64,000 bases of DNA, from contig NZ_JAEHJZ010000035.1 in assembly GCF_016469035.1 (NCBI RefSeq), positions 18,675 through 82,674 of the forward strand, in the 5' to 3' direction. Within the stretch, counting starts at the first letter, position 1. The number at the start of each line of letters is the position of its first letter. Positions 1 through 64,000 of this stretch are shown piece by piece. Position numbers and translations under genes: made by a program. A model generated the notes under the pieces. The model searched no databases. It was given only the letters and a program-made list of their open reading frames with translations, and was not told the DNA's origin. The stretch is from Gelidibacter salicanalis. Lineage in GTDB: Bacteria > Bacteroidota > Bacteroidia > Flavobacteriales > Flavobacteriaceae.

Positions 1-67
1 TTTCGACGCAGAGCGTCGGGGAATAAAATCTAAGGATCCCGCTAAAAAGTGGGATTAGTTCAACTAA

Positions 68-105
68 CAATTTTTAATTCATTGCCTCGCAACTTTTAAA
101 AATTG
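68..105 (-). terminator. Possible AT-rich terminator hairpin after fhs
   Basis: A 10-bp perfect inverted repeat (CAATTTTTAA at 68-77, TTAAAAATTG at 96-105) lies just past the stop codon of the leftward formate-tetrahydrofolate ligase gene. It has little GC in the stem, so it would be weak. It is called only from position and symmetry. Confidence 0.3.
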
Positions 106-117
106 AGTTTCACTAAT

Positions 118-1785
118 TTAAAATAGCCCTTCAATAACACCATCCTTATCAATGGTAATCCGCTCGGCAGCAGGAGTTCCAGGCAAGCCAGGCATCCGCA
201 GCATATTACCGGCAATAGGAATGATAAATCCGGCACCTGTTGCAATTTCAAACTCCCTAATATGAATGTTAAAGTGTTCCGGACGTCCCAATCGCTTTTG
301 ATCATCACTAAAACTTTTTTCGGTTTTAGCCATGCAGACAGGGAAGTTGCCGTAGCCCATAGTTTCATATTTACCCAATTGTGAGGTCGCCAAATCACTT
401 AAAATCACCTTGTCTCCTCCATAAATGGTTTGGCAAATCTTATTCAATTTTACGTACACAGGATCCTCTAAGTCATAGGTAGCGCTAAATTGTTTGGTAC
501 AGGAATTTGCTGCCTCAACAACCTTCTCAGCGAGATCTAAACAGCCTTTGCCACCCTTTTCCCAACCATAGCTCAAGGCTACAGGAATGCCCAATGTTTT
601 ACAATGGTCTTTCACAACTCGTATTTCAGCAGCTGTATCAGATTTAAAAGTATTTATAGAAACAACAATAGGAATACCAAAACTTTTCAGACTGGCAATA
701 TGCCCGTCCAAATTGGGCAGTCCATTAATAAGTGCCGGTACATCTTCTTGCGTAATTTGCTTTAATGATTTGCCTCCATGATATTTTAAAGCTCTAATGG
801 TCGCTACCACAACAATGGTTTTAGGTGAAATACCCGCTGCACGACATTTAATATTTAGAAATTTTTCCGCACCTAAGTCTGATCCGAAGCCGGCTTCAGT
901 AATAGTGTAATCACTGAGAGACATTCCCATTTTAGTAGCAACAATAGAATTTGTTCCTTGCGCAATATTGGCAAATGGTCCGCCATGGATAATTGCAGGA
1001 TTCCCTTCTAAAGTTTGAACCAAATTGGGTTTAATAGCATCTTTCAACAACACCGCCATCGCTCCTTCTGCGTTTAAGTCTTTAGCAAATATTGGTTTTC
1101 CTTCCCAGGTGTCACCCACATAAATATTCCCGCAGCGTTCTTTTAAGTCTTCTAAATCTGATGCCAAACATAAAATTGCCATAATCTCAGATGCTGCAGT
1201 AATATTAAAACCTGTTTCTCTCGGAACACCACCGGCCTTTCCGCCTAGTGCAGCTATAATATTTCGCAATCCACGATCATTCATATCCATACACCGTTTC
1301 CAGATGACCGATCTAGGATCGATACCGAGGTTTCTCGTTTTACTTTGAATGTTATTTTCAATAAGGGCAGAAAGCAAATTATTCGCTTTTTCAATAGCGT
1401 GAAAATCGCCCGTAAAATGCAGGTTAATGTCTACCATCGGTATCACCTGGCTCCATCCACCGCCCGCTGCTCCTCCTTTAATTCCAAATACTGGACCTAA
1501 ACTTGGTTCGCGGATTACCACAGTAGCTTTTTTATTTAATAAATTAAGCGCATCTACCAACCCAATAGAGGTTGTCGTTTTTCCTTCACCAGGAGGTGTG
1601 GGCGTAATTGCGGTAACTAATATGAGATTATTCTCCTTTATTTTATCTTCATCAATAAGATCTAAAGGAAGTTTTGCTTTGTCGTTGCCATAGTACTCCA
1701 GCTTTTCTTCAGGAATTGCCAATGTTGCCGCAATTTCCCTGATATGCTTCGGGGTAACGCTGTGTGCGATCTGTATTTCTGTCAT
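118..1785 (-). CDS. fhs: Formate--tetrahydrofolate ligase
   Basis: The protein makes 10-formyl-tetrahydrofolate from formate, THF and ATP, feeding one-carbon units to purine synthesis in the cytosol. The 555-residue length is usual for this family. Near residues 60-75 it has the family P-loop-like segment TPTPPGEGKTTTSIGL, followed by the conserved REPSLGPVFGIKGGAAGGG region and later LPGTPAAERI near the C-terminus, a family hallmark. The start is the ATG at 1785. It is transcribed alone towards the left edge; upstream (to its right) lies a long repeat array with no gene, so its promoter should lie within about 100 bp of 1785. Identification is by recognition of the conserved family sequence. 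Confidence 0.97.
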   Translation of the reverse strand: MTEIQIAHSVTPKHIREIAATLAIPEEKLEYYGNDKAKLPLDLIDEDKIKENNLILVTAITPTPPGEGKTTTSIGLVDALNLLNKKATVVIREPSLGPVFGIKGGAAGGGWSQVIPMVDINLHFTGDFHAIEKANNLLSALIENNIQSKTRNLGIDPRSVIWKRCMDMNDRGLRNIIAALGGKAGGVPRETGFNITAASEIMAILCLASDLEDLKERCGNIYVGDTWEGKPIFAKDLNAEGAMAVLLKDAIKPNLVQTLEGNPAIIHGGPFANIAQGTNSIVATKMGMSLSDYTITEAGFGSDLGAEKFLNIKCRAAGISPKTIVVVATIRALKYHGGKSLKQITQEDVPALINGLPNLDGHIASLKSFGIPIVVSINTFKSDTAAEIRVVKDHCKTLGIPVALSYGWEKGGKGCLDLAEKVVEAANSCTKQFSATYDLEDPVYVKLNKICQTIYGGDKVILSDLATSQLGKYETMGYGNFPVCMAKTEKSFSDDQKRLGRPEHFNIHIREFEIATGAGFIIPIAGNMLRMPGLPGTPAAERITIDKDGVIEGLF

Positions 1786-1859
1786 AAGAATAATGTTTTT
1801 TTTAATGGTGAATTAAAGGTAAAGTTCCACGACTTCAATTCATATGACCATTGTCATCT

Positions 1860-3430
1860 CAGTGGTTTAAACCGGGAATAAGCTCTTCAAACAACCACCA
1901 ACAACCTTTTAAATAGCATCATTAAAGTGCCAACCCCCGTTTCTCACTGTCTAAGTAAAATTGGTTTCATACAACAAGATGTCATTGTAAAGATCTTGTA
2001 CCACTAATGCTTTAATGGGGCTTGCAAATTTTTTATCTTTTTACGCCGCTGTTGGTGTTTTTCACCAACAGCATTCATTACTTCATCTATTTGACCTACG
2101 CCGCTTTTAGTGTTTTCCACCAACAGCATTCCTTACTCATTTATTTCACATATAGCTATTTTTTAGTTAAAGTGCTCTATGTTTTGTTTTCAAGCAATTA
2201 TGGGTTCAAAACATCTGCGCTCGCTATTGGTGAGGTCTTGTAAGGTCAGGCAAAAATTGTTGGTGGAAAACACCAACAATGGCTAAGAACCGGAAATAAG
2301 TTCTTCAAACAAACCACCCATACCTTTTAAATGGCATCCTTAAAGTGCCAATCCATGCTTCTCACTGCTCTAAGTAAAATTGGTTTCATACAACAAGATG
2401 TCATTGTTAAGATCTTGTACCACTAGTGCTTTAATGGGGCTTGCAAATTTTTTATCTTTTTACGCCGCTGTTGGTGTTTTTCACCAACAGCATTCATTAC
2501 TTCATCTATTTGACCTACGCCGCTTTTGGTGTTTTCCACCAACAGCATTCCTTACTCATTTATTTCACATATAGCTATTTTTTAGTTAAAGTGCTCTATG
2601 TTTTGTTTTCAAGCAATTATGGGTTCAGAACATCAGCGCTCGCTATTGGTGAGGTCTTGTAAGGTCAGGCAAAAATTGTTGGTGGAAAACACCAACAATG
2701 GCTAAGAACCGGAAATAAGCTCTGCAAACAACCCAACAACAACCTTTTAAATAGCATCCTCAAAGTGCAGCCCCTCCTCACAACTCTAAGTAAAAATAGT
2801 GTCAAAATACAAGATGTCATTGTTAAGATCTTGTACCACTAATGCTTTAATGGGGCTTGCAAATTTTTTATCTTTTTCCGCCGCTGTTGGTGTTTTTCAC
2901 CAACAGCATTCATTACTTCATCTATTTGATCTACGCCGCTGTTGGTGTTTTCCACCAACAGCATTCCTTACTCATTTATTTCACATATAGCTATTTTTCA
3001 GTTAAAGTGCTCTATGTTTTTTTTTCAAGCAATTATGGGTTCAGAACATCTGCGCCCGCTATTGGTGAGGTCTTATAAGGTTAGGTAAAAATTGTTGGTG
3101 GAAAACACCAACAATGGCTAAGAACCGGAAATAAGTTCTTCAAACAAACCACCCATACCTTTTAAATGGCATCCTTAAAGTGCCAACCTCCGCTTGCAAA
3201 CTTTTTATCTTTTTACGCCGCTGTTGGTGTTTTTCACCAACAGCATTCATTACTTCATCTATTTGAACCTATATCTGTTTATTAGCTGATGTGCTCTATG
3301 TTTTGTTTTCAAGCAATTATGGGTTCAGAACATCGGCGCTCGCTATTGGTGAGGTCTTGTAAGGTTAGGCAAAAATTGTTGGTGGAAAACACCAACAATG
3401 GCTAAGAACCGGAAATAAGCTCTCCAAACA
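1860..3430. repeat. Tandem array of ~418-bp hairpin-rich repeat units
   Basis: Four units follow one another. Equivalent positions of the hairpin CTGTTGGTG/CACCAACAG are 2049, 2468, 2884 and 3221, giving spacings of 419, 416 and 337 bp; the last unit is shortened. Each full unit holds a segment beginning near CAAGATGTCATTG, two hairpins with stem GTTGGTG/CACCAAC, a segment containing CAAGCAATTATGGGTTC, and a third hairpin TTGTTGGTG/CACCAACAA with loop GAAAA. Short open frames across the units merely repeat and show no protein-like features, so I do not call them genes. Related pieces occur at 6300-6680 and 20910-21215. No transposase is present, so this resembles a REP/BIME-like non-autonomous family. 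Confidence 0.85.
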
Positions 3431-3658
3431 ACCACCAACAACCTTTTAAATAGCATCCTCAAAGTGCAACCCCTCCTCACAACTCTAAGTAAAAATGGTG
3501 TCAAAATACAAGATGTCATTTTGAAGGTCTTGTACCACTAGTGCTTTAATGGGGCTTGCAAATTTTTTATCTTTTTTACTGAACACTCATAGGTTAAAAA
3601 ATGTAATTTTGAGTAATTCAATACACAGAAGGCAATCTCATACAATCTTAACAGCAGC
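3431..3658. other. Repeat-derived leader of the Crp/Fnr gene
   Basis: This stretch carries one more copy of the repeat-unit segment that contains CAAGATGTCATT and GGGGCTTGCAAATTTTTTAT (about 3508-3573), without the hairpins. The repeat family thus runs to within 85 bp of the Crp/Fnr start. The promoter of that gene must lie in or after this repeat. No further gene is seen. Confidence 0.6.
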
Positions 3659-4252
3659 ATGGACAGTCCCAAACTAATAAAATATCTGAGTTCAAATCTT
3701 GATATGGATGAAGATGACATTTTATTAATAATTAAAAATTACCCCATTAAAAAGGTTAAAAAAGACGAGTTCCTATTAAGAGAGAATGAACATTCCAAGC
3801 ACACCTTTTTTATAGAAAAAGGTCTTTTAAGACAATATTCCATAGATTCTAAAGGGAAAGAACATACCATTTCCTTTGCCCCAGAAAATTGGTTTGTCTC
3901 TGATAGGGAAAGTATCTATTTTGATCAATCATCGGCTTATAATATTCAGGCCTTGGAAAACAGTGAAATAGTAATGATAGATGAAAACTTCATTAAAGAG
4001 CTTTCAGATAAAATTCCTTCTTTTACCAATTTCAATAATAAACTGTTACACAACCACATTCGTCATTTACAGAACCGAATACACCTGTTGTTAAGCGCAA
4101 GTGCAGAAGAGCGCTATCTTGAATTTGTTAAAATGTACCCCGATATCCTTTTGCGTGTGCCTCAAACCATGGTAGCTTCTTATTTAGGGATGACCCCGGA
4201 AAGCTTGAGCCGTGTCCGTAAGGAGCTGGCACAGAAAAACTTCAGAAATTAG
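3659..4252 (+). CDS. Crp/Fnr-family transcriptional regulator
   Basis: A 197-residue regulator with an N-terminal cyclic-nucleotide-binding-type beta-roll (about residues 20-120; FIEKGLLRQYSID and ENWFVSD are typical of flavobacterial members) and a C-terminal winged helix (about 145-195; MVASYLGMTPESLSRVRKEL). The ligand is unknown; flavobacterial members of this group often lack the canonical cAMP-contact residues. It reads in the same direction as the YceI and pirin genes downstream, a grouping common in Bacteroidota, where such a regulator responds to stress or redox signals. A target of YceI/pirin is inference only. The start ATG at 3659 gives a full-length family member. Confidence 0.88.
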   Translation: MDSPKLIKYLSSNLDMDEDDILLIIKNYPIKKVKKDEFLLRENEHSKHTFFIEKGLLRQYSIDSKGKEHTISFAPENWFVSDRESIYFDQSSAYNIQALENSEIVMIDENFIKELSDKIPSFTNFNNKLLHNHIRHLQNRIHLLLSASAEERYLEFVKMYPDILLRVPQTMVASYLGMTPESLSRVRKELAQKNFRN

Positions 4253-4516
4253 CTCCGCTTCCTACTAGAATCTGTATTTAAAGTGTTGTAATTCCTTCAC
4301 TCAATTATTCAACGTGTTCCCTCTTCAATTTAGTTCCATTTTTAGTTTGCCGGCCCAAACACATTTCTGTTTGAGGACAACAGCGGCTATATAGCGTATC
4401 GACTAACCAGTTAACTACCAAAGAGATTACTTCTTATCATAGATCAATGCACAGGACGATCTTATGCCGTAAGTTTGTATCAAATTAAAACGTTTAACAT
4501 AAAAACACATATACAC

Positions 4517-5029
4517 ATGAAAACAACTTGGAAATTAGACCCGACACATTCTGAAATCGAATTTAAAGTAAAACACATGATGATTTCAACGGTAACTGGA
4601 AGCTTCAGTGATTTTGATGCCACTGTTGAAGCAGCAGATGATACTTTTAAGGATGCACAATTTACGTTCAATGCAAAAATTGATTCCATCAGCACAAAAA
4701 ACAATGATAGAGACACGCATTTAAAGTCGGATGATTTTTTCAATGCTGAGAAATACCCAAAATTGACCTTCAAATCCAAATCTTTTGACGGAGAGAAATT
4801 GGTAGGCGACCTGACTATTAGAGACACCACCAAGGAAGTTACTCTTGACGTTGATTTTAACGGCATAGCTGTAGATCCATACGGCCAGACTAAATCAGGT
4901 TTTGAAGCTACAGGAACAATTAACCGTAAAGATTTCAACTTAAACTGGAGTGCTGTTACAGAAGCAGGTAATATCGTTGTGAGTGACAAAGTTAAATTGA
5001 TTGCCAACCTTCAATTTATCAAACGATAA
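4517..5029 (+). CDS. YceI family protein
   Basis: YceI proteins are small lipocalin-like beta-barrels that bind isoprenoid or amphiphilic ligands. The chain from the ATG at 4517 starts MKTTWKLDPTHSEIEFKVKH, the typical family N-terminus (W-x-(L/I)-D-x-x-H-S), and has no export signal, so a cytoplasmic location is likely. An upstream TTG at 4475 is in frame but would add a non-conserved tail, so the ATG is preferred (170 residues). A strong terminator follows at 5051-5117. Its neighbours are a Crp/Fnr regulator and a pirin. The function in this organism is not known. Confidence 0.9.
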   Translation: MKTTWKLDPTHSEIEFKVKHMMISTVTGSFSDFDATVEAADDTFKDAQFTFNAKIDSISTKNNDRDTHLKSDDFFNAEKYPKLTFKSKSFDGEKLVGDLTIRDTTKEVTLDVDFNGIAVDPYGQTKSGFEATGTINRKDFNLNWSAVTEAGNIVVSDKVKLIANLQFIKR

Positions 5030-5050
5030 TAAACACATCACAGTGCTTAT

Positions 5051-5117
5051 AAAAGGTCGGTAGTTTAATGCTTCATACATCGAAATTTCGGTCTGAAACT
5101 TACTACCGACCTTTTTG
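5051..5117 (+). terminator. Rho-independent terminator after the YceI gene
   Basis: The segment AAAAGGTCGGTAGT (from 5051) is matched by its complement ACTACCGACCTTTTT (to about 5115), giving a 14-bp stem ending in a T run. The loop contains its own small hairpin CGAAATTTCG. This is a clear intrinsic terminator, and its A/T tails would allow use in both directions. Confidence 0.85.
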
Positions 5118-5528
5118 TATTTAATTTAGCAATGCATACTAAAACCTAAACAGCAGAATAAGTAGTGAACGACAGAGTGTTGGCGCTGACATGATTATAG
5201 CGCAAGCGTTTTACGGTTGGATCATCTATTGCAACAAAATTGGTCGAGGAAATAAAGAGTTTTTTGAAACCAACTATCCTGGAGGCAGAGCCATAGAGGT
5301 ATTTCGCTGGTTTCATTTTGACCTGAAAAAGGTCAAAAACCAAAATTCTGTATTTAGATTCCCATTTTCACGGGAATGACTCCCAATAATTATCGGGATC
5401 AACGGAAACCCCGAGGCAGAGCCTCGAGGAATTCTTTACGATTAAAAACTTTACAGTTTTGTCATCGACGAAAATTCACTACCAGATCTGAAAAATTTGA
5501 ACAAGAAAAAAAATTAAAAATAAAAATT
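5118..5528. other. Intergenic leader of pirin with small hairpins
   Basis: No convincing gene is seen. At 5408-5433 there is a hairpin CGAGGC-AGA-GCCTCG followed by AGGAAT. A similar element, CGACGC-AGA-GCGTCG followed by GGGGAAT, opens the window at 4-23, so this is a small dispersed palindrome family. An in-frame upstream start for pirin at 5376 would add 51 basic, non-conserved residues and is not used. Confidence 0.5.
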
Positions 5529-6245
5529 ATGAAAACAGTACTTCACAAAGCAGACACCAGAGGCAATGCAAACCACGGTTGGCTAAAATCTAGACACACG
5601 TTCAGTTTTGCTAATTATCACGATCCAGAGCGTATGAATTTTGGCGTGTTAAGAGTATTAAATGATGATATGGTTTCAGAAAGTCAAGGATTTGGAACCC
5701 ATCCTCACAGAGATATGGAGATTATTTCCATTCCGTTGGGAGGCGATCTGAAACATAAAGATAATATGGGAAATGAGACCATTATTAGAGAGGGCGACAT
5801 TCAAGTAATGAGCGCAGGAACAGGCGTGATGCATTCTGAATACAATAACAATCCGGATCAGCCGGTAAAATTTTTACAAATTTGGGTCATTCCAAACAAG
5901 CAGAACGTTACACCCCGTTACGATCAAATCACACTACAAACGGCTGATCGTAAAAACAAATTACAACAAGTATTATCACCAAATCAAGATGATGCTGGGG
6001 TTTGGATCTATCAAAACGCTTGGTTTAACATGACCAATCTCGAAAAAGGCAAAGAACTCCAATACACTTTGAACGACCCTCAAAACAATGGCGTGTATGC
6101 TTTTATATTAAAAGGCGATGTGACCATCAATGGAAAAGAACTTAACGAAAGGGATGGTCTCGGAATTTGGGATATACAAACGCTGAATCTCAAAGCGGAC
6201 AGCGATACCGAAATCTTATTAATGGAAGTCCCAATGTCACAGTAA
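5529..6245 (+). CDS. Pirin family protein (bicupin)
   Basis: The chain starts MKTVLHKADTRGNANHGWLK. The N-terminal cupin carries the pirin metal-site pattern: HPHRDMEIISIPL, then a second histidine in the GDLKHKDNMGN segment, and GTGVMHSEYN contributing the last histidine and glutamate. Pirins are Fe-binding, some with quercetin-dioxygenase-like activity, others redox-linked co-regulators; which applies here cannot be seen. 238 residues is the normal length. The ATG at 5529 is chosen because conservation begins there. It is downstream of YceI but separated by a strong terminator, so it is probably transcribed on its own. Confidence 0.92.
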   Translation: MKTVLHKADTRGNANHGWLKSRHTFSFANYHDPERMNFGVLRVLNDDMVSESQGFGTHPHRDMEIISIPLGGDLKHKDNMGNETIIREGDIQVMSAGTGVMHSEYNNNPDQPVKFLQIWVIPNKQNVTPRYDQITLQTADRKNKLQQVLSPNQDDAGVWIYQNAWFNMTNLEKGKELQYTLNDPQNNGVYAFILKGDVTINGKELNERDGLGIWDIQTLNLKADSDTEILLMEVPMSQ

Positions 6246-6299
6246 GTAAATCAAATAGGTGATCAGTGAACTAACTATTCTAAACGGAGTCTCACTGAT

Positions 6300-6680
6300 T
6301 GGTTAATTACGCCGCTGTTGGTGTTTTTCACCAACAGCATTCCTTACTCATTTTACGCCGCTGTGGGTGAGGATATTGTAAGGTGAGGTGAAAATTGTTG
6401 GTGGAAAAACACCAACAATGGCCAAAATTTAGAAGCACTATCTGTATTCAATCACTGAGCTTTGGGTATTACGCCGCTGTTGGTGTTTTTCACCAACAGC
6501 ATTCCTTACTCATTTATTTGACGTATAGCTATTTTTTAGTTAAAGTGCTCTATGTTTTGTTTTCAAGCAATTATTGGTTCAAAACATCTGCGCTCGCTAT
6601 TTGTGAGGTATTGTAAGGTATTGTAAGGTATTGTAAGGTTAGGTAAAAATTGTTGATGGAAAACACCAACAATGGCTAAA
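6300..6680. repeat. Second cluster of the GTTGGTG hairpin repeat family
   Basis: The cluster contains the hairpins of the 1860-3430 array: CTGTTGGTG/CACCAACAG near 6311 and 6477, and TTGTTGGTG-type hairpins near 6395 and 6650 (the last with one mismatch, TTGATGG). It includes the CAAGCAATTAT segment and a triple AGGTATTGTA short tandem repeat near 6607-6635. Its right edge at about 6680 cuts directly into a permease pseudogene. Confidence 0.8.
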
Positions 6681-7159
6681 GGGTTTCCTTTCCAAACATC
6701 TTTATTGCAGTGTCTTCAGTCAATGCAACTGTGGATCACTCAATGGGATGTGCTTTATTTCCTTCTATAACTGGAAAGGAAAAAAATGTCAAAAAATTCT
6801 GGGTCCGCCCACGCAGAACCCACGCTCAAGGTTTTATCGTTATAAGTAAGCAATGGCCCACCCGTGACATATCTTGTGATTTTTTCAACTCCCCGCACCT
6901 CATCGCGCAAAGCGTCTGCAAACGGAATTGGATTGGCATCACTATTTTCAATACCCTCTGGAATCTGCGAGGTCGTATAAACCTGATAGATTGAGCCCAC
7001 ATTCTCATGAAATTTATCGAACGAAAGTTCAAAAAACGCATACATGCTAAGAAGAAAGGCCACCCCAAAAGCTGTAGATAGCCCAATAATGTTGATTGCC
7101 TTAAAGATTCTGTCTTTCCAGAGATTGCGCAATGCAATTTTTATATAGTTTCGTATCAT
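6680..7159 (-). pseudogene. Truncated and frameshifted FtsX/MacB-type ABC permease
   Basis: The N-terminus MIRNYIKIALRNLWKDRIFK is that of the ~800-residue permeases lying upstream in the same operon. About 125 residues are intact, up to ADPEFFDIFF. A T-run near 6780-6787 then shifts the frame; reading on in the next frame gives family-like FPVIEGNKAHPIE, a TGA stop, then STVALTEDTAIKMFGKET before homology ends at ~6680 in the repeat cluster. Around 650 codons are missing. This is a decayed fourth permease of the export cluster, with three independent lesions: frameshift, stop and truncation. Confidence 0.85.
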
Positions 7160-7174
7160 AATTATTAGTTATAA

Positions 7175-7207
7175 AGACCTCACAGGTTTCAAAAACCTGT
7201 GAGGTCT
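7175..7207. repeat. 15-bp perfect palindromic hairpin between permease genes
   Basis: AGACCTCACAGGTTT at 7175-7189 and its exact complement at 7193-7207 are separated by 3 nt. It sits 9 bp after the stop of the permease gene ending at 7216 (leftward) and before the permease pseudogene. It could terminate transcription or stabilise the mRNA 3' end. From memory, similar GACCTCACAGG palindromes are dispersed repeats in many flavobacterial genomes. Confidence 0.7.
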
Positions 7208-7215
7208 GATTGCCC

Positions 7216-9630
7216 TTATTCCGTCCGCAAGCTTTTTACTGGGTTTGCAATCGCGGCTTTTATCGCGCGATAACTCACCGCCATAAGCGCGATAAGAATA
7301 GTCGCAATTCCAGTGAAGACAAACATCCACCATTCTATTTCTATGCGATATGCAAAATTCTCCAACCATTTGTTCATCGCCCACCAGGCAATAGGAATGG
7401 AAATCAAAATTGCCAAACCGATCAATTTTAAATAATCCTTGGACAACAACATTATTATTCCCAAAACACTGCTTCCCAACACTTTTCGTATACCAATTTC
7501 TTTGGTGCGCTGATACGCGGTCAAAGTCACCAAACCAATTAACCCAAGACAACCGAGAATAATGATAATTATCGTTGCCAAATTGATCATTTGTGATTGG
7601 CGCATATCAGACTCATACAATTGTTTGATTTCCGTATCGTAAAATTCATAAGCAAAAGGTGCAGCTGGATAAAATGTTTTCCATTCTTTTTCTACTATTC
7701 CCAAGGTCTTTTTCCATTCGGAGGGAGCAGCGGGCAGTTTAACACTAAAGCCATTCAACATATCTTTTTTTGTTGTGATCATCAGCGAAAGTGGAGCTTT
7801 GGAATTACGAAGGTCCTTTTGATAAAAATCGTTGATTATTCCTTGAACAATAAGTGGTTTTTCGGAAGACCCCTTCACTGTTTTACCAACAGCTTCTTCA
7901 TTGTCCATAAATCCCAATCCTGTCCGGGCAGCTTCGTTGATAAAAACACTTTCCACCGTATCCCGAGTTTGTGGTGCTCTTCCTGCCAAAATTTCTATTT
8001 CAAACAAATCCACATAATCTGCATCTACATATTTAAAGTTCATATTCAATGTTGTTTCCCCATTTTCCGTTATTCGAACCAAATTATTTCCCCAATGCAT
8101 ATTGTTCATCGGCGTATGCCCCAAAGAAACTTGCTGGATTTCAGGGTGTTTCCTTAAAGCTTGTTTAAATAAAAACGGATCTACATCTGCATTTTGGTAA
8201 GATTTATAAGGGAGTTTTATTGTAATTACTGCATCTTTATCAAATCCGAGTTCGGTATTGATCATATATTTAATTTGTGAGGCAATGATAAAAGCACCGA
8301 TTACGAAAACCTGTGCAATGACAAACTGAAAAACGATCATGGTTTTCCTGATGTTAAGATTGCCAACAGACAATTTCCCTGCGCCTTGGCTTTTGAGGAC
8401 TTCAGAAACGTTTACCTTATTAATCAAATAGGCGGGATATAGCCCGGTCAAAAAAGTCAAAACCAGCAACAGACCGACCACAAAAAGTGAAATGGGCAAA
8501 AGATCTGAATAATCTCCAATTTTCGGTGGCATAAAATCCCCGTAAAAATTCTCAAAACCTATTGAAAGCGGAGAAGCCAAAGTGAGCGCCAAAACACTAA
8601 TAATCAAAGTTTCATATAAAAAACCTTGCTTCAATTGAGCACTTTTCGCCCCTAAAGTCCTTCTAACACCAATCTCCTTGGTTCTGTATGGGATTTGAGC
8701 CGTGCTTAGATTGATATAATTGATGCCCGCCAATAAAAGGATGAAAACCCCTATTCCAATCAATCCAAAAACAATTTTTTTATTGGCACTGTAAGCACCT
8801 GTACTAAACTCTTGGGAAAAATGCTTTTCTGAAAGCGGAAGCAGACTATATTTTGTCTGGCTCTCAGCATTTTTCCAAGAATCTGGAATCATCTCCTCAT
8901 ATTTTTCATCAAGCATTTCCAGCAATCGTTCCTTTTGGTTGGGCTGCAACTTTACAAACAAATTGTAATTGGAATTAAAGCTAAACCAATTGGCATCGGT
9001 TTTTTCTTCTTTGGTTATCGGGATAAATTCTTTCCCTTCAAAACTGCTCGGGAAATTCAAATCGGCTACAATTCCGGTTACGGTAAATAGAGTACTACCA
9101 TATTTAATGGTTCTTCCGATAATTTCATCTGCCGATACTTTTCCGAAATATTCCTCTACTTTCGATTGGGTGAGCACGACTTGGTTGGGATATAAAAGTG
9201 CGGTATTTTTATCTCCAGCCACCCATTGGTAGGGCACTAACTCAAAATAATCTGAAACCGTACTTTGGATATTTTTCGGATCCTCCTTTCGATACGTTTC
9301 CCCATTAGGTTTTTCAATGGAGAGATATTCATAGTATTTGTTGTTTAAAGGAACAACCTGGTCTATTTCAGGAAAATTCTCGTCTACAAATTCTGCCACC
9401 GCTGACTGAACCCCTCCAAAACCGGATTTTTTATCTCCTTTAATATTCCAGATAACCACTTGATAAATCTCCTCTTTCCCAGTGTGATCTTTATCAAAAC
9501 TAAATTCATAATTAACAATTTTGAAAATAATCAAACATACCGCAATGCCAATGGCCAAGCCAATAATCTTGAGAAAGGTAAAAAAACGATCCCTCCACAA
9601 CTTCCTGAAAATAAATTTAAATTGAATCAT
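7216..9630 (-). CDS. ABC transporter permease, FtsX/MacB type
   Basis: An 804-residue inner-membrane protein with the two-module layout common in Bacteroidota: N-terminal helix (FLKIIGLAIGIAVCLIIF), a periplasmic MacB_PCD domain, an FtsX core of three helices (about 290-420), a second periplasmic domain, and a final FtsX core (about 685-800; ATIIIIILGCLGLIGLVTLTA) ending in the family tail ANPVKSLRTE. Each FtsX core carries a K-E-I-G-(V/I)-R-(R/K) coupling motif that contacts the ATPase. It should work with the ATPase at 14630-15349 and the adaptor at 15482-16734 as an efflux or lipoprotein/peptide-handling machine. The substrate is unknown. It is the third of three intact tandem paralogues. 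Confidence 0.9.
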   Translation of the reverse strand: MIQFKFIFRKLWRDRFFTFLKIIGLAIGIAVCLIIFKIVNYEFSFDKDHTGKEEIYQVVIWNIKGDKKSGFGGVQSAVAEFVDENFPEIDQVVPLNNKYYEYLSIEKPNGETYRKEDPKNIQSTVSDYFELVPYQWVAGDKNTALLYPNQVVLTQSKVEEYFGKVSADEIIGRTIKYGSTLFTVTGIVADLNFPSSFEGKEFIPITKEEKTDANWFSFNSNYNLFVKLQPNQKERLLEMLDEKYEEMIPDSWKNAESQTKYSLLPLSEKHFSQEFSTGAYSANKKIVFGLIGIGVFILLLAGINYINLSTAQIPYRTKEIGVRRTLGAKSAQLKQGFLYETLIISVLALTLASPLSIGFENFYGDFMPPKIGDYSDLLPISLFVVGLLLVLTFLTGLYPAYLINKVNVSEVLKSQGAGKLSVGNLNIRKTMIVFQFVIAQVFVIGAFIIASQIKYMINTELGFDKDAVITIKLPYKSYQNADVDPFLFKQALRKHPEIQQVSLGHTPMNNMHWGNNLVRITENGETTLNMNFKYVDADYVDLFEIEILAGRAPQTRDTVESVFINEAARTGLGFMDNEEAVGKTVKGSSEKPLIVQGIINDFYQKDLRNSKAPLSLMITTKKDMLNGFSVKLPAAPSEWKKTLGIVEKEWKTFYPAAPFAYEFYDTEIKQLYESDMRQSQMINLATIIIIILGCLGLIGLVTLTAYQRTKEIGIRKVLGSSVLGIIMLLSKDYLKLIGLAILISIPIAWWAMNKWLENFAYRIEIEWWMFVFTGIATILIALMAVSYRAIKAAIANPVKSLRTE

Positions 9631-9677
9631 GTCTTTTATTTTTTTATATCATTATCAACTGCTCCCGAAATACTTTT

Positions 9678-12125
9678 TTACTCCGTTCTCAAACTTTTTA
9701 CCGGATTCTCACGGGCAGTCGAGAGTGTTTTGACACTCATGATTACCAAAGCCAATACCATAATTCCTAACCCACTAATGGCAAAAATCCACCAACTCAA
9801 ATTGGTCTTATAAGCATAATCCTGCAACCAATTGTACAATCCATACCACGCTATAGGGGCGGCAATGGCAAAGGCCAAAAGTACAAGCACTAAAAAATCC
9901 TTACATAGCAATAGATTTAGCTGTGCCAATGAGGCTCCTAAAATCTTTCGGATCCCAATTTCCTTAACACGTCTTTCAGTAGTGTAAATGACCAATCCCA
10001 ACAGTCCGAGACAACTGATCAACACAGAAAGAATAGTAGCCCAATTGAGCAACTTAGTCATGCTACGTTCTTGTTGGTAAAACTTCGCAACTGTTTTGTC
10101 AATAAACTCCATTTTAAAATTTGACTCCGGATACACACTTTTCCAAGCGTCTTCGGCCTTGGCAATAGCAGTTGGCCAGTTTTCTGAATTGACCTGAGTT
10201 AACTGAAGATGGATGGTATTGAATTTGGAATAGCGCTTTCTGCTCCAATCGCCCACAAATGCCATCGGTTGAATTTTTGATTTTAAGGAACGCTGATTAA
10301 AATCTTCCATCACCCCAACAATGGGCACGGCATCTTCACCTTGACCAATAACTTTTCCTATAGCCTCCTTCGGATTTTTAAAACCCAATAATTGTCGGTA
10401 GGTGTCATTGATAATATATTCACGAATGGTATCATTGCGCAGTTGTCGTCCGGCCAAAAGAGTGATGTCGTACAAATTCAAATACTCATTATCACCATAT
10501 AGCAATTCCAGATCGGTACGAATTTCTTTTTTCCCATCCATGTAAACAACACTTGTTGCATGCACATTAAACGACGCTGGTGGCGAACCTCCTAGACTTA
10601 CTTTTTCTATTTGTGAAATGGTACTTAATTTTTGCAGCAGGACGTGTCGTTTTTCAATAGACCCATCCATCCACGGGGTTTTAATGTAAGTGATCGCCTC
10701 AGTTTTAAAACCCATATCCTTTTTCATTAAAAAATGAATCTGCCTTCCTACGGCAACTGTTGAGATAATAAAAACTTGGGCAATGATGAATTGAAAAACG
10801 ATCAATCCCTTTCTCAAGGAAATATGACTATTGGTTGAAAAAACACGATTTTTCAATACTGAAATCGGTTTAAAGGACGACAGCACCAACGCCGGGTAAA
10901 ATCCTGAAAGCAGACTAATAATAATGACCAAGAGTATAGCAAACGTGATGATTATGGGATCTGCAAACAAACCAAAATGAAGTCCGTCTGGAGTGAAATC
11001 GGCAAAGACCTTTAGCAATCCGACCGCCAAAACAAGAGATAACAGTGCCGAGATAAGGGTCAGCAAAAACGTTTCCCACAAGAATTGAAAAACCAATTGC
11101 TTTTTGGAGCTGCCCAAAGTTTTGCGAATCCCAATTTCTTTGGCACGCTGAGTGGCTTGGGCGGTATTCAGGTTTATAAAATTAATACATCCCAAAAGCA
11201 ATAAAAATGCGGCAATCCATAATAACCCCACCAATACTTTTTTGTTGGCCGTATATTCGGTAAAATCGAAGATGCCATAATTTTCGCCAAAATGAAGTTC
11301 ATTTAAGGGCTGCAAATAAAAATTGCGGTATTCGCTGTACTTATCTGCTTCTTTACTTTCATTTGTCTTGGCCAGTGCGTCCAATTGGCTCTGGACTTTT
11401 GCAAGGTTTTTTTTAGTATTGAGCTTTACAAAAAGTTGCACATTAGAACTTGTACTCCCCCAATTGTCGTTATAAAATTGCTCTTTCTTATAAGATTGCT
11501 TTGCCGTCTCCAAGGAAATAAATTCCGCAAAGGTAAAATCAGTGCGTTCCTTAAAATTGGCAACGATACCAGTAACCGTTGTAAAAACGGAATCGTCATA
11601 AATTAGCGTCTCCCCCAAGATGTCTTGATACTTTTTATTGGGAAAGTATTTTTTGGCCCGGGTTTTAGTCAGCACCACCTGATTAGGAGATGCCATGGCA
11701 GATTCTGGATGTCCCGCAAGCCATTCATAGTCTAAAAACTTGAGAAAATCAGGATCGGCAAAAATTACTTTTTCTGGATTATTATACGCTTTTGAAAAAC
11801 CAGCGTTCATGACCCGGCTGGGCTCTGAGGTAAAAAAAGCAGTTGACAACTGTAGTCCGGAAATATTTTCCTTTACTTCTGCAATTAATGGTACAGTCAC
11901 ACCATAATTATAGTTCTCACCTTCGGGCGAACTGTACACGGTTGTGATCCGATAGATCAAATCACTGTCTTTGTGAAAGCTATCAAAGGTAAAGTCGTAA
12001 TAAACCATGAGGCCAATTACAAAGGATGCACTTAAACCAATGGCCAAACTGATTACATTTATGAGTGAAAACAGTTTGTTTTTGGAGATGTTCCGCCACG
12101 CTATTTTGAAATAGTTCTTAATCAT
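9678..12125 (-). CDS. ABC transporter permease, FtsX/MacB type
   Basis: An 815-residue paralogue of the flanking permeases with the same order: N-terminal helix (FSLINVISLAIGLSASFVIG), periplasmic domain, FtsX core with AKEIGIRKTLGSS, second periplasmic domain, C-terminal FtsX core with VKEIGIRKILGAS, and the tail ENPVKSLRTE. The gap to the upstream gene is 17 bp and to the next about 47 bp, so one operon is likely. Why the cluster needs several permeases is not shown by the sequence; they may pair in different combinations or have different substrates. Confidence 0.9.
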   Translation of the reverse strand: MIKNYFKIAWRNISKNKLFSLINVISLAIGLSASFVIGLMVYYDFTFDSFHKDSDLIYRITTVYSSPEGENYNYGVTVPLIAEVKENISGLQLSTAFFTSEPSRVMNAGFSKAYNNPEKVIFADPDFLKFLDYEWLAGHPESAMASPNQVVLTKTRAKKYFPNKKYQDILGETLIYDDSVFTTVTGIVANFKERTDFTFAEFISLETAKQSYKKEQFYNDNWGSTSSNVQLFVKLNTKKNLAKVQSQLDALAKTNESKEADKYSEYRNFYLQPLNELHFGENYGIFDFTEYTANKKVLVGLLWIAAFLLLLGCINFINLNTAQATQRAKEIGIRKTLGSSKKQLVFQFLWETFLLTLISALLSLVLAVGLLKVFADFTPDGLHFGLFADPIIITFAILLVIIISLLSGFYPALVLSSFKPISVLKNRVFSTNSHISLRKGLIVFQFIIAQVFIISTVAVGRQIHFLMKKDMGFKTEAITYIKTPWMDGSIEKRHVLLQKLSTISQIEKVSLGGSPPASFNVHATSVVYMDGKKEIRTDLELLYGDNEYLNLYDITLLAGRQLRNDTIREYIINDTYRQLLGFKNPKEAIGKVIGQGEDAVPIVGVMEDFNQRSLKSKIQPMAFVGDWSRKRYSKFNTIHLQLTQVNSENWPTAIAKAEDAWKSVYPESNFKMEFIDKTVAKFYQQERSMTKLLNWATILSVLISCLGLLGLVIYTTERRVKEIGIRKILGASLAQLNLLLCKDFLVLVLLAFAIAAPIAWYGLYNWLQDYAYKTNLSWWIFAISGLGIMVLALVIMSVKTLSTARENPVKSLRTE

Positions 12126-12142
12126 TTCACTGTATTTTAAAA

Positions 12143-14575
12143 TTATTCTGTCCTCAAACTTTTTACGGGGTTCGCAATGGCTGCCTTAATACTTTGGTAA
12201 CTTACCGTGAGTATGGCAATGATGATCACCAAAAAGGCTGCGAACGCCAATATCTCCCAACTGATTTGAATACGATAGGAGAAATCCTGCAACCACAAAT
12301 TCATAACATACCACCCTAAGGGTAATGCGATTGCTGTGGCAATGGCTACCAATTTTAGAAAATCTGTGGTCAGCCCAAAAGTGATCTGGCTCACGCTCGC
12401 TCCCAGCACTTTTCTAACCCCTATCTCCTTGGTTCTTTTTTGGGCATTGAATGATGCCAAACCAAATAGGCCTAAACACGCAATGAAAATCGATAGGGTG
12501 GTAAATATGATGAAAATACGACCTAAACGTTGTTCGGCATCATAGGTGGTATTGAAGGCATCGTCCATAAAGCGATAGTTAAAAGGTTGACCAGGAGCTC
12601 GCTTTTTCCAGAGGCTTTCAATACTTGAGATGACTCCTGAATAGTCATCTGATTTTAATTTAATGGCCATTGATCCCGATGATTTATTTAAGAAGAGCCC
12701 CACTGCGCCTATATGTTCATGCATGGATTCATAATGAAAATTTTTAACGACCCCTATAATTATGTAAAGCACAATATCATTAGGACCGTTAACCTCTGAA
12801 ATTCTAGTTCCCAACGCTTTTTGGGCATCTAAATTAAGATGTATTAATGTGGACTCATTTATGATGACTGCTGAAGAATCTGCGACAGATTGATTGTTGA
12901 AATCACGACCCGCAATAAGCTCTAAACTTAAGGTGCGGATGTAATCAGGATCAACACCCCACTCCTGCATTTGGATCGCATTTTGTTGTTCGGTGTCACC
13001 TTCCTGAAAAAACGAACTGTCAGCACGGCTGGATGGTGTAGGCATAAAATTACTCAACGTTGCACTTTGCACAGCGCTCAATTGGAGGACTTCCTCCTTA
13101 AAGTAACTTAACTGATCTCCAGCAGCGTAGGTGTCATTGATAAGCAAAACTTGTTCTTTATTGAAACCCAGATCTTTATTCTGAATAAATTCCAGTTGAT
13201 GAAATACGACCAAAGTCCCAACAATCAAAAACACAGATACAGCAAATTGAAACACCACCAAGGTGCTTCTAACAACTCCACCTCCAACGTTGTTTTGCCC
13301 ACCTCCTTTAAGGGTATCGACTGGCTTGAACCGCGACATAAAAAATGCTGGATAGCTGCCTGAAAAAAGCCCTAACACTACTGTTACAGAGATGATTATT
13401 AACCAAAACAGAGGATTAGTCACCGGTAATACTATTGACTTATTGGAAAGGTCATTAAAAAACGGAAGTGCAATAAAGCTTATGATTAGAGCCAAGAGCA
13501 TCGAAACGAATGAAATAAGTCCTGATTCTGTTAGGAACTGCGTAACCAATTCTTTTTTATTGGATCCTAGCGTTTTACGGATGCCTACTTCTTTTGCCCG
13601 TTTTAGAGAATGCGCTGTAGAAAGGTTCATAAAATTGACGCAGGCAAGAAAAATGAGAAACAAACCTATGAATGATAAAATATAAACATTTTGAATACTC
13701 CCATTGGAGCTCAATTCAGTATTGCGATCTGAATGGAGGTGTATATCCGTAAGGGGCAGGGTGTAGTAACGGACATAGTTACCAGAAGCTTCAAAAGATG
13801 CTTTAGTTATCCCTGGAAACACCTTTTGGGCCCATGGTACCATATACTTTTCAAACATACCAGACAACTGTACCTGAAAATTATCGAGATTGGTATCAGG
13901 CCTTAATTTGACAAACGTAAAATAGTTGAGACTGCCCCAAATATCCTCTCGAGAACCAATATTACCAGCCATTGCCATAAAGACACTATGATCTCTTAAA
14001 AAAGAATTTTTTGGCAAATCATCTATGATCCCTGTAACGATATACGTGTCTTCGTTGTTCAACAATAGGCTCTGACCAATGGCGTTCTTTTTTCCAAAAT
14101 GTTTTTCTGCTACTGATTTTGTCAAAACCAATGTATTGACTTCCTTTAGTGCGGTTCTTTGGTCTCCATAAAGAAGGTCAATTCCAAAAACTTTGAAAAA
14201 AGTAGAATCAACAAAAGTGGCACCCCGCTCTTTTGTATTGGTAGACTCTTCGCTACTCCTCATCAAAATATGACCCCGATCCCTAAATCTGACCGTACTT
14301 TCAACTTCTGCAAAATCCTGTTCCATTGCAGCGGCCATTGGCGGAGCTGCTTCAGATGACTTACGCTCTGAGCCCCCAAATTTGATATCGGTATCAATTC
14401 TATAAATACGATCAGCATCTGCGAACATCTTATCATAGCTCAGTTCATCATAGATATACAAGGCGATTAATAAGCTGCCAGCCATACCTATTGCCAAACC
14501 AAACATATTGATCAAGCTAAAAAATGGCTGCTTTTTTAAACTTCTAAATGCTATTTTAATATGATTCCTAAACAT
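12143..14575 (-). CDS. ABC transporter permease, FtsX/MacB type
   Basis: An 810-residue permease, the first of the tandem set after the ATPase gene. N-terminal FRSLKKQPFFSLINMFGLAIG, FtsX cores with AKEVGIRKTLGSN (about residue 320) and TKEIGVRKVLGAS (about 725), two periplasmic MacB_PCD-like domains between, and the tail ANPVKSLRTE. The coupling-helix motifs are intact in both halves. It begins 54 bp downstream of the ATPase stop. Its divergence from the other two is large, so the tandem set is old rather than a recent duplication. Confidence 0.9.
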   Translation of the reverse strand: MFRNHIKIAFRSLKKQPFFSLINMFGLAIGMAGSLLIALYIYDELSYDKMFADADRIYRIDTDIKFGGSERKSSEAAPPMAAAMEQDFAEVESTVRFRDRGHILMRSSEESTNTKERGATFVDSTFFKVFGIDLLYGDQRTALKEVNTLVLTKSVAEKHFGKKNAIGQSLLLNNEDTYIVTGIIDDLPKNSFLRDHSVFMAMAGNIGSREDIWGSLNYFTFVKLRPDTNLDNFQVQLSGMFEKYMVPWAQKVFPGITKASFEASGNYVRYYTLPLTDIHLHSDRNTELSSNGSIQNVYILSFIGLFLIFLACVNFMNLSTAHSLKRAKEVGIRKTLGSNKKELVTQFLTESGLISFVSMLLALIISFIALPFFNDLSNKSIVLPVTNPLFWLIIISVTVVLGLFSGSYPAFFMSRFKPVDTLKGGGQNNVGGGVVRSTLVVFQFAVSVFLIVGTLVVFHQLEFIQNKDLGFNKEQVLLINDTYAAGDQLSYFKEEVLQLSAVQSATLSNFMPTPSSRADSSFFQEGDTEQQNAIQMQEWGVDPDYIRTLSLELIAGRDFNNQSVADSSAVIINESTLIHLNLDAQKALGTRISEVNGPNDIVLYIIIGVVKNFHYESMHEHIGAVGLFLNKSSGSMAIKLKSDDYSGVISSIESLWKKRAPGQPFNYRFMDDAFNTTYDAEQRLGRIFIIFTTLSIFIACLGLFGLASFNAQKRTKEIGVRKVLGASVSQITFGLTTDFLKLVAIATAIALPLGWYVMNLWLQDFSYRIQISWEILAFAAFLVIIIAILTVSYQSIKAAIANPVKSLRTE

Positions 14576-14629
14576 GATTGTTCATTTTTTGATTGATGAT
14601 GTAAAATCTACTAGCTTTAAATTAGAGAG

Positions 14630-15349
14630 CTAATTTGTAATTTCCGCTTTGTTGGGTTGAGGCATTTTATAATCCGCCAAAATATTTTCAGTAACCTTTT
14701 GTCCATCCAACATTCTAATAATCCGATGGCTGTATTTGGCATCGTGTTCACTGTGGGTTACCATGATGATGGTGGTTCCCGCCTCGTTCAATTCGGTCAA
14801 CAAGCTCATCACTTCATTCCCGTTGCTACTGTCTAAGTTTCCTGTGGGTTCATCGGCGAGAATTAGTTTGGGGTTGTTCACCACAGCTCTGGCAACCGCC
14901 ACACGCTGCTGCTGCCCACCTGAGAGTTGCTGCGGAAAGTGTTTTCTACGGTGCATGATTTGCATTTTTTCAAGAACTGCCTCTACCCGCTCCTTTCTTT
15001 CGGCAGATTTGACACCCGTGTAAATCAGGGGCAGTTCTACGTTTTCAAAAACGGTGAGTTCATCTATAAGATTAAAACTTTGGAAGACGAAGCCAATATT
15101 ATGCTTGCGCAGCTCGGCACGCTTACGTTCATTGAAACCTGATACTTCGATGCCATTAAACACAAAACTGCCACCATCTGAATCATCCAGAAGCCCTAAA
15201 ATATTGAGCAACGTCGATTTTCCACAGCCTGAAGGTCCCATTATCGCAACAAACTCACCGCTATTTACGCTAAATGACAATTTGTTAAGGGCGATCGTTC
15301 GGACTTCTTCTGTGGCGTAATACTTTTCTAAATCGGTTATTTTTATCAT
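14630..15349 (-). CDS. ABC transporter ATP-binding protein (LolD/MacB-type)
   Basis: A 239-residue ATPase that powers the permeases downstream. It shows Walker A GPSGCGKST (about 38-46), Q-loop in GFVFQSFNLIDELTV, signature LSGGQQQRVAVARA (about 140), Walker B LILADEPTGNLD and the H-loop VTHSEHD. The QQQR variant of the signature region and the short C-terminus are typical of the LolD/MacB branch. It is cytosolic and associates with the inner membrane. It is 133 bp downstream of the adaptor gene and 54 bp upstream of the first permease; co-transcription is likely. Confidence 0.95.
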   Translation of the reverse strand: MIKITDLEKYYATEEVRTIALNKLSFSVNSGEFVAIMGPSGCGKSTLLNILGLLDDSDGGSFVFNGIEVSGFNERKRAELRKHNIGFVFQSFNLIDELTVFENVELPLIYTGVKSAERKERVEAVLEKMQIMHRRKHFPQQLSGGQQQRVAVARAVVNNPKLILADEPTGNLDSSNGNEVMSLLTELNEAGTTIIMVTHSEHDAKYSHRIIRMLDGQKVTENILADYKMPQPNKAEITN

Positions 15350-15481
15350 GGTTATATGGGTTATCTTTGTTATTGGTTTTTTGTTTGAGTTTAGCTGTTA
15401 TCACTTTTATGCGCTTCAAATTAGACCTGCCAGCGATTGTTTTTTACCCCACAATGGCAACTAATCGTTAAGAGGGTTCTA

Positions 15482-16734
15482 TCAATCCTTCAATATGAGT
15501 TCCTGAACATCGCCATAATTATCATAGCTGCTCGTGATTACTTTGTCACCTGGCTCGAGTCCGCTCAAAACTTCATAATATTCTGTATTCTGACTGCCCA
15601 GTGTGATATCTACTTTATAGGCGGTATCGCCATTGTCATTGATCTTAAAGATCCAGTTGCCCCCAGTTTGCTGAAAAAAACCGCCCTTCGGAATCAAAAC
15701 TGCTTGTTTTTCATCGCTTGAAGCAAGTCGTATCTGCAAAGTCTGCCCACGACGGATGCCTTCAGGAACTGCTTCTTCAAATTGCATATCTACTTGAAAC
15801 CGGCCATTGGTAACCTGAGTGTACACTTTTTTGATACTCAGACTGAAACTCTTTCCGTTAACACTGAATGTTCCTGTTTGTCCATTATAGATACGCGAAA
15901 TATAATGTTCGTCAATATCGGCGCGTACCTTAAATCCGCTCAACACATCGATTTGCCCCAAACGTTCCCCTTTGTTTTTAGATTGGCCAATTTCAGCATC
16001 CAATGACGTCAATTGACCATCAACTGGTGCTTTCACCACCAAATCTGCGACTTTTCTGCGCATCAATTCCAATGCATTTTGGGTGCGGGCATAACTACTT
16101 TGTACTTGATTTTCTCCTGTTTTACAGCAATGGAATCTTGACTTAATATCTGTTTGGACAATTGCATGCGTTCTTTTTGATAATCGTATTCGTTTTTTGC
16201 CTTGATCAAATCCTGCCTGCCAATAGCTTTCTTTTCGTATAATTTGCTGTTAAGATCATAAACCCTTTTGGCTTCTATTAACCCACTCTCCACATCTGTA
16301 TTTTGATTGAGTTTATTAATGGTGTTTTGGCGCGCAGCGTTTTGTGAAATTTGCATTTGGGTCAAAAGATTGTACACTTGGGTTTCTTGATTGATCAGGC
16401 TCAACTCTAAATCGGTATTAGACAATCTTAAAATAGGGTCTCCTTTTTTTAGGATGGCACCGTCTTCAACAAATTTCTCTTCTACGCGCCCACCTTCCAA
16501 AGCATCCAAATAAATAGTAGTAATGGGCAGCACTATTCCGTTGACGGGAATATTTTCCTGAAAAACGCCCTTTTCAACTGTATTGATACTGATGCGTTCC
16601 TTTTCCACATTAAGCTTTGAACCGCCCATTGAAGATAGCACCACAAAAACGATGAGTGCCACTAAAAGAATAATTCCCCCTATAATGAGTAGTTTTTGAG
16701 TTGAAAATCGTTTTTTTTCCAGTTGGATGTCCAT
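15482..16734 (-). pseudogene. HlyD/MacA-type efflux adaptor, split by a frameshift
   Basis: The first reading frame (16734 to ~16110) gives a membrane anchor (LLIIGGIILLVALIVFVVLSS), a biotinyl-lipoyl half (GGRVEEKFVEDGAILKKGDP) and a coiled-coil hairpin. The second (16100 to 15482) resumes with SSYARTQNALELMRRKVADL, the returning lipoyl half (VKAPVDGQLTSLDAEIGQS), beta-barrel and membrane-proximal domain, ending normally. The switch lies at the AAAA run (complement of 16110-16113); one extra A would restore a single 417-codon adaptor. It may be a real inactivating deletion or a sequencing error in a homopolymer. The protein would bridge the inner-membrane permease to an outer-membrane channel. 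Confidence 0.85.
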
Positions 16735-16774
16735 ATACTATCTTGGTTTTCATGTAATATATATTGAATATAAT

Positions 16775-16791
16775 GCCAAAAACGCAACCAA
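16775..16791 (-). promoter_or_regulatory. Possible sigma-54-like promoter of the efflux operon
   Basis: On the minus strand, TTGGTTGCGTTTTTGGCA resembles the -24/-12 pattern (TTGGCAC-N5-TTGC), but the GG and GC are 11 rather than 10 bp apart, so the match is imperfect. It lies about 40 bp upstream of the adaptor ATG and downstream of two repeats likely to bind an NtrC-type activator, which is the expected layout. Confidence 0.35.
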
Positions 16792-16830
16792 CTCATTAAC
16801 AGCTGTTTATTGTTATAATGAAATAATCAA

Positions 16831-16870
16831 CTGTTCGGTATTGATACACTTCCTGTTCGATCTTGATACA
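16831..16870. promoter_or_regulatory. Two 18-bp direct repeats, likely response-regulator sites
   Basis: CTGTTCGGTATTGATACA (16831-16848) and CTGTTCGATCTTGATACA (16853-16870) match at 15 of 18 positions and start 22 bp apart, about two helical turns. They sit between the divergent efflux operon and the NtrC-type gene, 40-95 bp upstream of the putative sigma-54 element. This is the arrangement expected of upstream activating sites for that regulator. Confidence 0.65.
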
Positions 16871-16940
16871 TTAATTTTAATTCTAAATAATGAATTCAGA
16901 ATTTGTCCATAAAAGACTTGAATTTATTAATATTGTAGTT

Positions 16941-18284
16941 ATGCTACTCCACAATGCCAAAATACTAGTTGTTGATGACGATGAGGATGTTCTTATCGCC
17001 CTTCGTCTTTTACTAAAATCAAAAGTAAAAGAAGTGCTGACCACCAAAAATCCAAATACCATCCTCAGTCTGATGCAGGAACACGCTTTTGACCTAGTCA
17101 TCTTAGACATGAATTTTAACAGCCTGGTCAATACAGGCAACGAGGGCATCTTTTGGCTGAACAAAATAAAGAAACAGAAACCGGAGATCGAGATTATTCT
17201 CATTACTGCTTATGGCGATATTGACTTGGCCATACGGTCTTTAAAAGAAGGCGCTTCAGATTTTATCGTGAAGCCATGGCAAAACACCAAAATTCTGGAA
17301 ACCGTTAGTGAACATGTTGAAAAACAGAAAAGGAAGCAGCCCAAAAAACTTCAATTGGATACCAACAACCAAATTATAGGAGAAAGTGAATGCATGCAAA
17401 ATGTGTTTGTCAAATTGCACAAAGTAGCACCAACAGATGCAAATATTCTAATTTTAGGCGAAAACGGCACAGGTAAAGACCTTATTGCCAGAGCCATTCA
17501 CGATAATTCCCTTCGAAAAGACAAGCCATTTGTAAAAGTAGATGTGGGCTCCTTAACGGATACACTTTTTGAAAGTGAACTTTTCGGGTACAAAAAAGGT
17601 GCTTTTACCGATGCGCGGGAAGATCGGCAAGGTCGCTTTGAATCTGCTCAAGGTGGCACTCTTTTTTTGGATGAGATCGGGAATATCACCCTAAGACAGC
17701 AAGCAAAATTATTAACCGTGTTACAGAACAGGCAAGTGACACCATTAGGTGCCAATCAGCCCATTCCTATTGATATACGATTGATTTGCGCCACCAATGT
17801 ATCCATTAAAGATCTGGCAGATGAAGACCGTTTTAGAAAAGATCTCATCTATCGTATCAATACGGTAGACATAATGATTCCGCCTTTGCGGGAACGCGGT
17901 TCAGACATCGGTTTACTCGCTAACTATTTTGTTGATTTTTATGTTGAAAAATATGGCAAGAACACTATTAGCCTGTCTGCAGAATTTCTACAAAAACTGA
18001 AAAGTCATCATTTCAGTGGCAATGTGCGCGAATTGCAATATGCTTTGGAACGCGCCATTATTATGGCTGAACATCAGACTCTGGACGCTGAAGATCTAAC
18101 GTTTTCAGCTATTGAACAACCACATGTGCCGGTGGATAAAAACGAAACCAATCTGGATGCGCTCGAAAAAAACACCATACTTACGGTCATTGAGAAAAAC
18201 AACGGAAACATTTCTAAATCTGCCAAAGAATTAGGTATTACCCGAGCCGCCCTCTACCGAAGACTCCATAAATATGACCTATAA
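16941..18284 (+). CDS. NtrC-type sigma-54-dependent response regulator
   Basis: An N-terminal receiver (KILVVDDDEDV; phospho-acceptor in DLVILDMNF; ITAYG; VKPW), a central AAA+ sigma-54-activation domain (LGENGTGKD Walker A; FESELFGYKKGAFTDA carrying the GAFTGA loop as GAFTDA; GGTLFLDEIG Walker B), and a C-terminal Fis-type helix-turn-helix (GNISKSAKELGITRAALYRR). An upstream in-frame ATG at 16890 would add 17 unconserved residues; the ATG at 16941 fits the receiver start. The gene overlaps the kinase gene by 11 nt. It probably activates the divergent efflux operon in response to an envelope signal. The GAFTDA variant (G to D) is a common tolerated change in Bacteroidota. Confidence 0.93.
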   Translation: MLLHNAKILVVDDDEDVLIALRLLLKSKVKEVLTTKNPNTILSLMQEHAFDLVILDMNFNSLVNTGNEGIFWLNKIKKQKPEIEIILITAYGDIDLAIRSLKEGASDFIVKPWQNTKILETVSEHVEKQKRKQPKKLQLDTNNQIIGESECMQNVFVKLHKVAPTDANILILGENGTGKDLIARAIHDNSLRKDKPFVKVDVGSLTDTLFESELFGYKKGAFTDAREDRQGRFESAQGGTLFLDEIGNITLRQQAKLLTVLQNRQVTPLGANQPIPIDIRLICATNVSIKDLADEDRFRKDLIYRINTVDIMIPPLRERGSDIGLLANYFVDFYVEKYGKNTISLSAEFLQKLKSHHFSGNVRELQYALERAIIMAEHQTLDAEDLTFSAIEQPHVPVDKNETNLDALEKNTILTVIEKNNGNISKSAKELGITRAALYRRLHKYDL

Positions 18285-19617
18285 GAGTTATTTAGCTGCG
18301 CTTACAATTCGAGTTATTGGATTGCTCATTGCTTTAACGCTCTTAGCTTTTGGGATGGTATCCTTCCACACTTATGCCATTATTGGCGGTGTTCTTTTAT
18401 CAATAATTGCGGTGTATGGTTTGTATCGCTTTGTGATCAAACGCTTTTTGGAAGTAGATGATTTTTTCGAATCGGTAAAATACCGCGACTTTTCAAGATG
18501 GTTTGTAGAAACTAAAGGTTCTCAGGACATTCGTGAACTGCACAAAGGTTTTAATTTGGTCAATAAAACCATAAAAAAGATTGATAGTGAACGTCAGGCA
18601 CAATTTGTTTATCTACAGAAAATATTGGAGATGGTCAACATTGGAATTATCGCTTATAATGTAGAAAGTGGCGATGTGCTATGGACAAACGATTCCTTTT
18701 TAAAGACCCTCGATTTTCCGGCGTTTAAAAATATCCAGTTCGTTGAAAAAAGACGTCCAAAAATCTATGACGAATTATTTGAAACCTACCATTCCAATAC
18801 GGCATCTGTGACTTTAGAAATGCGACAGGAAAGCCTAAAAGTTCTTATTTCTGATACTGTGTTTGAAATGGAAGAACATTCATTTAAACTTATTGTACTT
18901 CAAAATATAGAAGAAACCCTTAATAGAAACGAAAGTGAAGCCTGGAAGAAACTGTTGAGCGTGATGACACATGAAATCATGAACAGCATCGCACCCATTA
19001 CCTCCTTGGCCGAAACACTTCAGAAAAATGTGCAGGAGTCCATGGAAAATTCACCGCAGGAACCATTGGAGTTGGAGGATATCAATGCTGGTTTGAATAG
19101 TATAAAAAAAAGAAGTGAAGGTTTAATGAAATTTGCCAAAACCTATCGGAGCCTTAACAAAGTCACTCATGTTAACAAAACAAAAGTTAAAGCCTCCGTG
19201 CTGTTCAACAGTATAAACGAATTGATGAAACCTTCATTGGAAGATAAGGAGGTTTCGCTGATCTTTAAATTGGAGGATCCCCATCTCACCTTTGAGCTTG
19301 ATACTTACCTTATTGAACAAGTACTCATCAACCTTATTTTAAATGCAATTGACGCTACTGACGCTATTTCACAGCCACAGATCATTGTAACCGCGAACCA
19401 CAGTCACAAGGGTACCGGGCAAATAAAGGTGACAGACAACGGCAGCGGTATCCCAACAGAAATAATGGACAGTATTTTCGTGCCTTTTTTCAGCACTAAG
19501 AAGACGGGTAGCGGCATAGGCCTGAGCCTTTGTAAACAGATTATGTTATTGCATAGTGGAAAGATTCAACTGCATAGCATTGAAGGCGAAGGGACGGTGG
19601 TCAGCCTACTTTTTTAA
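18274..19617 (+). CDS. Sensor histidine kinase, partner of the NtrC-type regulator
   Basis: 447 residues. Two N-terminal membrane helices (about 8-25 and 32-50) with almost no periplasmic loop, a HAMP/PAS-like linker (about 50-210), the phospho-acceptor box MTHEIMNSIAPI near residue 232, and a HATPase_c domain with N-box LILNAIDA, G1 DNGSGIP and G2 KTGSGIGLSL at the end. The short loop suggests it senses membrane or cytoplasmic signals rather than a periplasmic ligand. It overlaps the regulator gene, so the two form an ordinary two-component pair. Confidence 0.92.
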   Translation: MTYKSYLAALTIRVIGLLIALTLLAFGMVSFHTYAIIGGVLLSIIAVYGLYRFVIKRFLEVDDFFESVKYRDFSRWFVETKGSQDIRELHKGFNLVNKTIKKIDSERQAQFVYLQKILEMVNIGIIAYNVESGDVLWTNDSFLKTLDFPAFKNIQFVEKRRPKIYDELFETYHSNTASVTLEMRQESLKVLISDTVFEMEEHSFKLIVLQNIEETLNRNESEAWKKLLSVMTHEIMNSIAPITSLAETLQKNVQESMENSPQEPLELEDINAGLNSIKKRSEGLMKFAKTYRSLNKVTHVNKTKVKASVLFNSINELMKPSLEDKEVSLIFKLEDPHLTFELDTYLIEQVLINLILNAIDATDAISQPQIIVTANHSHKGTGQIKVTDNGSGIPTEIMDSIFVPFFSTKKTGSGIGLSLCKQIMLLHSGKIQLHSIEGEGTVVSLLF

Positions 19618-20006
19618 ATATATTCTTCAAAAAAAATCCAATTAATAACTTAAATACTAAAATCGTATTAGCTTTTTGTGATGCGCTGTTCTTGACGATT
19701 CTAAGTCAGCTTATTGAATATATCTTCAGTTACAGGAAGCCATTAAACTCTGGCTCCAAGACTTTATAACTAAGTAGAATTCGAATAAAACGCAATGCAT
19801 TGTAATGTCTTTCCATGTCCTCAAAACTTAAGTGTAATTTCCATTCACATTTAATGCATTAGAAAAATATATCCTATAAATAAATTTTCTATTTTAGAGC
19901 TTAAAAAGAGCGAGATTGAATTTTAAAATGTACGTTTCATTTGAGGAAACTTTCCTTTTAAAAATACAACATCTTTGTAATAGCATTAACATCATACCCG
20001 AAAACA
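19618..20006. other. Intergenic region, no gene seen
   Basis: 389 bp of AT-rich sequence between the kinase gene and a lipoprotein gene. I see no ORF of interest, no strong hairpin and no repeat-family member. The sequence just before 20007 (about 19950-19990) should carry the lipoprotein promoter; a partial -7-like ATCTTTG occurs near 19971. Confidence 0.5.
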
Positions 20007-20867
20007 ATGAAAAAACACATCTTATTCCCACTAAGCATTATTTCACTAATACTGTGCAGTTGTGCCTCCCAAATGAAAATTAAGGGGACACCCTCAGGTG
20101 CGCTTCAACCACTTTCCAAAACTGAAACTGTTGTTATCATTGAAGAGAATGAAAGTATTGTACCTCATGAAAAAGACCAGAAAATTGGAGATTTCGAAAT
20201 TAAAGATGGTGGTTTAAGTTTAGATTGCAGTTACGAAAGGGTTAAAAACTTGGCCAAACAAAAAGCTCGAAGCGTAGGTGGTAATTCAGTCAAAATCACC
20301 GAACACACCTTGCCCAGTACGTGGTCTAACTGTCACCGTATCAAGTTTGAAGTCCACAAATTAGAGCATACAGCAGAATTTGAGAAAGAAATGATTTGGA
20401 GTTCCACAAATAAGCTGAAATGGGACTATTTTAAAGACGCTCCCAAAATAGACAGGTCTTCATTTTTTTGTGGCTATATAGACGTACAGTTTAACGACGT
20501 GAATTTTTTAAACGGCAAAGGCGAAGTAACTATTTTCCCGACATTTATATTCGAATGTTCATACGTCCAACCATTGAAAATGACCAAATATTTACTGGAA
20601 TACAACCAAGTTAAATTTGATCTTTTAGAGATCTATGCCCGTAAAATGAGAAGCGAATTTGTTAAATCAGAAATCAATACGCAAGAAAAATGGACAAAGT
20701 TTGCAAAAGCCATTTACGATAAAGTTTATAGAGAATATGAAACAGATATTTTCAACCTTGAAACCGAAACAAGTTTTGGCGAAAATGAGTCTGAACTGGT
20801 AGGATGGAAATTTAAAACAGTAACAGGTTTAAAAGAACTTACGGAGTTTTCATCTGAAAATATATGA
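20007..20867 (+). CDS. Lipoprotein of unknown function
   Basis: 286 residues with an export signal and lipobox (SIISLILCSCAS, cysteine near residue 19), so it is membrane-anchored by a lipid. Residues 40-115 form a small domain (VVIIEENESIVPHEKDQKIG and LAKQKARSVGGNSVKITEH) of the kind seen in many Bacteroidota envelope lipoproteins; this half resembles the YbjQ/DUF4156-like alpha/beta fold in length and pattern, but I am not certain. The C-terminal 170 residues are not recognised. It stands alone, just left of the island boundary and of a hairpin-repeat cluster. Confidence 0.75.
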   Translation: MKKHILFPLSIISLILCSCASQMKIKGTPSGALQPLSKTETVVIIEENESIVPHEKDQKIGDFEIKDGGLSLDCSYERVKNLAKQKARSVGGNSVKITEHTLPSTWSNCHRIKFEVHKLEHTAEFEKEMIWSSTNKLKWDYFKDAPKIDRSSFFCGYIDVQFNDVNFLNGKGEVTIFPTFIFECSYVQPLKMTKYLLEYNQVKFDLLEIYARKMRSEFVKSEINTQEKWTKFAKAIYDKVYREYETDIFNLETETSFGENESELVGWKFKTVTGLKELTEFSSENI

Positions 20868-20909
20868 GCATGCAAATGGAAACGTCAATGTGCTATTGAC
20901 ATAACCTAA

Positions 20910-21215
20910 GAACTTACGCCGCTGTTGGTGTTTTTCACCAACAGCATTCGATACCCATTTATTTGACCTATAGCTGTCTTTTGGTTGAAATGCTCTATGT
21001 TTTGTCTTTAAGCAATTATGGGTTCAGAACATCGGCGCTTGCTATTATCGAGATCTTGTAAGGTTAGGCGAAAATTGTTGGTGGAAAACACCAACAATGG
21101 CTATGAAACCACTTCTTAAAGCTTTTTTATTTCTATTTATTACGCCGCTGTTGGTGTTTTTCACCAACGGCATTCGGTACTCCTCTATTTGGCCTATAGC
21201 TGTTTTTTGGTGAAG
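20910..21215. repeat. Third cluster of the GTTGGTG hairpin repeat family
   Basis: Two copies of the CTGTTGGTG/CACCAACAG hairpin (near 20920 and 21146, the latter with one change), the CAAGCAATTATGGGTTC segment and one TTGTTGGTG/CACCAACAA hairpin near 21076. This copy ends just outside the left attachment repeat of the genomic island, which may mark the old chromosome side. Confidence 0.8.
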
Positions 21216-21240
21216 TTAACTTTATTCCCAAAACAACGCT

Positions 21241-21344
21241 ATTCTGTACCCATGGCCATAAAAAAAGCCTCTCAATTTCTTGAAAGGCTTGATTTTGCTA
21301 GTAGCGGGAACTGGACTCGAACCAGTGACCTTTGGGTTATGAGC
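21241..21344. repeat. Left attachment repeat (attL) of the genomic island
   Basis: 104 bp are repeated at 63752-63855 with a single mismatch (21254 versus 63765), offset 42511. The repeat covers the 3' half of an initiator tRNA-fMet, its terminator and about 25 bp beyond. It diverges exactly within the tRNA anticodon loop region, after TTATGAGC on the plus strand, where the crossover should lie. Confidence 0.93.
21302..21344 (-). pseudogene. 3' half of initiator tRNA-fMet left by integration
   Basis: It is identical to the 3' 43 nt of the intact tRNA at 63813-63885, beginning at the anticodon loop. The 5' half is absent here. The tRNA terminator hairpin is also present at this end (about 21260-21297). 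Confidence 0.93.
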
Positions 21345-21447
21345 GCAAAATAACCGAGGGTCAAAAACCCACAAACATCAACAAAATCAATAGCTACAAG
21401 CGTATTTCATTTTTTTTGATTTCATTTAAATACAATCAAAATCAAGT

Positions 21448-21469
21448 TATTCTGTACCTATTCTGTACC
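21448..21469. repeat. Tandem 11-mer TATTCTGTACC near attL
   Basis: Two abutting copies lie at 21448-21458 and 21459-21469, 50 bp before the integrase start. The same tandem pair is at 63740-63761 by the right end, and a single copy is at 21240-21250. They may be recombinase arm-type or excision-factor sites. Confidence 0.6.
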
Positions 21470-21519
21470 CCTTTTTCTAAATCTTTTATTATCTTTATAA
21501 CATTTCAAATATAGTTATT

Positions 21520-22854
21520 ATGGCTTCTATAAAAATTATTAGGCGGAAAAACAAAGAAAGAATAGATGGCACCGCTCCTCTTGCCTTGAGAATCAGCGAA
21601 AACTATAAAACTAACTATTTATTTATAGGCCAATATGTGTTGGAGAAAGATTGGGATCATAACACTGGACAAGTAAAAAGAACACATCCTAATTCAAAGA
21701 AGTTAAATAATTTCCTATTGAAAAAACTCACTGAGGCAAATGATATTTATTTTGACAATAAAAACGACAGCTCAACTCCAAAACAGATTAAACAAAAATT
21801 AAAAGGGCCTGGTGGGTCGAAATCCTTTTTTACCGTTGCTGCCGAACGGATACAAAGCAAATATGACCGAGGAACATTTTCAGTCGTGAAACCCCAACTA
21901 TCCATACTTTATAATATAGAGGAGTTCTTAAATGTAAAAACTTCTCTCCCTAAAAATGAAATTATAAAAGGGATTAAAGACCGAAGGAAAGAGAGACTTA
22001 GTAAAGCCAAAAAATCGGAACTTACATTTACAGACAGTATAAAATATTTCAAACAAAATAAGACATTAATGTTCAGGGATATCGATGAGGCTTTTTTAGA
22101 AAAATTCCAAACATTTTCCGCGGCATACCTTAACCAAAAAGCCCGAACAATAACCAATCAACTTATTTTCATAAGAACCCTCTTCAATGTCGCTATTAAA
22201 GATGGTATTGTCGCACCGAAATATTATCCTTTTGCTGGTGAAAAACAAAAGATACGCATTGAATCTGGGAACAAAATTGGATTAACCATTGAGGAAGTCG
22301 AAAGGCTGGAAAATTTAAAACTTGAAGAAGGCACTTCAATCTGGCACACACATAAAGTTTGGTTAATCTCATTTTACTTTGCTGGAATACGTATTTCAGA
22401 TGTTGTAAAGCTAAAATGGTCAGACTTTAAAGATGAGCGCCTATATTATGTTATGAACAAAAACAGCAAACCTCTCAGTTTGAAAATCCCGGAGAAAGCG
22501 AATACCATACTAAAACTTTACAAAAAGTATAGGAAAGAAAACAATGGCTATGTTTTTCCTTTTCTAAAAGATGCAAATGTTGAAGATGCTGAAGATATTT
22601 TCATTAAAACAGGAAATAGCACCAAACTTTTTAATAAATTCCTGAAAAAGATTGCATTGCAATGCAATATTGATAAAAATCTTTCAAACCATATTGCTCG
22701 TCATACATTTGGTAATATTGCTGGGGACCGAATACATCCCTTAATGTTACAAAAACTATACCGTCACAGCGATTTAAAAACTACTTTAAACTATCAAGCC
22801 AACTTTATCCACAGAGACGCCGATGATGCATTGGATAGTGTGATAAACTTTTAA
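21520..22854 (+). CDS. Tyrosine site-specific integrase of the island
   Basis: 444 residues, standard for Bacteroidota tRNA-targeting integrases. The order is N-terminal arm-binding domain (about 1-90), SAM-like core-binding domain (about 150-235), and catalytic domain with Arg in FAGIRISDVVKLKW, the HIARHTFGNIA box (H-x-x-R), and LYRHSDLKTTLNYQ with the second His and nucleophilic Tyr. All catalytic residues are present, so it should be active. It catalyses crossover between the island and the tRNA-fMet anticodon-loop region. The start ATG at 21520 is 175 bp inside attL and reads inwards. Confidence 0.95.
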   Translation: MASIKIIRRKNKERIDGTAPLALRISENYKTNYLFIGQYVLEKDWDHNTGQVKRTHPNSKKLNNFLLKKLTEANDIYFDNKNDSSTPKQIKQKLKGPGGSKSFFTVAAERIQSKYDRGTFSVVKPQLSILYNIEEFLNVKTSLPKNEIIKGIKDRRKERLSKAKKSELTFTDSIKYFKQNKTLMFRDIDEAFLEKFQTFSAAYLNQKARTITNQLIFIRTLFNVAIKDGIVAPKYYPFAGEKQKIRIESGNKIGLTIEEVERLENLKLEEGTSIWHTHKVWLISFYFAGIRISDVVKLKWSDFKDERLYYVMNKNSKPLSLKIPEKANTILKLYKKYRKENNGYVFPFLKDANVEDAEDIFIKTGNSTKLFNKFLKKIALQCNIDKNLSNHIARHTFGNIAGDRIHPLMLQKLYRHSDLKTTLNYQANFIHRDADDALDSVINF

Positions 22855-22887
22855 ATATATAGTGAACGCAGCTTGAACTTAAACAGG

Positions 22888-23556
22888 TCACAACGGTTGA
22901 CCATAATCCTTCTTTTTTGTTGTATGAAGATTACTCACATAGCCAGAAATTGGCATGGTCCTTTTCCTCTCTAATTCACGTCCTTTCTCAACAAAATTTC
23001 GCGCGGCCAGTTTCCAGTCTTTAATTGGTAGTCCTCTACTTAATTTCCAATCCCTCTCTTGGTAATACTCATAATATTTTTTTCCTTCATCAGCAGTCCA
23101 GTTATTTGTTTTAAAAAAAAGTAAAACTTCTAAAATATTAAATGGCCTTGCCAGGCCTGCCAGTTTATTTTTGTTTAAATATGTTTTTTGTTTATAAGAA
23201 GATACCATATTTTGGACTGGTTCTGGGACTCTCTTAGCCAATTTTTGGACTGGTTGGGTATAAAAAATGGCCATCCTGATTACCGAACCTCTCCTGGGAT
23301 CATAAGAAGGATAATACTGTAGGTAACCCCATTCATTCAAATCTCTAACCATATTATGATAGGTTGTTTTTGATTTGATCTTTGCCCGTTCCATGGTCAA
23401 TTCCCTATTGATGGTTATTGTGTTCTTAAAATACTCGCGGTTCCAAATATGAAAGAATGCCAGGTACAAGGTGATGTGTCCCTGTTTGATCCGGGGGTCA
23501 TTATTGAAGTGCTCAAGGGCTTCATTGAGTTGGGTGATGTAATTTACTTTTTCCAT
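22888..23556 (-). CDS. Mobile-element protein with winged-helix-like N-terminus
   Basis: 222 residues. The N-terminal part (LNEALEHFNNDPRIKQGHITLYLAFFHIWN then SKTTYHNMVRDLNEWGYLQY, about 8-85) resembles the helix-turn-helix proteins found next to integrases and mobilisation genes in Bacteroidota elements, with role in control or replication unclear. The C-terminal part (NWTADEGKKYYEYYQERDWKL, then WKLAARNFVEKG) is like DnaT/primosome-type tails that bring a helicase or primase to a replication start. Its ATG overlaps the stop of the upstream gene by one base, so the two are translated together. The function is inferred. Confidence 0.6.
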   Translation of the reverse strand: MEKVNYITQLNEALEHFNNDPRIKQGHITLYLAFFHIWNREYFKNTITINRELTMERAKIKSKTTYHNMVRDLNEWGYLQYYPSYDPRRGSVIRMAIFYTQPVQKLAKRVPEPVQNMVSSYKQKTYLNKNKLAGLARPFNILEVLLFFKTNNWTADEGKKYYEYYQERDWKLSRGLPIKDWKLAARNFVEKGRELERKRTMPISGYVSNLHTTKKKDYGQPL

Positions 23557-23942
23557 TATTTCTGAGTGTTATTGATTATTGAATCTTTTTCGCGATAACG
23601 CATCTGCCCAATCTCCTCACTCCTATTTTTTTCCAGGATCAGTTTCTTTTCGGCTGGTTCAGTCTGTTCAAATAGCGCTGACAACGTGGCGACTGTAGGC
23701 AAGGTCTGCCCTTTTTCAATGGCCTTAATTATTGCAATAATTGCATTAATCCTTTTCTTTAAATTGGCTTCAAGCGTCCTTCCGGTCGGACCAAATTTTT
23801 CCTTTGGTGAAATCTCATTGTAAAAGAAAAAATCGAGCATCGTTGCCATGGCATCGGTATGCGATTTGAAGTGTATTTTTGAAAATTCCTGAAAACGTTT
23901 TGCTGTTTCCCGCTTAAACCTGATGGTGATGAAAGAGTCCAT
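23556..23942 (-). CDS. BfmA/BtgA-like mobilisation accessory protein
   Basis: 128 residues. The start MDSFITIRFKRETAKRFQEF followed by a helix pair (KSHTDAMATMLDFF) fits a ribbon-helix-helix DNA-binding fold, as in the small BfmA/BtgA mobilisation proteins of Bacteroides transposons. A coil-rich C-terminus follows. Such proteins bind oriT and help a relaxase nick DNA. It lies next to an inverted-repeat cluster at 24077-24223, a reasonable oriT candidate. The assignment rests on motif style and context, not on a search. Confidence 0.55.
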   Translation of the reverse strand: MDSFITIRFKRETAKRFQEFSKIHFKSHTDAMATMLDFFFYNEISPKEKFGPTGRTLEANLKKRINAIIAIIKAIEKGQTLPTVATLSALFEQTEPAEKKLILEKNRSEEIGQMRYREKDSIINNTQK

Positions 23943-24076
23943 AATATTTCGCTTTTTTGGTGAATTTGACGTAAATCCATCCCCATTTACAGGCGGTCTG
24001 AGGGCATTTGACGCAAATTGATGAAATTAAAAAAATTACATGATTTACAACAAATTGATAATCAGATAATTATACA

Positions 24077-24223
24077 GAAAAAGGAATATGTAACGTGGCT
24101 CTGCCCGTTACCCTCTTGCTATTCCTTTTTCGCCCCGTAAAACGGGACAAAACCTCATACAATTTGGCTAACCCCGATAGCTATCGGGAGCCAATTGCCC
24201 ATTCGGAAATTTTTAATTTCCGA
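24077..24223. other. Cluster of four strong inverted repeats, oriT-like
   Basis: Outer stem GAAAAAGGAATA (24077-24088) with TATTCCTTTTTC (24120-24131), inner stem GTAACG/CGTTAC (24090-24095, 24106-24111); a CCCGT/ACGGG hairpin near 24134-24146; a 16-bp perfect palindrome CCCGATAGCTATCGGG (24173-24188); and TCGGAAAT/ATTTCCGA (24203-24223). They lie 135-280 bp upstream of the mobilisation-like gene. This density of symmetry is unlike the surrounding intergenic DNA. Confidence 0.5.
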
Positions 24224-24564
24224 CATGTAAAATTCAGATGGATACAGTTATCAGCGAAAGGCAATAATGGATAACTATATAAAATCATATATGCTGAATG
24301 TCAGCAGAATAAAGATATGTTTTTTTTATTGAACAACAATTAATCTTTCTGAAGAACACCTCCAAAAATTAGAATTTCTTGATTATTAATTTTAAAAATC
24401 AGCTACTGAATTTTAAGATAAAGAGATATAGATCTCGTAATATCTCTTCCTCAATTATAATTGTAAAATTGGCACGATTTTTTGTTACGATGTACAAATA
24501 CAATTTACGTTTAGAATCAAATGTTGGAAACATTTAGACTGTTTTTATTTGAGCTTTTTGAAAT
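24224..24564. other. Intergenic stretch with no visible feature
   Basis: AT-rich sequence without a convincing ORF or strong hairpin, between the oriT-like cluster and repeat copy A. Confidence 0.5.
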
Positions 24565-25015
24565 AATTTACTTATTATATCCTGAGCGTTTTCCTTTTCA
24601 TTTGATGTAGCAATACAGTTCTTTTTTAGTCTAAAATTTTAAACTTAACAATAAGAACACAAGAAACCATCATCTACTTCTCCAATTTACTTCCCATAGT
24701 GCCTATCGCTGTTACCTTTCGGATACTGCATCTAAAATTTAGATCGAGTAAGCACTTATAAAAGGGAGGCACGACCGGTTATGCAGTCTGTCTCGAGCTA
24801 AATTTTAAACTTTGTGGAGAAATGGAGTAGTGATCTATTGTATAAGCGGACGCTATTCCAAAGTTGACAAAACTCGATCTCGAGAAAAGATTATAAAAAT
24901 ATTGACCGAATCTTTATACGTTAAATGCAAAAACTTTGGAATTGGATCCAAGACTTTTTTAATGAAGCGCTTTGCCCATAATGGAGCTTTTTGCGGATGG
25001 AGTGGCAATGTGACT
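24565..25015. repeat. Island repeat, copy A
   Basis: About 450 bp are similar (roughly 80-85% by eye) to 39285-39735. The best conserved core runs from CTCCAATTTACTTCCC through GGGAGGCACGACCGGTTATG to GGAGAAATGGA. It contains an inverted repeat AAAATTTAGATCGAG / CTCGAGCTAAATTTT (14 of 15) flanking the core. Reading frames are broken in both copies, so it is probably non-coding or a dead gene. From 25016 to 25354 I see nothing definable. Confidence 0.75.
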
Positions 25016-25354
25016 GAGTGCGCTATTATAACAAATCATTTCATTTTAAACGGTACATAAACGGATATAACTTTAGAGCCGTAGACTGCGATGGAGTCTA
25101 AACCCTTTCTTATATTTTTCAAAATGAAATATAAATAGAACATTCAAAAATGGCATATTCTAAAATTAATAATGAAAGTCGATATCCAATGTGATGAAGT
25201 AAAATCTTAGTATGTTAGGAAAGCTGTTGGGTATAATTTAAAAAAAAAGACTACCCCAGTAGAGATAGCCTTTTAAGGTTTTGAAGACTAATTCAAAGTA
25301 ATGTAAAAAAAAGCTTTATAGGCAATAATGCTAAATCAACAGGTTATATCACTG

Positions 25355-26437
25355 TTATATTTTTATCTCCTCCTGATTTCTCGCAACTAATAAATAATCG
25401 GTATACATTGATAAACCTTCCAACTCTTTATCAAGTTCAATGACATTAAAATCATCAGTAATTTGTTTATATATTGACTTATGATATTCCTTCCAAGGAA
25501 TCTTATCCTTTACCTCAAACAATGTCACTGTTTCTTTAAAACCTTTAGCCCATTGTTCAGAATTTTCATGTAAAACCAAACCTGTTAAGGTATTAAATGA
25601 TTGTTCAGATTTTAAAAATTTAGCCAATCGTGGATTATCGTCGTATATTGCTTTAAGATAAGTATGATCTCTACCCACAAGGAATAAAAAATTATTTTCA
25701 TCTGATCCATTGATGTGGTTTACTAAATTAACTTTTATATCTTCCTCTCTTGTTCCTCCAAAACCTGTTGACTTATTATTTATGAGTTGATGAATTATTT
25801 TCATGTCATTTGTGGAAATAACGTCTTCAAAATTTTTCAAACTCTTAATCAATAAACTTTTAGTATTTTTAACAAAAAGCTTTCCTTCTTCTGATGGATG
25901 ATCTATAGTATACGTTTTAAAAAACTTCTCATCTTTAATGACAGCTAATAACGAATCAATTGACTTTGTAAGCCCTTCTTTTTGATAGGGTTGAAGGATA
26001 CTATATAAGGTGTAACCAAAAGTTCGGGTTCGATCAAAATCAACACCTACAACTTCCAGAGGCTTTTCCAACGTCTTATTGAATTCAAAAATTTCTCTCC
26101 ACGCTTCTTTCCAACCTTCATAGAAGCCGCCATATATCGTATATCCAAGTAGAGATTCATTCCCTGTTGCTAAGTATTTGTTGTAGAAATAGGCTTCAGC
26201 GGGTCCGAATTCAATAAACAGGGTTCTTAATCCAGTTTTCTCATTAAATGACTTTATAAGGTGCGGATATATGTTTGTAGCTACTGACGATGAATGATTT
26301 TCGCCTAACAATAATAAGTTCTGTCCTTCTTGATCAAAAAATGTATCGAAATATTTATGGTTATTTATTTTGACCTGAGAGTAACAACTACCAATTGCAA
26401 AAAAGCAAATGATAGCTATGAAAATTTGTATGCGCAT
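25355..26437 (-). CDS. Secreted erythromycin-esterase/ChaN-like superfamily protein
   Basis: 360 residues with an N-terminal signal (IAIICFFAIGSCYSQ; the cysteine may be a lipobox). The motifs LLLGENHSSS (about residue 42), LRTLFIEFGPAE, GVDFDR and LVGRDHTYLK fit the EreA/ChaN/TraB-like fold, in which an early GExH segment and later acidic and histidine residues form the active or metal site. The activity is not predictable: members include macrolide esterases, haem-uptake proteins and proteases. It is the last gene of the SusC/SusD operon, 3 bp after the TlpA-like gene, so it likely processes whatever the operon imports. Confidence 0.6.
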   Translation of the reverse strand: MRIQIFIAIICFFAIGSCYSQVKINNHKYFDTFFDQEGQNLLLLGENHSSSVATNIYPHLIKSFNEKTGLRTLFIEFGPAEAYFYNKYLATGNESLLGYTIYGGFYEGWKEAWREIFEFNKTLEKPLEVVGVDFDRTRTFGYTLYSILQPYQKEGLTKSIDSLLAVIKDEKFFKTYTIDHPSEEGKLFVKNTKSLLIKSLKNFEDVISTNDMKIIHQLINNKSTGFGGTREEDIKVNLVNHINGSDENNFLFLVGRDHTYLKAIYDDNPRLAKFLKSEQSFNTLTGLVLHENSEQWAKGFKETVTLFEVKDKIPWKEYHKSIYKQITDDFNVIELDKELEGLSMYTDYLLVARNQEEIKI

Positions 26438-26440
26438 GGA

Positions 26441-27940
26441 TTATAGATTATGTTTTTTAAATAATTCTACCAACATTGGATCTGATGGAAAAGGAGCCGT
26501 TGCGTCAACTATTTTACCTTCTGGGTCTAAGAAAATAAACCTTGGGATCATTTTAATATTATATGTTTGAGAAAGAATATCATTAGTTTCTTTTTTGGCA
26601 ATTAATTGAACACCTGTAAGGTTTTTATCCTCAACAAAATTAAGCCACTTTTGATGGTCTTTTTCCTTATCAAAAGAAACACTCACAAACTGAATGTTCT
26701 TATCATGGTATTCTTTTTCAAGCCTTTGAAGGCTCGGAATTTCCTTTATGCAAGGCCCACACCATGTTGCCCATAAATCAATGTATGTGTATTTTCCTTT
26801 AAATTCATTTAAAGCCACACTAGCGCCTAGGGTATTTTCAAATTTCACATTAGGAGCTTCACTCCCTTCAAGCATGCCCTCAAGATGTTTGTATTTGTCT
26901 TTAACAATTTTAGACATTTCCGGATACCTACTAGAACCATCAAATTCAGAATAAATACGATTGGAGAAATCACTACGCAATGAATACGCCATATACTCAT
27001 ATCTTACTTTTTCTGGAAGCTCTCCTTCTAGCCAATCATAGAATTCTTTAGCATTAGGATCATTAGAAAAAGCCAGCTCATATTTTTTCTTCAAAATGCC
27101 TTGAATATTATAAAAATAACCAAGACCGTTCTCTGCTATAGAACTTTCAATTGCAACATCCTTCAAAAAACCATAATAATCAGCAGGTAAATTGAGTTCT
27201 TTATCCTTGTTATATAATTCATAAATGCTAGGATAATTGACTTTAGCACTAACCATTGAAGAATAATTATTAGTTTCGTAAAAGCTCACCAAAGAAGGGC
27301 TTAAGCTATGAGACGATTTAAAATCATTTAGGAAGGTCATTTTTTCTTCATAAAGTTTATCGGCATTCTGTTTAAAATCATCTGGTTCTCTTTGACTTAC
27401 GTCATACCAGTTCTTCAAATATTTGTGCTTATAATCATTAAAAGTTTGCTCTTCTTTAATTGCGAATAAAATGTCATCATCAGCTGTACCTGAAAAAGCG
27501 AGCGAATTTTTGATGTCCATCGCATCCAGATCCATAAATATACTATCGCCCGGCTTAAGAAACAGGTAAACCATTTTAAAATCAAAAGTTCCCGTTTTCA
27601 TAGTGGTATCTATACCAGCTATAGTAGTATATGCGAATTCTTCTGTCATTGATTCTTTACCAAAAGAAAACCACCCCTTTAAAGGACTATCCGCTTTTAA
27701 TTTCAATTTGAATTTACCTACAGAATCAAAATCAACAGGTTCAGTGGTCAAATCTTTTAAGAATTCATATTCATAATAAGAAAAGTTTATTGTAGTATCT
27801 TTTATGTTCTTTACTTGTCCAACGAGAATAATTTCATCGCTCCTATGTTTTTTTTTAGAAGCCTCCTGATCATTACAACTGAGCGCAGTACAAAATATTA
27901 GGGCTAAGAATATTGGGTACTTTAATTTTAAATAGTTCAT
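26441..27940 (-). CDS. TlpA-like thioredoxin-domain lipoprotein
   Basis: 499 residues with a lipobox (FCTALSCNDQ, Cys near 22). Residues ~35-180 form a beta-rich DUF4369-type domain, the middle is helical, and the C-terminal ~140 residues are a thioredoxin fold of the TlpA/ResA class with redox motif WATWCGPCIKEIP and cis-proline segment MIPRFIFLDPEGKIV. It is probably periplasm-facing and acts as a disulfide reductase. Such proteins are common last members of SusC/SusD loci in Bacteroidota. Gaps of 7 and 3 bp to its neighbours support one operon. Confidence 0.88.
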   Translation of the reverse strand: MNYLKLKYPIFLALIFCTALSCNDQEASKKKHRSDEIILVGQVKNIKDTTINFSYYEYEFLKDLTTEPVDFDSVGKFKLKLKADSPLKGWFSFGKESMTEEFAYTTIAGIDTTMKTGTFDFKMVYLFLKPGDSIFMDLDAMDIKNSLAFSGTADDDILFAIKEEQTFNDYKHKYLKNWYDVSQREPDDFKQNADKLYEEKMTFLNDFKSSHSLSPSLVSFYETNNYSSMVSAKVNYPSIYELYNKDKELNLPADYYGFLKDVAIESSIAENGLGYFYNIQGILKKKYELAFSNDPNAKEFYDWLEGELPEKVRYEYMAYSLRSDFSNRIYSEFDGSSRYPEMSKIVKDKYKHLEGMLEGSEAPNVKFENTLGASVALNEFKGKYTYIDLWATWCGPCIKEIPSLQRLEKEYHDKNIQFVSVSFDKEKDHQKWLNFVEDKNLTGVQLIAKKETNDILSQTYNIKMIPRFIFLDPEGKIVDATAPFPSDPMLVELFKKHNL

Positions 27941-27947
27941 AGTTGAT

Positions 27948-28838
27948 TTAATTATTTTTTGGGTTGAAAGTGCTTTCTTGCCAATTTCTATTAACGATAG
28001 TTAGATCAATACCTTCCTGTTTGAACATAGCATTAACTAGGTCATATTTGCTTTTAATTTGGGGATAAAGATTGAGAATACTATCCCTAGTTTGTGGAGG
28101 TGTCGTTGCAGCCCAGGCCGCATATAAATCAAAATCTTGCTGATTGGATTTTATCAAATTTTGGTTGCTGCTAAGGAATCCTTTTTCATAGGCTTGATCT
28201 AAAGAATTTACCTGCCAATAATAAACACGGGCATCTGTATTAATCTCAACAAATGGTGCGTAGAAAGAATTGGAGTTAACTGCATCATTCCTTAAAATGT
28301 TGGAAAGACCATAATAAAAAGTTTGTTTAAGTTTCACACTATCCAATCCAACATTTCTTAAGCTTCCCACTGTTAAATCTCCATTTGAATTGTACCAAAT
28401 TTTCGAGATATATTCATAGCTATTGAAAGCACTAGTGCCAGCAATCAAATCATTTTTAAAAAGATAGAAATTTCTTGGTACTATATGTAACTTATTATTT
28501 GGCAAACCATTTATGAATTCCTTCTCAATCATATCAATGTAAATGAGCGCAGCCGTAGTATCTGCAGCTATTCTATCAGCTGATATATTTAAACCTTCTT
28601 CTGACACCAAATCTTTGTACATTCTTGGGTCAGAGACGTCCGTATATACTACAATACCATAATCATTGTATAATTTGAGAATTCTATTGCTTAACAATGT
28701 CCCTGGAACTATATTCCCGGGCAGTTCATTAGGGACAACATAATCAGCTTCCAATGATGCTTCACTACTGCAAGAGACCATATACATGGTTACACCTAGA
28801 AGTATGGTTAAACGGATTGTTTTTAAAATATTTTTCAT
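27948..28838 (-). CDS. SusD-linked zinc-metallohydrolase-family lipoprotein, motif lost
   Basis: 296 residues, lipobox VTMYMVSCSSE. By layout and C-terminus (KSKYDLVNAMFKQEGIDLT) this is the family of lipoproteins with an HExxH motif that follows SusD genes. In those the centre reads like FHHEFxHILHQ; here the aligned segment is FYYGLSNILRND, so both zinc histidines and the catalytic glutamate are replaced. The frame is intact. The protein may have become a binding subunit. It lies between SusD and TlpA genes, with 12-bp and 7-bp gaps. Confidence 0.75.
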   Translation of the reverse strand: MKNILKTIRLTILLGVTMYMVSCSSEASLEADYVVPNELPGNIVPGTLLSNRILKLYNDYGIVVYTDVSDPRMYKDLVSEEGLNISADRIAADTTAALIYIDMIEKEFINGLPNNKLHIVPRNFYLFKNDLIAGTSAFNSYEYISKIWYNSNGDLTVGSLRNVGLDSVKLKQTFYYGLSNILRNDAVNSNSFYAPFVEINTDARVYYWQVNSLDQAYEKGFLSSNQNLIKSNQQDFDLYAAWAATTPPQTRDSILNLYPQIKSKYDLVNAMFKQEGIDLTIVNRNWQESTFNPKNN

Positions 28839-28850
28839 AATCTTATTCTT

Positions 28851-30290
28851 TTATCTTGGATTTCTTTGCATTGAAGGATTATAGTCTAGTTCTATTTGAG
28901 GAATCTGTAAGATGTATCTCGGATCATTTTCAGAAAGAGTGTAAGTTTCGTTATCGTAAGTATGAGTAATTTCAGGCATACCATATCTTCTCAAATCGTA
29001 CCATCTATGAAACTCTCCAAAGAGCTCTCTTCTCCTTTCATCCTTTACCACCTGCACAACTTTTTCTTGGGTATCATAAGTCGTCGTAGAATATTTATAA
29101 TAATCAGACTCAAGTATAAAAGATGCATCAAACTTTGTCTTTCTAATAGTGTTTAAATCCTCCAGTGCATTATCAGGCTGACCCAACAAGGCATATGCTT
29201 CTGCTCGGTTAAGAAACGCCTCTTCAACTCTAAAACCTCTTGTAGGCTCTCCTAGACGATTTGGAAATGGTCTAAACTTAAAATACACCCTGCCTAAAGA
29301 TCCCTTTACATAAGTGAAGTAGTATAATCTCAAATCCCCTGGTTCATAGAGAGAAATTAAATCATCAGAGATAGCCAATGCTCCTGGAATATGAACATAA
29401 TAATACATCTCATTAGATCCGTACTTAAATAATACGTTGTCATTGGCGTCATTGAAATAATGGACTCCTTGACCATAGCCCCAACGTGTTTGAGCAAATT
29501 CCATAGAATTATTAGATATGTCAAAAAGATTGTTATTCAAGCTAATAGTTCGGTCAGCATAGGAAATAACATCTTCATATTTCTTCTGATAAAGAGCCAC
29601 TCGAGAAGCTAGCAAATTAGCTGATACGGGTGTTAGTTTAAACTTTGAAGTAATTCTTTGATCATTGTTTGTCATTAATTGAATGCCCATTTCTAAATCG
29701 GCATTAATTTGATCATAAATCTCCTGCACAGAATTACGTGTATACGACTCTGATTTGACCGTTGGATCTAATTTTAAAGGAACCCCTAAATCAATACTTG
29801 CCGTGCTTTCATTATAGGGCGCAGCATATAAATTTATCAACTTGAAATAAGAAAATGCCCTGAGCGCCATAGCTTCGCCTTTAGTGTAGGCAATAGCTGC
29901 AGCATTACCATTAGCGTCCTCAACGTTATCTACGACCACATTGGCATAATAAATTGCTTTGTAAAGATTTTTCCAAGCTTGGTCATAGCCATTAAACATT
30001 GAATTATGCTCATGGGTACTCTCAAAAGTAAATGGATGTAAAGGATACTCTCCCCGATCAGTGTTTAGGTATCTAATGTCCTGATCATCGGTCATCATCT
30101 CAACGTAATAATCCAATGCAACTATGGTCCCGTAATCTTTAGTTGTTGGGTACCCATAATTTAACAATTCAACATAATCACTAATAGTTTCAGGCTTCAA
30201 TTTATTTTGAGGCTCTTCTTCTAAAGCTTTGTCACAGGATGAAAAAGCCATAAGTATCAAAAAGGAAAATTTTATATATATAGATTTCAT
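28851..30290 (-). CDS. RagB/SusD family nutrient-uptake lipoprotein
   Basis: 479 residues with lipobox LMAFSSCDKA. N-terminal SusD-like helices with TPR pattern (WKNLYKAIYYANVVVDNV; GEAMALRAFSYFKLINLYA), and the C-terminal RagB/SusD signature (EEAFLNRAEAYALLGQPD; VVKDERRRELFGEFHRWYDLRR). It forms the lid of the SusC barrel on the cell surface and captures the substrate. No glycoside hydrolase is nearby; a peptide- or metal-related substrate is as likely as a sugar. Confidence 0.95.
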   Translation of the reverse strand: MKSIYIKFSFLILMAFSSCDKALEEEPQNKLKPETISDYVELLNYGYPTTKDYGTIVALDYYVEMMTDDQDIRYLNTDRGEYPLHPFTFESTHEHNSMFNGYDQAWKNLYKAIYYANVVVDNVEDANGNAAAIAYTKGEAMALRAFSYFKLINLYAAPYNESTASIDLGVPLKLDPTVKSESYTRNSVQEIYDQINADLEMGIQLMTNNDQRITSKFKLTPVSANLLASRVALYQKKYEDVISYADRTISLNNNLFDISNNSMEFAQTRWGYGQGVHYFNDANDNVLFKYGSNEMYYYVHIPGALAISDDLISLYEPGDLRLYYFTYVKGSLGRVYFKFRPFPNRLGEPTRGFRVEEAFLNRAEAYALLGQPDNALEDLNTIRKTKFDASFILESDYYKYSTTTYDTQEKVVQVVKDERRRELFGEFHRWYDLRRYGMPEITHTYDNETYTLSENDPRYILQIPQIELDYNPSMQRNPR

Positions 30291-30307
30291 AGTATTCAGT
30301 TTTTAAA

Positions 30308-33300
30308 TTAAAAGGTCACATTAAAACTCAACATATAAGATGTTGGCAGCGGCAATGATTTATAAGGAAATGTTTCAGGATCATATCCATCCAGGCCTTT
30401 GTCTGCAAACAGAAATAAATTATTGCCTTCCAATTGTACATATGCTCTAGAAAACTTAAGTGCTCTAAGAATACTTTCCGATAAATTGTACTGTAAAGTC
30501 ACATTGCTTAACCTTAAGAAATCACCTTTTACTACACGTATATCACTTTTATTCCAATAGGTTTTGTGGTTGTTTTGACCTGTTTCATTTTTAAGATGTG
30601 GAATATTTGTTGAATTTTCATCACCCGGTTCCCTCCATGCATTGAGAAGTTCTTTATTTAAGTTTTGATCTGGAGAATACATCCATGAAGCTAGTATCTC
30701 CTCCTTTCTAAAATAATTGCCAAAACCGTATGTTAACAGTGCTGAAAGTTTAAAGTTTTTGTATTCAAATAAATTGCTTACCCCCCCCTGATATGGCGCC
30801 TCAATTGGACCATTATAAACCAGATCATCAACTCCAAATTCTAAATCTCTCTTAGCGGTTGTTGTTTCTCCATTAGCCAAATTGAAATGGGCAACACCCT
30901 CTTCGTCAAGGTGACTATAGCTAACAGAGTATAATGAATTTAAAGGTTTACCAACAATTGCAGCATCTGGTTTATATGGGAATGGCGATAGCATTCTAGA
31001 TACATTAGGATCAATATTTACTTTTTTGACTTCATTCTTATTATAAGCAAAGTTTACCGTAGTACTCCAATTGAAATTAGGTTTTGGAGCTCTAATATTT
31101 CTAGTTGTCAACCCGAATTCAATTCCTTTGTTTGACACATCAGCAAAGTTGATTGGTAACGTAGAAAAACCATTTACCTCTGAAATTCTGGTATATGTGA
31201 TTAAATCTTCACTAAGTCGGTCATAAATATCAATGGCTCCTAGAACTCTGTTATTAAATAAAACAAAGTCTAAACCTATATTTGTACTGTAAGTTTTTTC
31301 CCATCTCAAGTCTGGATTGGCAGGAGAGGAAATCGTTAATAGATCTAAATCTGACCAGTAAGCCGGGTTTAGGAAAGATGCCACAATTTGTGGTGTGCTT
31401 TCCGAGTTGGTAGAACCTTGTAATCCATAAGACCCGCGTAAAGACAAGTTGTCAAAAACACTTTCTTTCATAAATTCTTCCTCAATAATGTTCCATCTTC
31501 CAGAAACTGACCAAGCAGGCTCCCATCTATATTTAGGACTAGAACCAAAAAGATTTGATCCATCGTACCTTATATTACCATTGATCACATATTTGTCATA
31601 AATGGAATAGGTCAATACACCAAAATAAGAAGCAGACTTCGTTTTATAATCACGAATTTGCAAGTACGGTGCACCAGCCAATTCTTCTCCTATATTTTCA
31701 CTTGTGGAAATGACCCTTCCTCTATCATGGAGATACCCCCACCCCACGGTATTATCTCCTCGATAATTGTTTACACGATATTCTCCACCTCCGTAGAATT
31801 GCAAAAAATGAACATCAGTCTCAATTGGCGTGTACTCTAGAGCCATACGCGTCATATAATAGTCTTGGAAATTTGAATTTGAAAAAATCACACCTCCTCT
31901 GGGTAGATTACTATCTGCTGGAGCAGGTTCTCCAAAATTAGACCTTCTTATTCCTGCCACTTGATTGGTGTTTTCAGTATAATAGGTTTCATTTAACTGG
32001 CTGCTCTTAGTATAGTTAACAACGCCAAAGACCTTTAAATTATTCAGAATATCAAAATCTAATGAAATTCTTGAGCTTGTGCTATTAGTATTTGCTTCTT
32101 GGTTAGAGTTAGAATATTCGTTCATTATATTGAACAAATAAAAATCACTATGCCCTCTATACATGTTAGGGCTTCCATCGGTATTATAAAGAGGAAACGT
32201 TCTACTTGTATTTATTGCGTAATCAAAAGGATTTGGTGTCGATCTCGTAAAATTTGATATCCCTGCTGGCACGTAACTGTAAGGATAGGAACTTCTATTA
32301 GTTGTGAATGTAGAAAGATAAAACTCTAAATTAAATTTATCTGATAATTGGGTGTTCAACTTTACAGAACCATTATACCTCTGGTTTTTAGTAAGAATGT
32401 CTGTACCATCCTGATTAAGATATGATAATGAAGCATAATAATTAACACTTTTGCTTCCTCCAGACACGTTGAAACTAGTTGTTGTTCCTACGGCGTCCCG
32501 AAACAATTCTTTAAACCAATCCGTGTTATATGTTTGTGCTAACCTTACTTCATCTCCAAATTGTTGCCAATTTTGTAAATCTCTGTTTTTATAGCGGGCA
32601 TAAGCTCCTGCGAGACCTACAGAATTAACGTTGGCGTCAGAGTTATAATACTGCAATCCCGAATCAAAATAAAATTGCTCAATGTCAATTCTCTCCTTTG
32701 AGTTCATCAAGTTAAAATCATTGTATCGGGGTCTTTGAGTCACGCTTGTCCCTACATTGATATTAATAACAGGCTTTCCTTCCCGACCACGTTTAGTGGT
32801 GAGCACAATGACACCTCCTGCAGCACGCACACCGTAAATAGCAGATGCTGAGGCATCTTTTAAAACAGTTATTGATTCTATATCTTGGGGATTAATTCCG
32901 GAGATTGAATTACCAATACGGTTTACTAAATCAGGTGTATTCAGTTCCGCAGGGGTTAATGGCACGGGATCTTCTAATACGACACCATCAACAACCCATA
33001 AAGGCGAAGTATTTCCTGTTAAAGTAGATGTGCCTCTAATTTTCACTATGGGTACAGCTCCGACTTCGCCAGAACTTTTCACAACGGACAGGCCTGGAAT
33101 TTGACCTTGTATTAAATTGTCAATTTGAGGATTCCAAGCAGGAATATCCTTGGTTTTGACTGTGCTAATAGCACCAGTACTCTTTTTCTCTATGATAGTG
33201 TTATAGCCAGTTAAAATGACCTCAGTTAAAGAGGCTACATCAGGAACCATCTTAACATTAATTGTTAATTCGCTCTTCACTTCCAAGGCCTGAGTTTCAA

Positions 33301-33844
33301 ATCCTATTGAAGAGAACGTTAAAAAATCACCCTTTTCCACTTTAATAGAGTAATTTCCATCAAAATCAGTGGAGGTACCCTTGTTGGTGTTTTTCACTAA
33401 AACGGTAACCCCAGGGAGTGGCATATCATTTTCGTCAGTGACTCTTCCTTCAATAGGTTGTTGAACATTGGAGTTTTCTTTATTGTTGACTATTATAATT
33501 GTATTTGTTCCTGAAATTTCGAATTTATAGTCATTATTTGAAAGGCTTTGTCTTAGCAAGTCTGAAACCAAAACCTCCCCCTCAGTTAGATTAATTGTAG
33601 GTGCATCTTTAAACAGGCTTCGAGGATAAATAAACTCATAATCCGTCTGATTCTTTATAATTTTAAAGACTTGATCTATAGTTACGATCTGATCTTTATA
33701 GATGGTAACTTTTTCTTGGGAGAAGGTGTTTTCTGCAGTAAAACTAAAAACAGTTGTACAGAGTAAGAAAATAAAGGTTCTCATAAGTGTAAGGGATAGT
33801 CGTCTTTTAAAAGACAAACAGGTGGTGACTAATTTAATTTCCAT
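30308..33844 (-). CDS. SusC/RagA TonB-linked outer membrane protein with STN domain
   Basis: 1178 residues. The signal peptide is near residues 20-42 (RTFIFLLCTTVFSFTAENTF), then an STN domain (about 55-112, VTIDQVFKIIKNQTDYEFIY) that talks to an anti-sigma factor, a carboxypeptidase-regulatory-like domain (about 130-205, GRVTDENDMPLPGVTVLVKN), the plug (GYNTIIEKKSTGAISTV to ASASAIYGVRAAGGVI) and a long beta-barrel ending in aromatic SFNVTF. The STN domain together with FecR and ECF sigma genes just upstream shows that this transporter is autoregulated by its own substrate through cell-surface signalling. Confidence 0.97.
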   Translation of the reverse strand: MEIKLVTTCLSFKRRLSLTLMRTFIFLLCTTVFSFTAENTFSQEKVTIYKDQIVTIDQVFKIIKNQTDYEFIYPRSLFKDAPTINLTEGEVLVSDLLRQSLSNNDYKFEISGTNTIIIVNNKENSNVQQPIEGRVTDENDMPLPGVTVLVKNTNKGTSTDFDGNYSIKVEKGDFLTFSSIGFETQALEVKSELTINVKMVPDVASLTEVILTGYNTIIEKKSTGAISTVKTKDIPAWNPQIDNLIQGQIPGLSVVKSSGEVGAVPIVKIRGTSTLTGNTSPLWVVDGVVLEDPVPLTPAELNTPDLVNRIGNSISGINPQDIESITVLKDASASAIYGVRAAGGVIVLTTKRGREGKPVININVGTSVTQRPRYNDFNLMNSKERIDIEQFYFDSGLQYYNSDANVNSVGLAGAYARYKNRDLQNWQQFGDEVRLAQTYNTDWFKELFRDAVGTTTSFNVSGGSKSVNYYASLSYLNQDGTDILTKNQRYNGSVKLNTQLSDKFNLEFYLSTFTTNRSSYPYSYVPAGISNFTRSTPNPFDYAINTSRTFPLYNTDGSPNMYRGHSDFYLFNIMNEYSNSNQEANTNSTSSRISLDFDILNNLKVFGVVNYTKSSQLNETYYTENTNQVAGIRRSNFGEPAPADSNLPRGGVIFSNSNFQDYYMTRMALEYTPIETDVHFLQFYGGGEYRVNNYRGDNTVGWGYLHDRGRVISTSENIGEELAGAPYLQIRDYKTKSASYFGVLTYSIYDKYVINGNIRYDGSNLFGSSPKYRWEPAWSVSGRWNIIEEEFMKESVFDNLSLRGSYGLQGSTNSESTPQIVASFLNPAYWSDLDLLTISSPANPDLRWEKTYSTNIGLDFVLFNNRVLGAIDIYDRLSEDLITYTRISEVNGFSTLPINFADVSNKGIEFGLTTRNIRAPKPNFNWSTTVNFAYNKNEVKKVNIDPNVSRMLSPFPYKPDAAIVGKPLNSLYSVSYSHLDEEGVAHFNLANGETTTAKRDLEFGVDDLVYNGPIEAPYQGGVSNLFEYKNFKLSALLTYGFGNYFRKEEILASWMYSPDQNLNKELLNAWREPGDENSTNIPHLKNETGQNNHKTYWNKSDIRVVKGDFLRLSNVTLQYNLSESILRALKFSRAYVQLEGNNLFLFADKGLDGYDPETFPYKSLPLPTSYMLSFNVTF

Positions 33845-33938
33845 AAATTTGCAAGGTGTTAGTTAGACATTAGTTTAATTTTCAAGCTAGAGGGACGAAG
33901 TGAGACATCGGGAAATGATTAGCTTCGTTCTCTCTTTT

Positions 33939-35105
33939 TTATTTTAAAATCACATTTCTATCGCTTATTTCATAACTTTTAATACTGCCGACACTTTTAA
34001 TGTTCTTGAGAATACTCTCGATACTCCTGTCTTTATAAAGAACACCTACAAACTCTACGTTTTCGATGTCTTTATTCTTAAATTCAACATTCATATTATA
34101 CCATCTAGATAAAACAGTCATAATTTCTTTTAAAGATTTATCTTCAAAACTGAAAACTCCATCTCTCCAAGAAACTTCATTGTAAACATTCACATTAGAA
34201 ATTTGTGCTGTGTTATCCAAAACATTATAAGCGTATTGTTGATCTGGCTGCAAAGTTTGGCTATTATCAGAATGTAAAACCAAAACTTTACCTTCAACCA
34301 ATGTTGTATAAATGGTTGCTTCATCTTTATAAGCCTTCACATTGAACTGGGTTCCAACAACTTCAACCTTCTGACCTCGAGAAAATACTTGAAAAACGTC
34401 ACCATTGTGCAACGAACTAGGCGATACTTCAAAATATGCCTCTCCATATACGAGTTCAACTTTACGAGAAGTTCCTTCAATAAAATTGATAGGATATTTT
34501 AATTGGCTTTCTGAATTGAGCCATACTGTAGTGTTATCAGATAATTTGACTACAAACTGACCACCTCTTGGAATGGTCAAATAGTTATATTGAATGACAT
34601 TGTTGGTGACAACACTTTGAGAATCGACTGCATTATAAACAATTTCGTCACCGTTGCTGCTGATATTTTGACTTTCATATAAGGTGCCTTTTTCTAATAA
34701 AACGATGGAACCGTTCTCTAAAGTCAAAGTGGCCTTATTGGTGCCAATTTGAATATTATTTTCAACTACCTTTAGATCTTTTGTTCCACTTGGGACGTCA
34801 CGATTTAGAACGCTATAAGCAATAAAACCTCCTATTAAAATCACAGCCGCGTACTTTAATAGATTTGCATTAAAAACAGATAAAACCTTCTTTCTTTTAA
34901 AGCTTCCAATACCTAGCTTTTTCTGGATATTATTGTAGATTTTTTCTTCTACAACTCCCCTATCTTCATCTTGATTTTCCCAAGTGTTGATTTCCTGATG
35001 GCTTTGGAAAAAATTTAGAAGTGCCTTAATCTCCTTCATATTGGCTTTTCCAGACAACAATTGCTCTATAAGAATTAGGAACTTTCTTTTATTATTTATG
35101 TTCAT
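33939..35105 (-). CDS. FecR family anti-sigma factor
   Basis: 388 residues. A cytoplasmic N-terminus (about 1-80) binds the sigma factor, one membrane helix (LLKYAAVILIGGFIAYSVL, about 87-105), a periplasmic FecR domain (about 175-270; IPRGGQFVVKLSDNTTVWLN, YGEAYFEV) and a C-terminal DUF4974 domain (SLKEIMTVLSRWYNMNVEF) that contacts the STN domain of SusC. It transmits substrate binding at the outer membrane to the sigma factor. It is encoded 75 bp downstream of sigma and 94 bp upstream of susC. Confidence 0.95.
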   Translation of the reverse strand: MNINNKRKFLILIEQLLSGKANMKEIKALLNFFQSHQEINTWENQDEDRGVVEEKIYNNIQKKLGIGSFKRKKVLSVFNANLLKYAAVILIGGFIAYSVLNRDVPSGTKDLKVVENNIQIGTNKATLTLENGSIVLLEKGTLYESQNISSNGDEIVYNAVDSQSVVTNNVIQYNYLTIPRGGQFVVKLSDNTTVWLNSESQLKYPINFIEGTSRKVELVYGEAYFEVSPSSLHNGDVFQVFSRGQKVEVVGTQFNVKAYKDEATIYTTLVEGKVLVLHSDNSQTLQPDQQYAYNVLDNTAQISNVNVYNEVSWRDGVFSFEDKSLKEIMTVLSRWYNMNVEFKNKDIENVEFVGVLYKDRSIESILKNIKSVGSIKSYEISDRNVILK

Positions 35106-35180
35106 TTTTTTCTTTCAAAGGGGTCATACATAATAATGACGAAAAAAAACACTTGAACACCTGCTCAATAGCTAAAAAAA

Positions 35181-35777
35181 TTAATTATGGTAATGGTAGA
35201 GAATAAAAATGATATATGAAGTAGTTGATATAGAACTCAAAGAGCCTCTTAAAATCTTAAGAGCTTTTGTTATATGACCTTCAACGGTACGTGGAGAAAT
35301 ATTTAATTTGCTGGCGATTTCTTTATGACTGAGATCCTCATTCCTACTTAAATTAAAAACAATTCGGCACTTTTCCGGAAGTTCGCTTATAATGGTCTCA
35401 AGGTATTCATGAAGTTCCTTGTCCATTAGTTTGGTTTCGGGATTAGATGTCTGTATGCGTTCATTAAAGTTCTCCAACAAATCAACTGTAATAGCAGATT
35501 TGTTTTTTCGGAAATAATCATATGTTTTATATATGGCACTTGTATAGAGATAACTTTTTAAAGACACCTTTATGTCAAGTCTTTCGCGATTTCTCCAGAT
35601 TTTCACAAAAACATCCTGCACAATATCTTCGCTGATTTGTTTGTTATTGACAAGATTATATACCGCAAAATACATTAATTCCCAATGTTCCTTATAGACT
35701 GAGGCTAATGCAGATTCATCATTGTTGTTTAGACGATGAATTAAATCTCTTTCTTTTAGACTAAGTTTAGAAGACAT
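35181..35777 (-). CDS. ECF sigma factor of the SusCD system
   Basis: 198 residues. Region 2 (YFAVYNLVNNKQISEDIVQDVFVKIW) and region 4 (LPEKCRIVFNLSRNEDLSHKEIASKLNISPRTVEGH) are both complete. It is the Bacteroidota SusC-linked ECF type, and the hydrophobic tail (TSYIIFILYHYHN) is a common feature of that subtype. Released from FecR when the transporter is loaded, it would drive transcription of the operon from 35105 down to 25355. Compare it with the second, unusual sigma factor at 37078, which is not preceded or followed by a FecR. Confidence 0.95.
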   Translation of the reverse strand: MSSKLSLKERDLIHRLNNNDESALASVYKEHWELMYFAVYNLVNNKQISEDIVQDVFVKIWRNRERLDIKVSLKSYLYTSAIYKTYDYFRKNKSAITVDLLENFNERIQTSNPETKLMDKELHEYLETIISELPEKCRIVFNLSRNEDLSHKEIASKLNISPRTVEGHITKALKILRGSLSSISTTSYIIFILYHYHN

Positions 35778-36418
35778 GAATAGAAGTTTATGTGAACGAA
35801 GTTAAAAAAATTAACGTATTTGTAACATTAAACACAAAAAAACCTATTTATTTAGATAAAGCTTGTGGTTTTCAAGAGTTCAAATTTTTAAAAAAAATTG
35901 AAATAAATGTCCAGTTTATTTAGTAAAAAACTGCGCGTTTTAAAGAAGGCAAACAACTTTCATTTATCATCTATTATATTTTAGGATAATCATTTTTAAA
36001 AGCTGTTTTAAGGTTATTTGGAAAACCGACCGCACGGTTTAAAGTATTCAAAATGCACAAACTAATAGTTTGTGTATAGTAAATTTTTTAAACATACCTT
36101 TTAGAGAAAAAAAGTAAAGTTTAAATAAATCTAGCCTATTGAGTTTCTATTGCTTTTGATTAAAATAGTCCATCTACCACCGAAGCTGACTTCGTCAAAG
36201 TCATTATTAAATGAATAGGATACTATTCATGACCAGCAGTTGCGGTTCAGAAAACTGGAAATTTTGATGATAGAATCCAACTCAAAAAAATAATGTCGTC
36301 CGGCTAAAACTATAGTAACCACAGCGCATTATGACAAACATAATTAGCCCAAAATACATTTGTTAATTTACAACTCTTTCGGAAGTTTTAGGTCTTTATA
36401 TGCAAACAACATTTTAAA
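35778..36418. other. 640-bp intergenic region with one operator-like palindrome
   Basis: No gene is seen. CACAAACT-AAT-AGTTTGTG at 36056-36074 is a perfect 8-bp inverted repeat with a 3-nt spacer and could bind the small helix-turn-helix protein encoded next door. The promoter of the SusCD regulatory operon should lie just right of 35777. Confidence 0.45.
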
Positions 36419-36667
36419 TTAATTTTCTAATTCTTCCAAAGAAAAATTAAAACTATATAATTCCATTGGATGAATACCAAGACCTTTTGCAATAGGTAAG
36501 ATTGTTGTGATTTTAGGTTCATTCTCATCAGCAAGGATTCTATAAATAGCTTTATTTTCAATGTTCCCAATTGAGGCAATAGTGGCGATATCTCGGTCAC
36601 TTTCTTCAATTAATTTTCTTAAATGTTCACTGAATGCTTTTCGATATCCTTTTCTCCACTCTTTCAT
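36419..36667 (-). CDS. Small Cro/C1-type helix-turn-helix regulator
   Basis: 82 residues from the ATG at 36667 (MKEWRKGYRKAFSEHLRKLI); an in-frame GTG at 36682 adds five residues and is less likely. LRKLIEESDRDIATIASIGNIENKAIYRILADENEPKITT follows the XRE pattern with the recognition helix around NKAIYRIL, and LPIAKGLGIHPMELYSF is the usual end. It stands alone between the SusCD regulators and the sigma/Cas12f-like pair and may regulate either side. Confidence 0.75.
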   Translation of the reverse strand: MKEWRKGYRKAFSEHLRKLIEESDRDIATIASIGNIENKAIYRILADENEPKITTILPIAKGLGIHPMELYSFNFSLEELEN

Positions 36668-36800
36668 TAGCACAATATCCACCCAAACGATCGAAAAAAA
36701 TTGTCAAGTTTGACACTTTTAAATAATTTTTCTTATATTTACTCCATATTAATATATTTGCGATACTTCTTAAAGTAAAATATTAGAAGCATTCGTTTTG

Positions 36801-36922
36801 AATCTCGCCTTTGGAAACTGGTAATTTTTAGGAAACGAGAGGATAAGTGAAATGCTCACGACCCGGGGCGTGGGCTCACTTATTGTTTCCAGGTATACCA
36901 GTACCTCAAAGGCATAAGTTGA
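36801..36922 (+). ncRNA. Structured RNA candidate upstream of the sigma/Cas12f-like pair
   Basis: Nested pairing spans the region: GCCTTTG (36807) with CAAAGGC (36907), CTGGTA (36818) with TACCAG (36896), GGAAAC (36831) with GTTTCC (36885), ATAAGTGA (36843) with TCACTTAT (36876), CACG (36857) with CGTG (36869). It ends its inner arm with GCGTGGGCTCACTT (36868-36881), a 14-mer repeated exactly downstream of the gene pair. It could be a guide-RNA gene, or an RNA leader of the sigma gene whose start is 155 bp further on. Strand is inferred from the gene direction. The 36683-36800 flank holds no gene. Confidence 0.55.
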
Positions 36923-37077
36923 GTCTTCACGTCCTTTTTGTTTGTATAAAAAAGGTCATGCTTCTCTACTTTTTTCAAAGCACCTTCTCTTTATAAATCA
37001 TAAGAACTCGCTTTAGTAATTAAATATGAATCCAATTTAATTCTGGTGGAGGCTACCACCCATTTAAATGAGGTCTT

Positions 37078-37863
37078 ATGGTGCACACTAATTTTGAACA
37101 ATTAAAAAACGGCTGTCATGCAGCCTTTGCGGAAATCCATGCCCAATACAGTAGGCGTATCTTCTGGGTGGGCAAGCGAATGATCAACGATGATTTTGTT
37201 GTGGAATCATTGGTCCAGGATACTTTTTTAAAGTTGTGGATCCATATGGACCGTATTGAAACGCCTGAGCATATTTTCTTTTTTCTCCGGTTCGTGATGA
37301 AAAGGGAATGTATCTCCTATTATACACGGCCGAGAAACAGGTTTTTCAGAAAAGTCAATTCGTTAGAGTCCTATGACAATTTCCAGGACTATCTGGCGGG
37401 ATACGATCCCATCCATGACACTGAAAATCTCAATGTCCAAAAATATGAACAGGCTAATTTCGATCGCATTAAAAAAATACTGCCCCTACTCAATGCGGAA
37501 AAACGACACTTGATCGATCTCTGTTTAAAATACGGCTTTCAATATAAACCCATTTCGAAACTCATGGGAACCAGCATTACCGAAACCAGCAACAAGGTAA
37601 AAATGGCCATTAGGGATATCCGGAGCATCATTAATCAGGGGAACCTGTTGGAATCCACAAAAAAACCAAGAAATATAGTGAAAATCCAAGGATCAATAAC
37701 CGAGGCTCAAAAGCATATATTGGAACTCCGCTGTGAGGAAAAGCATTCCTTTGAGACCATTGCAACCGCGCTCAACCTTTCCCAAAAGGTAGTGCACCGA
37801 GAATTCCTGACGGCGTATAAATTACTACAGGAGAAACACCAACAACAATCACAATTTGCTTGA
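37078..37863 (+). CDS. ECF-like sigma factor with two region-4-like domains, partner of a dead Cas12f
   Basis: 261 residues, about 70 longer than a usual ECF sigma. Region 2 covers about 8-85 (AFAEIHAQYSRRIFWVGKRM; VESLVQDTFLKLW). A first region-4-like helix-turn-helix spans about 125-185 (LLNAEKRHLIDLCLKYGFQYKPISKLMG...). A second, about 205-252, repeats the pattern (ITEAQKHILELRCEEKHSFETIATALNLSQKVVH). No FecR or other anti-sigma gene is adjacent. The nuclease-dead Cas12f-like gene begins one base after its stop, so they are co-translated. Proposed role: sigma subunit brought to a promoter by an RNA-guided partner rather than by -35/-10 reading. This follows recently described RNA-guided transcription in Bacteroidota; the link here is inference. 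Confidence 0.8.
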   Translation: MVHTNFEQLKNGCHAAFAEIHAQYSRRIFWVGKRMINDDFVVESLVQDTFLKLWIHMDRIETPEHIFFFLRFVMKRECISYYTRPRNRFFRKVNSLESYDNFQDYLAGYDPIHDTENLNVQKYEQANFDRIKKILPLLNAEKRHLIDLCLKYGFQYKPISKLMGTSITETSNKVKMAIRDIRSIINQGNLLESTKKPRNIVKIQGSITEAQKHILELRCEEKHSFETIATALNLSQKVVHREFLTAYKLLQEKHQQQSQFA

Positions 37864-37864
37864 T

Positions 37865-38962
37865 ATGGAAAAGACCACACTAAAACTAACGCGAAAAATC
37901 CAGCTCTTGGTAGACCTCCCCACCAAGGAAGAACGAAAGGCGGCACTGGATATGCTCTACCAATGGCAGAACAGATGCTTTAGGGCAGCTAACCTTATCG
38001 TTACCCATCTGTATGTACAGGAAATGATCAAGGAGTTCTTTTATCTATCGGAAGGCATAAAGTACAAACTGACTGATGAAAAAAAAGACGAATCCGGCAT
38101 CTTGCAACGTTCGCGAATCAACACCACCTATCGTGTGGTATCAGACCGCTTTAAGGGTGAAGTCCCCACAAACATATTATCAAATCTGAGTAATACCTTG
38201 CTTGCCTCCTTTAATAAAAATAGACCGGAATATTGGAGTGGCGAACGTTCCCTACAAAACTTCAGACGGGACATGGCATTTCCATTTGGCAAGGAGTGTA
38301 TTAGTAAGTTGACGTTTGATGCCGAAAGAAATGCGTTCTGCTTTAGGTTGTTCCAGATTCCTTTTCGCACCTATTTAGGGAAGGATCATAGTGACAAACG
38401 GAAACTGCTCGAACGTGTCATAAAAGGAGAGACCAAACTTTGTATGTCACACATCAAACTGAAGGATGGCAAAATTTTCTGGCTCCCAATCTTCGAGATT
38501 GAGAAGGAAAACCACGTCCTAAAAGCGGAGGTAATTGCAGAGGCCTCATTGTCCATAGAATATCCCATTGTCGTAAAGGCCAATAACACCAAGCTTACCA
38601 TTGGCACCAAAGAAGAGTTTCTGTACAGGAGGCTAGCCATACAGGCAGCCCAGAATAGAGCACAGGTTGGAGCCGCCTTTTCCAGATCGGGCAAAGGAAT
38701 CAAAAGAAAATTAAAGGCCGTGGATAGGCTCAGTGACGCAGAAAGTAAATATGTCCGCCATCGTATACATGTTTATAGCAGACGGCTGATCGACTTTTGC
38801 ATAAAGAATCAGGCAGGAACACTCCTAATATTAAATCTTGAGGACCAGGTTGAATTAGCTAAAGAGGAAGCGTTTGTATTAAGGAATTGGAGCTATTATG
38901 ACTTGATGGCCAAAATAAAATACAAGGCTGAAAAAGCTGGTATTGAAATTATTGTCGATTGA
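37865..38962 (+). CDS. Nuclease-dead TnpB/Cas12f-like protein
   Basis: 365 residues from the ATG at 37865 (a TTG at 37856 would overlap the sigma gene). N-terminal ~1-220 has the REC/WED-type layout; DGKIFWLPIFEIEK is a typical WED strand pair. The RuvC part starts near 235: where active proteins have GIDLG, this has IEYPIVVKANN, so the first catalytic aspartate is lost. The bridge-helix-like basic stretch (GKGIKRKLKAVDRL), a RuvC-II-like ILNLEDQ and the family end NWSYYDLMAKIKYKAEKAGIEIIVD follow. The protein then stops exactly where the CxxC zinc finger and RuvC-III DxNAA should come. It should still bind guide RNA and DNA but not cut. Confidence 0.82.
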   Translation: MEKTTLKLTRKIQLLVDLPTKEERKAALDMLYQWQNRCFRAANLIVTHLYVQEMIKEFFYLSEGIKYKLTDEKKDESGILQRSRINTTYRVVSDRFKGEVPTNILSNLSNTLLASFNKNRPEYWSGERSLQNFRRDMAFPFGKECISKLTFDAERNAFCFRLFQIPFRTYLGKDHSDKRKLLERVIKGETKLCMSHIKLKDGKIFWLPIFEIEKENHVLKAEVIAEASLSIEYPIVVKANNTKLTIGTKEEFLYRRLAIQAAQNRAQVGAAFSRSGKGIKRKLKAVDRLSDAESKYVRHRIHVYSRRLIDFCIKNQAGTLLILNLEDQVELAKEEAFVLRNWSYYDLMAKIKYKAEKAGIEIIVD

Positions 38963-38974
38963 CAAATTATATAA

Positions 38975-39080
38975 CGAGGGTGCTTGTAAACCCGTAGGGT
39001 GAGGTCATTGGCACTCACTGAATGCGTAAAGCATATACAACGCGTGGGCTCACTTTTTATGATAAGCCTGAACTAATGAT
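38975..39080 (+). ncRNA. Candidate guide RNA downstream of the Cas12f-like gene
   Basis: It begins 12 bp after the stop codon. Stems: GGGT/ACCC (38978-38981, 38990-38993), GTGAG (38999-39003) able to pair with CTCAC at 39014 or 39049, and ATGC-GTAAA-GCAT (39022-39034). It then has GCGTGGGCTCACTT (39042-39055), identical to 36868-36881. In Cas12-type guides the scaffold is 5' and the guide 3', so the guide would be about TTTATGATAAGCCTGAACTA (39056-39075). Scaffold limits are approximate. Confidence 0.55.
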
Positions 39081-39284
39081 TTAACAAAAAATTACGGATT
39101 TATTATTCGTTATCAGAGGGACGATACGAAATAATCGTATTTTCCCAAATGGAATCTCATGGGCGTGAGCAGGAAACCCGTTTTGCTCTCGACTTGAACC
39201 ATCTTGTGCCCACATTTTGCATCATCTGAACCCTCCAGAATATAACGTCAAGTGGGCATACTAATTATGGTATGTTTTCTTTGT

Positions 39285-39735
39285 AATAATTTACTTATTA
39301 TATCCTGAGCGTTTTCCTTTTATGGTACTGCTGAATTTCGCTTTTTCTTTAGCCCTCCAATATAATCCTAACAACGAGAACACAACAAACTATCATCTAC
39401 ATCTCCAATTTACTTCCCATAGTGCCTATCGCTGTTACCTTACGGATACTACATCCAAAATTTCGATCGAGTAAGGACTTATAAAAGGGAGGCACGACCG
39501 GTTATGCAGTCTGTCTCGAGCTAAATTTTAAACTTTGTGGAGAAATGGAATGGTGATCTCTTGTTAAGCGGACGCTATTCCAAAGTTGACCAATCTCAAT
39601 TGCGAGAAATCATTATTAAAATACTGACCGAATCTTTATACGGAAAATCCTAAACTTTGGAATTGGGTCCAAGACTTTTTTAATGAAGCGCTTTGCCCGT
39701 AATGGAGCTTTTCGCGAAATGGAGTGGCAATGGGC
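39285..39735. repeat. Island repeat, copy B
   Basis: Partner of 24565-25015, in the same orientation. Differences between copies include all base types (for example TTTCGG/TTACGG, GCATCT/ACATCC), so they are ordinary drift. The inverted repeat around the core is kept (AAAATTTCGATCGAG / CTCGAGCTAAATTTT). A small ORF at 39693-39908 begins inside the repeat and is not trusted. From 39736 to 40007 no gene is seen. Confidence 0.75.
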
Positions 39736-40007
39736 TGAAAGGACCAAACGCTAAATCGAAAAATTTATGGAAGGTATGGAGCAGACTTGAATTCAAAGTT
39801 GATTTGACAATGTATTTCGATCAGTTGCCAAAAAATCTTGGGAAATACCAGAAATACATTTTTCTCTTCGGAAGGCAGAATCCTGCTTGGTTCTTTAACG
39901 CATACTAAAAATCCTTAGAAGATATTATTTCCTATAATTATCTTAATTTATGGATATGCTCTCAATTCTTTTTATATGAATTCCAATTCAATAACATGGT
40001 CAGTAAT

Positions 40008-41510
40008 TTAAACTAGCCAAAATGGCTTACCATATAACCTCATTATTGGCCATTCAAGAATATTTTCATAAGGATATTCCTTAATGGCATTTCTTATCAT
40101 TTGTTGATTTGCCTTGCCCAATAATAATTTACAGCATAATTCAAATACCTTAGATTCTTTATTTCTATTTAAAACTTCTACAATTTGGATCTCTGCTTTA
40201 TCGGACATAGGAATATTCCTATGTCTAACTATTTGGTAAAAATTGACCAAAGCTATATCCTTATGGATTTGGTCAGGAGCGGTGTGATAATAAGATTGTG
40301 CAAAATCCTTCACCCTATCCCAATTTATTTTGCCTTCAATACCCAAATGTATTAAATCCAGTAAATGTTCTTCAGAATTAGTAAAAAAATTAGATGCTTG
40401 TTCATTTCTTTGTTGAATACTTCTAATTAAAATATTTAAATTATTTTCTCCAATGCCAAAAGTTTTTATTTTCAAATTCAAGTCATCTGATAATCCACTT
40501 TTATTGAATCCTTTCAAGTCTCTGTCTAATTGATAAACCCATTCAAAAAAAGCAATAGAAAGATTCTCATCACTGTTCCATTTATCAGCAAAATTGTCGG
40601 GATCCTCTCCGAATTTCGGAATGTCTGCAGGATTTCGAATGAGCCATTTCTCATTTTCATAATCCAATATATTATCAACCTCTAAATATCCATATCTAAC
40701 TAAAAATTTATGCCTCTTCTTTACGTAATTAATAAAATCTTGTATTGTATTAAGTATGTTATTGCTTTTATTTACTTTGGTCGTTATTGTCGTAATTATT
40801 ATAGAAATTGGCCGATTGTCCTTTTTTGAAAAACCAACATCTCGATGACGTTTCATTATTTGAATAGCACGTTGTAATGCAGTCCTGATTAACTGTTTAG
40901 GCACATTTTCAACTGTTGAAAATAATTCCCTATTAGATTCGAATATTGCCCTTTTTTCAGTTTGAATAAATTCTGTAGAATAAACATTCTTTGATTTAAA
41001 CCAGTAATAGTAGCCTTTAGGATTACATGTCGACCAAGTATATCTATTATTTTCTTGGTTGGTAATATCAATTTTGTATGCTACATCACTATTCGATGGC
41101 AATGCTGGCAAAATATCAATATGAAATCCAGGACGCCCCTCTTCAGAAGCGTATTTAATAGTCCAGCATCTTCTACCTTCATCATCAAGCATTCTTTTAT
41201 AATCGCTATTTTCTTTTAATCTATTGCCAATATCATTTTTTAAAACTTTTGCATATTTTGACGGATTAATTTTAGTAAGTTCACATACTTGATCAATATC
41301 AAATTCTCCATCTTTATCATCCTTATATGGACGAACTACGGTGCCTAATCTAAATGAACCTTGTAAGTATACGTCTGGATGGCACCCAGACTCGTAAGTT
41401 CCGCCTTTTAACCAATTTTTTGTACTATTAAACCGTTCCTGAGCTTTCTTAAAATCTGAGGGTGATATATCCAAATACTGTGAGATTTGATGTAAAATTT
41501 CTTCTTCCAT
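40008..41510 (-). CDS. Second CD-NTase of the CBASS locus
   Basis: 500 residues. The nucleotidyltransferase signature is complete: GSFRLGTVVRP (about 50-60), EFDIDQVCEL (two catalytic Asp), and GFHIDILPALP with the third. These enzymes make cyclic di- or trinucleotide alarms in response to phage. It follows the patatin gene by 10 bp and is last in the operon. Having a second cyclase in a CBASS operon is unusual. It is only distantly like the one at 43029 and carries an additional ~150-residue helical C-terminus (LLDLIHLGIEGKINWDRVKDFAQ...) that could be an inhibitor/sensor or effector-related domain. Confidence 0.85.
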   Translation of the reverse strand: MEEEILHQISQYLDISPSDFKKAQERFNSTKNWLKGGTYESGCHPDVYLQGSFRLGTVVRPYKDDKDGEFDIDQVCELTKINPSKYAKVLKNDIGNRLKENSDYKRMLDDEGRRCWTIKYASEEGRPGFHIDILPALPSNSDVAYKIDITNQENNRYTWSTCNPKGYYYWFKSKNVYSTEFIQTEKRAIFESNRELFSTVENVPKQLIRTALQRAIQIMKRHRDVGFSKKDNRPISIIITTITTKVNKSNNILNTIQDFINYVKKRHKFLVRYGYLEVDNILDYENEKWLIRNPADIPKFGEDPDNFADKWNSDENLSIAFFEWVYQLDRDLKGFNKSGLSDDLNLKIKTFGIGENNLNILIRSIQQRNEQASNFFTNSEEHLLDLIHLGIEGKINWDRVKDFAQSYYHTAPDQIHKDIALVNFYQIVRHRNIPMSDKAEIQIVEVLNRNKESKVFELCCKLLLGKANQQMIRNAIKEYPYENILEWPIMRLYGKPFWLV

Positions 41511-41520
41511 AAAGTTAATT

Positions 41521-42573
41521 TTAATAAAAATGGCTCTTTAATATGTGACTACCCTTTTCATGAAACTCTACCATAGCTAATTCTGCAAAATTCTTTATCC
41601 TTTGAGGTCTTTTCTCATCCATTTCAATATAATCATCCTCACATAGAATTACATTAATGCGATCGTATACAAAATTAGGGTTATCAATTTCTGTCTTGTC
41701 TATACCTTGGTGTAAGAGACTAATATAATTTTCTACCAACTGTGACTGGCTTTGCATAAATAAATCTATCAATCTTTTTCTGCCATTTTTTACCATCCAA
41801 TAATAGAGACCCCATTTTTTTCTCTCTGAGTCCCCTTCAGTGAATTTTTTATAACCAGTGCCTATGGATAAAACCTCCAAATCCTTTAAATCCTTTCCAA
41901 ATGCTTTCAATCCTTCAATCACGCCAATTAAAGTAGGATTATTCGCCATTATACCACCATCTACTTTATTATTAAATGGTCTATGCATGCCATCTAAATC
42001 TAAATATTCAGAAGAGTAAGGATCAAAATATGTTGGAGCCGCTGATGTTGCCATTGCAGCCTTGTAGGCCGGGATATGTAAATCTCTTTTAAAACTAGGA
42101 TGGTAAGGAGATTTAAGAACGCTCGGATTCCCCTTAATCATATCATATATTGGAATGGCAACGTGTGTCAAACAGTCATTTAGTCTTGGGTCATCATCAC
42201 CTTGAAAATATTCTTTAAATTTATTTCTGACCAAATCTTCTAATACTTCTCTTTTATGCGTAGCCCAAAAGATTTGCCTAAAAAAAGAATAGATTTTTCC
42301 TAGTTTAGAATACTTTGTCTTTCTGAATATTTTATCAGCGTTCTCTATATAAAGCTCATATATTTCTTGTGCAGGTATCCCAAGAGATAAAGCTAATGCA
42401 ATAATTCCTCCTGTTGATGTGCCAGTTATTAATTGAAAATGGTCTTTAATTTTAGTTTTGCCATCATTCCTTTTAGCCAACTCTTGCTCTATCAAGGACA
42501 AATAATATGCAGGAAAGACTCCTTTGATTCCTCCTCCATCAATGGAGAGAATTTTAAATTTTTCGTTATTCAT
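41521..42573 (-). CDS. capV: CBASS patatin-like phospholipase effector (CapV-like)
   Basis: 350 residues. Patatin motifs: oxyanion hole DGGGIKG (about 11-17), nucleophile elbow GTSTGG (about 51-56) and the DGGIMANNP segment giving the catalytic Asp. In CBASS, a cyclic nucleotide made by the CD-NTase switches on this lipase, which degrades the inner membrane and kills the infected cell. The gene overlaps the E2-like gene by 8 bp and sits between two CD-NTase genes. Confidence 0.93.
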   Translation of the reverse strand: MNNEKFKILSIDGGGIKGVFPAYYLSLIEQELAKRNDGKTKIKDHFQLITGTSTGGIIALALSLGIPAQEIYELYIENADKIFRKTKYSKLGKIYSFFRQIFWATHKREVLEDLVRNKFKEYFQGDDDPRLNDCLTHVAIPIYDMIKGNPSVLKSPYHPSFKRDLHIPAYKAAMATSAAPTYFDPYSSEYLDLDGMHRPFNNKVDGGIMANNPTLIGVIEGLKAFGKDLKDLEVLSIGTGYKKFTEGDSERKKWGLYYWMVKNGRKRLIDLFMQSQSQLVENYISLLHQGIDKTEIDNPNFVYDRINVILCEDDYIEMDEKRPQRIKNFAELAMVEFHEKGSHILKSHFY

Positions 42574-43039
42574 CCTTAAAAATTTTATCTAATGTTTCAT
42601 TTGGATACTCATTATGTCCACCACCATACCATTTCCCTTCAGCTAACCAAAGCTCGTAATAATATAACCATTCACTCGCCCAAGGAATGATTGTATTTAC
42701 AATTCTCATATTTGGCTTCCATTCCCGTTTTGAAGGCGAATACAAGCATAACTTTTGCTTGTCCGAATCATAAACATGTGGTAGTTTTTTTCTGTTCGGT
42801 GCTAATTTTAGAATTTTGTCAATTACATAGACTTCAGTGTATAAATTCCTTTTGTAAATAATCTTTATTTTATATTTTTCACTTAAGGGTGTTGGCTGCA
42901 ATTCTATAGATATTTCAAAACTATTCCAGCTTTTCTTTAGAACCTTTGTATTTGGGAAAGCCTGCTTTAATATTTGCAGTTGTAGATAAGCAGGCATTCC
43001 AAAATGTTTTTTCTTTCTTCTGAAGAATTTACTTGCCAT
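42566..43039 (-). CDS. CBASS E2-like ubiquitin-conjugating-fold protein
   Basis: 157 residues from the ATG at 43039; the TTG at 43051 is an alternative. LPHVYDSDKQKLCLYSPSKR holds the probable catalytic Cys, and IIPWASEWLYYYELWLAEGKW followed by GGGHNEYP is the typical end of the E2-like protein of type II-short CBASS. It is thought to conjugate or prime the CD-NTase through its C-terminus; no E1 or JAB gene is present, which defines the short type. It overlaps the CD-NTase gene by 11 nt and the patatin gene by 8 nt. Confidence 0.85.
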   Translation of the reverse strand: MASKFFRRKKKHFGMPAYLQLQILKQAFPNTKVLKKSWNSFEISIELQPTPLSEKYKIKIIYKRNLYTEVYVIDKILKLAPNRKKLPHVYDSDKQKLCLYSPSKREWKPNMRIVNTIIPWASEWLYYYELWLAEGKWYGGGHNEYPNETLDKIFKDE

Positions 43040-44312
43040 CTTTCCCCTCAAAATTGTGTTCTAGCACTTTCGAACCTACAGCACCTAAAAAACCTGTTTC
43101 TGTTGCCATTTTTCTACGACCCACATTTCTCTCCATAGTACTTACTTTACCATAATTAGCAAAAGCTTTATTGGTTACTGTTTTCCCATACATATCAGAC
43201 ATAGACTCACTTATATTTTGCAAACCTACACCCTGACTATTTCGAAGAATCTTTAGGTCTTCCTCAAGTTTGTCTAGCCATAAATAAAAATAGTCTTCTT
43301 TTTGTTTCACAAAACTCCACTTATCAGCGAAATTTTCTCCTGCATTATCCTCACTTGGCATATTAACTGGATTAGCAACCCATTTTTCCAATTTACCGGT
43401 TTCTGGATTTTCTCTTTCCTCAATTAAACCTCTCATTTTCATGACAATATTCGTGTACGCATCAATGATGTTTTCACTTTTGTCATATGCTCTACTCGCT
43501 AAGGTTGTTATGATTATTGAAATAGGCTTATTCTCACTATCGAATTTCTCTGAAGAAAACATAATATCTCTATGTCTTTTCAAAAGTTGAACTACCCTTT
43601 GCAACGGTAATTTTTCAGACTCAAAAACCCTAATTGGATCCACGGACTCCTTTAAACTAAAAATTCGTTCACTGCTCAATAAAGCCTTTTCAAAAAACCA
43701 TTTTGCATACCCGAAAGGATTGCTTTTTAGCCAATTTTCTACATCTCTATCTGTGTTATAACCATTTTTTTCCCTGTCAGTGATTCTCATAGCCAAATTG
43801 TCTGTATCCAAACCGCTTCCTGTTCCGAAACTCTTTTCTAAGAGTATGGTTAGTCCTTCGTCTGCAAAAGAGGGTAAAATGTCCATATGATAACCAGCCG
43901 CATCAGCATATTTCAAAGTCCAACATCTTCTACCACCTTCCTCATAATATTCCTTATCGTCGTATTCCATTAACATATAGTCATATGTGCCGTGTTCTTT
44001 AAGTCTATTACCAATAGACTGTTTTAAATCCCTTTGACTCCACGAATCTGGCTTTCTGTTTAATCTACATACTAAGTCTACATCAATGTCACCATCTTCA
44101 CAGATTGGTTTTATCAATGTTCCCAACATAAAAGACCCCTGAGGTATAATTTTAGGACTAAATTCTTTGAGTGGTGAGGTTTCATCTGCTAACCAATTAC
44201 CTACCGTTTCGTAGCTTTTTACTACCTCTTCATATTGTGTTCTAGAAATATCAAGCTCTTTACCTAATCCTTTTAAAATCTTGCTAATTTCGGTTTTATA
44301 TACAATTTCCAT
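43029..44312 (-). CDS. CBASS CD-NTase (first cyclase)
   Basis: 427 residues. GSFMLGTLIKP (about 59-69), DGDIDVDLVCRL (catalytic Asp pair) and GYHMDILPSF (third Asp) are present, so the enzyme should be active. The C-terminus ends LEHNFEGKDGK, close to the exposed C-terminal (H-x-F-x-G) tail of CD-NTases that E2-type partners join to targets. It is the standard CBASS cyclase, with the E2-like gene directly behind it in an 11-nt overlap. Confidence 0.92.
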   Translation of the reverse strand: MEIVYKTEISKILKGLGKELDISRTQYEEVVKSYETVGNWLADETSPLKEFSPKIIPQGSFMLGTLIKPICEDGDIDVDLVCRLNRKPDSWSQRDLKQSIGNRLKEHGTYDYMLMEYDDKEYYEEGGRRCWTLKYADAAGYHMDILPSFADEGLTILLEKSFGTGSGLDTDNLAMRITDREKNGYNTDRDVENWLKSNPFGYAKWFFEKALLSSERIFSLKESVDPIRVFESEKLPLQRVVQLLKRHRDIMFSSEKFDSENKPISIIITTLASRAYDKSENIIDAYTNIVMKMRGLIEERENPETGKLEKWVANPVNMPSEDNAGENFADKWSFVKQKEDYFYLWLDKLEEDLKILRNSQGVGLQNISESMSDMYGKTVTNKAFANYGKVSTMERNVGRRKMATETGFLGAVGSKVLEHNFEGKDGK

Positions 44313-44315
44313 ATC

Positions 44316-44546
44316 TTATCCTTTTGATTTTTTAGGGTCCATCGATCTCGGGTAGGTACGTTCTTCTTGAAAACCTCCTGAATTTTTGTGGATCTTGAGA
44401 GAACCACCACCTTGATTTTGAATAAAATCTCTTGCAGTTTTAATAGCCTCTGGCTTGTTTGCATCAATAACTTTAGAAGCGCGCTGCGCATTCTCTTTCT
44501 TTAGTTTGTACACGCCATCATCGTGTACTAAATGAAAATTCTTCAT
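44316..44546 (-). CDS. DUF2188 family small protein
   Basis: 76 residues. FHLVHDDGVYKLKKENAQRASKV, then AIKTARDFIQNQGGGSLKIH and a Pro/Arg-rich tail, is the compact DUF2188 pattern (H-V-x-x-x-x-x-W-x-V-K...A...A...I.A.N.G..L.IH). The function of the family is unknown. Its stop is 3 bp before the CBASS CD-NTase start, so it is the first gene of that operon. It may be a leader cofactor of CBASS here. Confidence 0.85.
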   Translation of the reverse strand: MKNFHLVHDDGVYKLKKENAQRASKVIDANKPEAIKTARDFIQNQGGGSLKIHKNSGGFQEERTYPRSMDPKKSKG

Positions 44547-44574
44547 TTAATTTAGTTTTAATTTTGTAACAACG

Positions 44575-44588
44575 ATTACGGACGTAAT
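44575..44588. promoter_or_regulatory. Palindrome upstream of the CBASS operon
   Basis: ATTACG-GA-CGTAAT is a perfect 14-bp palindrome with a 2-nt centre, 29 bp before the first ATG of the CBASS operon (44546). It is placed like an operator or promoter-overlapping site. Confidence 0.4.
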
Positions 44589-44618
44589 TACTTAAACCGC
44601 GAAAGAAATCTGGATATT

Positions 44619-44648
44619 TTGTGAAAAGAATCTTTGGTGTTATATTTG
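44619..44648 (+). promoter_or_regulatory. Strong Bacteroidota-type promoter for a small RNA
   Basis: TTG at 44619-44621, exactly 19 nt, then TATATTTG at 44641-44648 matches the TTG-N19-TAnnTTTG consensus of the Bacteroidota housekeeping sigma factor without mismatch. It points right, away from CBASS and towards the structured segment at 44655-44735. Confidence 0.75.
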
Positions 44649-44654
44649 CACCAT

Positions 44655-44735
44655 AAAATAATGAGTAGTACTCTTTGCGTTTTACTACTCACTTGATTTA
44701 AAAAGTCCTTCCGGTCGAATGTTGGGACTTTTTTC
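44655..44735 (+). ncRNA. Small RNA gene of unknown function
   Basis: It starts about 7 nt after a consensus promoter. An 8-bp perfect hairpin GAGTAGTA (44663-44670) / TACTACTC (44683-44690) is followed by an intrinsic terminator AAAAAGTCC (44700-44708) / GGACTTTTT (44725-44733). No ORF fits inside. So an RNA of ~80 nt is made, opposite to both flanking operons. It matches no RNA family that I recognise. The rest of 44547-44897 has no gene. Confidence 0.7.
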
Positions 44736-44897
44736 ATGCTTAACAATGAGGCAATTAACTTTCCATATTGTTAAAATTATCTTAAATTGACAAGGTGTCA
44801 TAATTAGCTATCTAAAAAATGTCAAATACAGATTAACGGTTTTAAAAACGCGATAACTTACATTTCATTTCCACGTATGTCGCTGACATATTTACAG

Positions 44898-46661
44898 TTA
44901 GGCAGCTTCATTATTTCCATACATCGAATTATTCTGAACATTGGTTTCTTGATTGCGCCATTCTTTTTTGCCTGACTGAATGATTTTAATTCCTGTAAAA
45001 CCTAAAGTATTGCGCTCATCATCAACTGGATAGTTACTTATTAAAATACCGAACTGATACGGATTCTTTTTAAAGAAGATGTTTCCAAAATCGCTCTCTA
45101 AATTACAATTCCAGTTACGGTACACACGATTGCTGGTTTCATTATAGCCAGAAGCAATACGTACGGTCACACCTTTTTGCTTAAAGCGTGTTCCTTTTGT
45201 AGAAACATCGTAAAATGTCGATTCAAAATAATCTAGTAAACGGTGGTAGGCGCTGTCATCAATAAACGATAATGTTTCGCGTCCTGCTTCTGTAATTAGC
45301 TGGTTATAGCCAAGTGTCTCTATATGCTCTATGGGCGTAAAAGCACCTTCGGATTGCCCTTTAACGAATTTTGTATGAGTGCTCAAACCTTTCACATTAC
45401 TATTAAATAATTGGTTGCGCCACTCATCATCCGCGAAAATCTCCCAATCTTGTTCAAATAGCGCATAATGCTCCAGTAAGGCTTTACTTGCCATAAGTTT
45501 GAAGTCACGATTTCTATGGTAGCCACAAAAACGTCCTGTAATTCCTTGCGCACCATTTGCCAATTGCTTGTCTCTAGGTTCTATTCCAAAACGAACTTTT
45601 TCTTTGATCATACCTAGATCCTTACCAGCGGTTAGTGCCTGTACAATTATAAGAACCACACGTTGTCCTCGTTTTAGAATGAGATCTGAAATTTCTTTAA
45701 TGCCTTCATTAATGCTATAGTCGCAAGTAACGTCTGAACCAATGACTATAATGGAGCATTGATTGTTATATTTCTTTTTTAGCAACCTTCTTAATTCAGT
45801 GGCTCTCGTCGTATTTGATTCCCTAATAATACCTAATCCATTCTCGAAAGTATTCAGATGCCTAACATATTCTTCGGTTTTTGGATGAACCGAATACACT
45901 TCTTCGCCTTTCACTTCTTGTACTTGCACTGGTCTAAACCCATCTGGAATATCTTCAATAATACCGTCTTCTAACATTTCTGAGATCCCATAATATTCAG
46001 GAGATCGCACACCAACAATGACATCTACATCGGTAGCTCCGGTAAATTGTGCGTCTAAAATATCATAAGGAGTCGCGCTTACAGCTAACAATTTGATATC
46101 CGGCATACGATAGCGTAATTCAGAAAAAAATGCAGATTCGAATGAAGACTCCATTCCTGAACCATATTGATCCTCGTCGCGAACGATTAACTGTACGTCA
46201 TACTCGTTCACAACTTTATGAGGGTTTGGATGGTTAAAAAAATCGCTCATCTTCATAACTTTTAACGTTGATGGCTTCATTTCTCTTGTCACACAGTCGT
46301 AATATTCTTGTTGCAGTACACGGCAGTTTTGCTCGTACAAATCTGTATCACGCATACTAGTGACAAAAAGAATAGACTCGTACTCTTTAATTATGCCGAT
46401 TGCTGGTAAAACATAGTTACATAAAAAATAGATGGTTCCAGACTTACCACTTTGCATCGATGCAACGAAGGCCATATTTTGGTGCCCTTCCTTTACTGAA
46501 AGCCCAATACGGAGTGCGTTGATAATTTGATTTGGGAAGATTCCTGTTCGTCTCGAATTATGCAAAGTATCCACAATATTATCTTGTAGAGATTGTGGTG
46601 CATCTAATTGCTGGATTAGTGTTTCTATCTCAGCGTCCCAAAAATTTTGATAAGCAGTCAT
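44898..46661 (-). CDS. SF2 helicase-like ATPase, defence-associated
   Basis: 587 residues. Walker A SMQSGKSG (about 68-75), motif II VRDEDQYGSG (DEDQ box, about 160), motif III AVSATPYD, and a C-terminal motor with VLIIVQALTAGKDLGM and ITGRFCGYHRNRD (motif VI-like). It thus resembles type I/III restriction motors but has no nuclease or methylase domain that I recognise. It sits 88 bp downstream of hsdR in the same direction. It could be an accessory helicase of the RM system or a separate defence gene. Confidence 0.7.
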   Translation of the reverse strand: MTAYQNFWDAEIETLIQQLDAPQSLQDNIVDTLHNSRRTGIFPNQIINALRIGLSVKEGHQNMAFVASMQSGKSGTIYFLCNYVLPAIGIIKEYESILFVTSMRDTDLYEQNCRVLQQEYYDCVTREMKPSTLKVMKMSDFFNHPNPHKVVNEYDVQLIVRDEDQYGSGMESSFESAFFSELRYRMPDIKLLAVSATPYDILDAQFTGATDVDVIVGVRSPEYYGISEMLEDGIIEDIPDGFRPVQVQEVKGEEVYSVHPKTEEYVRHLNTFENGLGIIRESNTTRATELRRLLKKKYNNQCSIIVIGSDVTCDYSINEGIKEISDLILKRGQRVVLIIVQALTAGKDLGMIKEKVRFGIEPRDKQLANGAQGITGRFCGYHRNRDFKLMASKALLEHYALFEQDWEIFADDEWRNQLFNSNVKGLSTHTKFVKGQSEGAFTPIEHIETLGYNQLITEAGRETLSFIDDSAYHRLLDYFESTFYDVSTKGTRFKQKGVTVRIASGYNETSNRVYRNWNCNLESDFGNIFFKKNPYQFGILISNYPVDDERNTLGFTGIKIIQSGKKEWRNQETNVQNNSMYGNNEAA

Positions 46662-46749
46662 ACGTACAGTATTTTAGATTAATACTGCAATACTAAGACT
46701 TAACTATGCGGTGTAATTGCACAGTTAAGAATTTTCAGGAAGCTACTGT

Positions 46750-49700
46750 TTAATTCGCCTTATTAAAATCGCCTACTATTTTAAAGATCAAATCGGCTTG
46801 TTGCGTTGTGAATACACCATCAATGCCCATGGAGTGATAATTTTTAAAAGGAGAATCATATAACTTGCTTGGCTCTATTTTTCCGTTGGTGGTGAGGAAT
46901 TTCTTGATGGTATCCAAAAACTCTATCTGAATGGCATTAAATTGATAGTCATTAATGAATTGAGCAAAAGCACTATCGACCTTCTCTGGACTTAAGCCCA
47001 TTAACGATACAATGAATGTCACAAGGCTAAACTGTGAACCCAATTCCTTTTCGATTGCTTCTTTATCAATGCCGCCTGAAAACAACATGTCTTCTAAAGC
47101 TTTGAGTTCGCTTTCGGTAATGGGTTCTCCTTTGCGAATTCTTGTAATCGTGATGTGATTTTCGTTATCTCGTATCAATTGCTCTAAACGATGGACATTG
47201 ATCTGGAATGGCGATACGGCATATACTTCGCCTGTCTCATTTGAGTGATGACTTGTTTTTATGCCTTCTTCTAATATATAATCTGCAAAATCTGTGGTTA
47301 CGTAACGCTGATCTACGGGATCTATATACTTTACCAATTCGCGCACTCCTTTTCTTAATTTCTCAAGATGCACGATGCCATCCACTTTCCAAAAGTCTTC
47401 TTCCAGTGGCATTTTGATGATGTCTTCCTTTGCTTTGACGGCAGGAATGGTCGTTTTCTTCAATAGTTTTTTGGAGGTTGACGCAATCTTGGAAATAGGA
47501 ATTATAAAACTATTGACATATTCCTCGCTATTGGGAGTTTCTAGTCGTTTTGTGATCAATGTATATAATAACTTGTCATAGTATCGTGCCAAGTCGGTAT
47601 CGCCTTGCTGTGGCTTTACTAGGGTTGCCAGTTCCTCTTCAATGCGCTTGATATCACGTTTAGATAAGTGATTCCAGATCTCGCGGTTATCATTACCAAA
47701 CTCATGGACTATTTCCAATTTCATTTTGACATCGAACCTTTCAAGATTCAGTGTGGCAATTTCCCGATGCAAACCATCTAATAATTCAGTTTTGAAATCC
47801 TGTAATGACGTGTCATCTTTGAATTGAGGACTTTTTAAATATTCTGCAAGTTGCAAGCGCAGGCTGAATAAAATTTCGGTCAAACTCTTTTGAGCACTTG
47901 CATCAATACCTTTTGGATTTTCTTCAAAAAACTCAAAGTTTCCGCAGAGATCAAAAATCAAGAAATGCGATTTATCCTCCCCTACACCAAATAGATCGGG
48001 ACGTAAACGCGAACCTCTCCCAATCATCTGCCAGAACTTAGCATAGGATTTTACAGGCTTATAGAATACCAGATTTACGCAACTTGGCGCATCAATCCCG
48101 GTATCCATCATATCTACCGAAATGGCTATTTGCGGTAAACGTTCTTTTTCTTCATCGCAAAACCGATTGATAAACTCTTTGGCTTTGGGTTCATTATGTG
48201 TAATAACTTTGACATAGTCATTACCAAACAGCTCTTTATCAAGTTCCATAAAGGTATCTTTAAGAAACTGTGCATGTTTTTGATTTTTGGCAAAAATGAT
48301 GGTTTTACCCAACTCGTCCCCTCCTCTTTTTTTAATACCATGATCTAAAACATATTTTAGAGTTTCGATGGCTGTTGGCTTATTAAACAACCAACTATTT
48401 AACTCTGATGCCGAAATCCACTCGTTCCCTGTGGCTTCTTCGCCATCTAATATTTCATCTTCAAACTCTTCCTTCTCTTCCTCGGACAGCTCGCTGTACT
48501 TGATGCCGTGGGTTAAAAACTGAGTCGGTAAGGTAATTGTTCTGTATGGCGACAAATGCCTATTTGCTACTGCTTCGTCAAAAGTGTAAGCATCTGTTGG
48601 CGACTGGTCAGCCAAGCCAAACATCTGGTAGGTATTCCTATCTATTCTATCGATAGGTGTTGCGGTCAATCCTAAAAACAAGGCGTCGAAGTACTCGAAA
48701 ATCGCTTGGTACTTTTTATAAATAGAACGGTGTGCCTCATCAATAATAATTAAATCGAAATGACCAACGCCATAAAAACGTGCTTCATCATCACGACTGC
48801 CATCGATTAATCCCATCATGGTTTGATAGGTCGAAAAAGCAAAACGCGCATCAGGATTGTCTTTTTCTTCTAATAAATTCACACTGGTATGTTCAGGTAA
48901 AAGCTTCACAAAGTTACGTTTGGCCTGATCAACAAGGCTGGTTCTATCGGCCAAAAACAAGACACGTTTTGCCCAATTACATTCTAACATGACTTTTGAA
49001 AATGCAATAGATACTCTAGTTTTACCTGTTCCTGTGGCAAGTACTAATAAGGCACCTCTATTGGTGCCAATCAGTTTGCCTGTGGTTTTATCGGTACCAG
49101 CGAAATGCTCTGCGATACTTTTAATGGATCGCATTTGGTAGGATCGCCCCGCAATATCCGTATCGATTGGCGCCAAGCGGATATCTTTACGATGTGTACG
49201 CCGGAACATGGCCGTCTGTAATTCGGCTTTGGTATAAAAACCATGAACTGGTCGTGATTGCTTGTAAAACTGATCGTCCCACAAGTAAGTTTCATAACCA
49301 TTACTGTAATACATGATGGGGCGACGTCCGTGCATTTTCTCCAAACTATCTGCATAAAGCTGTGCTTGGTTTTCGCCTATGGTAACGCTTTCTAAAGTCC
49401 GTTTAGCTTCTATGAGCGCCAATGGCAATCCGTCATCATCCCAAAGCACATAATCCACATAGCCCGTCTCAGAGACGTTGGTAGATTTTGGCATGTACTG
49501 CACTTTGTATTCCTTATCGTTAATGCCATTTAAATCCCAACCCGCTTCACGCAAAGCGAGATCTATGATATATTTACGGGTTTCAGCTTCGTTACGCGGA
49601 TGATGCACCTCATCGGCCGTATTGGCTTCTACTTTATTGGCTTGTAATTGTGCTTGTAAATCGTCTATCTGCTTTTTGAAGAGTTCGTTTTCATAAGCAA

Positions 49701-50238
49701 GCAATTGTCGTTCTTCTTCTTTAGCTACTAATTGTGCTTGATAGGTATTGAGTTCCTTATCAAGTTGGATTTGTAATTGTTGGATTTGTCTTTTAGAAAG
49801 TGCATTGGCACCTTCTCTAGGAATTATTTCGAAATCAAAAATACCAGTATCCTCATAATCTTCCTGCGCATAAGATCTACCAAACCATTTGGCATAATAA
49901 AATAAAGCTTCAATAGCATTGTGGGCATCTGCGTCATTTACAGGTTTGTTGTGTGATGCCAAATTTCCAACTTTACGAATAATATGAAGGTCATTATACA
50001 GTTTATGGTTGAACTGTTCTTTAAACTGTGTTTGCACCATGAGACTGTTTAAGCTGGTATCATAAGGTGTTTCTAGTTCGGCATCATTGGCATACATCCA
50101 ATTGATGGCTTCTTCCAATGCCATGCGACTATAGACCAATGAGGTACGCGGGTCTGTAATGACCGATTGTTCTGCCTTAACCGCTCTGTCAAAAAAAGTG
50201 GCAAACTCGTTTTTAAGAAACTGGAAATTCGAATTCAT
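46750..50238 (-). CDS. hsdR: Type I restriction enzyme, R subunit
   Basis: 1162 residues. N-terminal DUF4145 (about 10-120), coiled coil (about 155-200), HsdR nuclease core with YVDYVLWDDDGLPLALIEAKRT (PD-(D/E)xK), SF2 translocase with Walker A LATGTGKTR (about 400), IIDEAHRS and LTATPID, motif VI QMIGRGSRLRPD, then the C-terminal HsdR helical part. It cuts unmodified DNA after translocation, together with HsdM and HsdS encoded at 54337-57092. The three hsd genes are separated by the reverse transcriptase and AlbA_2 genes, a typical insertion hot spot inside type I loci. Confidence 0.95.
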   Translation of the reverse strand: MNSNFQFLKNEFATFFDRAVKAEQSVITDPRTSLVYSRMALEEAINWMYANDAELETPYDTSLNSLMVQTQFKEQFNHKLYNDLHIIRKVGNLASHNKPVNDADAHNAIEALFYYAKWFGRSYAQEDYEDTGIFDFEIIPREGANALSKRQIQQLQIQLDKELNTYQAQLVAKEEERQLLAYENELFKKQIDDLQAQLQANKVEANTADEVHHPRNEAETRKYIIDLALREAGWDLNGINDKEYKVQYMPKSTNVSETGYVDYVLWDDDGLPLALIEAKRTLESVTIGENQAQLYADSLEKMHGRRPIMYYSNGYETYLWDDQFYKQSRPVHGFYTKAELQTAMFRRTHRKDIRLAPIDTDIAGRSYQMRSIKSIAEHFAGTDKTTGKLIGTNRGALLVLATGTGKTRVSIAFSKVMLECNWAKRVLFLADRTSLVDQAKRNFVKLLPEHTSVNLLEEKDNPDARFAFSTYQTMMGLIDGSRDDEARFYGVGHFDLIIIDEAHRSIYKKYQAIFEYFDALFLGLTATPIDRIDRNTYQMFGLADQSPTDAYTFDEAVANRHLSPYRTITLPTQFLTHGIKYSELSEEEKEEFEDEILDGEEATGNEWISASELNSWLFNKPTAIETLKYVLDHGIKKRGGDELGKTIIFAKNQKHAQFLKDTFMELDKELFGNDYVKVITHNEPKAKEFINRFCDEEKERLPQIAISVDMMDTGIDAPSCVNLVFYKPVKSYAKFWQMIGRGSRLRPDLFGVGEDKSHFLIFDLCGNFEFFEENPKGIDASAQKSLTEILFSLRLQLAEYLKSPQFKDDTSLQDFKTELLDGLHREIATLNLERFDVKMKLEIVHEFGNDNREIWNHLSKRDIKRIEEELATLVKPQQGDTDLARYYDKLLYTLITKRLETPNSEEYVNSFIIPISKIASTSKKLLKKTTIPAVKAKEDIIKMPLEEDFWKVDGIVHLEKLRKGVRELVKYIDPVDQRYVTTDFADYILEEGIKTSHHSNETGEVYAVSPFQINVHRLEQLIRDNENHITITRIRKGEPITESELKALEDMLFSGGIDKEAIEKELGSQFSLVTFIVSLMGLSPEKVDSAFAQFINDYQFNAIQIEFLDTIKKFLTTNGKIEPSKLYDSPFKNYHSMGIDGVFTTQQADLIFKIVGDFNKAN

Positions 50239-50633
50239 AAACTCTAAAATGCTAAATGGTTCTAAATCTAATCAATTTATAGTGAATACTCCTACAGTTA
50301 ATTCCTTATAAAGTTCTAGGATCTAAAGGTTTTTACACGTCCTGAAAGTTTTCGGGATCACAAATTCAACAGCTCCTGAGAATACCGCTTTAAATTATTT
50401 ACTAGAAATTTCATGAATGTAGCGGACTTTTAGTCTGGTTAAATATCTTCCACAGTTTCTTCCACAGTTCTCACTAATATTAATACCGACATTTATCATG
50501 TCGATTATCATGTCGGTTATCCTGTCATTTGTACCGACGTTTCTTCCGAACCTTACTCCTATAGTTTCCATGACATTTACCCTGACATTTATCCTGACAC
50601 TTATCCTGTGATTTCTACCGACGTTTTTATTCT
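50239..50633. other. Intergenic stretch with decayed short repeats
   Basis: Plus-strand motifs such as TTCTTCCACAG, CCTGACATTTA and CCTGACATTT recur here and again at 50810-50870. They correspond to the low-complexity linker found before the C-terminal winged helix of the AlbA_2 gene (50875-52290). No intact gene is seen. It looks like eroded tandem duplication of the 3' end of that gene. Confidence 0.6.
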
Positions 50634-50840
50634 CTATTTATCAACTACTTGCCAATATCCTCCTTTATTTGGGCCTATTCGTTTTAATTTTCCTTGCTTT
50701 TTTAATTTATCTATGTGATACTCTATTCCTCGTCTGGTAATAAGAGTATGAGTTTCAAGTTTTTTAACAGTAATAATTGGCGTTTCTTTCATGAGCCTTA
50801 AAATAGTCTCCACAGTTTCTTCCACAGTTTTCATTGACAT
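50634..50840 (-). CDS. Winged-helix fragment duplicated from the AlbA_2 gene
   Basis: 68 residues (MSMKTVEETVETILRLMKET...) end in KLKRIGPNKGGYWQVVDK. This closely matches the C-terminus of the neighbouring 471-residue protein (NRLERIGPDKSGFWQVIDN). It carries only the DNA-binding winged helix, with a stop codon directly before its start, so it is a separated copy of that domain. It might still act as a small regulator, or be a remnant. Confidence 0.5.
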   Translation of the reverse strand: MSMKTVEETVETILRLMKETPIITVKKLETHTLITRRGIEYHIDKLKKQGKLKRIGPNKGGYWQVVDK

Positions 50841-50874
50841 TTACCCTGACATTTTACCCTGACATTTTCATTCA

Positions 50875-52290
50875 CTAGTTATCAATCACTTGCCAAAAAC
50901 CACTTTTGTCTGGTCCTATTCGTTCAAGTCTATTTTGCTTTCTCAATTTTGAAATAGTTCTATAAACAGTTCTTTCCGAAACCTTTAATTCGTTGGCTAG
51001 CTCAGGGATTGTTATATGCTTATTTTCGATCATAAACTGAATAATTTTCCTTGACATTACCCCTGACGTTTCTTCCGAACCTTCTTCCGAACCTTTTATA
51101 GAAGAATCTTCATTCATTTCTTCTATAGGAATTACGATTTTAAATACGTCGCCTTCTGTAAAAGTAGGTACTGCCCCTGGGGTATAAAGTTTAAGTAATT
51201 TGTAAGTATTGCGCACACCAGAACCTAATTCATCCACCCAACCAATTTCTTTAAAGAATTTGGCGATGATGGGATTTTTAGGAAATGGGGAAAAGTTGGC
51301 AGGATCTATCGCTCCGCTACCGTGTGGCTTATTCCAATTTTCGGTGCGCACTTGGTTTGCTTCAATAATCAACTTTGCAGGAAAGGGATTGGTATATTCT
51401 CTATGCACCAATACATTCCCTATAATCTCTCTAAACAGATGATCACGCAGATTCACTCGTTGCCCGTTAATTATTGTAAACTTTTCGGGGAGGTGTTTTG
51501 CGATGAATGCCATTAAGCGCTCATAACTCTCAATGATATTTGTACGCACATCGTCACGATCGTCATAGCGGTCGGTGTTTGTTACACGCTGGATCGCGTC
51601 TGTTTTATGATGGGGCAATACGTTTTGAATGCAAACATCTGTGCCAAAAAGCAAGACAGCAGCAAGCGTATAACCTTCATTACCCGTTTTCATATCCCGC
51701 TTAAACAGTCCTGCCGAACGCAATAACTCTTCATTATCCATCTCCAACCATGGGTGCGTGGGTTGCTGGCTTCTCGCCAGATTTCTTACTTTATCAAAAA
51801 GGCTTGGTTTGAAATCTGATATTTGAACAAAGGGAAATACTTGATTTTCTGAATAGCTATTCTGCTTGGACAAGTATAACTGAGCCACCAGATCTGAGTT
51901 TTTTGAAATATTAAAATCGCCATCCTGGTTGCGATCAAATATTTTTCCTCGCGTAGCGTGCACCTGCGAACTTTCTGGTACATAAACGACAATAAGCTTT
52001 TTGCCTTCTATCGTAACAACCTCAGGCGACAGGTAATATGGCGGATTTAAACGCTCTGGATTATTAGCACTGGTCACAATATTGTCTAAAATATTTTGTA
52101 CTTGACTTTCTTGTACGCCAGTGATTGTTTTATCATCATTTACTCCTAAAATGAGATACCCACCACTACGATTTAAAAACCCACAAACAGAATCAAAAGC
52201 GTCTTTGTTAAGACCAATACTCGCCACTTTGAACTCAACTTGAGTCCCTTCTCCCTGATTTATTAAATTTTGCAGTCTTGTTTCTGTCAT
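50875..52290 (-). CDS. AlbA_2/Schlafen-like ATP-binding regulator
   Basis: 471 residues. N-terminal AlbA_2 domain (about 8-125; EGTQVEFKVASIGLNKDAFD, GGYLILGVNDD), then an AAA-4/HATPase-like middle (about 250-390; REIIGNVLVHREYTNPFP, GSGVRNTYKLLKLYTPG), an acidic linker, and a C-terminal winged helix (ITIPELANELKVSERTVYRTISKL). Such proteins are common in Bacteroidota defence islands; some are RNases or regulators. It lies between the RT and hsdR genes. The role is not known. Confidence 0.85.
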   Translation of the reverse strand: MTETRLQNLINQGEGTQVEFKVASIGLNKDAFDSVCGFLNRSGGYLILGVNDDKTITGVQESQVQNILDNIVTSANNPERLNPPYYLSPEVVTIEGKKLIVVYVPESSQVHATRGKIFDRNQDGDFNISKNSDLVAQLYLSKQNSYSENQVFPFVQISDFKPSLFDKVRNLARSQQPTHPWLEMDNEELLRSAGLFKRDMKTGNEGYTLAAVLLFGTDVCIQNVLPHHKTDAIQRVTNTDRYDDRDDVRTNIIESYERLMAFIAKHLPEKFTIINGQRVNLRDHLFREIIGNVLVHREYTNPFPAKLIIEANQVRTENWNKPHGSGAIDPANFSPFPKNPIIAKFFKEIGWVDELGSGVRNTYKLLKLYTPGAVPTFTEGDVFKIVIPIEEMNEDSSIKGSEEGSEETSGVMSRKIIQFMIENKHITIPELANELKVSERTVYRTISKLRKQNRLERIGPDKSGFWQVIDN

Positions 52291-52385
52291 AATTTATAAA
52301 GATACCATTGTATCCGCGCTTTCAGCATCTCAAAATATTCGTTGCCGTTTATGCGATGATTAAGTCATTTAATCGTTTCAAATCT

Positions 52386-53951
52386 TCAATTTTTTGAAGC
52401 TATTGTTTTTCTAAGCTTTTTTACTTTACTCTCCTCTATTTTTTTAATAGCGTTGACCATCAAAACATGGAATCTAGCCCAGCTTTTTCTCGATTGCTTT
52501 TTGATACTATTTCCTCCATTAAATTCATAGAAAGATACATTCGCTTTTTCAACATAACTCAAGTAATTCCCCCAATCATAACGATACGTTTTAGTTTTAC
52601 CATTATAAATCTGTCGTCTTTTAGCTCCTTTGTATGTAAAACGTTTGAACAATGAACTTTTATAAATTTCATCATCGGTAGTATGTGCATTGATAGCTAA
52701 AGAAGAAGCTCTTTTAAAAGCACGCTTCATAGACCGATTAAATTTTGAATAACCAGCGGTTTTAATTAAAACACGTTGTCCGTCATATTCAAAACCTAAA
52801 TACTCTAAAGCTTTATTTTTTTCTTTATTTGTGACTTCATCAACTTCATAACCTTTAAACTGACCTGCCTGTTGTTGAAAATGATAGACTTTCGTTTTTT
52901 CAGGTTGTATTTCAAGCTTTACTTTGTTTGCAACTAACGCACGTAAATGATCAATAGCTTCTTGTTGTTTTTCTCTTGGAACTACAATGACTAGGTCATC
53001 ACTATACCTCTGGTAAAAGCCTTTAACATCATCACTATCTATAAAGTTTTGAACTTCTTGATCAAAATCTAACATATAAATATTAGCTAGTGTAGCACTC
53101 AACGCAGTTCCTTGAGGAATCCCTTCAGTTCTTGTAGATTTAGATATTAAGTTGACACTGTTTTTTAAAAACTCATCCTTATCACAGTATGCGATAGCGT
53201 TATTTTCTTTTAAAAAACGCTTATGCTTAATTGCTTTCTGTTTTAGCTTAGGCGTCTTTGGATCGTTTTCCGTTCTCGTTTTAACCCATATTCGATCTTT
53301 ATAATTTCTGAACAGCAAGTCTTCATTTACATATCTCATATCAATTAGAGATTTATAAACCCTAAAATGATCATCAGGAAGTGTGTTTGAGCCATCCCAA
53401 ACTTCTGACCATTTTTGTTTGAGTATTTTGTGATCTAAGTTATCAAAGAACTTAGTAATATCGGCAACGATAACAGTAAGATCCTCATCTTCCTTATCCT
53501 TTATAAATTGAAACGTTTCTAAAGCAAAATCAACATTACATTTGTTCTTCCCCTGTTTGCCTTCAATTTCAATTTTACGATAGGCTACTACAGCCTTATC
53601 AAAAGTTTTCGATTTTAATAATGTGTTATATCTATCAGAAAGCAGGTAACTGTAATAGGAATAAATTTGAGCATCAAAATGACTTGCAAAGAATATTTCA
53701 CGAGCTTTAGGTCTTATTGCCTTAACCCGAGTTCTTTTTTTACTTTTCTTATTAAGTAAACCTGTTGTATTTGCTCTAAATTTTCTTTGAAAAATAGTAC
53801 GGTGTAAAAATGGGAGAAAACCATGTCTTTCAATTTTATTAGCATCCGTGATGTAGTTCTCCAATTTAGAGGTGTCTTTACGCTCTAATGGAAAACCTAT
53901 ATGAGGATACTTTTTAAATTTTATCCAAGGATGTTCTTCTTCTTTTTTCAT
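52386..53951 (-). CDS. Reverse transcriptase of the defence-associated (UG/DRT) type
   Basis: 521 residues. RT motifs: IVADITKFFDNLDH (motif A, catalytic Asp near 164), GIPQGTALSATLANIY (motif B, about 278), RYSDDLVIV (motif C, YSDD about 317-320). The N-terminus (HPWIKFKKYPHIGFPLE) and long basic C-terminus (to 521) are not those of group II intron, retron or DGR enzymes, and no maturase or endonuclease domain is seen. It sits between hsdS and an AlbA_2 gene in a defence island, right behind a ~315-nt structured RNA. That fits DRT systems with an upstream template RNA (DRT2 or DRT9 types). The exact class is not decidable by eye. Confidence 0.82.
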   Translation of the reverse strand: MKKEEEHPWIKFKKYPHIGFPLERKDTSKLENYITDANKIERHGFLPFLHRTIFQRKFRANTTGLLNKKSKKRTRVKAIRPKAREIFFASHFDAQIYSYYSYLLSDRYNTLLKSKTFDKAVVAYRKIEIEGKQGKNKCNVDFALETFQFIKDKEDEDLTVIVADITKFFDNLDHKILKQKWSEVWDGSNTLPDDHFRVYKSLIDMRYVNEDLLFRNYKDRIWVKTRTENDPKTPKLKQKAIKHKRFLKENNAIAYCDKDEFLKNSVNLISKSTRTEGIPQGTALSATLANIYMLDFDQEVQNFIDSDDVKGFYQRYSDDLVIVVPREKQQEAIDHLRALVANKVKLEIQPEKTKVYHFQQQAGQFKGYEVDEVTNKEKNKALEYLGFEYDGQRVLIKTAGYSKFNRSMKRAFKRASSLAINAHTTDDEIYKSSLFKRFTYKGAKRRQIYNGKTKTYRYDWGNYLSYVEKANVSFYEFNGGNSIKKQSRKSWARFHVLMVNAIKKIEESKVKKLRKTIASKN

Positions 53952-53961
53952 TTTAAAAATA

Positions 53962-54276
53962 AGGGTCGAGATTAGCTAGTAGCAGGCTTGTGATTGAACA
54001 ATGCTCTATCGACACTTTCACCAGTTATGGTTATAATGTCGCTACACTTTTCAGGTATAGAAATTGTGTATATTACCCTAACAGCCATAAAGATAACTGT
54101 AGAAATAATGAAAGACAACTTCAAACTGAAACACCTAACAACCATATTACTAGCTGTCTTGTCTCTAGGTAAGCAGATAATCGCGCCCTCTATTGACATT
54201 GGTATTCAGTACTCACTTAACGTATGTCTTAAGTGATTGCATTCGTGCGAAACGTTCTTCTCGGCCACTCGACCCT
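53962..54276 (-). ncRNA. Probable template/partner RNA of the reverse transcriptase
   Basis: On the minus strand the segment opens with AGGGTCGAG (54276-54268) and closes with CTCGACCCT (53970-53962), a 9-bp perfect closing stem. The start codon of the RT gene is 11 bp further on. Inside are a hairpin TCACTTAA/TTAAGTGA (54236-54213) with an 8-nt loop and a stem CGACA/TGTCG with inner ACC/GGT (54041-54010). The span, position and closed ends suit a DRT-type RNA. Sense-strand frame 54205-53975 has no stop for 77 codons. Confidence 0.6.
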
Positions 54277-54336
54277 ATGTTATAAAATTAACAATATAAC
54301 TCAATTTAATCTTTTGAATATTTAGTATTATACTAA

Positions 54337-55545
54337 TTACTGCACCAACTCCCCTTTAAAAGCCTTCTGCAACAAACAATTAAATAAATTTTCACTTTCT
54401 TTTAGCTCTTGTTGTGCTAATTCTTTTTGCCGTTCTATCAATGCTATTTTTTCTGCGAATTGGTTTTGGAGTGCGATTTGAGGAACTATAATTTCAAATG
54501 TCTCTAATTGCTCTTTAGTAATTGACTCTCTTGTTGCTGCATTACTTGAACCTACACCTATAAATTTCACTTTACTATTTGGGGAAATTATTAAGTGTAA
54601 TAGAAAAACGGGGTTTAATATATTTTTCTTACTTCTTAAAATAGAAACGTGCTGATTTACTCTTGCCGGCAAAATTTCATCGGGAACTATTGCGCATCTT
54701 GCAACGGACGCACCAGTTATATTTATTAGCACGTCATCCTTCTTGATTGTAACGTTTTTTAATTTTGCTGCTTGGTCTTCATTGATAAGTGCTAAATCTT
54801 TTAGTTTAAATTTATTGTCGTGAATATTTAAACTTCTTATTAATGACATACCTTCTTTTTCATAGGCCTCCTTTCCTCCTCTAGGTGTTGCGCCGCTTCC
54901 AATTTTCGTAGTGAGTTTCTTTAAATTTAAGGTGTTCCAATTCATTTGATTAATCACTGGATCCCCAAACATCTCCAAAAATATAGACTGGGCTAGCAAG
55001 TCGTATTCTGTGAGTAGTTGTTTGGTTTTATCACGTAAGGCTGCGGCATCGTCTAAAATTTGGGCGATGTTTTGTTGGGTTTTTAGCGGTAGGAGGGGGA
55101 TTTCTAAAGAACCCAATCTCTTTTTAGTAATTCTTCTTCTAGTAGTTCCTGTACTTTGCCTATCAATCTCACTTCTATTAAATGGGCTATTAATCATATA
55201 AGCTAGATAAGGTGTACAGACATCTTTAGTTGGCCGGATAATGCAAACATCGACTGCTGTAACAAACTTCTCTGTCCCTTCTAAAGGAAAAATACAACAT
55301 CTCCCTAACGGGTCGGGCATTCTTGCTACGAGAATATCTCCTTTTTCTAAAAACGTACATCTTAATTTATTAGCGGTTTCTTTATTCATAAACCTCGCAG
55401 ATTTATTTATAAAGAACCCATCCCCAATATCAGCAAGTTGAATTAATCGTATTTTGCCTTCTGGATCTTGATCTTTTGATTCTATCCAATCTCCATCTTG
55501 AAATAGCCCATCTTTTAAAATATTAGACAATTTATCTTTAACCAT
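54337..55545 (-). CDS. hsdS: Type I restriction-modification specificity subunit
   Basis: 402 residues with two target-recognition domains: about 1-175 (ending LEIPLLPLKTQQNIAQIL) and about 205-375 (ending FEIIVPQIALQNQFAEKI). Each is followed by a conserved coiled-coil spacer, the second ending in LLQKAFKGELVQ, the usual C-terminus. It determines the bipartite DNA target of the methylase and nuclease. It overlaps hsdM by one base. Confidence 0.95.
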   Translation of the reverse strand: MVKDKLSNILKDGLFQDGDWIESKDQDPEGKIRLIQLADIGDGFFINKSARFMNKETANKLRCTFLEKGDILVARMPDPLGRCCIFPLEGTEKFVTAVDVCIIRPTKDVCTPYLAYMINSPFNRSEIDRQSTGTTRRRITKKRLGSLEIPLLPLKTQQNIAQILDDAAALRDKTKQLLTEYDLLAQSIFLEMFGDPVINQMNWNTLNLKKLTTKIGSGATPRGGKEAYEKEGMSLIRSLNIHDNKFKLKDLALINEDQAAKLKNVTIKKDDVLINITGASVARCAIVPDEILPARVNQHVSILRSKKNILNPVFLLHLIISPNSKVKFIGVGSSNAATRESITKEQLETFEIIVPQIALQNQFAEKIALIERQKELAQQELKESENLFNCLLQKAFKGELVQ

Positions 55546-57092
55546 TAAGCTTGAATTTGTTTCATTAATAAACCTCTCTCTTCATTGAGCTTTCTCAACC
55601 GTTCCATAATTATCTCTGGCTCATCATACTCCACCTCCTCATAAACTATCTCTTTATAGCGGTTGATGGACAAATCCCAATCGTTGGCTTTGATTTCTTT
55701 AAATGGCACTAAAAAGGATTGGTCGGTACGTTTGCGTTGGGCTTCGGTAGATTGCTTCGGGTATTTTAATGAGGCAAAACGTTTGATGATATCGGGTAAA
55801 TTAAACTTGTCGTGTAAGTTTTTAAGGTCTTCGACTGCGCTCAGACCGTCCTCGATATCGCCAAAAGAGAAGGCTTCAAAAACATCGGCATCTACCAATA
55901 AGTTACGTTTTTGATCTAAAGATTTTCCGTCTGCTAGCATATCGTAAAACCATACGTTGTCAGTCCCGCCATTATCGGTTTTGATAAATATGATAATGGC
56001 AGTACTCACTCCAGAATAGGGTTGAAAAATACCACTTGGTAAGGAAATTACGGCTTCCAGTTTATGGTTGGCTACAATTTCTTCACGGATGCTTGTGTAC
56101 GCTTTTCCACTCCCAAACATCACACCGTCTGGTACAATTACAGCCGCACGTCCCCCTTTTTTGAGTTGGCGTAACATTAATGCTAAAAATAGGAGTTCGG
56201 TTTTTGTGGTATCGGTTACATTACGCAGTCCTGGGGCAATGCTCTCTTTGTCAATGGTACCTTTAAATGGTGGGTTCGCCAAAATCAAAGTATAGGCATC
56301 GCTGATGTCATTGTCTTTACTTATGGCATCCACATCGATGATATTAGGTTCTTCCACACCATGTAAGAATAAGTTCATAGACGCAATACGCAACATGGTG
56401 GCGTCGAACTCGCTGCCACTAAACATGTCTTTATTGATATGTTCACGATGTTTGTCCAGCTCCGTAACATCGTAGTGTTTGTCAATATATTCTTTAGCCG
56501 CCACTAAAAAACCTGCCGTTCCTGCTGCAGGATCCGAAATGGTATCTTCTAAAGTGGGCTGCATCATTTGAACCATCATCTTGATGATATGGCGTGGGGT
56601 TCTAAACTGACCTGCTGTGCCACCACCTTCTAATTTAGAAAGAAGATATTCGTAAATATCGCCTTTTATGTCTTGGTTGGACATATCCAGTCGCTCCAAT
56701 TTTTCCATAACTTGGTCTAAGACGGCTGGCTTAGAAATGCCAAAAGTGGCACCTTTCATATAGGTACTGAACAGGCTTTTTTCACTTCCTAATGAGCGGA
56801 TGAATGGAAAAATGCCATCGACCGTATTACTGAAAATGGCATGTCGTTCATTAACGTCCATTTCCTTTAAATTCTTCCATCGGAAATCTTGTTGGTCAGC
56901 TCCAAAAATGGGTGTAAATTCTTTGTTCAAACGTTTTGACATGCGCTCATTACGGGTTTCGGTCTCATCCAAATCTTTGATAAAGATGAGATAGGTCAAC
57001 TGCTCAACAATGGTAATGGTATTGGATATGCCGCCCGTCCAAAAGGTATTCCAGATTTGGTCTATTTGTGATTTTAATTCTCCTGTGATCAT
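55545..57092 (-). CDS. hsdM: Type I restriction-modification methylase subunit
   Basis: 515 residues. Helical HsdM_N (about 5-130), SAM motif I region ISDPAAGTAGFLV (about 185), catalytic ANPPF in LILANPPFKGT (about 275), and a C-terminal tail that clasps HsdS. N6-adenine methylation protects self DNA from HsdR. It is 9 bp downstream of the DUF2130 gene, so the WYL-controlled operon and the hsd operon may be continuous. Confidence 0.96.
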   Translation of the reverse strand: MITGELKSQIDQIWNTFWTGGISNTITIVEQLTYLIFIKDLDETETRNERMSKRLNKEFTPIFGADQQDFRWKNLKEMDVNERHAIFSNTVDGIFPFIRSLGSEKSLFSTYMKGATFGISKPAVLDQVMEKLERLDMSNQDIKGDIYEYLLSKLEGGGTAGQFRTPRHIIKMMVQMMQPTLEDTISDPAAGTAGFLVAAKEYIDKHYDVTELDKHREHINKDMFSGSEFDATMLRIASMNLFLHGVEEPNIIDVDAISKDNDISDAYTLILANPPFKGTIDKESIAPGLRNVTDTTKTELLFLALMLRQLKKGGRAAVIVPDGVMFGSGKAYTSIREEIVANHKLEAVISLPSGIFQPYSGVSTAIIIFIKTDNGGTDNVWFYDMLADGKSLDQKRNLLVDADVFEAFSFGDIEDGLSAVEDLKNLHDKFNLPDIIKRFASLKYPKQSTEAQRKRTDQSFLVPFKEIKANDWDLSINRYKEIVYEEVEYDEPEIIMERLRKLNEERGLLMKQIQA

Positions 57093-57101
57093 GTATCGTA
57101 A

Positions 57102-58385
57102 TTAGGAATTATTGCTTAAATTATTGAATTTTAGGGTCATGGTTGGATTCCCATGAGTTAACTTTTTGATGGTTAAATCGTCTGTCTTATTGTTTGCCAA
57201 ACGTAAGTTATTTACAGATGACAACAATGCATCTTTGGTTTTTTGTAGATGAGTCATGGTTTTATCAATCTCATCTATAGCTGTTTTAAATTGGCGACTT
57301 GCTAAGTCATAGTTTCTTGAAAAGCCAGTTTTGAAGTCGTTTATTTTATCTTCAAAGTTAGTAATGTCGACATTTTGGTTTCGCACCAAACTTAACTCAG
57401 CTTTGTATTGTAAGGATTTCATGCCAGCATTTCTTAAAAGTGTAATGATAGGAATAAAAAACTGCGGACGTACTACATACATTTTATCATATTTGTAAGA
57501 CACATCTACAATGCCGGTATTATAAAACTCGCAATCCGACTCTAACAGAGTAACTAATACGGCATACTCACAGCCTTTATCCTTCCTATCCTTATCTAGT
57601 TTTGCAAAGAAATCTTCATTTTTCTTTTTTGAAGCTGTTAGGTCGTTTTCATTCTTCATTTCAAACATAATAGAAATGATTTCATTACCGTTTTCATCAA
57701 GTTCTCTATAGATATAATCGCCTTTGGTTCCTTGAGAAGCATCGTTATCTTTTTCAAAATATGCATTTTGAAATGCCGTTGCTCTTAGCTTATTAAATTC
57801 GATTTCGCAATGTTGTTCCAAGGTCTCTCCAAGCATTTTAGTAGAGAGCTTTTGCTTATAGTCTTTTAGACGCTCTATTTCTTCCTCTTTTAGCTTGATA
57901 GCTTCATCCTTATGCTCAAGCTTGTTTTTAAATTGCTCCTTTAAAGAGCTTTCCAAAAGCGCTCTTTCAGTTTCCTTAGATTTCAAATCATTGATAAGTT
58001 GATCTCTTTCTTTTTCAATAGCGGTGACTGCATTTGAAACTTCTAATTGTCTTTGTAATTCCGCATTTTCGATCTTGGATTGTAAATCATGAATTTGTTT
58101 CTCTTTTTTTGAAACCTCCTCAATTAATTCTGATCTACTTCTATGTTTTAATGCTTCTATTTCACTCTGCTTTTCTGCTAATTTTTGTTGGAAAGCAATA
58201 TTCAATTCAGACTCTTTTAGCTGAAGGGCTGCCTGCTTTTCTTTATTAGCCGACTCCAAACGATTGTTAAGCTCATCTTGAAATTGCTGGTCCCTCACCT
58301 GCTTAACAATATCTGTGTAGACACTGTCATCTACCTTAAAAACTTCTTTGCAATTTGGGCATTTTACGTTTGTGCTTGTATTCAT
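57102..58385 (-). CDS. DUF2130 protein: zinc ribbon, coiled coil and PD-(D/E)xK-like domain
   Basis: 427 residues. N-terminal KCPNCKEVFKV (CxxC), a long coiled coil (about 30-190), then the DUF2130 domain (about 195-340): GTKGDYIYRELDENGNEI and ISIMFEMKNE give the spacing D...E-x-K of the PD-(D/E)xK nuclease fold. A short helical end follows. The family is of unknown role and often found beside RM genes. Here it is between the response-regulator-like gene and hsdM, with a 9-bp gap to hsdM. Confidence 0.85.
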   Translation of the reverse strand: MNTSTNVKCPNCKEVFKVDDSVYTDIVKQVRDQQFQDELNNRLESANKEKQAALQLKESELNIAFQQKLAEKQSEIEALKHRSRSELIEEVSKKEKQIHDLQSKIENAELQRQLEVSNAVTAIEKERDQLINDLKSKETERALLESSLKEQFKNKLEHKDEAIKLKEEEIERLKDYKQKLSTKMLGETLEQHCEIEFNKLRATAFQNAYFEKDNDASQGTKGDYIYRELDENGNEIISIMFEMKNENDLTASKKKNEDFFAKLDKDRKDKGCEYAVLVTLLESDCEFYNTGIVDVSYKYDKMYVVRPQFFIPIITLLRNAGMKSLQYKAELSLVRNQNVDITNFEDKINDFKTGFSRNYDLASRQFKTAIDEIDKTMTHLQKTKDALLSSVNNLRLANNKTDDLTIKKLTHGNPTMTLKFNNLSNNS

Positions 58386-58449
58386 AGCTTTAAGTATTAA
58401 TGATTATGAAACAAATGTATGATTGAAGTGTGCAGAGTGATTGCAGAGT

Positions 58450-59607
58450 TTATTCGGTGAAAATTTCGTCTATGTATGTTCTTGTACCGTCCGGACTTGG
58501 TTTCGTTGTTACTTTTATAATTTGATCAAGCTTTAAAATGTGTTTTTCCATTTTATAATCTGGAATTTTAATTGTCTTAGTTTTATCATCTGCTTCAAAA
58601 ACACCCCAGCCACTATTTTGAATTTCTATCACTTTCCCGGAAATAGAATCTATTGGCGCAGTAAACTTTCTTAGTTCCCATTTCTCTTGATTTAAATTCT
58701 TATCTGGATTATCATCTAAGAAATCTTTCATGTATTCGAGAATATCCAGTAGCAGATAAACAGTGCTCTTATAAAGGTTATGATTTTTACTTAAAGATAG
58801 ATATTCATCCGCTCGTAGCTTTTTTCCGTTATCATGAGAGCCGTCCTGAGTTATATTTAACAGTCTATAAATATTCTCTGCCACCATGGGATGAATCAAT
58901 TCTGCTTGATACACATAACTACTATTAAGTCCTGAAAGAAAAATACTTGAGCCATTAATTCCTCCTTCTTCCTTTCTAACTTCATCAGGTATTAATCCGA
59001 TCTCATTTAATTTATCGAAAAGGGCTTCAAGAATTTTCCTCATAGGATTCAGCATATCCTGGGCTACCTCAATTTTTTCTGGATTCTCTATATCTCTAAC
59101 CAATTTAAGAACCCTATTGAATTGTTTTTTACCTAAATATGCACCCGTACACATCTCAAAGGGATTAAAATATTTATACTTTAGCTTAGTTAGCTCTCTG
59201 TTCTCACAAGCATCTATCAGCATTTTAAAAAGTTCATCTTCATCTTCATCAACACCCTTGTTAAACACATGTGGAAACGCATTATTAAATTCTGGTGATG
59301 CGTATGTTGTTGCTTGTCCTGTTAGCACAAAATAGGCAATTGTATTATCCAAATCTCTAATTCTATCTTTTGTCTTATGCACCCACCATGTGTCTTCGGT
59401 TCCAGGTACATCAGTTTCATTTTCAAAAAATTTAGCATCTAATAAAACAGCGTCATACTTTGAAAGATTCGTTTCAAGTTCTCCGCAGCCTCCACTCATT
59501 GATTTGAATGGCCATAGTTGAATATCATAATCTGTAGCTGTCTTATGAACGGCAGATAGATCTTCATGCTGATCATCAATCCAAAGTACATTGTATTTTT
59601 TACTCAT
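58450..59607 (-). CDS. Receiver-domain protein paired with the methyltransferase-kinase
   Basis: 385 residues. The receiver has all key residues: VLWIDDQ (acid pair near 11-12), VLLDAKF (phospho-acceptor Asp near 57), FVLTGQ (Thr near 96) and FNKGVD (Lys near 117). Residues 130-290 form a helical domain with no recognisable DNA-binding motif (DPARKEEGG-like...). The C-terminal ~70 residues look like a small beta barrel (VIEIQNSGWGVFEADDKTKT...), possibly RNA- or nucleic-acid-binding. It overlaps the kinase-fusion gene by 8 nt, so they are a co-translated pair. Confidence 0.75.
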   Translation of the reverse strand: MSKKYNVLWIDDQHEDLSAVHKTATDYDIQLWPFKSMSGGCGELETNLSKYDAVLLDAKFFENETDVPGTEDTWWVHKTKDRIRDLDNTIAYFVLTGQATTYASPEFNNAFPHVFNKGVDEDEDELFKMLIDACENRELTKLKYKYFNPFEMCTGAYLGKKQFNRVLKLVRDIENPEKIEVAQDMLNPMRKILEALFDKLNEIGLIPDEVRKEEGGINGSSIFLSGLNSSYVYQAELIHPMVAENIYRLLNITQDGSHDNGKKLRADEYLSLSKNHNLYKSTVYLLLDILEYMKDFLDDNPDKNLNQEKWELRKFTAPIDSISGKVIEIQNSGWGVFEADDKTKTIKIPDYKMEKHILKLDQIIKVTTKPSPDGTRTYIDEIFTE

Positions 59608-62053
59608 TTATCATAGGTATTATTGGGAAACTAAATCTAAAGATAACAGGAAATATATCCTCTTCATTTAAGGTTAACTCCCAATCTGGATTGTCAAAAT
59701 ATGAAGCGATTCTATTAATATCATAACCGCCTAAACCAGAGCCATTATCTACACTGCTGGTAGAAAATTTGGCAATGAATTTTTCTTTACTAAAATTTTC
59801 GGGAAAAGGCAACCCATTGTTTTTCATTTCTATAATCATTAATTCTTCTGTGACTTTTAGTTCAATTATTAAAAGATTTAATTTACTAATATTTTTGAAT
59901 CCATATTTTTCTGCGTTCGAGATGATGTTATCTATTAATATTTGAAATAATGTGAGATTGGCCAATATCGCTTTTCCCTTAATTTCATCATTTGATGCTT
60001 GTTCAAAATGCAGGGTGAATTTATCTCGAGAACTTTTAAGACCTCTTAAAACTTTCTGTATGTCTTTAACCGATATAGGAGTTAATTCGTGATTTTCTAA
60101 TACTAATCCTTTTTCACCCTTTTCGAGGATGGCACTAATGTGATTAATATCTTCCTTAATCTGTATAAGATCATTTATAAGACTCGTTTTGTATCGTTCT
60201 GCATATTGTTTTTTAACTTCATCAAAACCGCTAGTATCATTTGATTCGAAAAACCGAATTAAACTTTTAGCATTAGATAAAATATTTTGTCTTGGTGTGC
60301 CTAAAGAATGCTTTAATGATGCAAACTCATCAAAACTTTTAACTTCTTGTCCATGGGCTAAAGCATTTCTCTCCTTTTGAAGTACTTTGAATTTTTCAGA
60401 AAGTTCTAATATACCCTTGACCTTAGCTGTTTGCTCCTCAATAGTTGGTACATCAATCTTAATTTCAAAAAAATCGTCTCTATTTAAGGATGTTACAGCG
60501 CCAGGGTTTTGAAATGCTGCTACCTGCTTAAGAACTTTTGTCGATCTTAATTCACTAATTAAATAATGAGGGTCAACCTTAAAATTATTTGAATGTACTT
60601 TAATAGCAACCACGTCTATTCCAATAAAAATTGGCACACCCTTATATTCAAATAAGGTAGGTTTTAGAGATTTCCATCTCATAGAAATAAGAATACAATT
60701 ACTGTCTATCCTATTAGAATGAAAAGGAAGCTCTCTTTCCTTTATTTCATCTAAATTTAATAGGTAGGAAACGTCATTGTCTTTAAGATTACTAGTACGA
60801 ACAAATTTTCCCTTAGTTTTATTTTCATTACCAACTCTTTGTCCTCTTATTGGCTGTACTAATTCATATAGCGAAACACCATTAAAATCTTCTAAAAAAT
60901 ATCTTTTAATATTTAAATTATAGTGGTTTTGCCTTACTTGATCGATTGACACTTCCATAACAGTTTTGGAACGACTAAATTCATTTAAGTGATCAAGTAA
61001 TCTATCTACGTCAAGATGCTTTTCTCGTTTATTTTCATTATTTAGAAAAGAGGAAGCATCAATCAGTTTAATAACTCGATTAGAAATCCTCTTTCGTGTT
61101 AAAATCATTATACATACTGGGATTCCGGTATGTTTTAAAATTCCATCAGGTAAAGAAACTATAGTTTCGATTAACCCTTCCTCAACTAAATATTCTCGAA
61201 ATCTTTGCTCTTCACCACCTTTAAATAGTAATCCTTGAGAAATCACACAAGCAACTTTTCCGTCAAAATTGATAGACTTTAAACCTTTATTTATAACGTA
61301 GGTTTCTGCAGTCATTCTTTTCCTGCCAAATTGATCTGCGATAAAAGAATCAATTTTATAATTAAATGGCGGATTAGATACTATTAAGTCAAAATCTTTG
61401 AATTCCGGCCAGTTATTTATAGAATCCTCAACCCTGTAATCGATATTAAAAGTTCTGGATTTTTCTAACCTAAGTAATCTCAACTTACCTAATGCCCAAG
61501 TAGAATTATTAATTTCTTGTCCGAAATAACTTTCTGCATTATTAAGATATGTGGCAAAAGAAGCTAGTCCCGCAAAGGGGTTAAAGACTTTAGCTCTAGC
61601 TGGAATAACAATTAATTCCATAACTAAGCTACTAATTTCATTAGGCAGTAAAAATTCTCCAGAATGTTTACCCTGAATACTTATCAGCCTAAATAATAGG
61701 TTCTCAAAAACTTTATTAAATACGGACACTGGAATATTGTTCCCTATTTTATCAAACTCTTCTATCATATCTTGAATAGGCCATTCGGGGATATTATTTA
61801 TGATAGGCTTATAGATATGGATGATTTCAAAGTATCTAAAATCGTCCTCTAAAGCATAGAACAATCCTTCGTAATCAACCTCCCTTTTTGTAAATTCTTT
61901 ACCAATGATTCCATCATAGAATGCGGACAAAAGAAATAAATATAGATGGTATTCATCCACAGGTAAAACTTGGCGCAAATTAATTATTGATTGCCAATAT
62001 TGCTCAGTTAACCTTATCACATCTCTATTTTCCATATAATTACCTTCACTCAT
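59600..62053 (-). CDS. N6-DNA methyltransferase / HsdS-like / histidine kinase fusion
   Basis: 817 residues from the ATG at 62053 (TTG at 62062 possible). The N-terminal half is an HsdM-type methylase: helical domain (about 15-150), motif I KVFNPFAGLASFATYL (about 157-172), catalytic SNPPFNY (about 228-234), LPDGILKHTGIPVCIMIL. Residues ~395-560 are a single HsdS-like target-recognition domain (IKIDVPTIEEQTAKVKGIL ends it). Then comes a kinase part: FASLKHSLGTPRQNI (H-box, about 588-600), and HATPase with IDNIISNAEKYGF (N-box) and SSVDNGSGLGGYDI (G-box) at the end. The next gene encodes its likely receiver. I know of no described defence system with this chain of domains. Confidence 0.82.
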   Translation of the reverse strand: MSEGNYMENRDVIRLTEQYWQSIINLRQVLPVDEYHLYLFLLSAFYDGIIGKEFTKREVDYEGLFYALEDDFRYFEIIHIYKPIINNIPEWPIQDMIEEFDKIGNNIPVSVFNKVFENLLFRLISIQGKHSGEFLLPNEISSLVMELIVIPARAKVFNPFAGLASFATYLNNAESYFGQEINNSTWALGKLRLLRLEKSRTFNIDYRVEDSINNWPEFKDFDLIVSNPPFNYKIDSFIADQFGRKRMTAETYVINKGLKSINFDGKVACVISQGLLFKGGEEQRFREYLVEEGLIETIVSLPDGILKHTGIPVCIMILTRKRISNRVIKLIDASSFLNNENKREKHLDVDRLLDHLNEFSRSKTVMEVSIDQVRQNHYNLNIKRYFLEDFNGVSLYELVQPIRGQRVGNENKTKGKFVRTSNLKDNDVSYLLNLDEIKERELPFHSNRIDSNCILISMRWKSLKPTLFEYKGVPIFIGIDVVAIKVHSNNFKVDPHYLISELRSTKVLKQVAAFQNPGAVTSLNRDDFFEIKIDVPTIEEQTAKVKGILELSEKFKVLQKERNALAHGQEVKSFDEFASLKHSLGTPRQNILSNAKSLIRFFESNDTSGFDEVKKQYAERYKTSLINDLIQIKEDINHISAILEKGEKGLVLENHELTPISVKDIQKVLRGLKSSRDKFTLHFEQASNDEIKGKAILANLTLFQILIDNIISNAEKYGFKNISKLNLLIIELKVTEELMIIEMKNNGLPFPENFSKEKFIAKFSTSSVDNGSGLGGYDINRIASYFDNPDWELTLNEEDIFPVIFRFSFPIIPMINE

Positions 62054-62084
62054 AAACTTCAATTAATATAACTTTGCAAATTAA

Positions 62085-62111
62085 CAAATGTAATATGCAA
62101 TGTATTTGCAT
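62085..62111 (-). promoter_or_regulatory. Possible promoter/operator of the methyltransferase-kinase gene
   Basis: On the minus strand TACATTTG (62092-62085) fits the TAnnTTTG -7 box about 32 bp before the ATG at 62053; no TTG is found at the ideal spacing. Overlapping it is the inverted repeat ATGCAA-TGTAT-TTGCAT (62095-62111). Confidence 0.4.
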
Positions 62112-62113
62112 AG

Positions 62114-63118
62114 TTACAAATCATAAAATTGATTCATTGCTTTTGTCTGTTCTCGCATTTTTATTTTTAGCTCTTCTGGTTCCAATACCTCAACATCTTG
62201 GCCATAGGATAAAATCTGCTGAACCAACTCATTGTTCATAATAGTATCAAACCAAACTTGATCTTCTTTATTTTCTTCTTCGAAAAACTCTTCGTAATCC
62301 GGTTGAAATGGTTTTGTCTTGAAATACTTTTCTCTACCATTGTAAAAACGTAGAACGACTTTCACAACTTCTTCATCTGCTGGTCTTACCACACCCACCA
62401 TCGTTCTAAAAAACGTATCCCAGTCCTTATCTGACTCGACATAATCCTTATCTTCAAGAACTTTAAAACCAATCAGCCTTTCATCTAATGGGATACTCCA
62501 TTGCTGAATACTTTTCGAACTATTCAACCCAAATACAAACCACCTTCTGTTGTATTGTTTAAGTATATGTGGATGAAATTCAAAAACCTTCGACTCCTGA
62601 TATTTGAACCCTTTATAACTAATTTGAAGTACTTCCTTTTTCTTAATGGCTAAATAAAGTGGTTTCAGATGTTGAATACCTTTATATTCTTCGTTTTGGT
62701 CGTAAAACAGGATTTTGGAGATTTCCGTTTCTTGATCTTCATCGTCCTGAAACTTGATCAAAGCTTCGGCCAGTTTATCGTACTTAGGATGATTTTCAAA
62801 ACGACTTAATAACTGCTGCGCGGCATCAATTAAATATTGTTCATGACCCAATAATGGACGTTGTGCAATTGAGAATTTCTGATCGGTATATTTTAAAACA
62901 CGAATATTATCGGGTAATGGTGCGCCAAAACCATTTTCTTTATCTCTAAATACTTTAAGATCATCTCGCAAAGTTCTAGTTGAAATGCCGTCCCCTGGAT
63001 ATAACTCGGCAATACCCTCATTCACGAAATTCAGTAATTCCTCAAAATTGAAGGACTTATTGCGAAAGCAATAGTCTAGAATATTATATCTTAAATGTGC
63101 GTGGGTGCTGTTGGCCAT
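62114..63118 (-). CDS. WYL-domain transcriptional regulator of the defence operon
   Basis: 334 residues. N-terminal winged helix (about 5-75; RYNILDYCFRNKSFNFEELL, GISTRTLRDDLKVF), WYL core (about 140-230; LYLAIKKKEVLQISYKGFKYQESK, FHPHILKQYNRRWFVFG) and a C-terminal WCX-like part. WYL regulators (BrxR/CapW types) commonly repress phage-defence operons and respond to nucleic-acid or nucleotide ligands. It is the first gene of the leftward operon; a perfect palindrome lies upstream at 63185-63210. Confidence 0.92.
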   Translation of the reverse strand: MANSTHAHLRYNILDYCFRNKSFNFEELLNFVNEGIAELYPGDGISTRTLRDDLKVFRDKENGFGAPLPDNIRVLKYTDQKFSIAQRPLLGHEQYLIDAAQQLLSRFENHPKYDKLAEALIKFQDDEDQETEISKILFYDQNEEYKGIQHLKPLYLAIKKKEVLQISYKGFKYQESKVFEFHPHILKQYNRRWFVFGLNSSKSIQQWSIPLDERLIGFKVLEDKDYVESDKDWDTFFRTMVGVVRPADEEVVKVVLRFYNGREKYFKTKPFQPDYEEFFEEENKEDQVWFDTIMNNELVQQILSYGQDVEVLEPEELKIKMREQTKAMNQFYDL

Positions 63119-63184
63119 AATAACATTAAAGTCATCACTAAGAAGTTCTAAGAAAAGCTTTTCTAGTCAGTGATTGTATTAATC

Positions 63185-63210
63185 TATAAATATAGAAATC
63201 TATATTTATA
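63185..63210. promoter_or_regulatory. Perfect 26-bp palindrome, probable WYL operator
   Basis: TATAAATATAGA (63185-63196) and TCTATATTTATA (63199-63210) are exact reverse complements with AA between. It lies 67 bp upstream of the WYL start codon, in a gene-free region, the expected site for a dimeric repressor. Confidence 0.65.
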
Positions 63211-63483
63211 TAAGATTGAAATTATTGGTATTTGAAGATATGCATAGACCATTAGATTCACACTATTACTTTATGTATCGATTTCTATGGAATCTACACA
63301 TATCCCAATATCGTTGTGTTAGATATAAATACATTATTATATGCAATCACATGGTTAGTCAATGTCACACTTGTGACACCACTTTTGTTCTGTTTTTCCT
63401 AACAAACATGCTCAAATATAAGAAAATAGTATCCTGTGATAATCATTTAATCCAATTAAAAAAACAATGCTGTTATTACATGA

Positions 63484-63645
63484 TACTTAAGAAAATACAG
63501 CTTTAGAATCGTCGAAGACAGGAAACAATTTGAGGATATCGACCAAGCAAAGATTGACGAATTCAAAGGTGCTGATGGTAATTCATATGATCATCTATTA
63601 ACCGCTGGAAAGTGCGTTCCTTTTTGGACTAACTACAATTTTTGA
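63484..63645 (+). pseudogene. C-terminal remnant of an unidentified gene
   Basis: In frame from 63484, without a start codon, is a stop-free stretch reading ...SFRIVEDRKQFEDIDQAKID... and ending LTAGKCVPFWTNYNF at the TGA 63643-63645. The composition is protein-like, with normal codon use, unlike the AT-rich DNA left of it (63211-63480). It was probably cut when the right end of the island formed. The ORF at 63216-63506 overlaps its start and is not believed. From 63646 to 63739 nothing is seen. Confidence 0.4.
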
Positions 63646-63739
63646 TTAAACTCAACATTGGATTAATCCTTAATCCATTTAATCTGTTACTAATTAACTG
63701 CGTTTACTAACAACCCAAATGTTTATTTAAAAACAACAT

Positions 63740-63751
63740 TATTCTGTACCT

Positions 63752-63761
<10 letters not shown>
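63740..63761. repeat. Tandem 11-mer TATTCTGTACC near attR
   Basis: Copies at 63740-63750 and 63751-63761 match the pair at 21448-21469. They abut and partly overlap the start of the right attachment repeat. Confidence 0.6.
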
Positions 63762-63885
<124 letters not shown>

Positions 63886-64000
63886 ATATAATTAAAGTGA
63901 TTCTCTTAGCTTTTAACTTTCGGTTCATAATGCCGACTGTATCATTTTAGGACTGCAAATATAAGAGCTTTTTTCTAATTACAAAAGTTTTATTCATAAA

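Follow-up and report, generated by a model that had tools for sequence, protein, structure and literature searches.

A sigma factor gene and a gene for a nuclease-dead Cas12f protein (dcas12f) adjoin each other in a 64,000-nucleotide stretch of the Gelidibacter salicanalis genome (the window), and we consider it probable that the locus encodes an RNA-guided transcription system, dCas12f-sigmaE, that would bypass the terminator-like end of a structured leader RNA (element E) in front of its own genes and in front of a SusC operon elsewhere in the genome. The parts follow one another on one strand in the order element E, sigma gene, dcas12f, guide RNA (Table 1). An RNA-guided transcription system had been proposed in the preliminary description of this DNA, which passed over the gene for the guide RNA, the target-like match of the guide and the leader RNA; the proposal is now supported by orthology to a protein pair in the PDB, by a scaffold in the expected place and by a guide match preceded by a 5' G. 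The gene pair is a further orthologue of a recently solved class, and what is new is the guide, its match to the system's own leader and the leader RNA E. A testable wiring is thereby gained, consisting of the place of the guide RNA, the two best-matched genomic sites and a widespread leader with two states that links RNA-guided transcription to SusC operons; it could tell what role such systems have in their hosts and why many of them share a near-identical guide.

Table 1. Features of the sigma-dcas12f locus, in window positions
Feature	Position	Strand	Basis or remark
Small helix-turn-helix-like gene, divergent from E	36419..36682	-	Pfam HTH_3 E=0.0013, below the curated cut-off
Promoter element TAnnTTTG of E	36753..36760	+	TATATTTG at this place
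Element E, structured leader RNA	36765..36939	+	Covariance model and covariation; 5' end placed from the promoter
Guide match with 5' G	36867..36884	+	In the switch strand of E; match at 36868-36884, G at 36867
3' arm of E, then T5, terminator-like	36914..36939	+	Pairs with the switch strand (fold H2)
Sigma gene	37078..37863	+	ECF-type, 261 aa, additional C-terminal region-4-like helix-turn-helix
Nuclease-dead Cas12f gene (dcas12f)	37865..38962	+	365 aa; PDB and PADLOC matches, catalytic positions lost
Guide-RNA scaffold	38978..39041	+	Three hairpins, ends AUACAAC; covariance model E=1.9e-13, window copy part of the model
Guide segment GCGTGGGCTCACTTTTTATG	39042..39061	+	Assigned by position 3' of the scaffold; presumed length

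A sigma factor gene is paired with a gene for a Cas12f-like protein

As the preliminary description had it, the Cas12f-like gene begins one base after the sigma stop, with its ATG at 37865 following the TGA of the sigma open reading frame (37078-37863). The sigma protein matches TIGR02937 (E=3.5e-21), with the ECF stretch at residues 16-183, and in Pfam both Sigma70_r2 and Sigma70_r4, with a region-4-like domain at residues 207-240, past the ECF stretch; a PDB sequence search aligned it to chain C of 9n9q, named 'RpoE' (E=1.8e-102). The second protein matches PADLOC Cas12f at E=2.8e-53 and, under the respective cut-offs, NCBIfam guided_TnpB (E=1.2e-15; 57.7 of 100 bits) and, weakly, Pfam OrfB_IS605 (E=0.011). 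Its PDB matches are the 'Nuclease-deactivated Cas12f' entries 9n9c, 9n9m, 9n9o and 9n9q (E=4.2e-186), and in 9n9q the protein was deposited together with 'RpoE'. Judged by these scores, its kinship to Cas12f/TnpB is far beyond chance. The dCas12f of Flagellimonas (Allomuricauda) taeanensis (locus L040) is identical to the deposited chain at 364 of 364 residues, and the window pair shares 58% (sigma) and 74% (dCas12f) identity with that of F. taeanensis. By these comparisons, the two window genes are the orthologues of those for dCas12f and RpoE of F. taeanensis, whose structures are in the PDB.

The catalytic residues of the nuclease are lost in the alignment to PDB 9nzo ('Cas12f Effector'), in which they were assigned by reading the motifs and not by a tool. 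The position of the RuvC-I Asp (motif VGVDLGI) aligns to Ser228 of AEASLSI, and that of the RuvC-II Glu (motif QMERL) aligns to Leu323. The preliminary description had read the Asp position at VVKANN, which this alignment places about ten residues later; that the protein is nuclease-dead, as it also stated, agrees with the alignment. Of 45 aligned sequences (357-366 aa as cut by the search matches), 43 have Ser at position 228, 1 has Ala and 1 has Thr, and 0 have Glu at position 323. The early end of the protein had likewise been recognized correctly: dCas12f aligns only to residue 414 of the 506 residues of 9nzo, and the absent C-terminal part would be the zinc ribbon and RuvC-III of this family. 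As aligned, the window protein does not have the intact RuvC triad and zinc ribbon of an active CRISPR Cas12f nuclease.

A dcas12f match was found in 13 of 299 genomes of the same family, with the genome of the window counted, and 2 of the 13 (G021 and G266) hold just a fragment or broken copy. A scan of named genomes returned 189 relatives; the best 80 of the 189 make up the 80 named loci referred to below, and their titles name mostly flavobacterial genera, with Echinicola among them too.

Genomic neighborhood

The system adjoins a SusCD operon (28851-35777) that has its own ECF sigma and FecR-like gene, as judged by eye. Direct repeats of 455 bp, 87% identical, lie at 24557-25010 and 39280-39732 and bracket a 14-kb stretch containing the SusCD operon and sigma-dcas12f, which may mark a duplication or insertion boundary. 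Near the left repeat, a 444-aa open reading frame (21520-22854) is tyrosine-type integrase-like by eye. A CBASS-like defence cluster, with two cyclase-like proteins, a patatin-like phospholipase and an E2-like protein, lies at 40008-44312.

A predicted guide RNA gene follows dcas12f

Directly past the dcas12f stop lies a scaffold that is kept in 81 of 81 loci (the window and the 80 named loci), where a covariance model built from 37 of the copies finds 125 copies in all. Compensatory changes were counted in 14 cells of the three scaffold hairpins, where shuffling gave 3.0 on average. From the covariance model and these compensatory changes, a guide RNA is predicted to be encoded beside dcas12f. 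The sequence 3' of the scaffold's AUACAAC differs among loci, and by its position this variable segment is probably the guide. Several loci have two to six scaffolds; the genome of the window has one at E<=1.

Scaffold arrangements of other kinds were seen at two of the loci. At L043 (11114-11223), a scaffold is followed by about 30 bases, a partial repeat again ending CATATACAAC and then a second guide, an arrangement that resembles a two-spacer mini-array. At L062 (16157-16260), an orphan scaffold about 5 kb from dcas12f carries about 17 extra bases ahead of the GACGTGGGTTCACTTATT sequence, and these look like a newly inserted guide. This extra segment (about AACTGACGACTACAC) is seen again, with at most one mismatch, at four other E loci (L109, L115, L137 and L172, of F. 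taeanensis, G021, G250 and G301), each time between E and SusC; the chance expectation is about 0.18 over the DNA examined. A search of its own genome gave the segment's own place, a single further site with 2 mismatches and 6 hits for the control, which is not beyond chance.

Element E is a conserved RNA with two covarying folds

The covariance model of E, of which the window copy is a part, hits the window at 36802-36926 with an E-value of 2.5e-26. Among the 111 entries in which the GAAGC anchor was found, some of them the same copy twice, 97 have the motif TAnnTTTG at a similar distance ahead of E (shuffled mean 2.6, maximum 7); we take this motif to be the Bacteroidota-type -7 promoter element.

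The folds of E were drawn from the same chosen copies in which their covariation was counted (32 in alignment A3 and 29 in A5), and the shuffled controls ignore the relatedness of the copies. Mean column identity among the 32 copies is 78%. Fold H1 is a nested hairpin of 32 pairs; pairs are present in 90.1% of cells (29 copies), and there are 103 compensatory cells against 33.5 shuffled, with slid controls at 9-27. Further pair types of H1, one of five measures, came to 41 against 38.3 shuffled, a value that 89 of 500 shuffles reached. In fold H2, the switch strand (GGCGTGGGCTC.CTTAT) pairs with the 3' arm instead, in 98.6% of cells (32 copies), with 16 compensatory cells against 2.4 shuffled. 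By this covariation, E is a structured RNA that is conserved and can adopt either of two mutually exclusive folds, one of them terminator-like. Mean computed energies of the 32 copies are -44.1 (H1), -48.1 (H2) and -51.5 (minimum) kcal/mol, and in single copies the gap between H1 and H2 is up to about 19 kcal/mol: H1 is favored by about 9 kcal/mol in the window copy and H2 by about 14 kcal/mol in a second copy of the same genome.

A T-run follows the H2 arm in 33 of 46 E copies at sigma loci and in 15 of 22 others, counted without a chance control and with slightly different patterns for the two sets. The sigma set comprises 46 of 48 E hits, leaving out the window copy and a weak hit at L035, and the other set 22 of the 29 loci L113-L141, from which six sigma-dcas12f loci and L125 were taken away. 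In its folds, the T-run and TAnnTTTG, E resembles a leader RNA that has a promoter of its own and ends in the manner of an attenuator. Rfam searches at E<=1 gave no match in window positions 36000-40100 or at the E copies of L163, L203, L102 and L040. No description of an E-like leader was found among the literature matches listed, in a search that had preprints and most subscription papers outside it, so E may already be described. Other flavobacterial structured leaders are described in PMC9723704.

E heads SusC operons as well as sigma-dcas12f operons

E is present in 55 of 299 family genomes, with up to seven copies per genome. All 13 dcas12f genomes carry it (P=8e-11), and 10 of the 13, sorted by hand from coordinates, have E away from the dcas12f operon, compared with 42 of the 286 other genomes (P=2e-6). 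Among the named loci, E was found in 48 of 81, and 4 of the 33 E-less loci have less than 1.3 kb of upstream sequence. It is in 27 of the 29 genomes searched through their loci; these include 23 of the 25 genomes without E at the searched dcas12f locus, which have it elsewhere, with some of those copies standing at a second sigma-dcas12f operon.

When 29 E loci were read by eye (those that the search returned as loci, not all matches), 18 led to a SusC-like gene, 6 to sigma-dcas12f and 5 to something else or nothing, and a small antisense open reading frame, helix-turn-helix-like by eye, was upstream in 29 of 29. Pfam found a TonB plug and CarbopepD_reg_2 in all four SusC-like proteins submitted (L104, L115, L116 and L122); of four antisense proteins (window, L104, L116 and L122), two pass the cut-off and two, including that of the window, fail. 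At L118 (1858-2886), a HEPN-domain protein (E=9e-5) comes after E in place of SusC, and at L121 it is a protein of 111 aa with no Pfam match. That E is conserved only as a guide target was rejected because E heads sigma-dcas12f operons with unrelated guides and is present in 42 of the 286 genomes in which no dcas12f match was found.

The guide matches the switch strand of the system's own leader

The guide GCGTGGGCTCACTTTTTATG is identical to the switch strand of the window E at 16 of 17 positions, with the first 14 contiguous from position 1, and the match is preceded by a G, which makes this a candidate target site. A second guide-RNA copy was rejected as the reading of the match at 36868, since the one scaffold that the model detects in the window stands 3' of dcas12f and it detects none at E. 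A window scan with the first 15 bases of the guide, allowing at most 3 mismatches and at most 1 within the first 8, gave two places, the leader of the system itself and a site at 15752 with 3 mismatches. The adjoining SusCD operon (28851-33844), which the preliminary description had named as a neighbour of the pair, is not supported as the target: the scan found no guide match there.

Across the genome of the window, the site pattern with at most 3 mismatches occurs at four places, namely the 36868 site, the guide gene, C242:202108 and C78:3554 (3 mismatches), and the reversed pattern at 0. C242:202108 sits in the second E copy, on another contig and on the same strand as a SusC gene (TonB plug E=1.5e-21) whose start lies about 620 bp beyond that E. 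This second E mismatches the guide at position 1, so it has no contiguous match from position 1.

Similar matches recur among related loci. Of 59 guides from loci whose E was located by pattern, 11 agree with the E of their own locus over at least 9 bases, counted from position 1 and preceded by a 5' G, where shuffled guides average 0.01, and 18 of 71 guides agree in this way with E copies in their genome (shuffled mean 0.02); many of these loci are related, and the counts are therefore not independent. The guides were also compared with E copies swapped between genomes, using hand-listed segments after scaffold hits in 31 genomes; for the genome of the window, G094, G254 and G125 the E copies were limited to those away from dcas12f, and for the others all E found were taken. 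Own-genome matches numbered 18 of 71 guides against a swapped mean of 18.9 at 9 bases or more, 7 against 10.4 at 11 or more and 3 against 4.7 at 13 or more. Swapped copies match equally, and there is thus no sign of genome-by-genome coevolution of guide and E, an idea that was rejected on this negative test although single cases are suggestive. In G306, the GGCGTGTCATCC guide and an E variant have 12 bases in common. These comparisons point to a likeness between a conserved class of guides and an element that is itself conserved. Many guides (those of F. taeanensis, Echinicola and one Leeuwenhoekiella class) match E by 2-4 bases only.

Some guides match DNA between E and SusC. The F. taeanensis guide has a 10-base match with a 5' G between its second E and SusC, a match that by itself (3 mismatches in 18) is near chance genome-wide, where the reversed pattern has 2 hits. 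For Leeuwenhoekiella guides, matches of 10 bases lie immediately upstream of SusC. In the same hand-listed segments and 31 genomes, guide matches of at least 9 bases between E and SusC were found in 4 of 169 guide-locus pairs (shuffled mean 0.17, maximum 1 in 30 rounds), by a test devised after the F. taeanensis and Leeuwenhoekiella matches were known and with 3 of the 4 matches from Leeuwenhoekiella.

Proposed mechanism and alternatives

We propose that dCas12f binds the guide RNA and finds DNA in which a G is followed by a guide match, and that the bound protein would bring sigma and RNA polymerase, with transcription starting at a set distance downstream. An activating function is suggested by analogy to the solved relative and to a report on the class. 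The F. taeanensis system is reported to bind its guide RNA, to recruit sigma and polymerase and to start transcription a set distance downstream of the site that it occupies; a 2025 preprint reportedly describes guide-RNA-directed transcription by the dCas12f-sigma class, with a minimal 5'-G motif. In the genome of the window, the best targets would be the switch strand of the system's own E and, with mismatches, the second E upstream of SusC. E RNA made from its own promoter can fold into the terminator-like hairpin; because the guide match is the switch strand and the RNA-guided start would lie past it, the resulting transcript could not form that hairpin. The system would in this way switch itself on by positive feedback and bypass the attenuator at the SusC operon, so that E would act as a brake and dCas12f-sigmaE as its bypass, and the F. 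taeanensis site, downstream of an E, would fit likewise. We put forward only tentatively, and judge somewhat less than evenly likely, the wider account in which E is an undescribed Flavobacteriaceae attenuator heading SusC operons and dCas12f-sigmaE, with its switch-strand guide, is its self-sustaining bypass, exerting control over nutrient uptake.

It is unlikely that the guide of a dCas12f-sigmaE system instead pairs with E RNA at the 5' or 3' arm, altering termination in trans, or mimics the switch strand. Such pairing would be open to it, since a guide equal to the switch strand can pair with both arms of E RNA, and a match quality that does not track genome is in keeping with this; however, the corresponding RNA segment of the solved relative is reported to be a DNA guide, guides unlike E occupy the same position, and the matches begin at guide position 1 after a G, which RNA pairing would not need, with the qualification that the own-locus test itself required the position-1 start and the 5' G. 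We give slightly less weight again to repression, in which the complex would form a roadblock on E and shut its own operon. Against a roadblock stand the conserved sigma partner and the deposition of the solved relative with RpoE; for it, the match lies downstream of the promoter motif of E, where a bound complex could block elongation, and the nuclease-dead relative TldR represses by RNA-guided binding (PMC13418256). Decay of the pair into cargo without function is very improbable: the two family genomes with only a fragment or broken gene stand against 44 dCas12f homologues that align at near full length, with 62-81% identity to the window protein and 80% mean column identity, and against the scaffold kept at every one of the 81 loci. 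Guided activation past the terminator-like hairpin of E is the preferred reading.

Comparison with known systems

TldR proteins are nuclease-dead, TnpB-like RNA-guided repressors (PMC13418256) and resemble the window system in that an inactivated RuvC nuclease is reused for RNA-guided gene control; they differ in that TldR represses, whereas the partner in the window is a sigma factor, which argues for activation. The type V-F Cas12f nucleases of CRISPR systems (PDB 9nzo and others) have a homologous core, but the window protein is without the catalytic residues, by alignment, and the C-terminus, and its scaffold and guide lie directly after the gene. Transcription attenuators and riboswitches are similar to E in its two exclusive covarying folds and in the T-run that follows one of them in about two-thirds of copies; E differs from them in that the copies searched against Rfam gave no match at E<=1 and in a switch strand that equals a CRISPR-like guide. 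The F. taeanensis dCas12f-sigmaE is similar to the window system in both full-length proteins (74% and 58% identity), in gene order, in the downstream scaffold and in the E upstream of sigma. The two differ in where the guide points: that of F. taeanensis matches a site between another E and SusC, whereas the window guide matches its own E.
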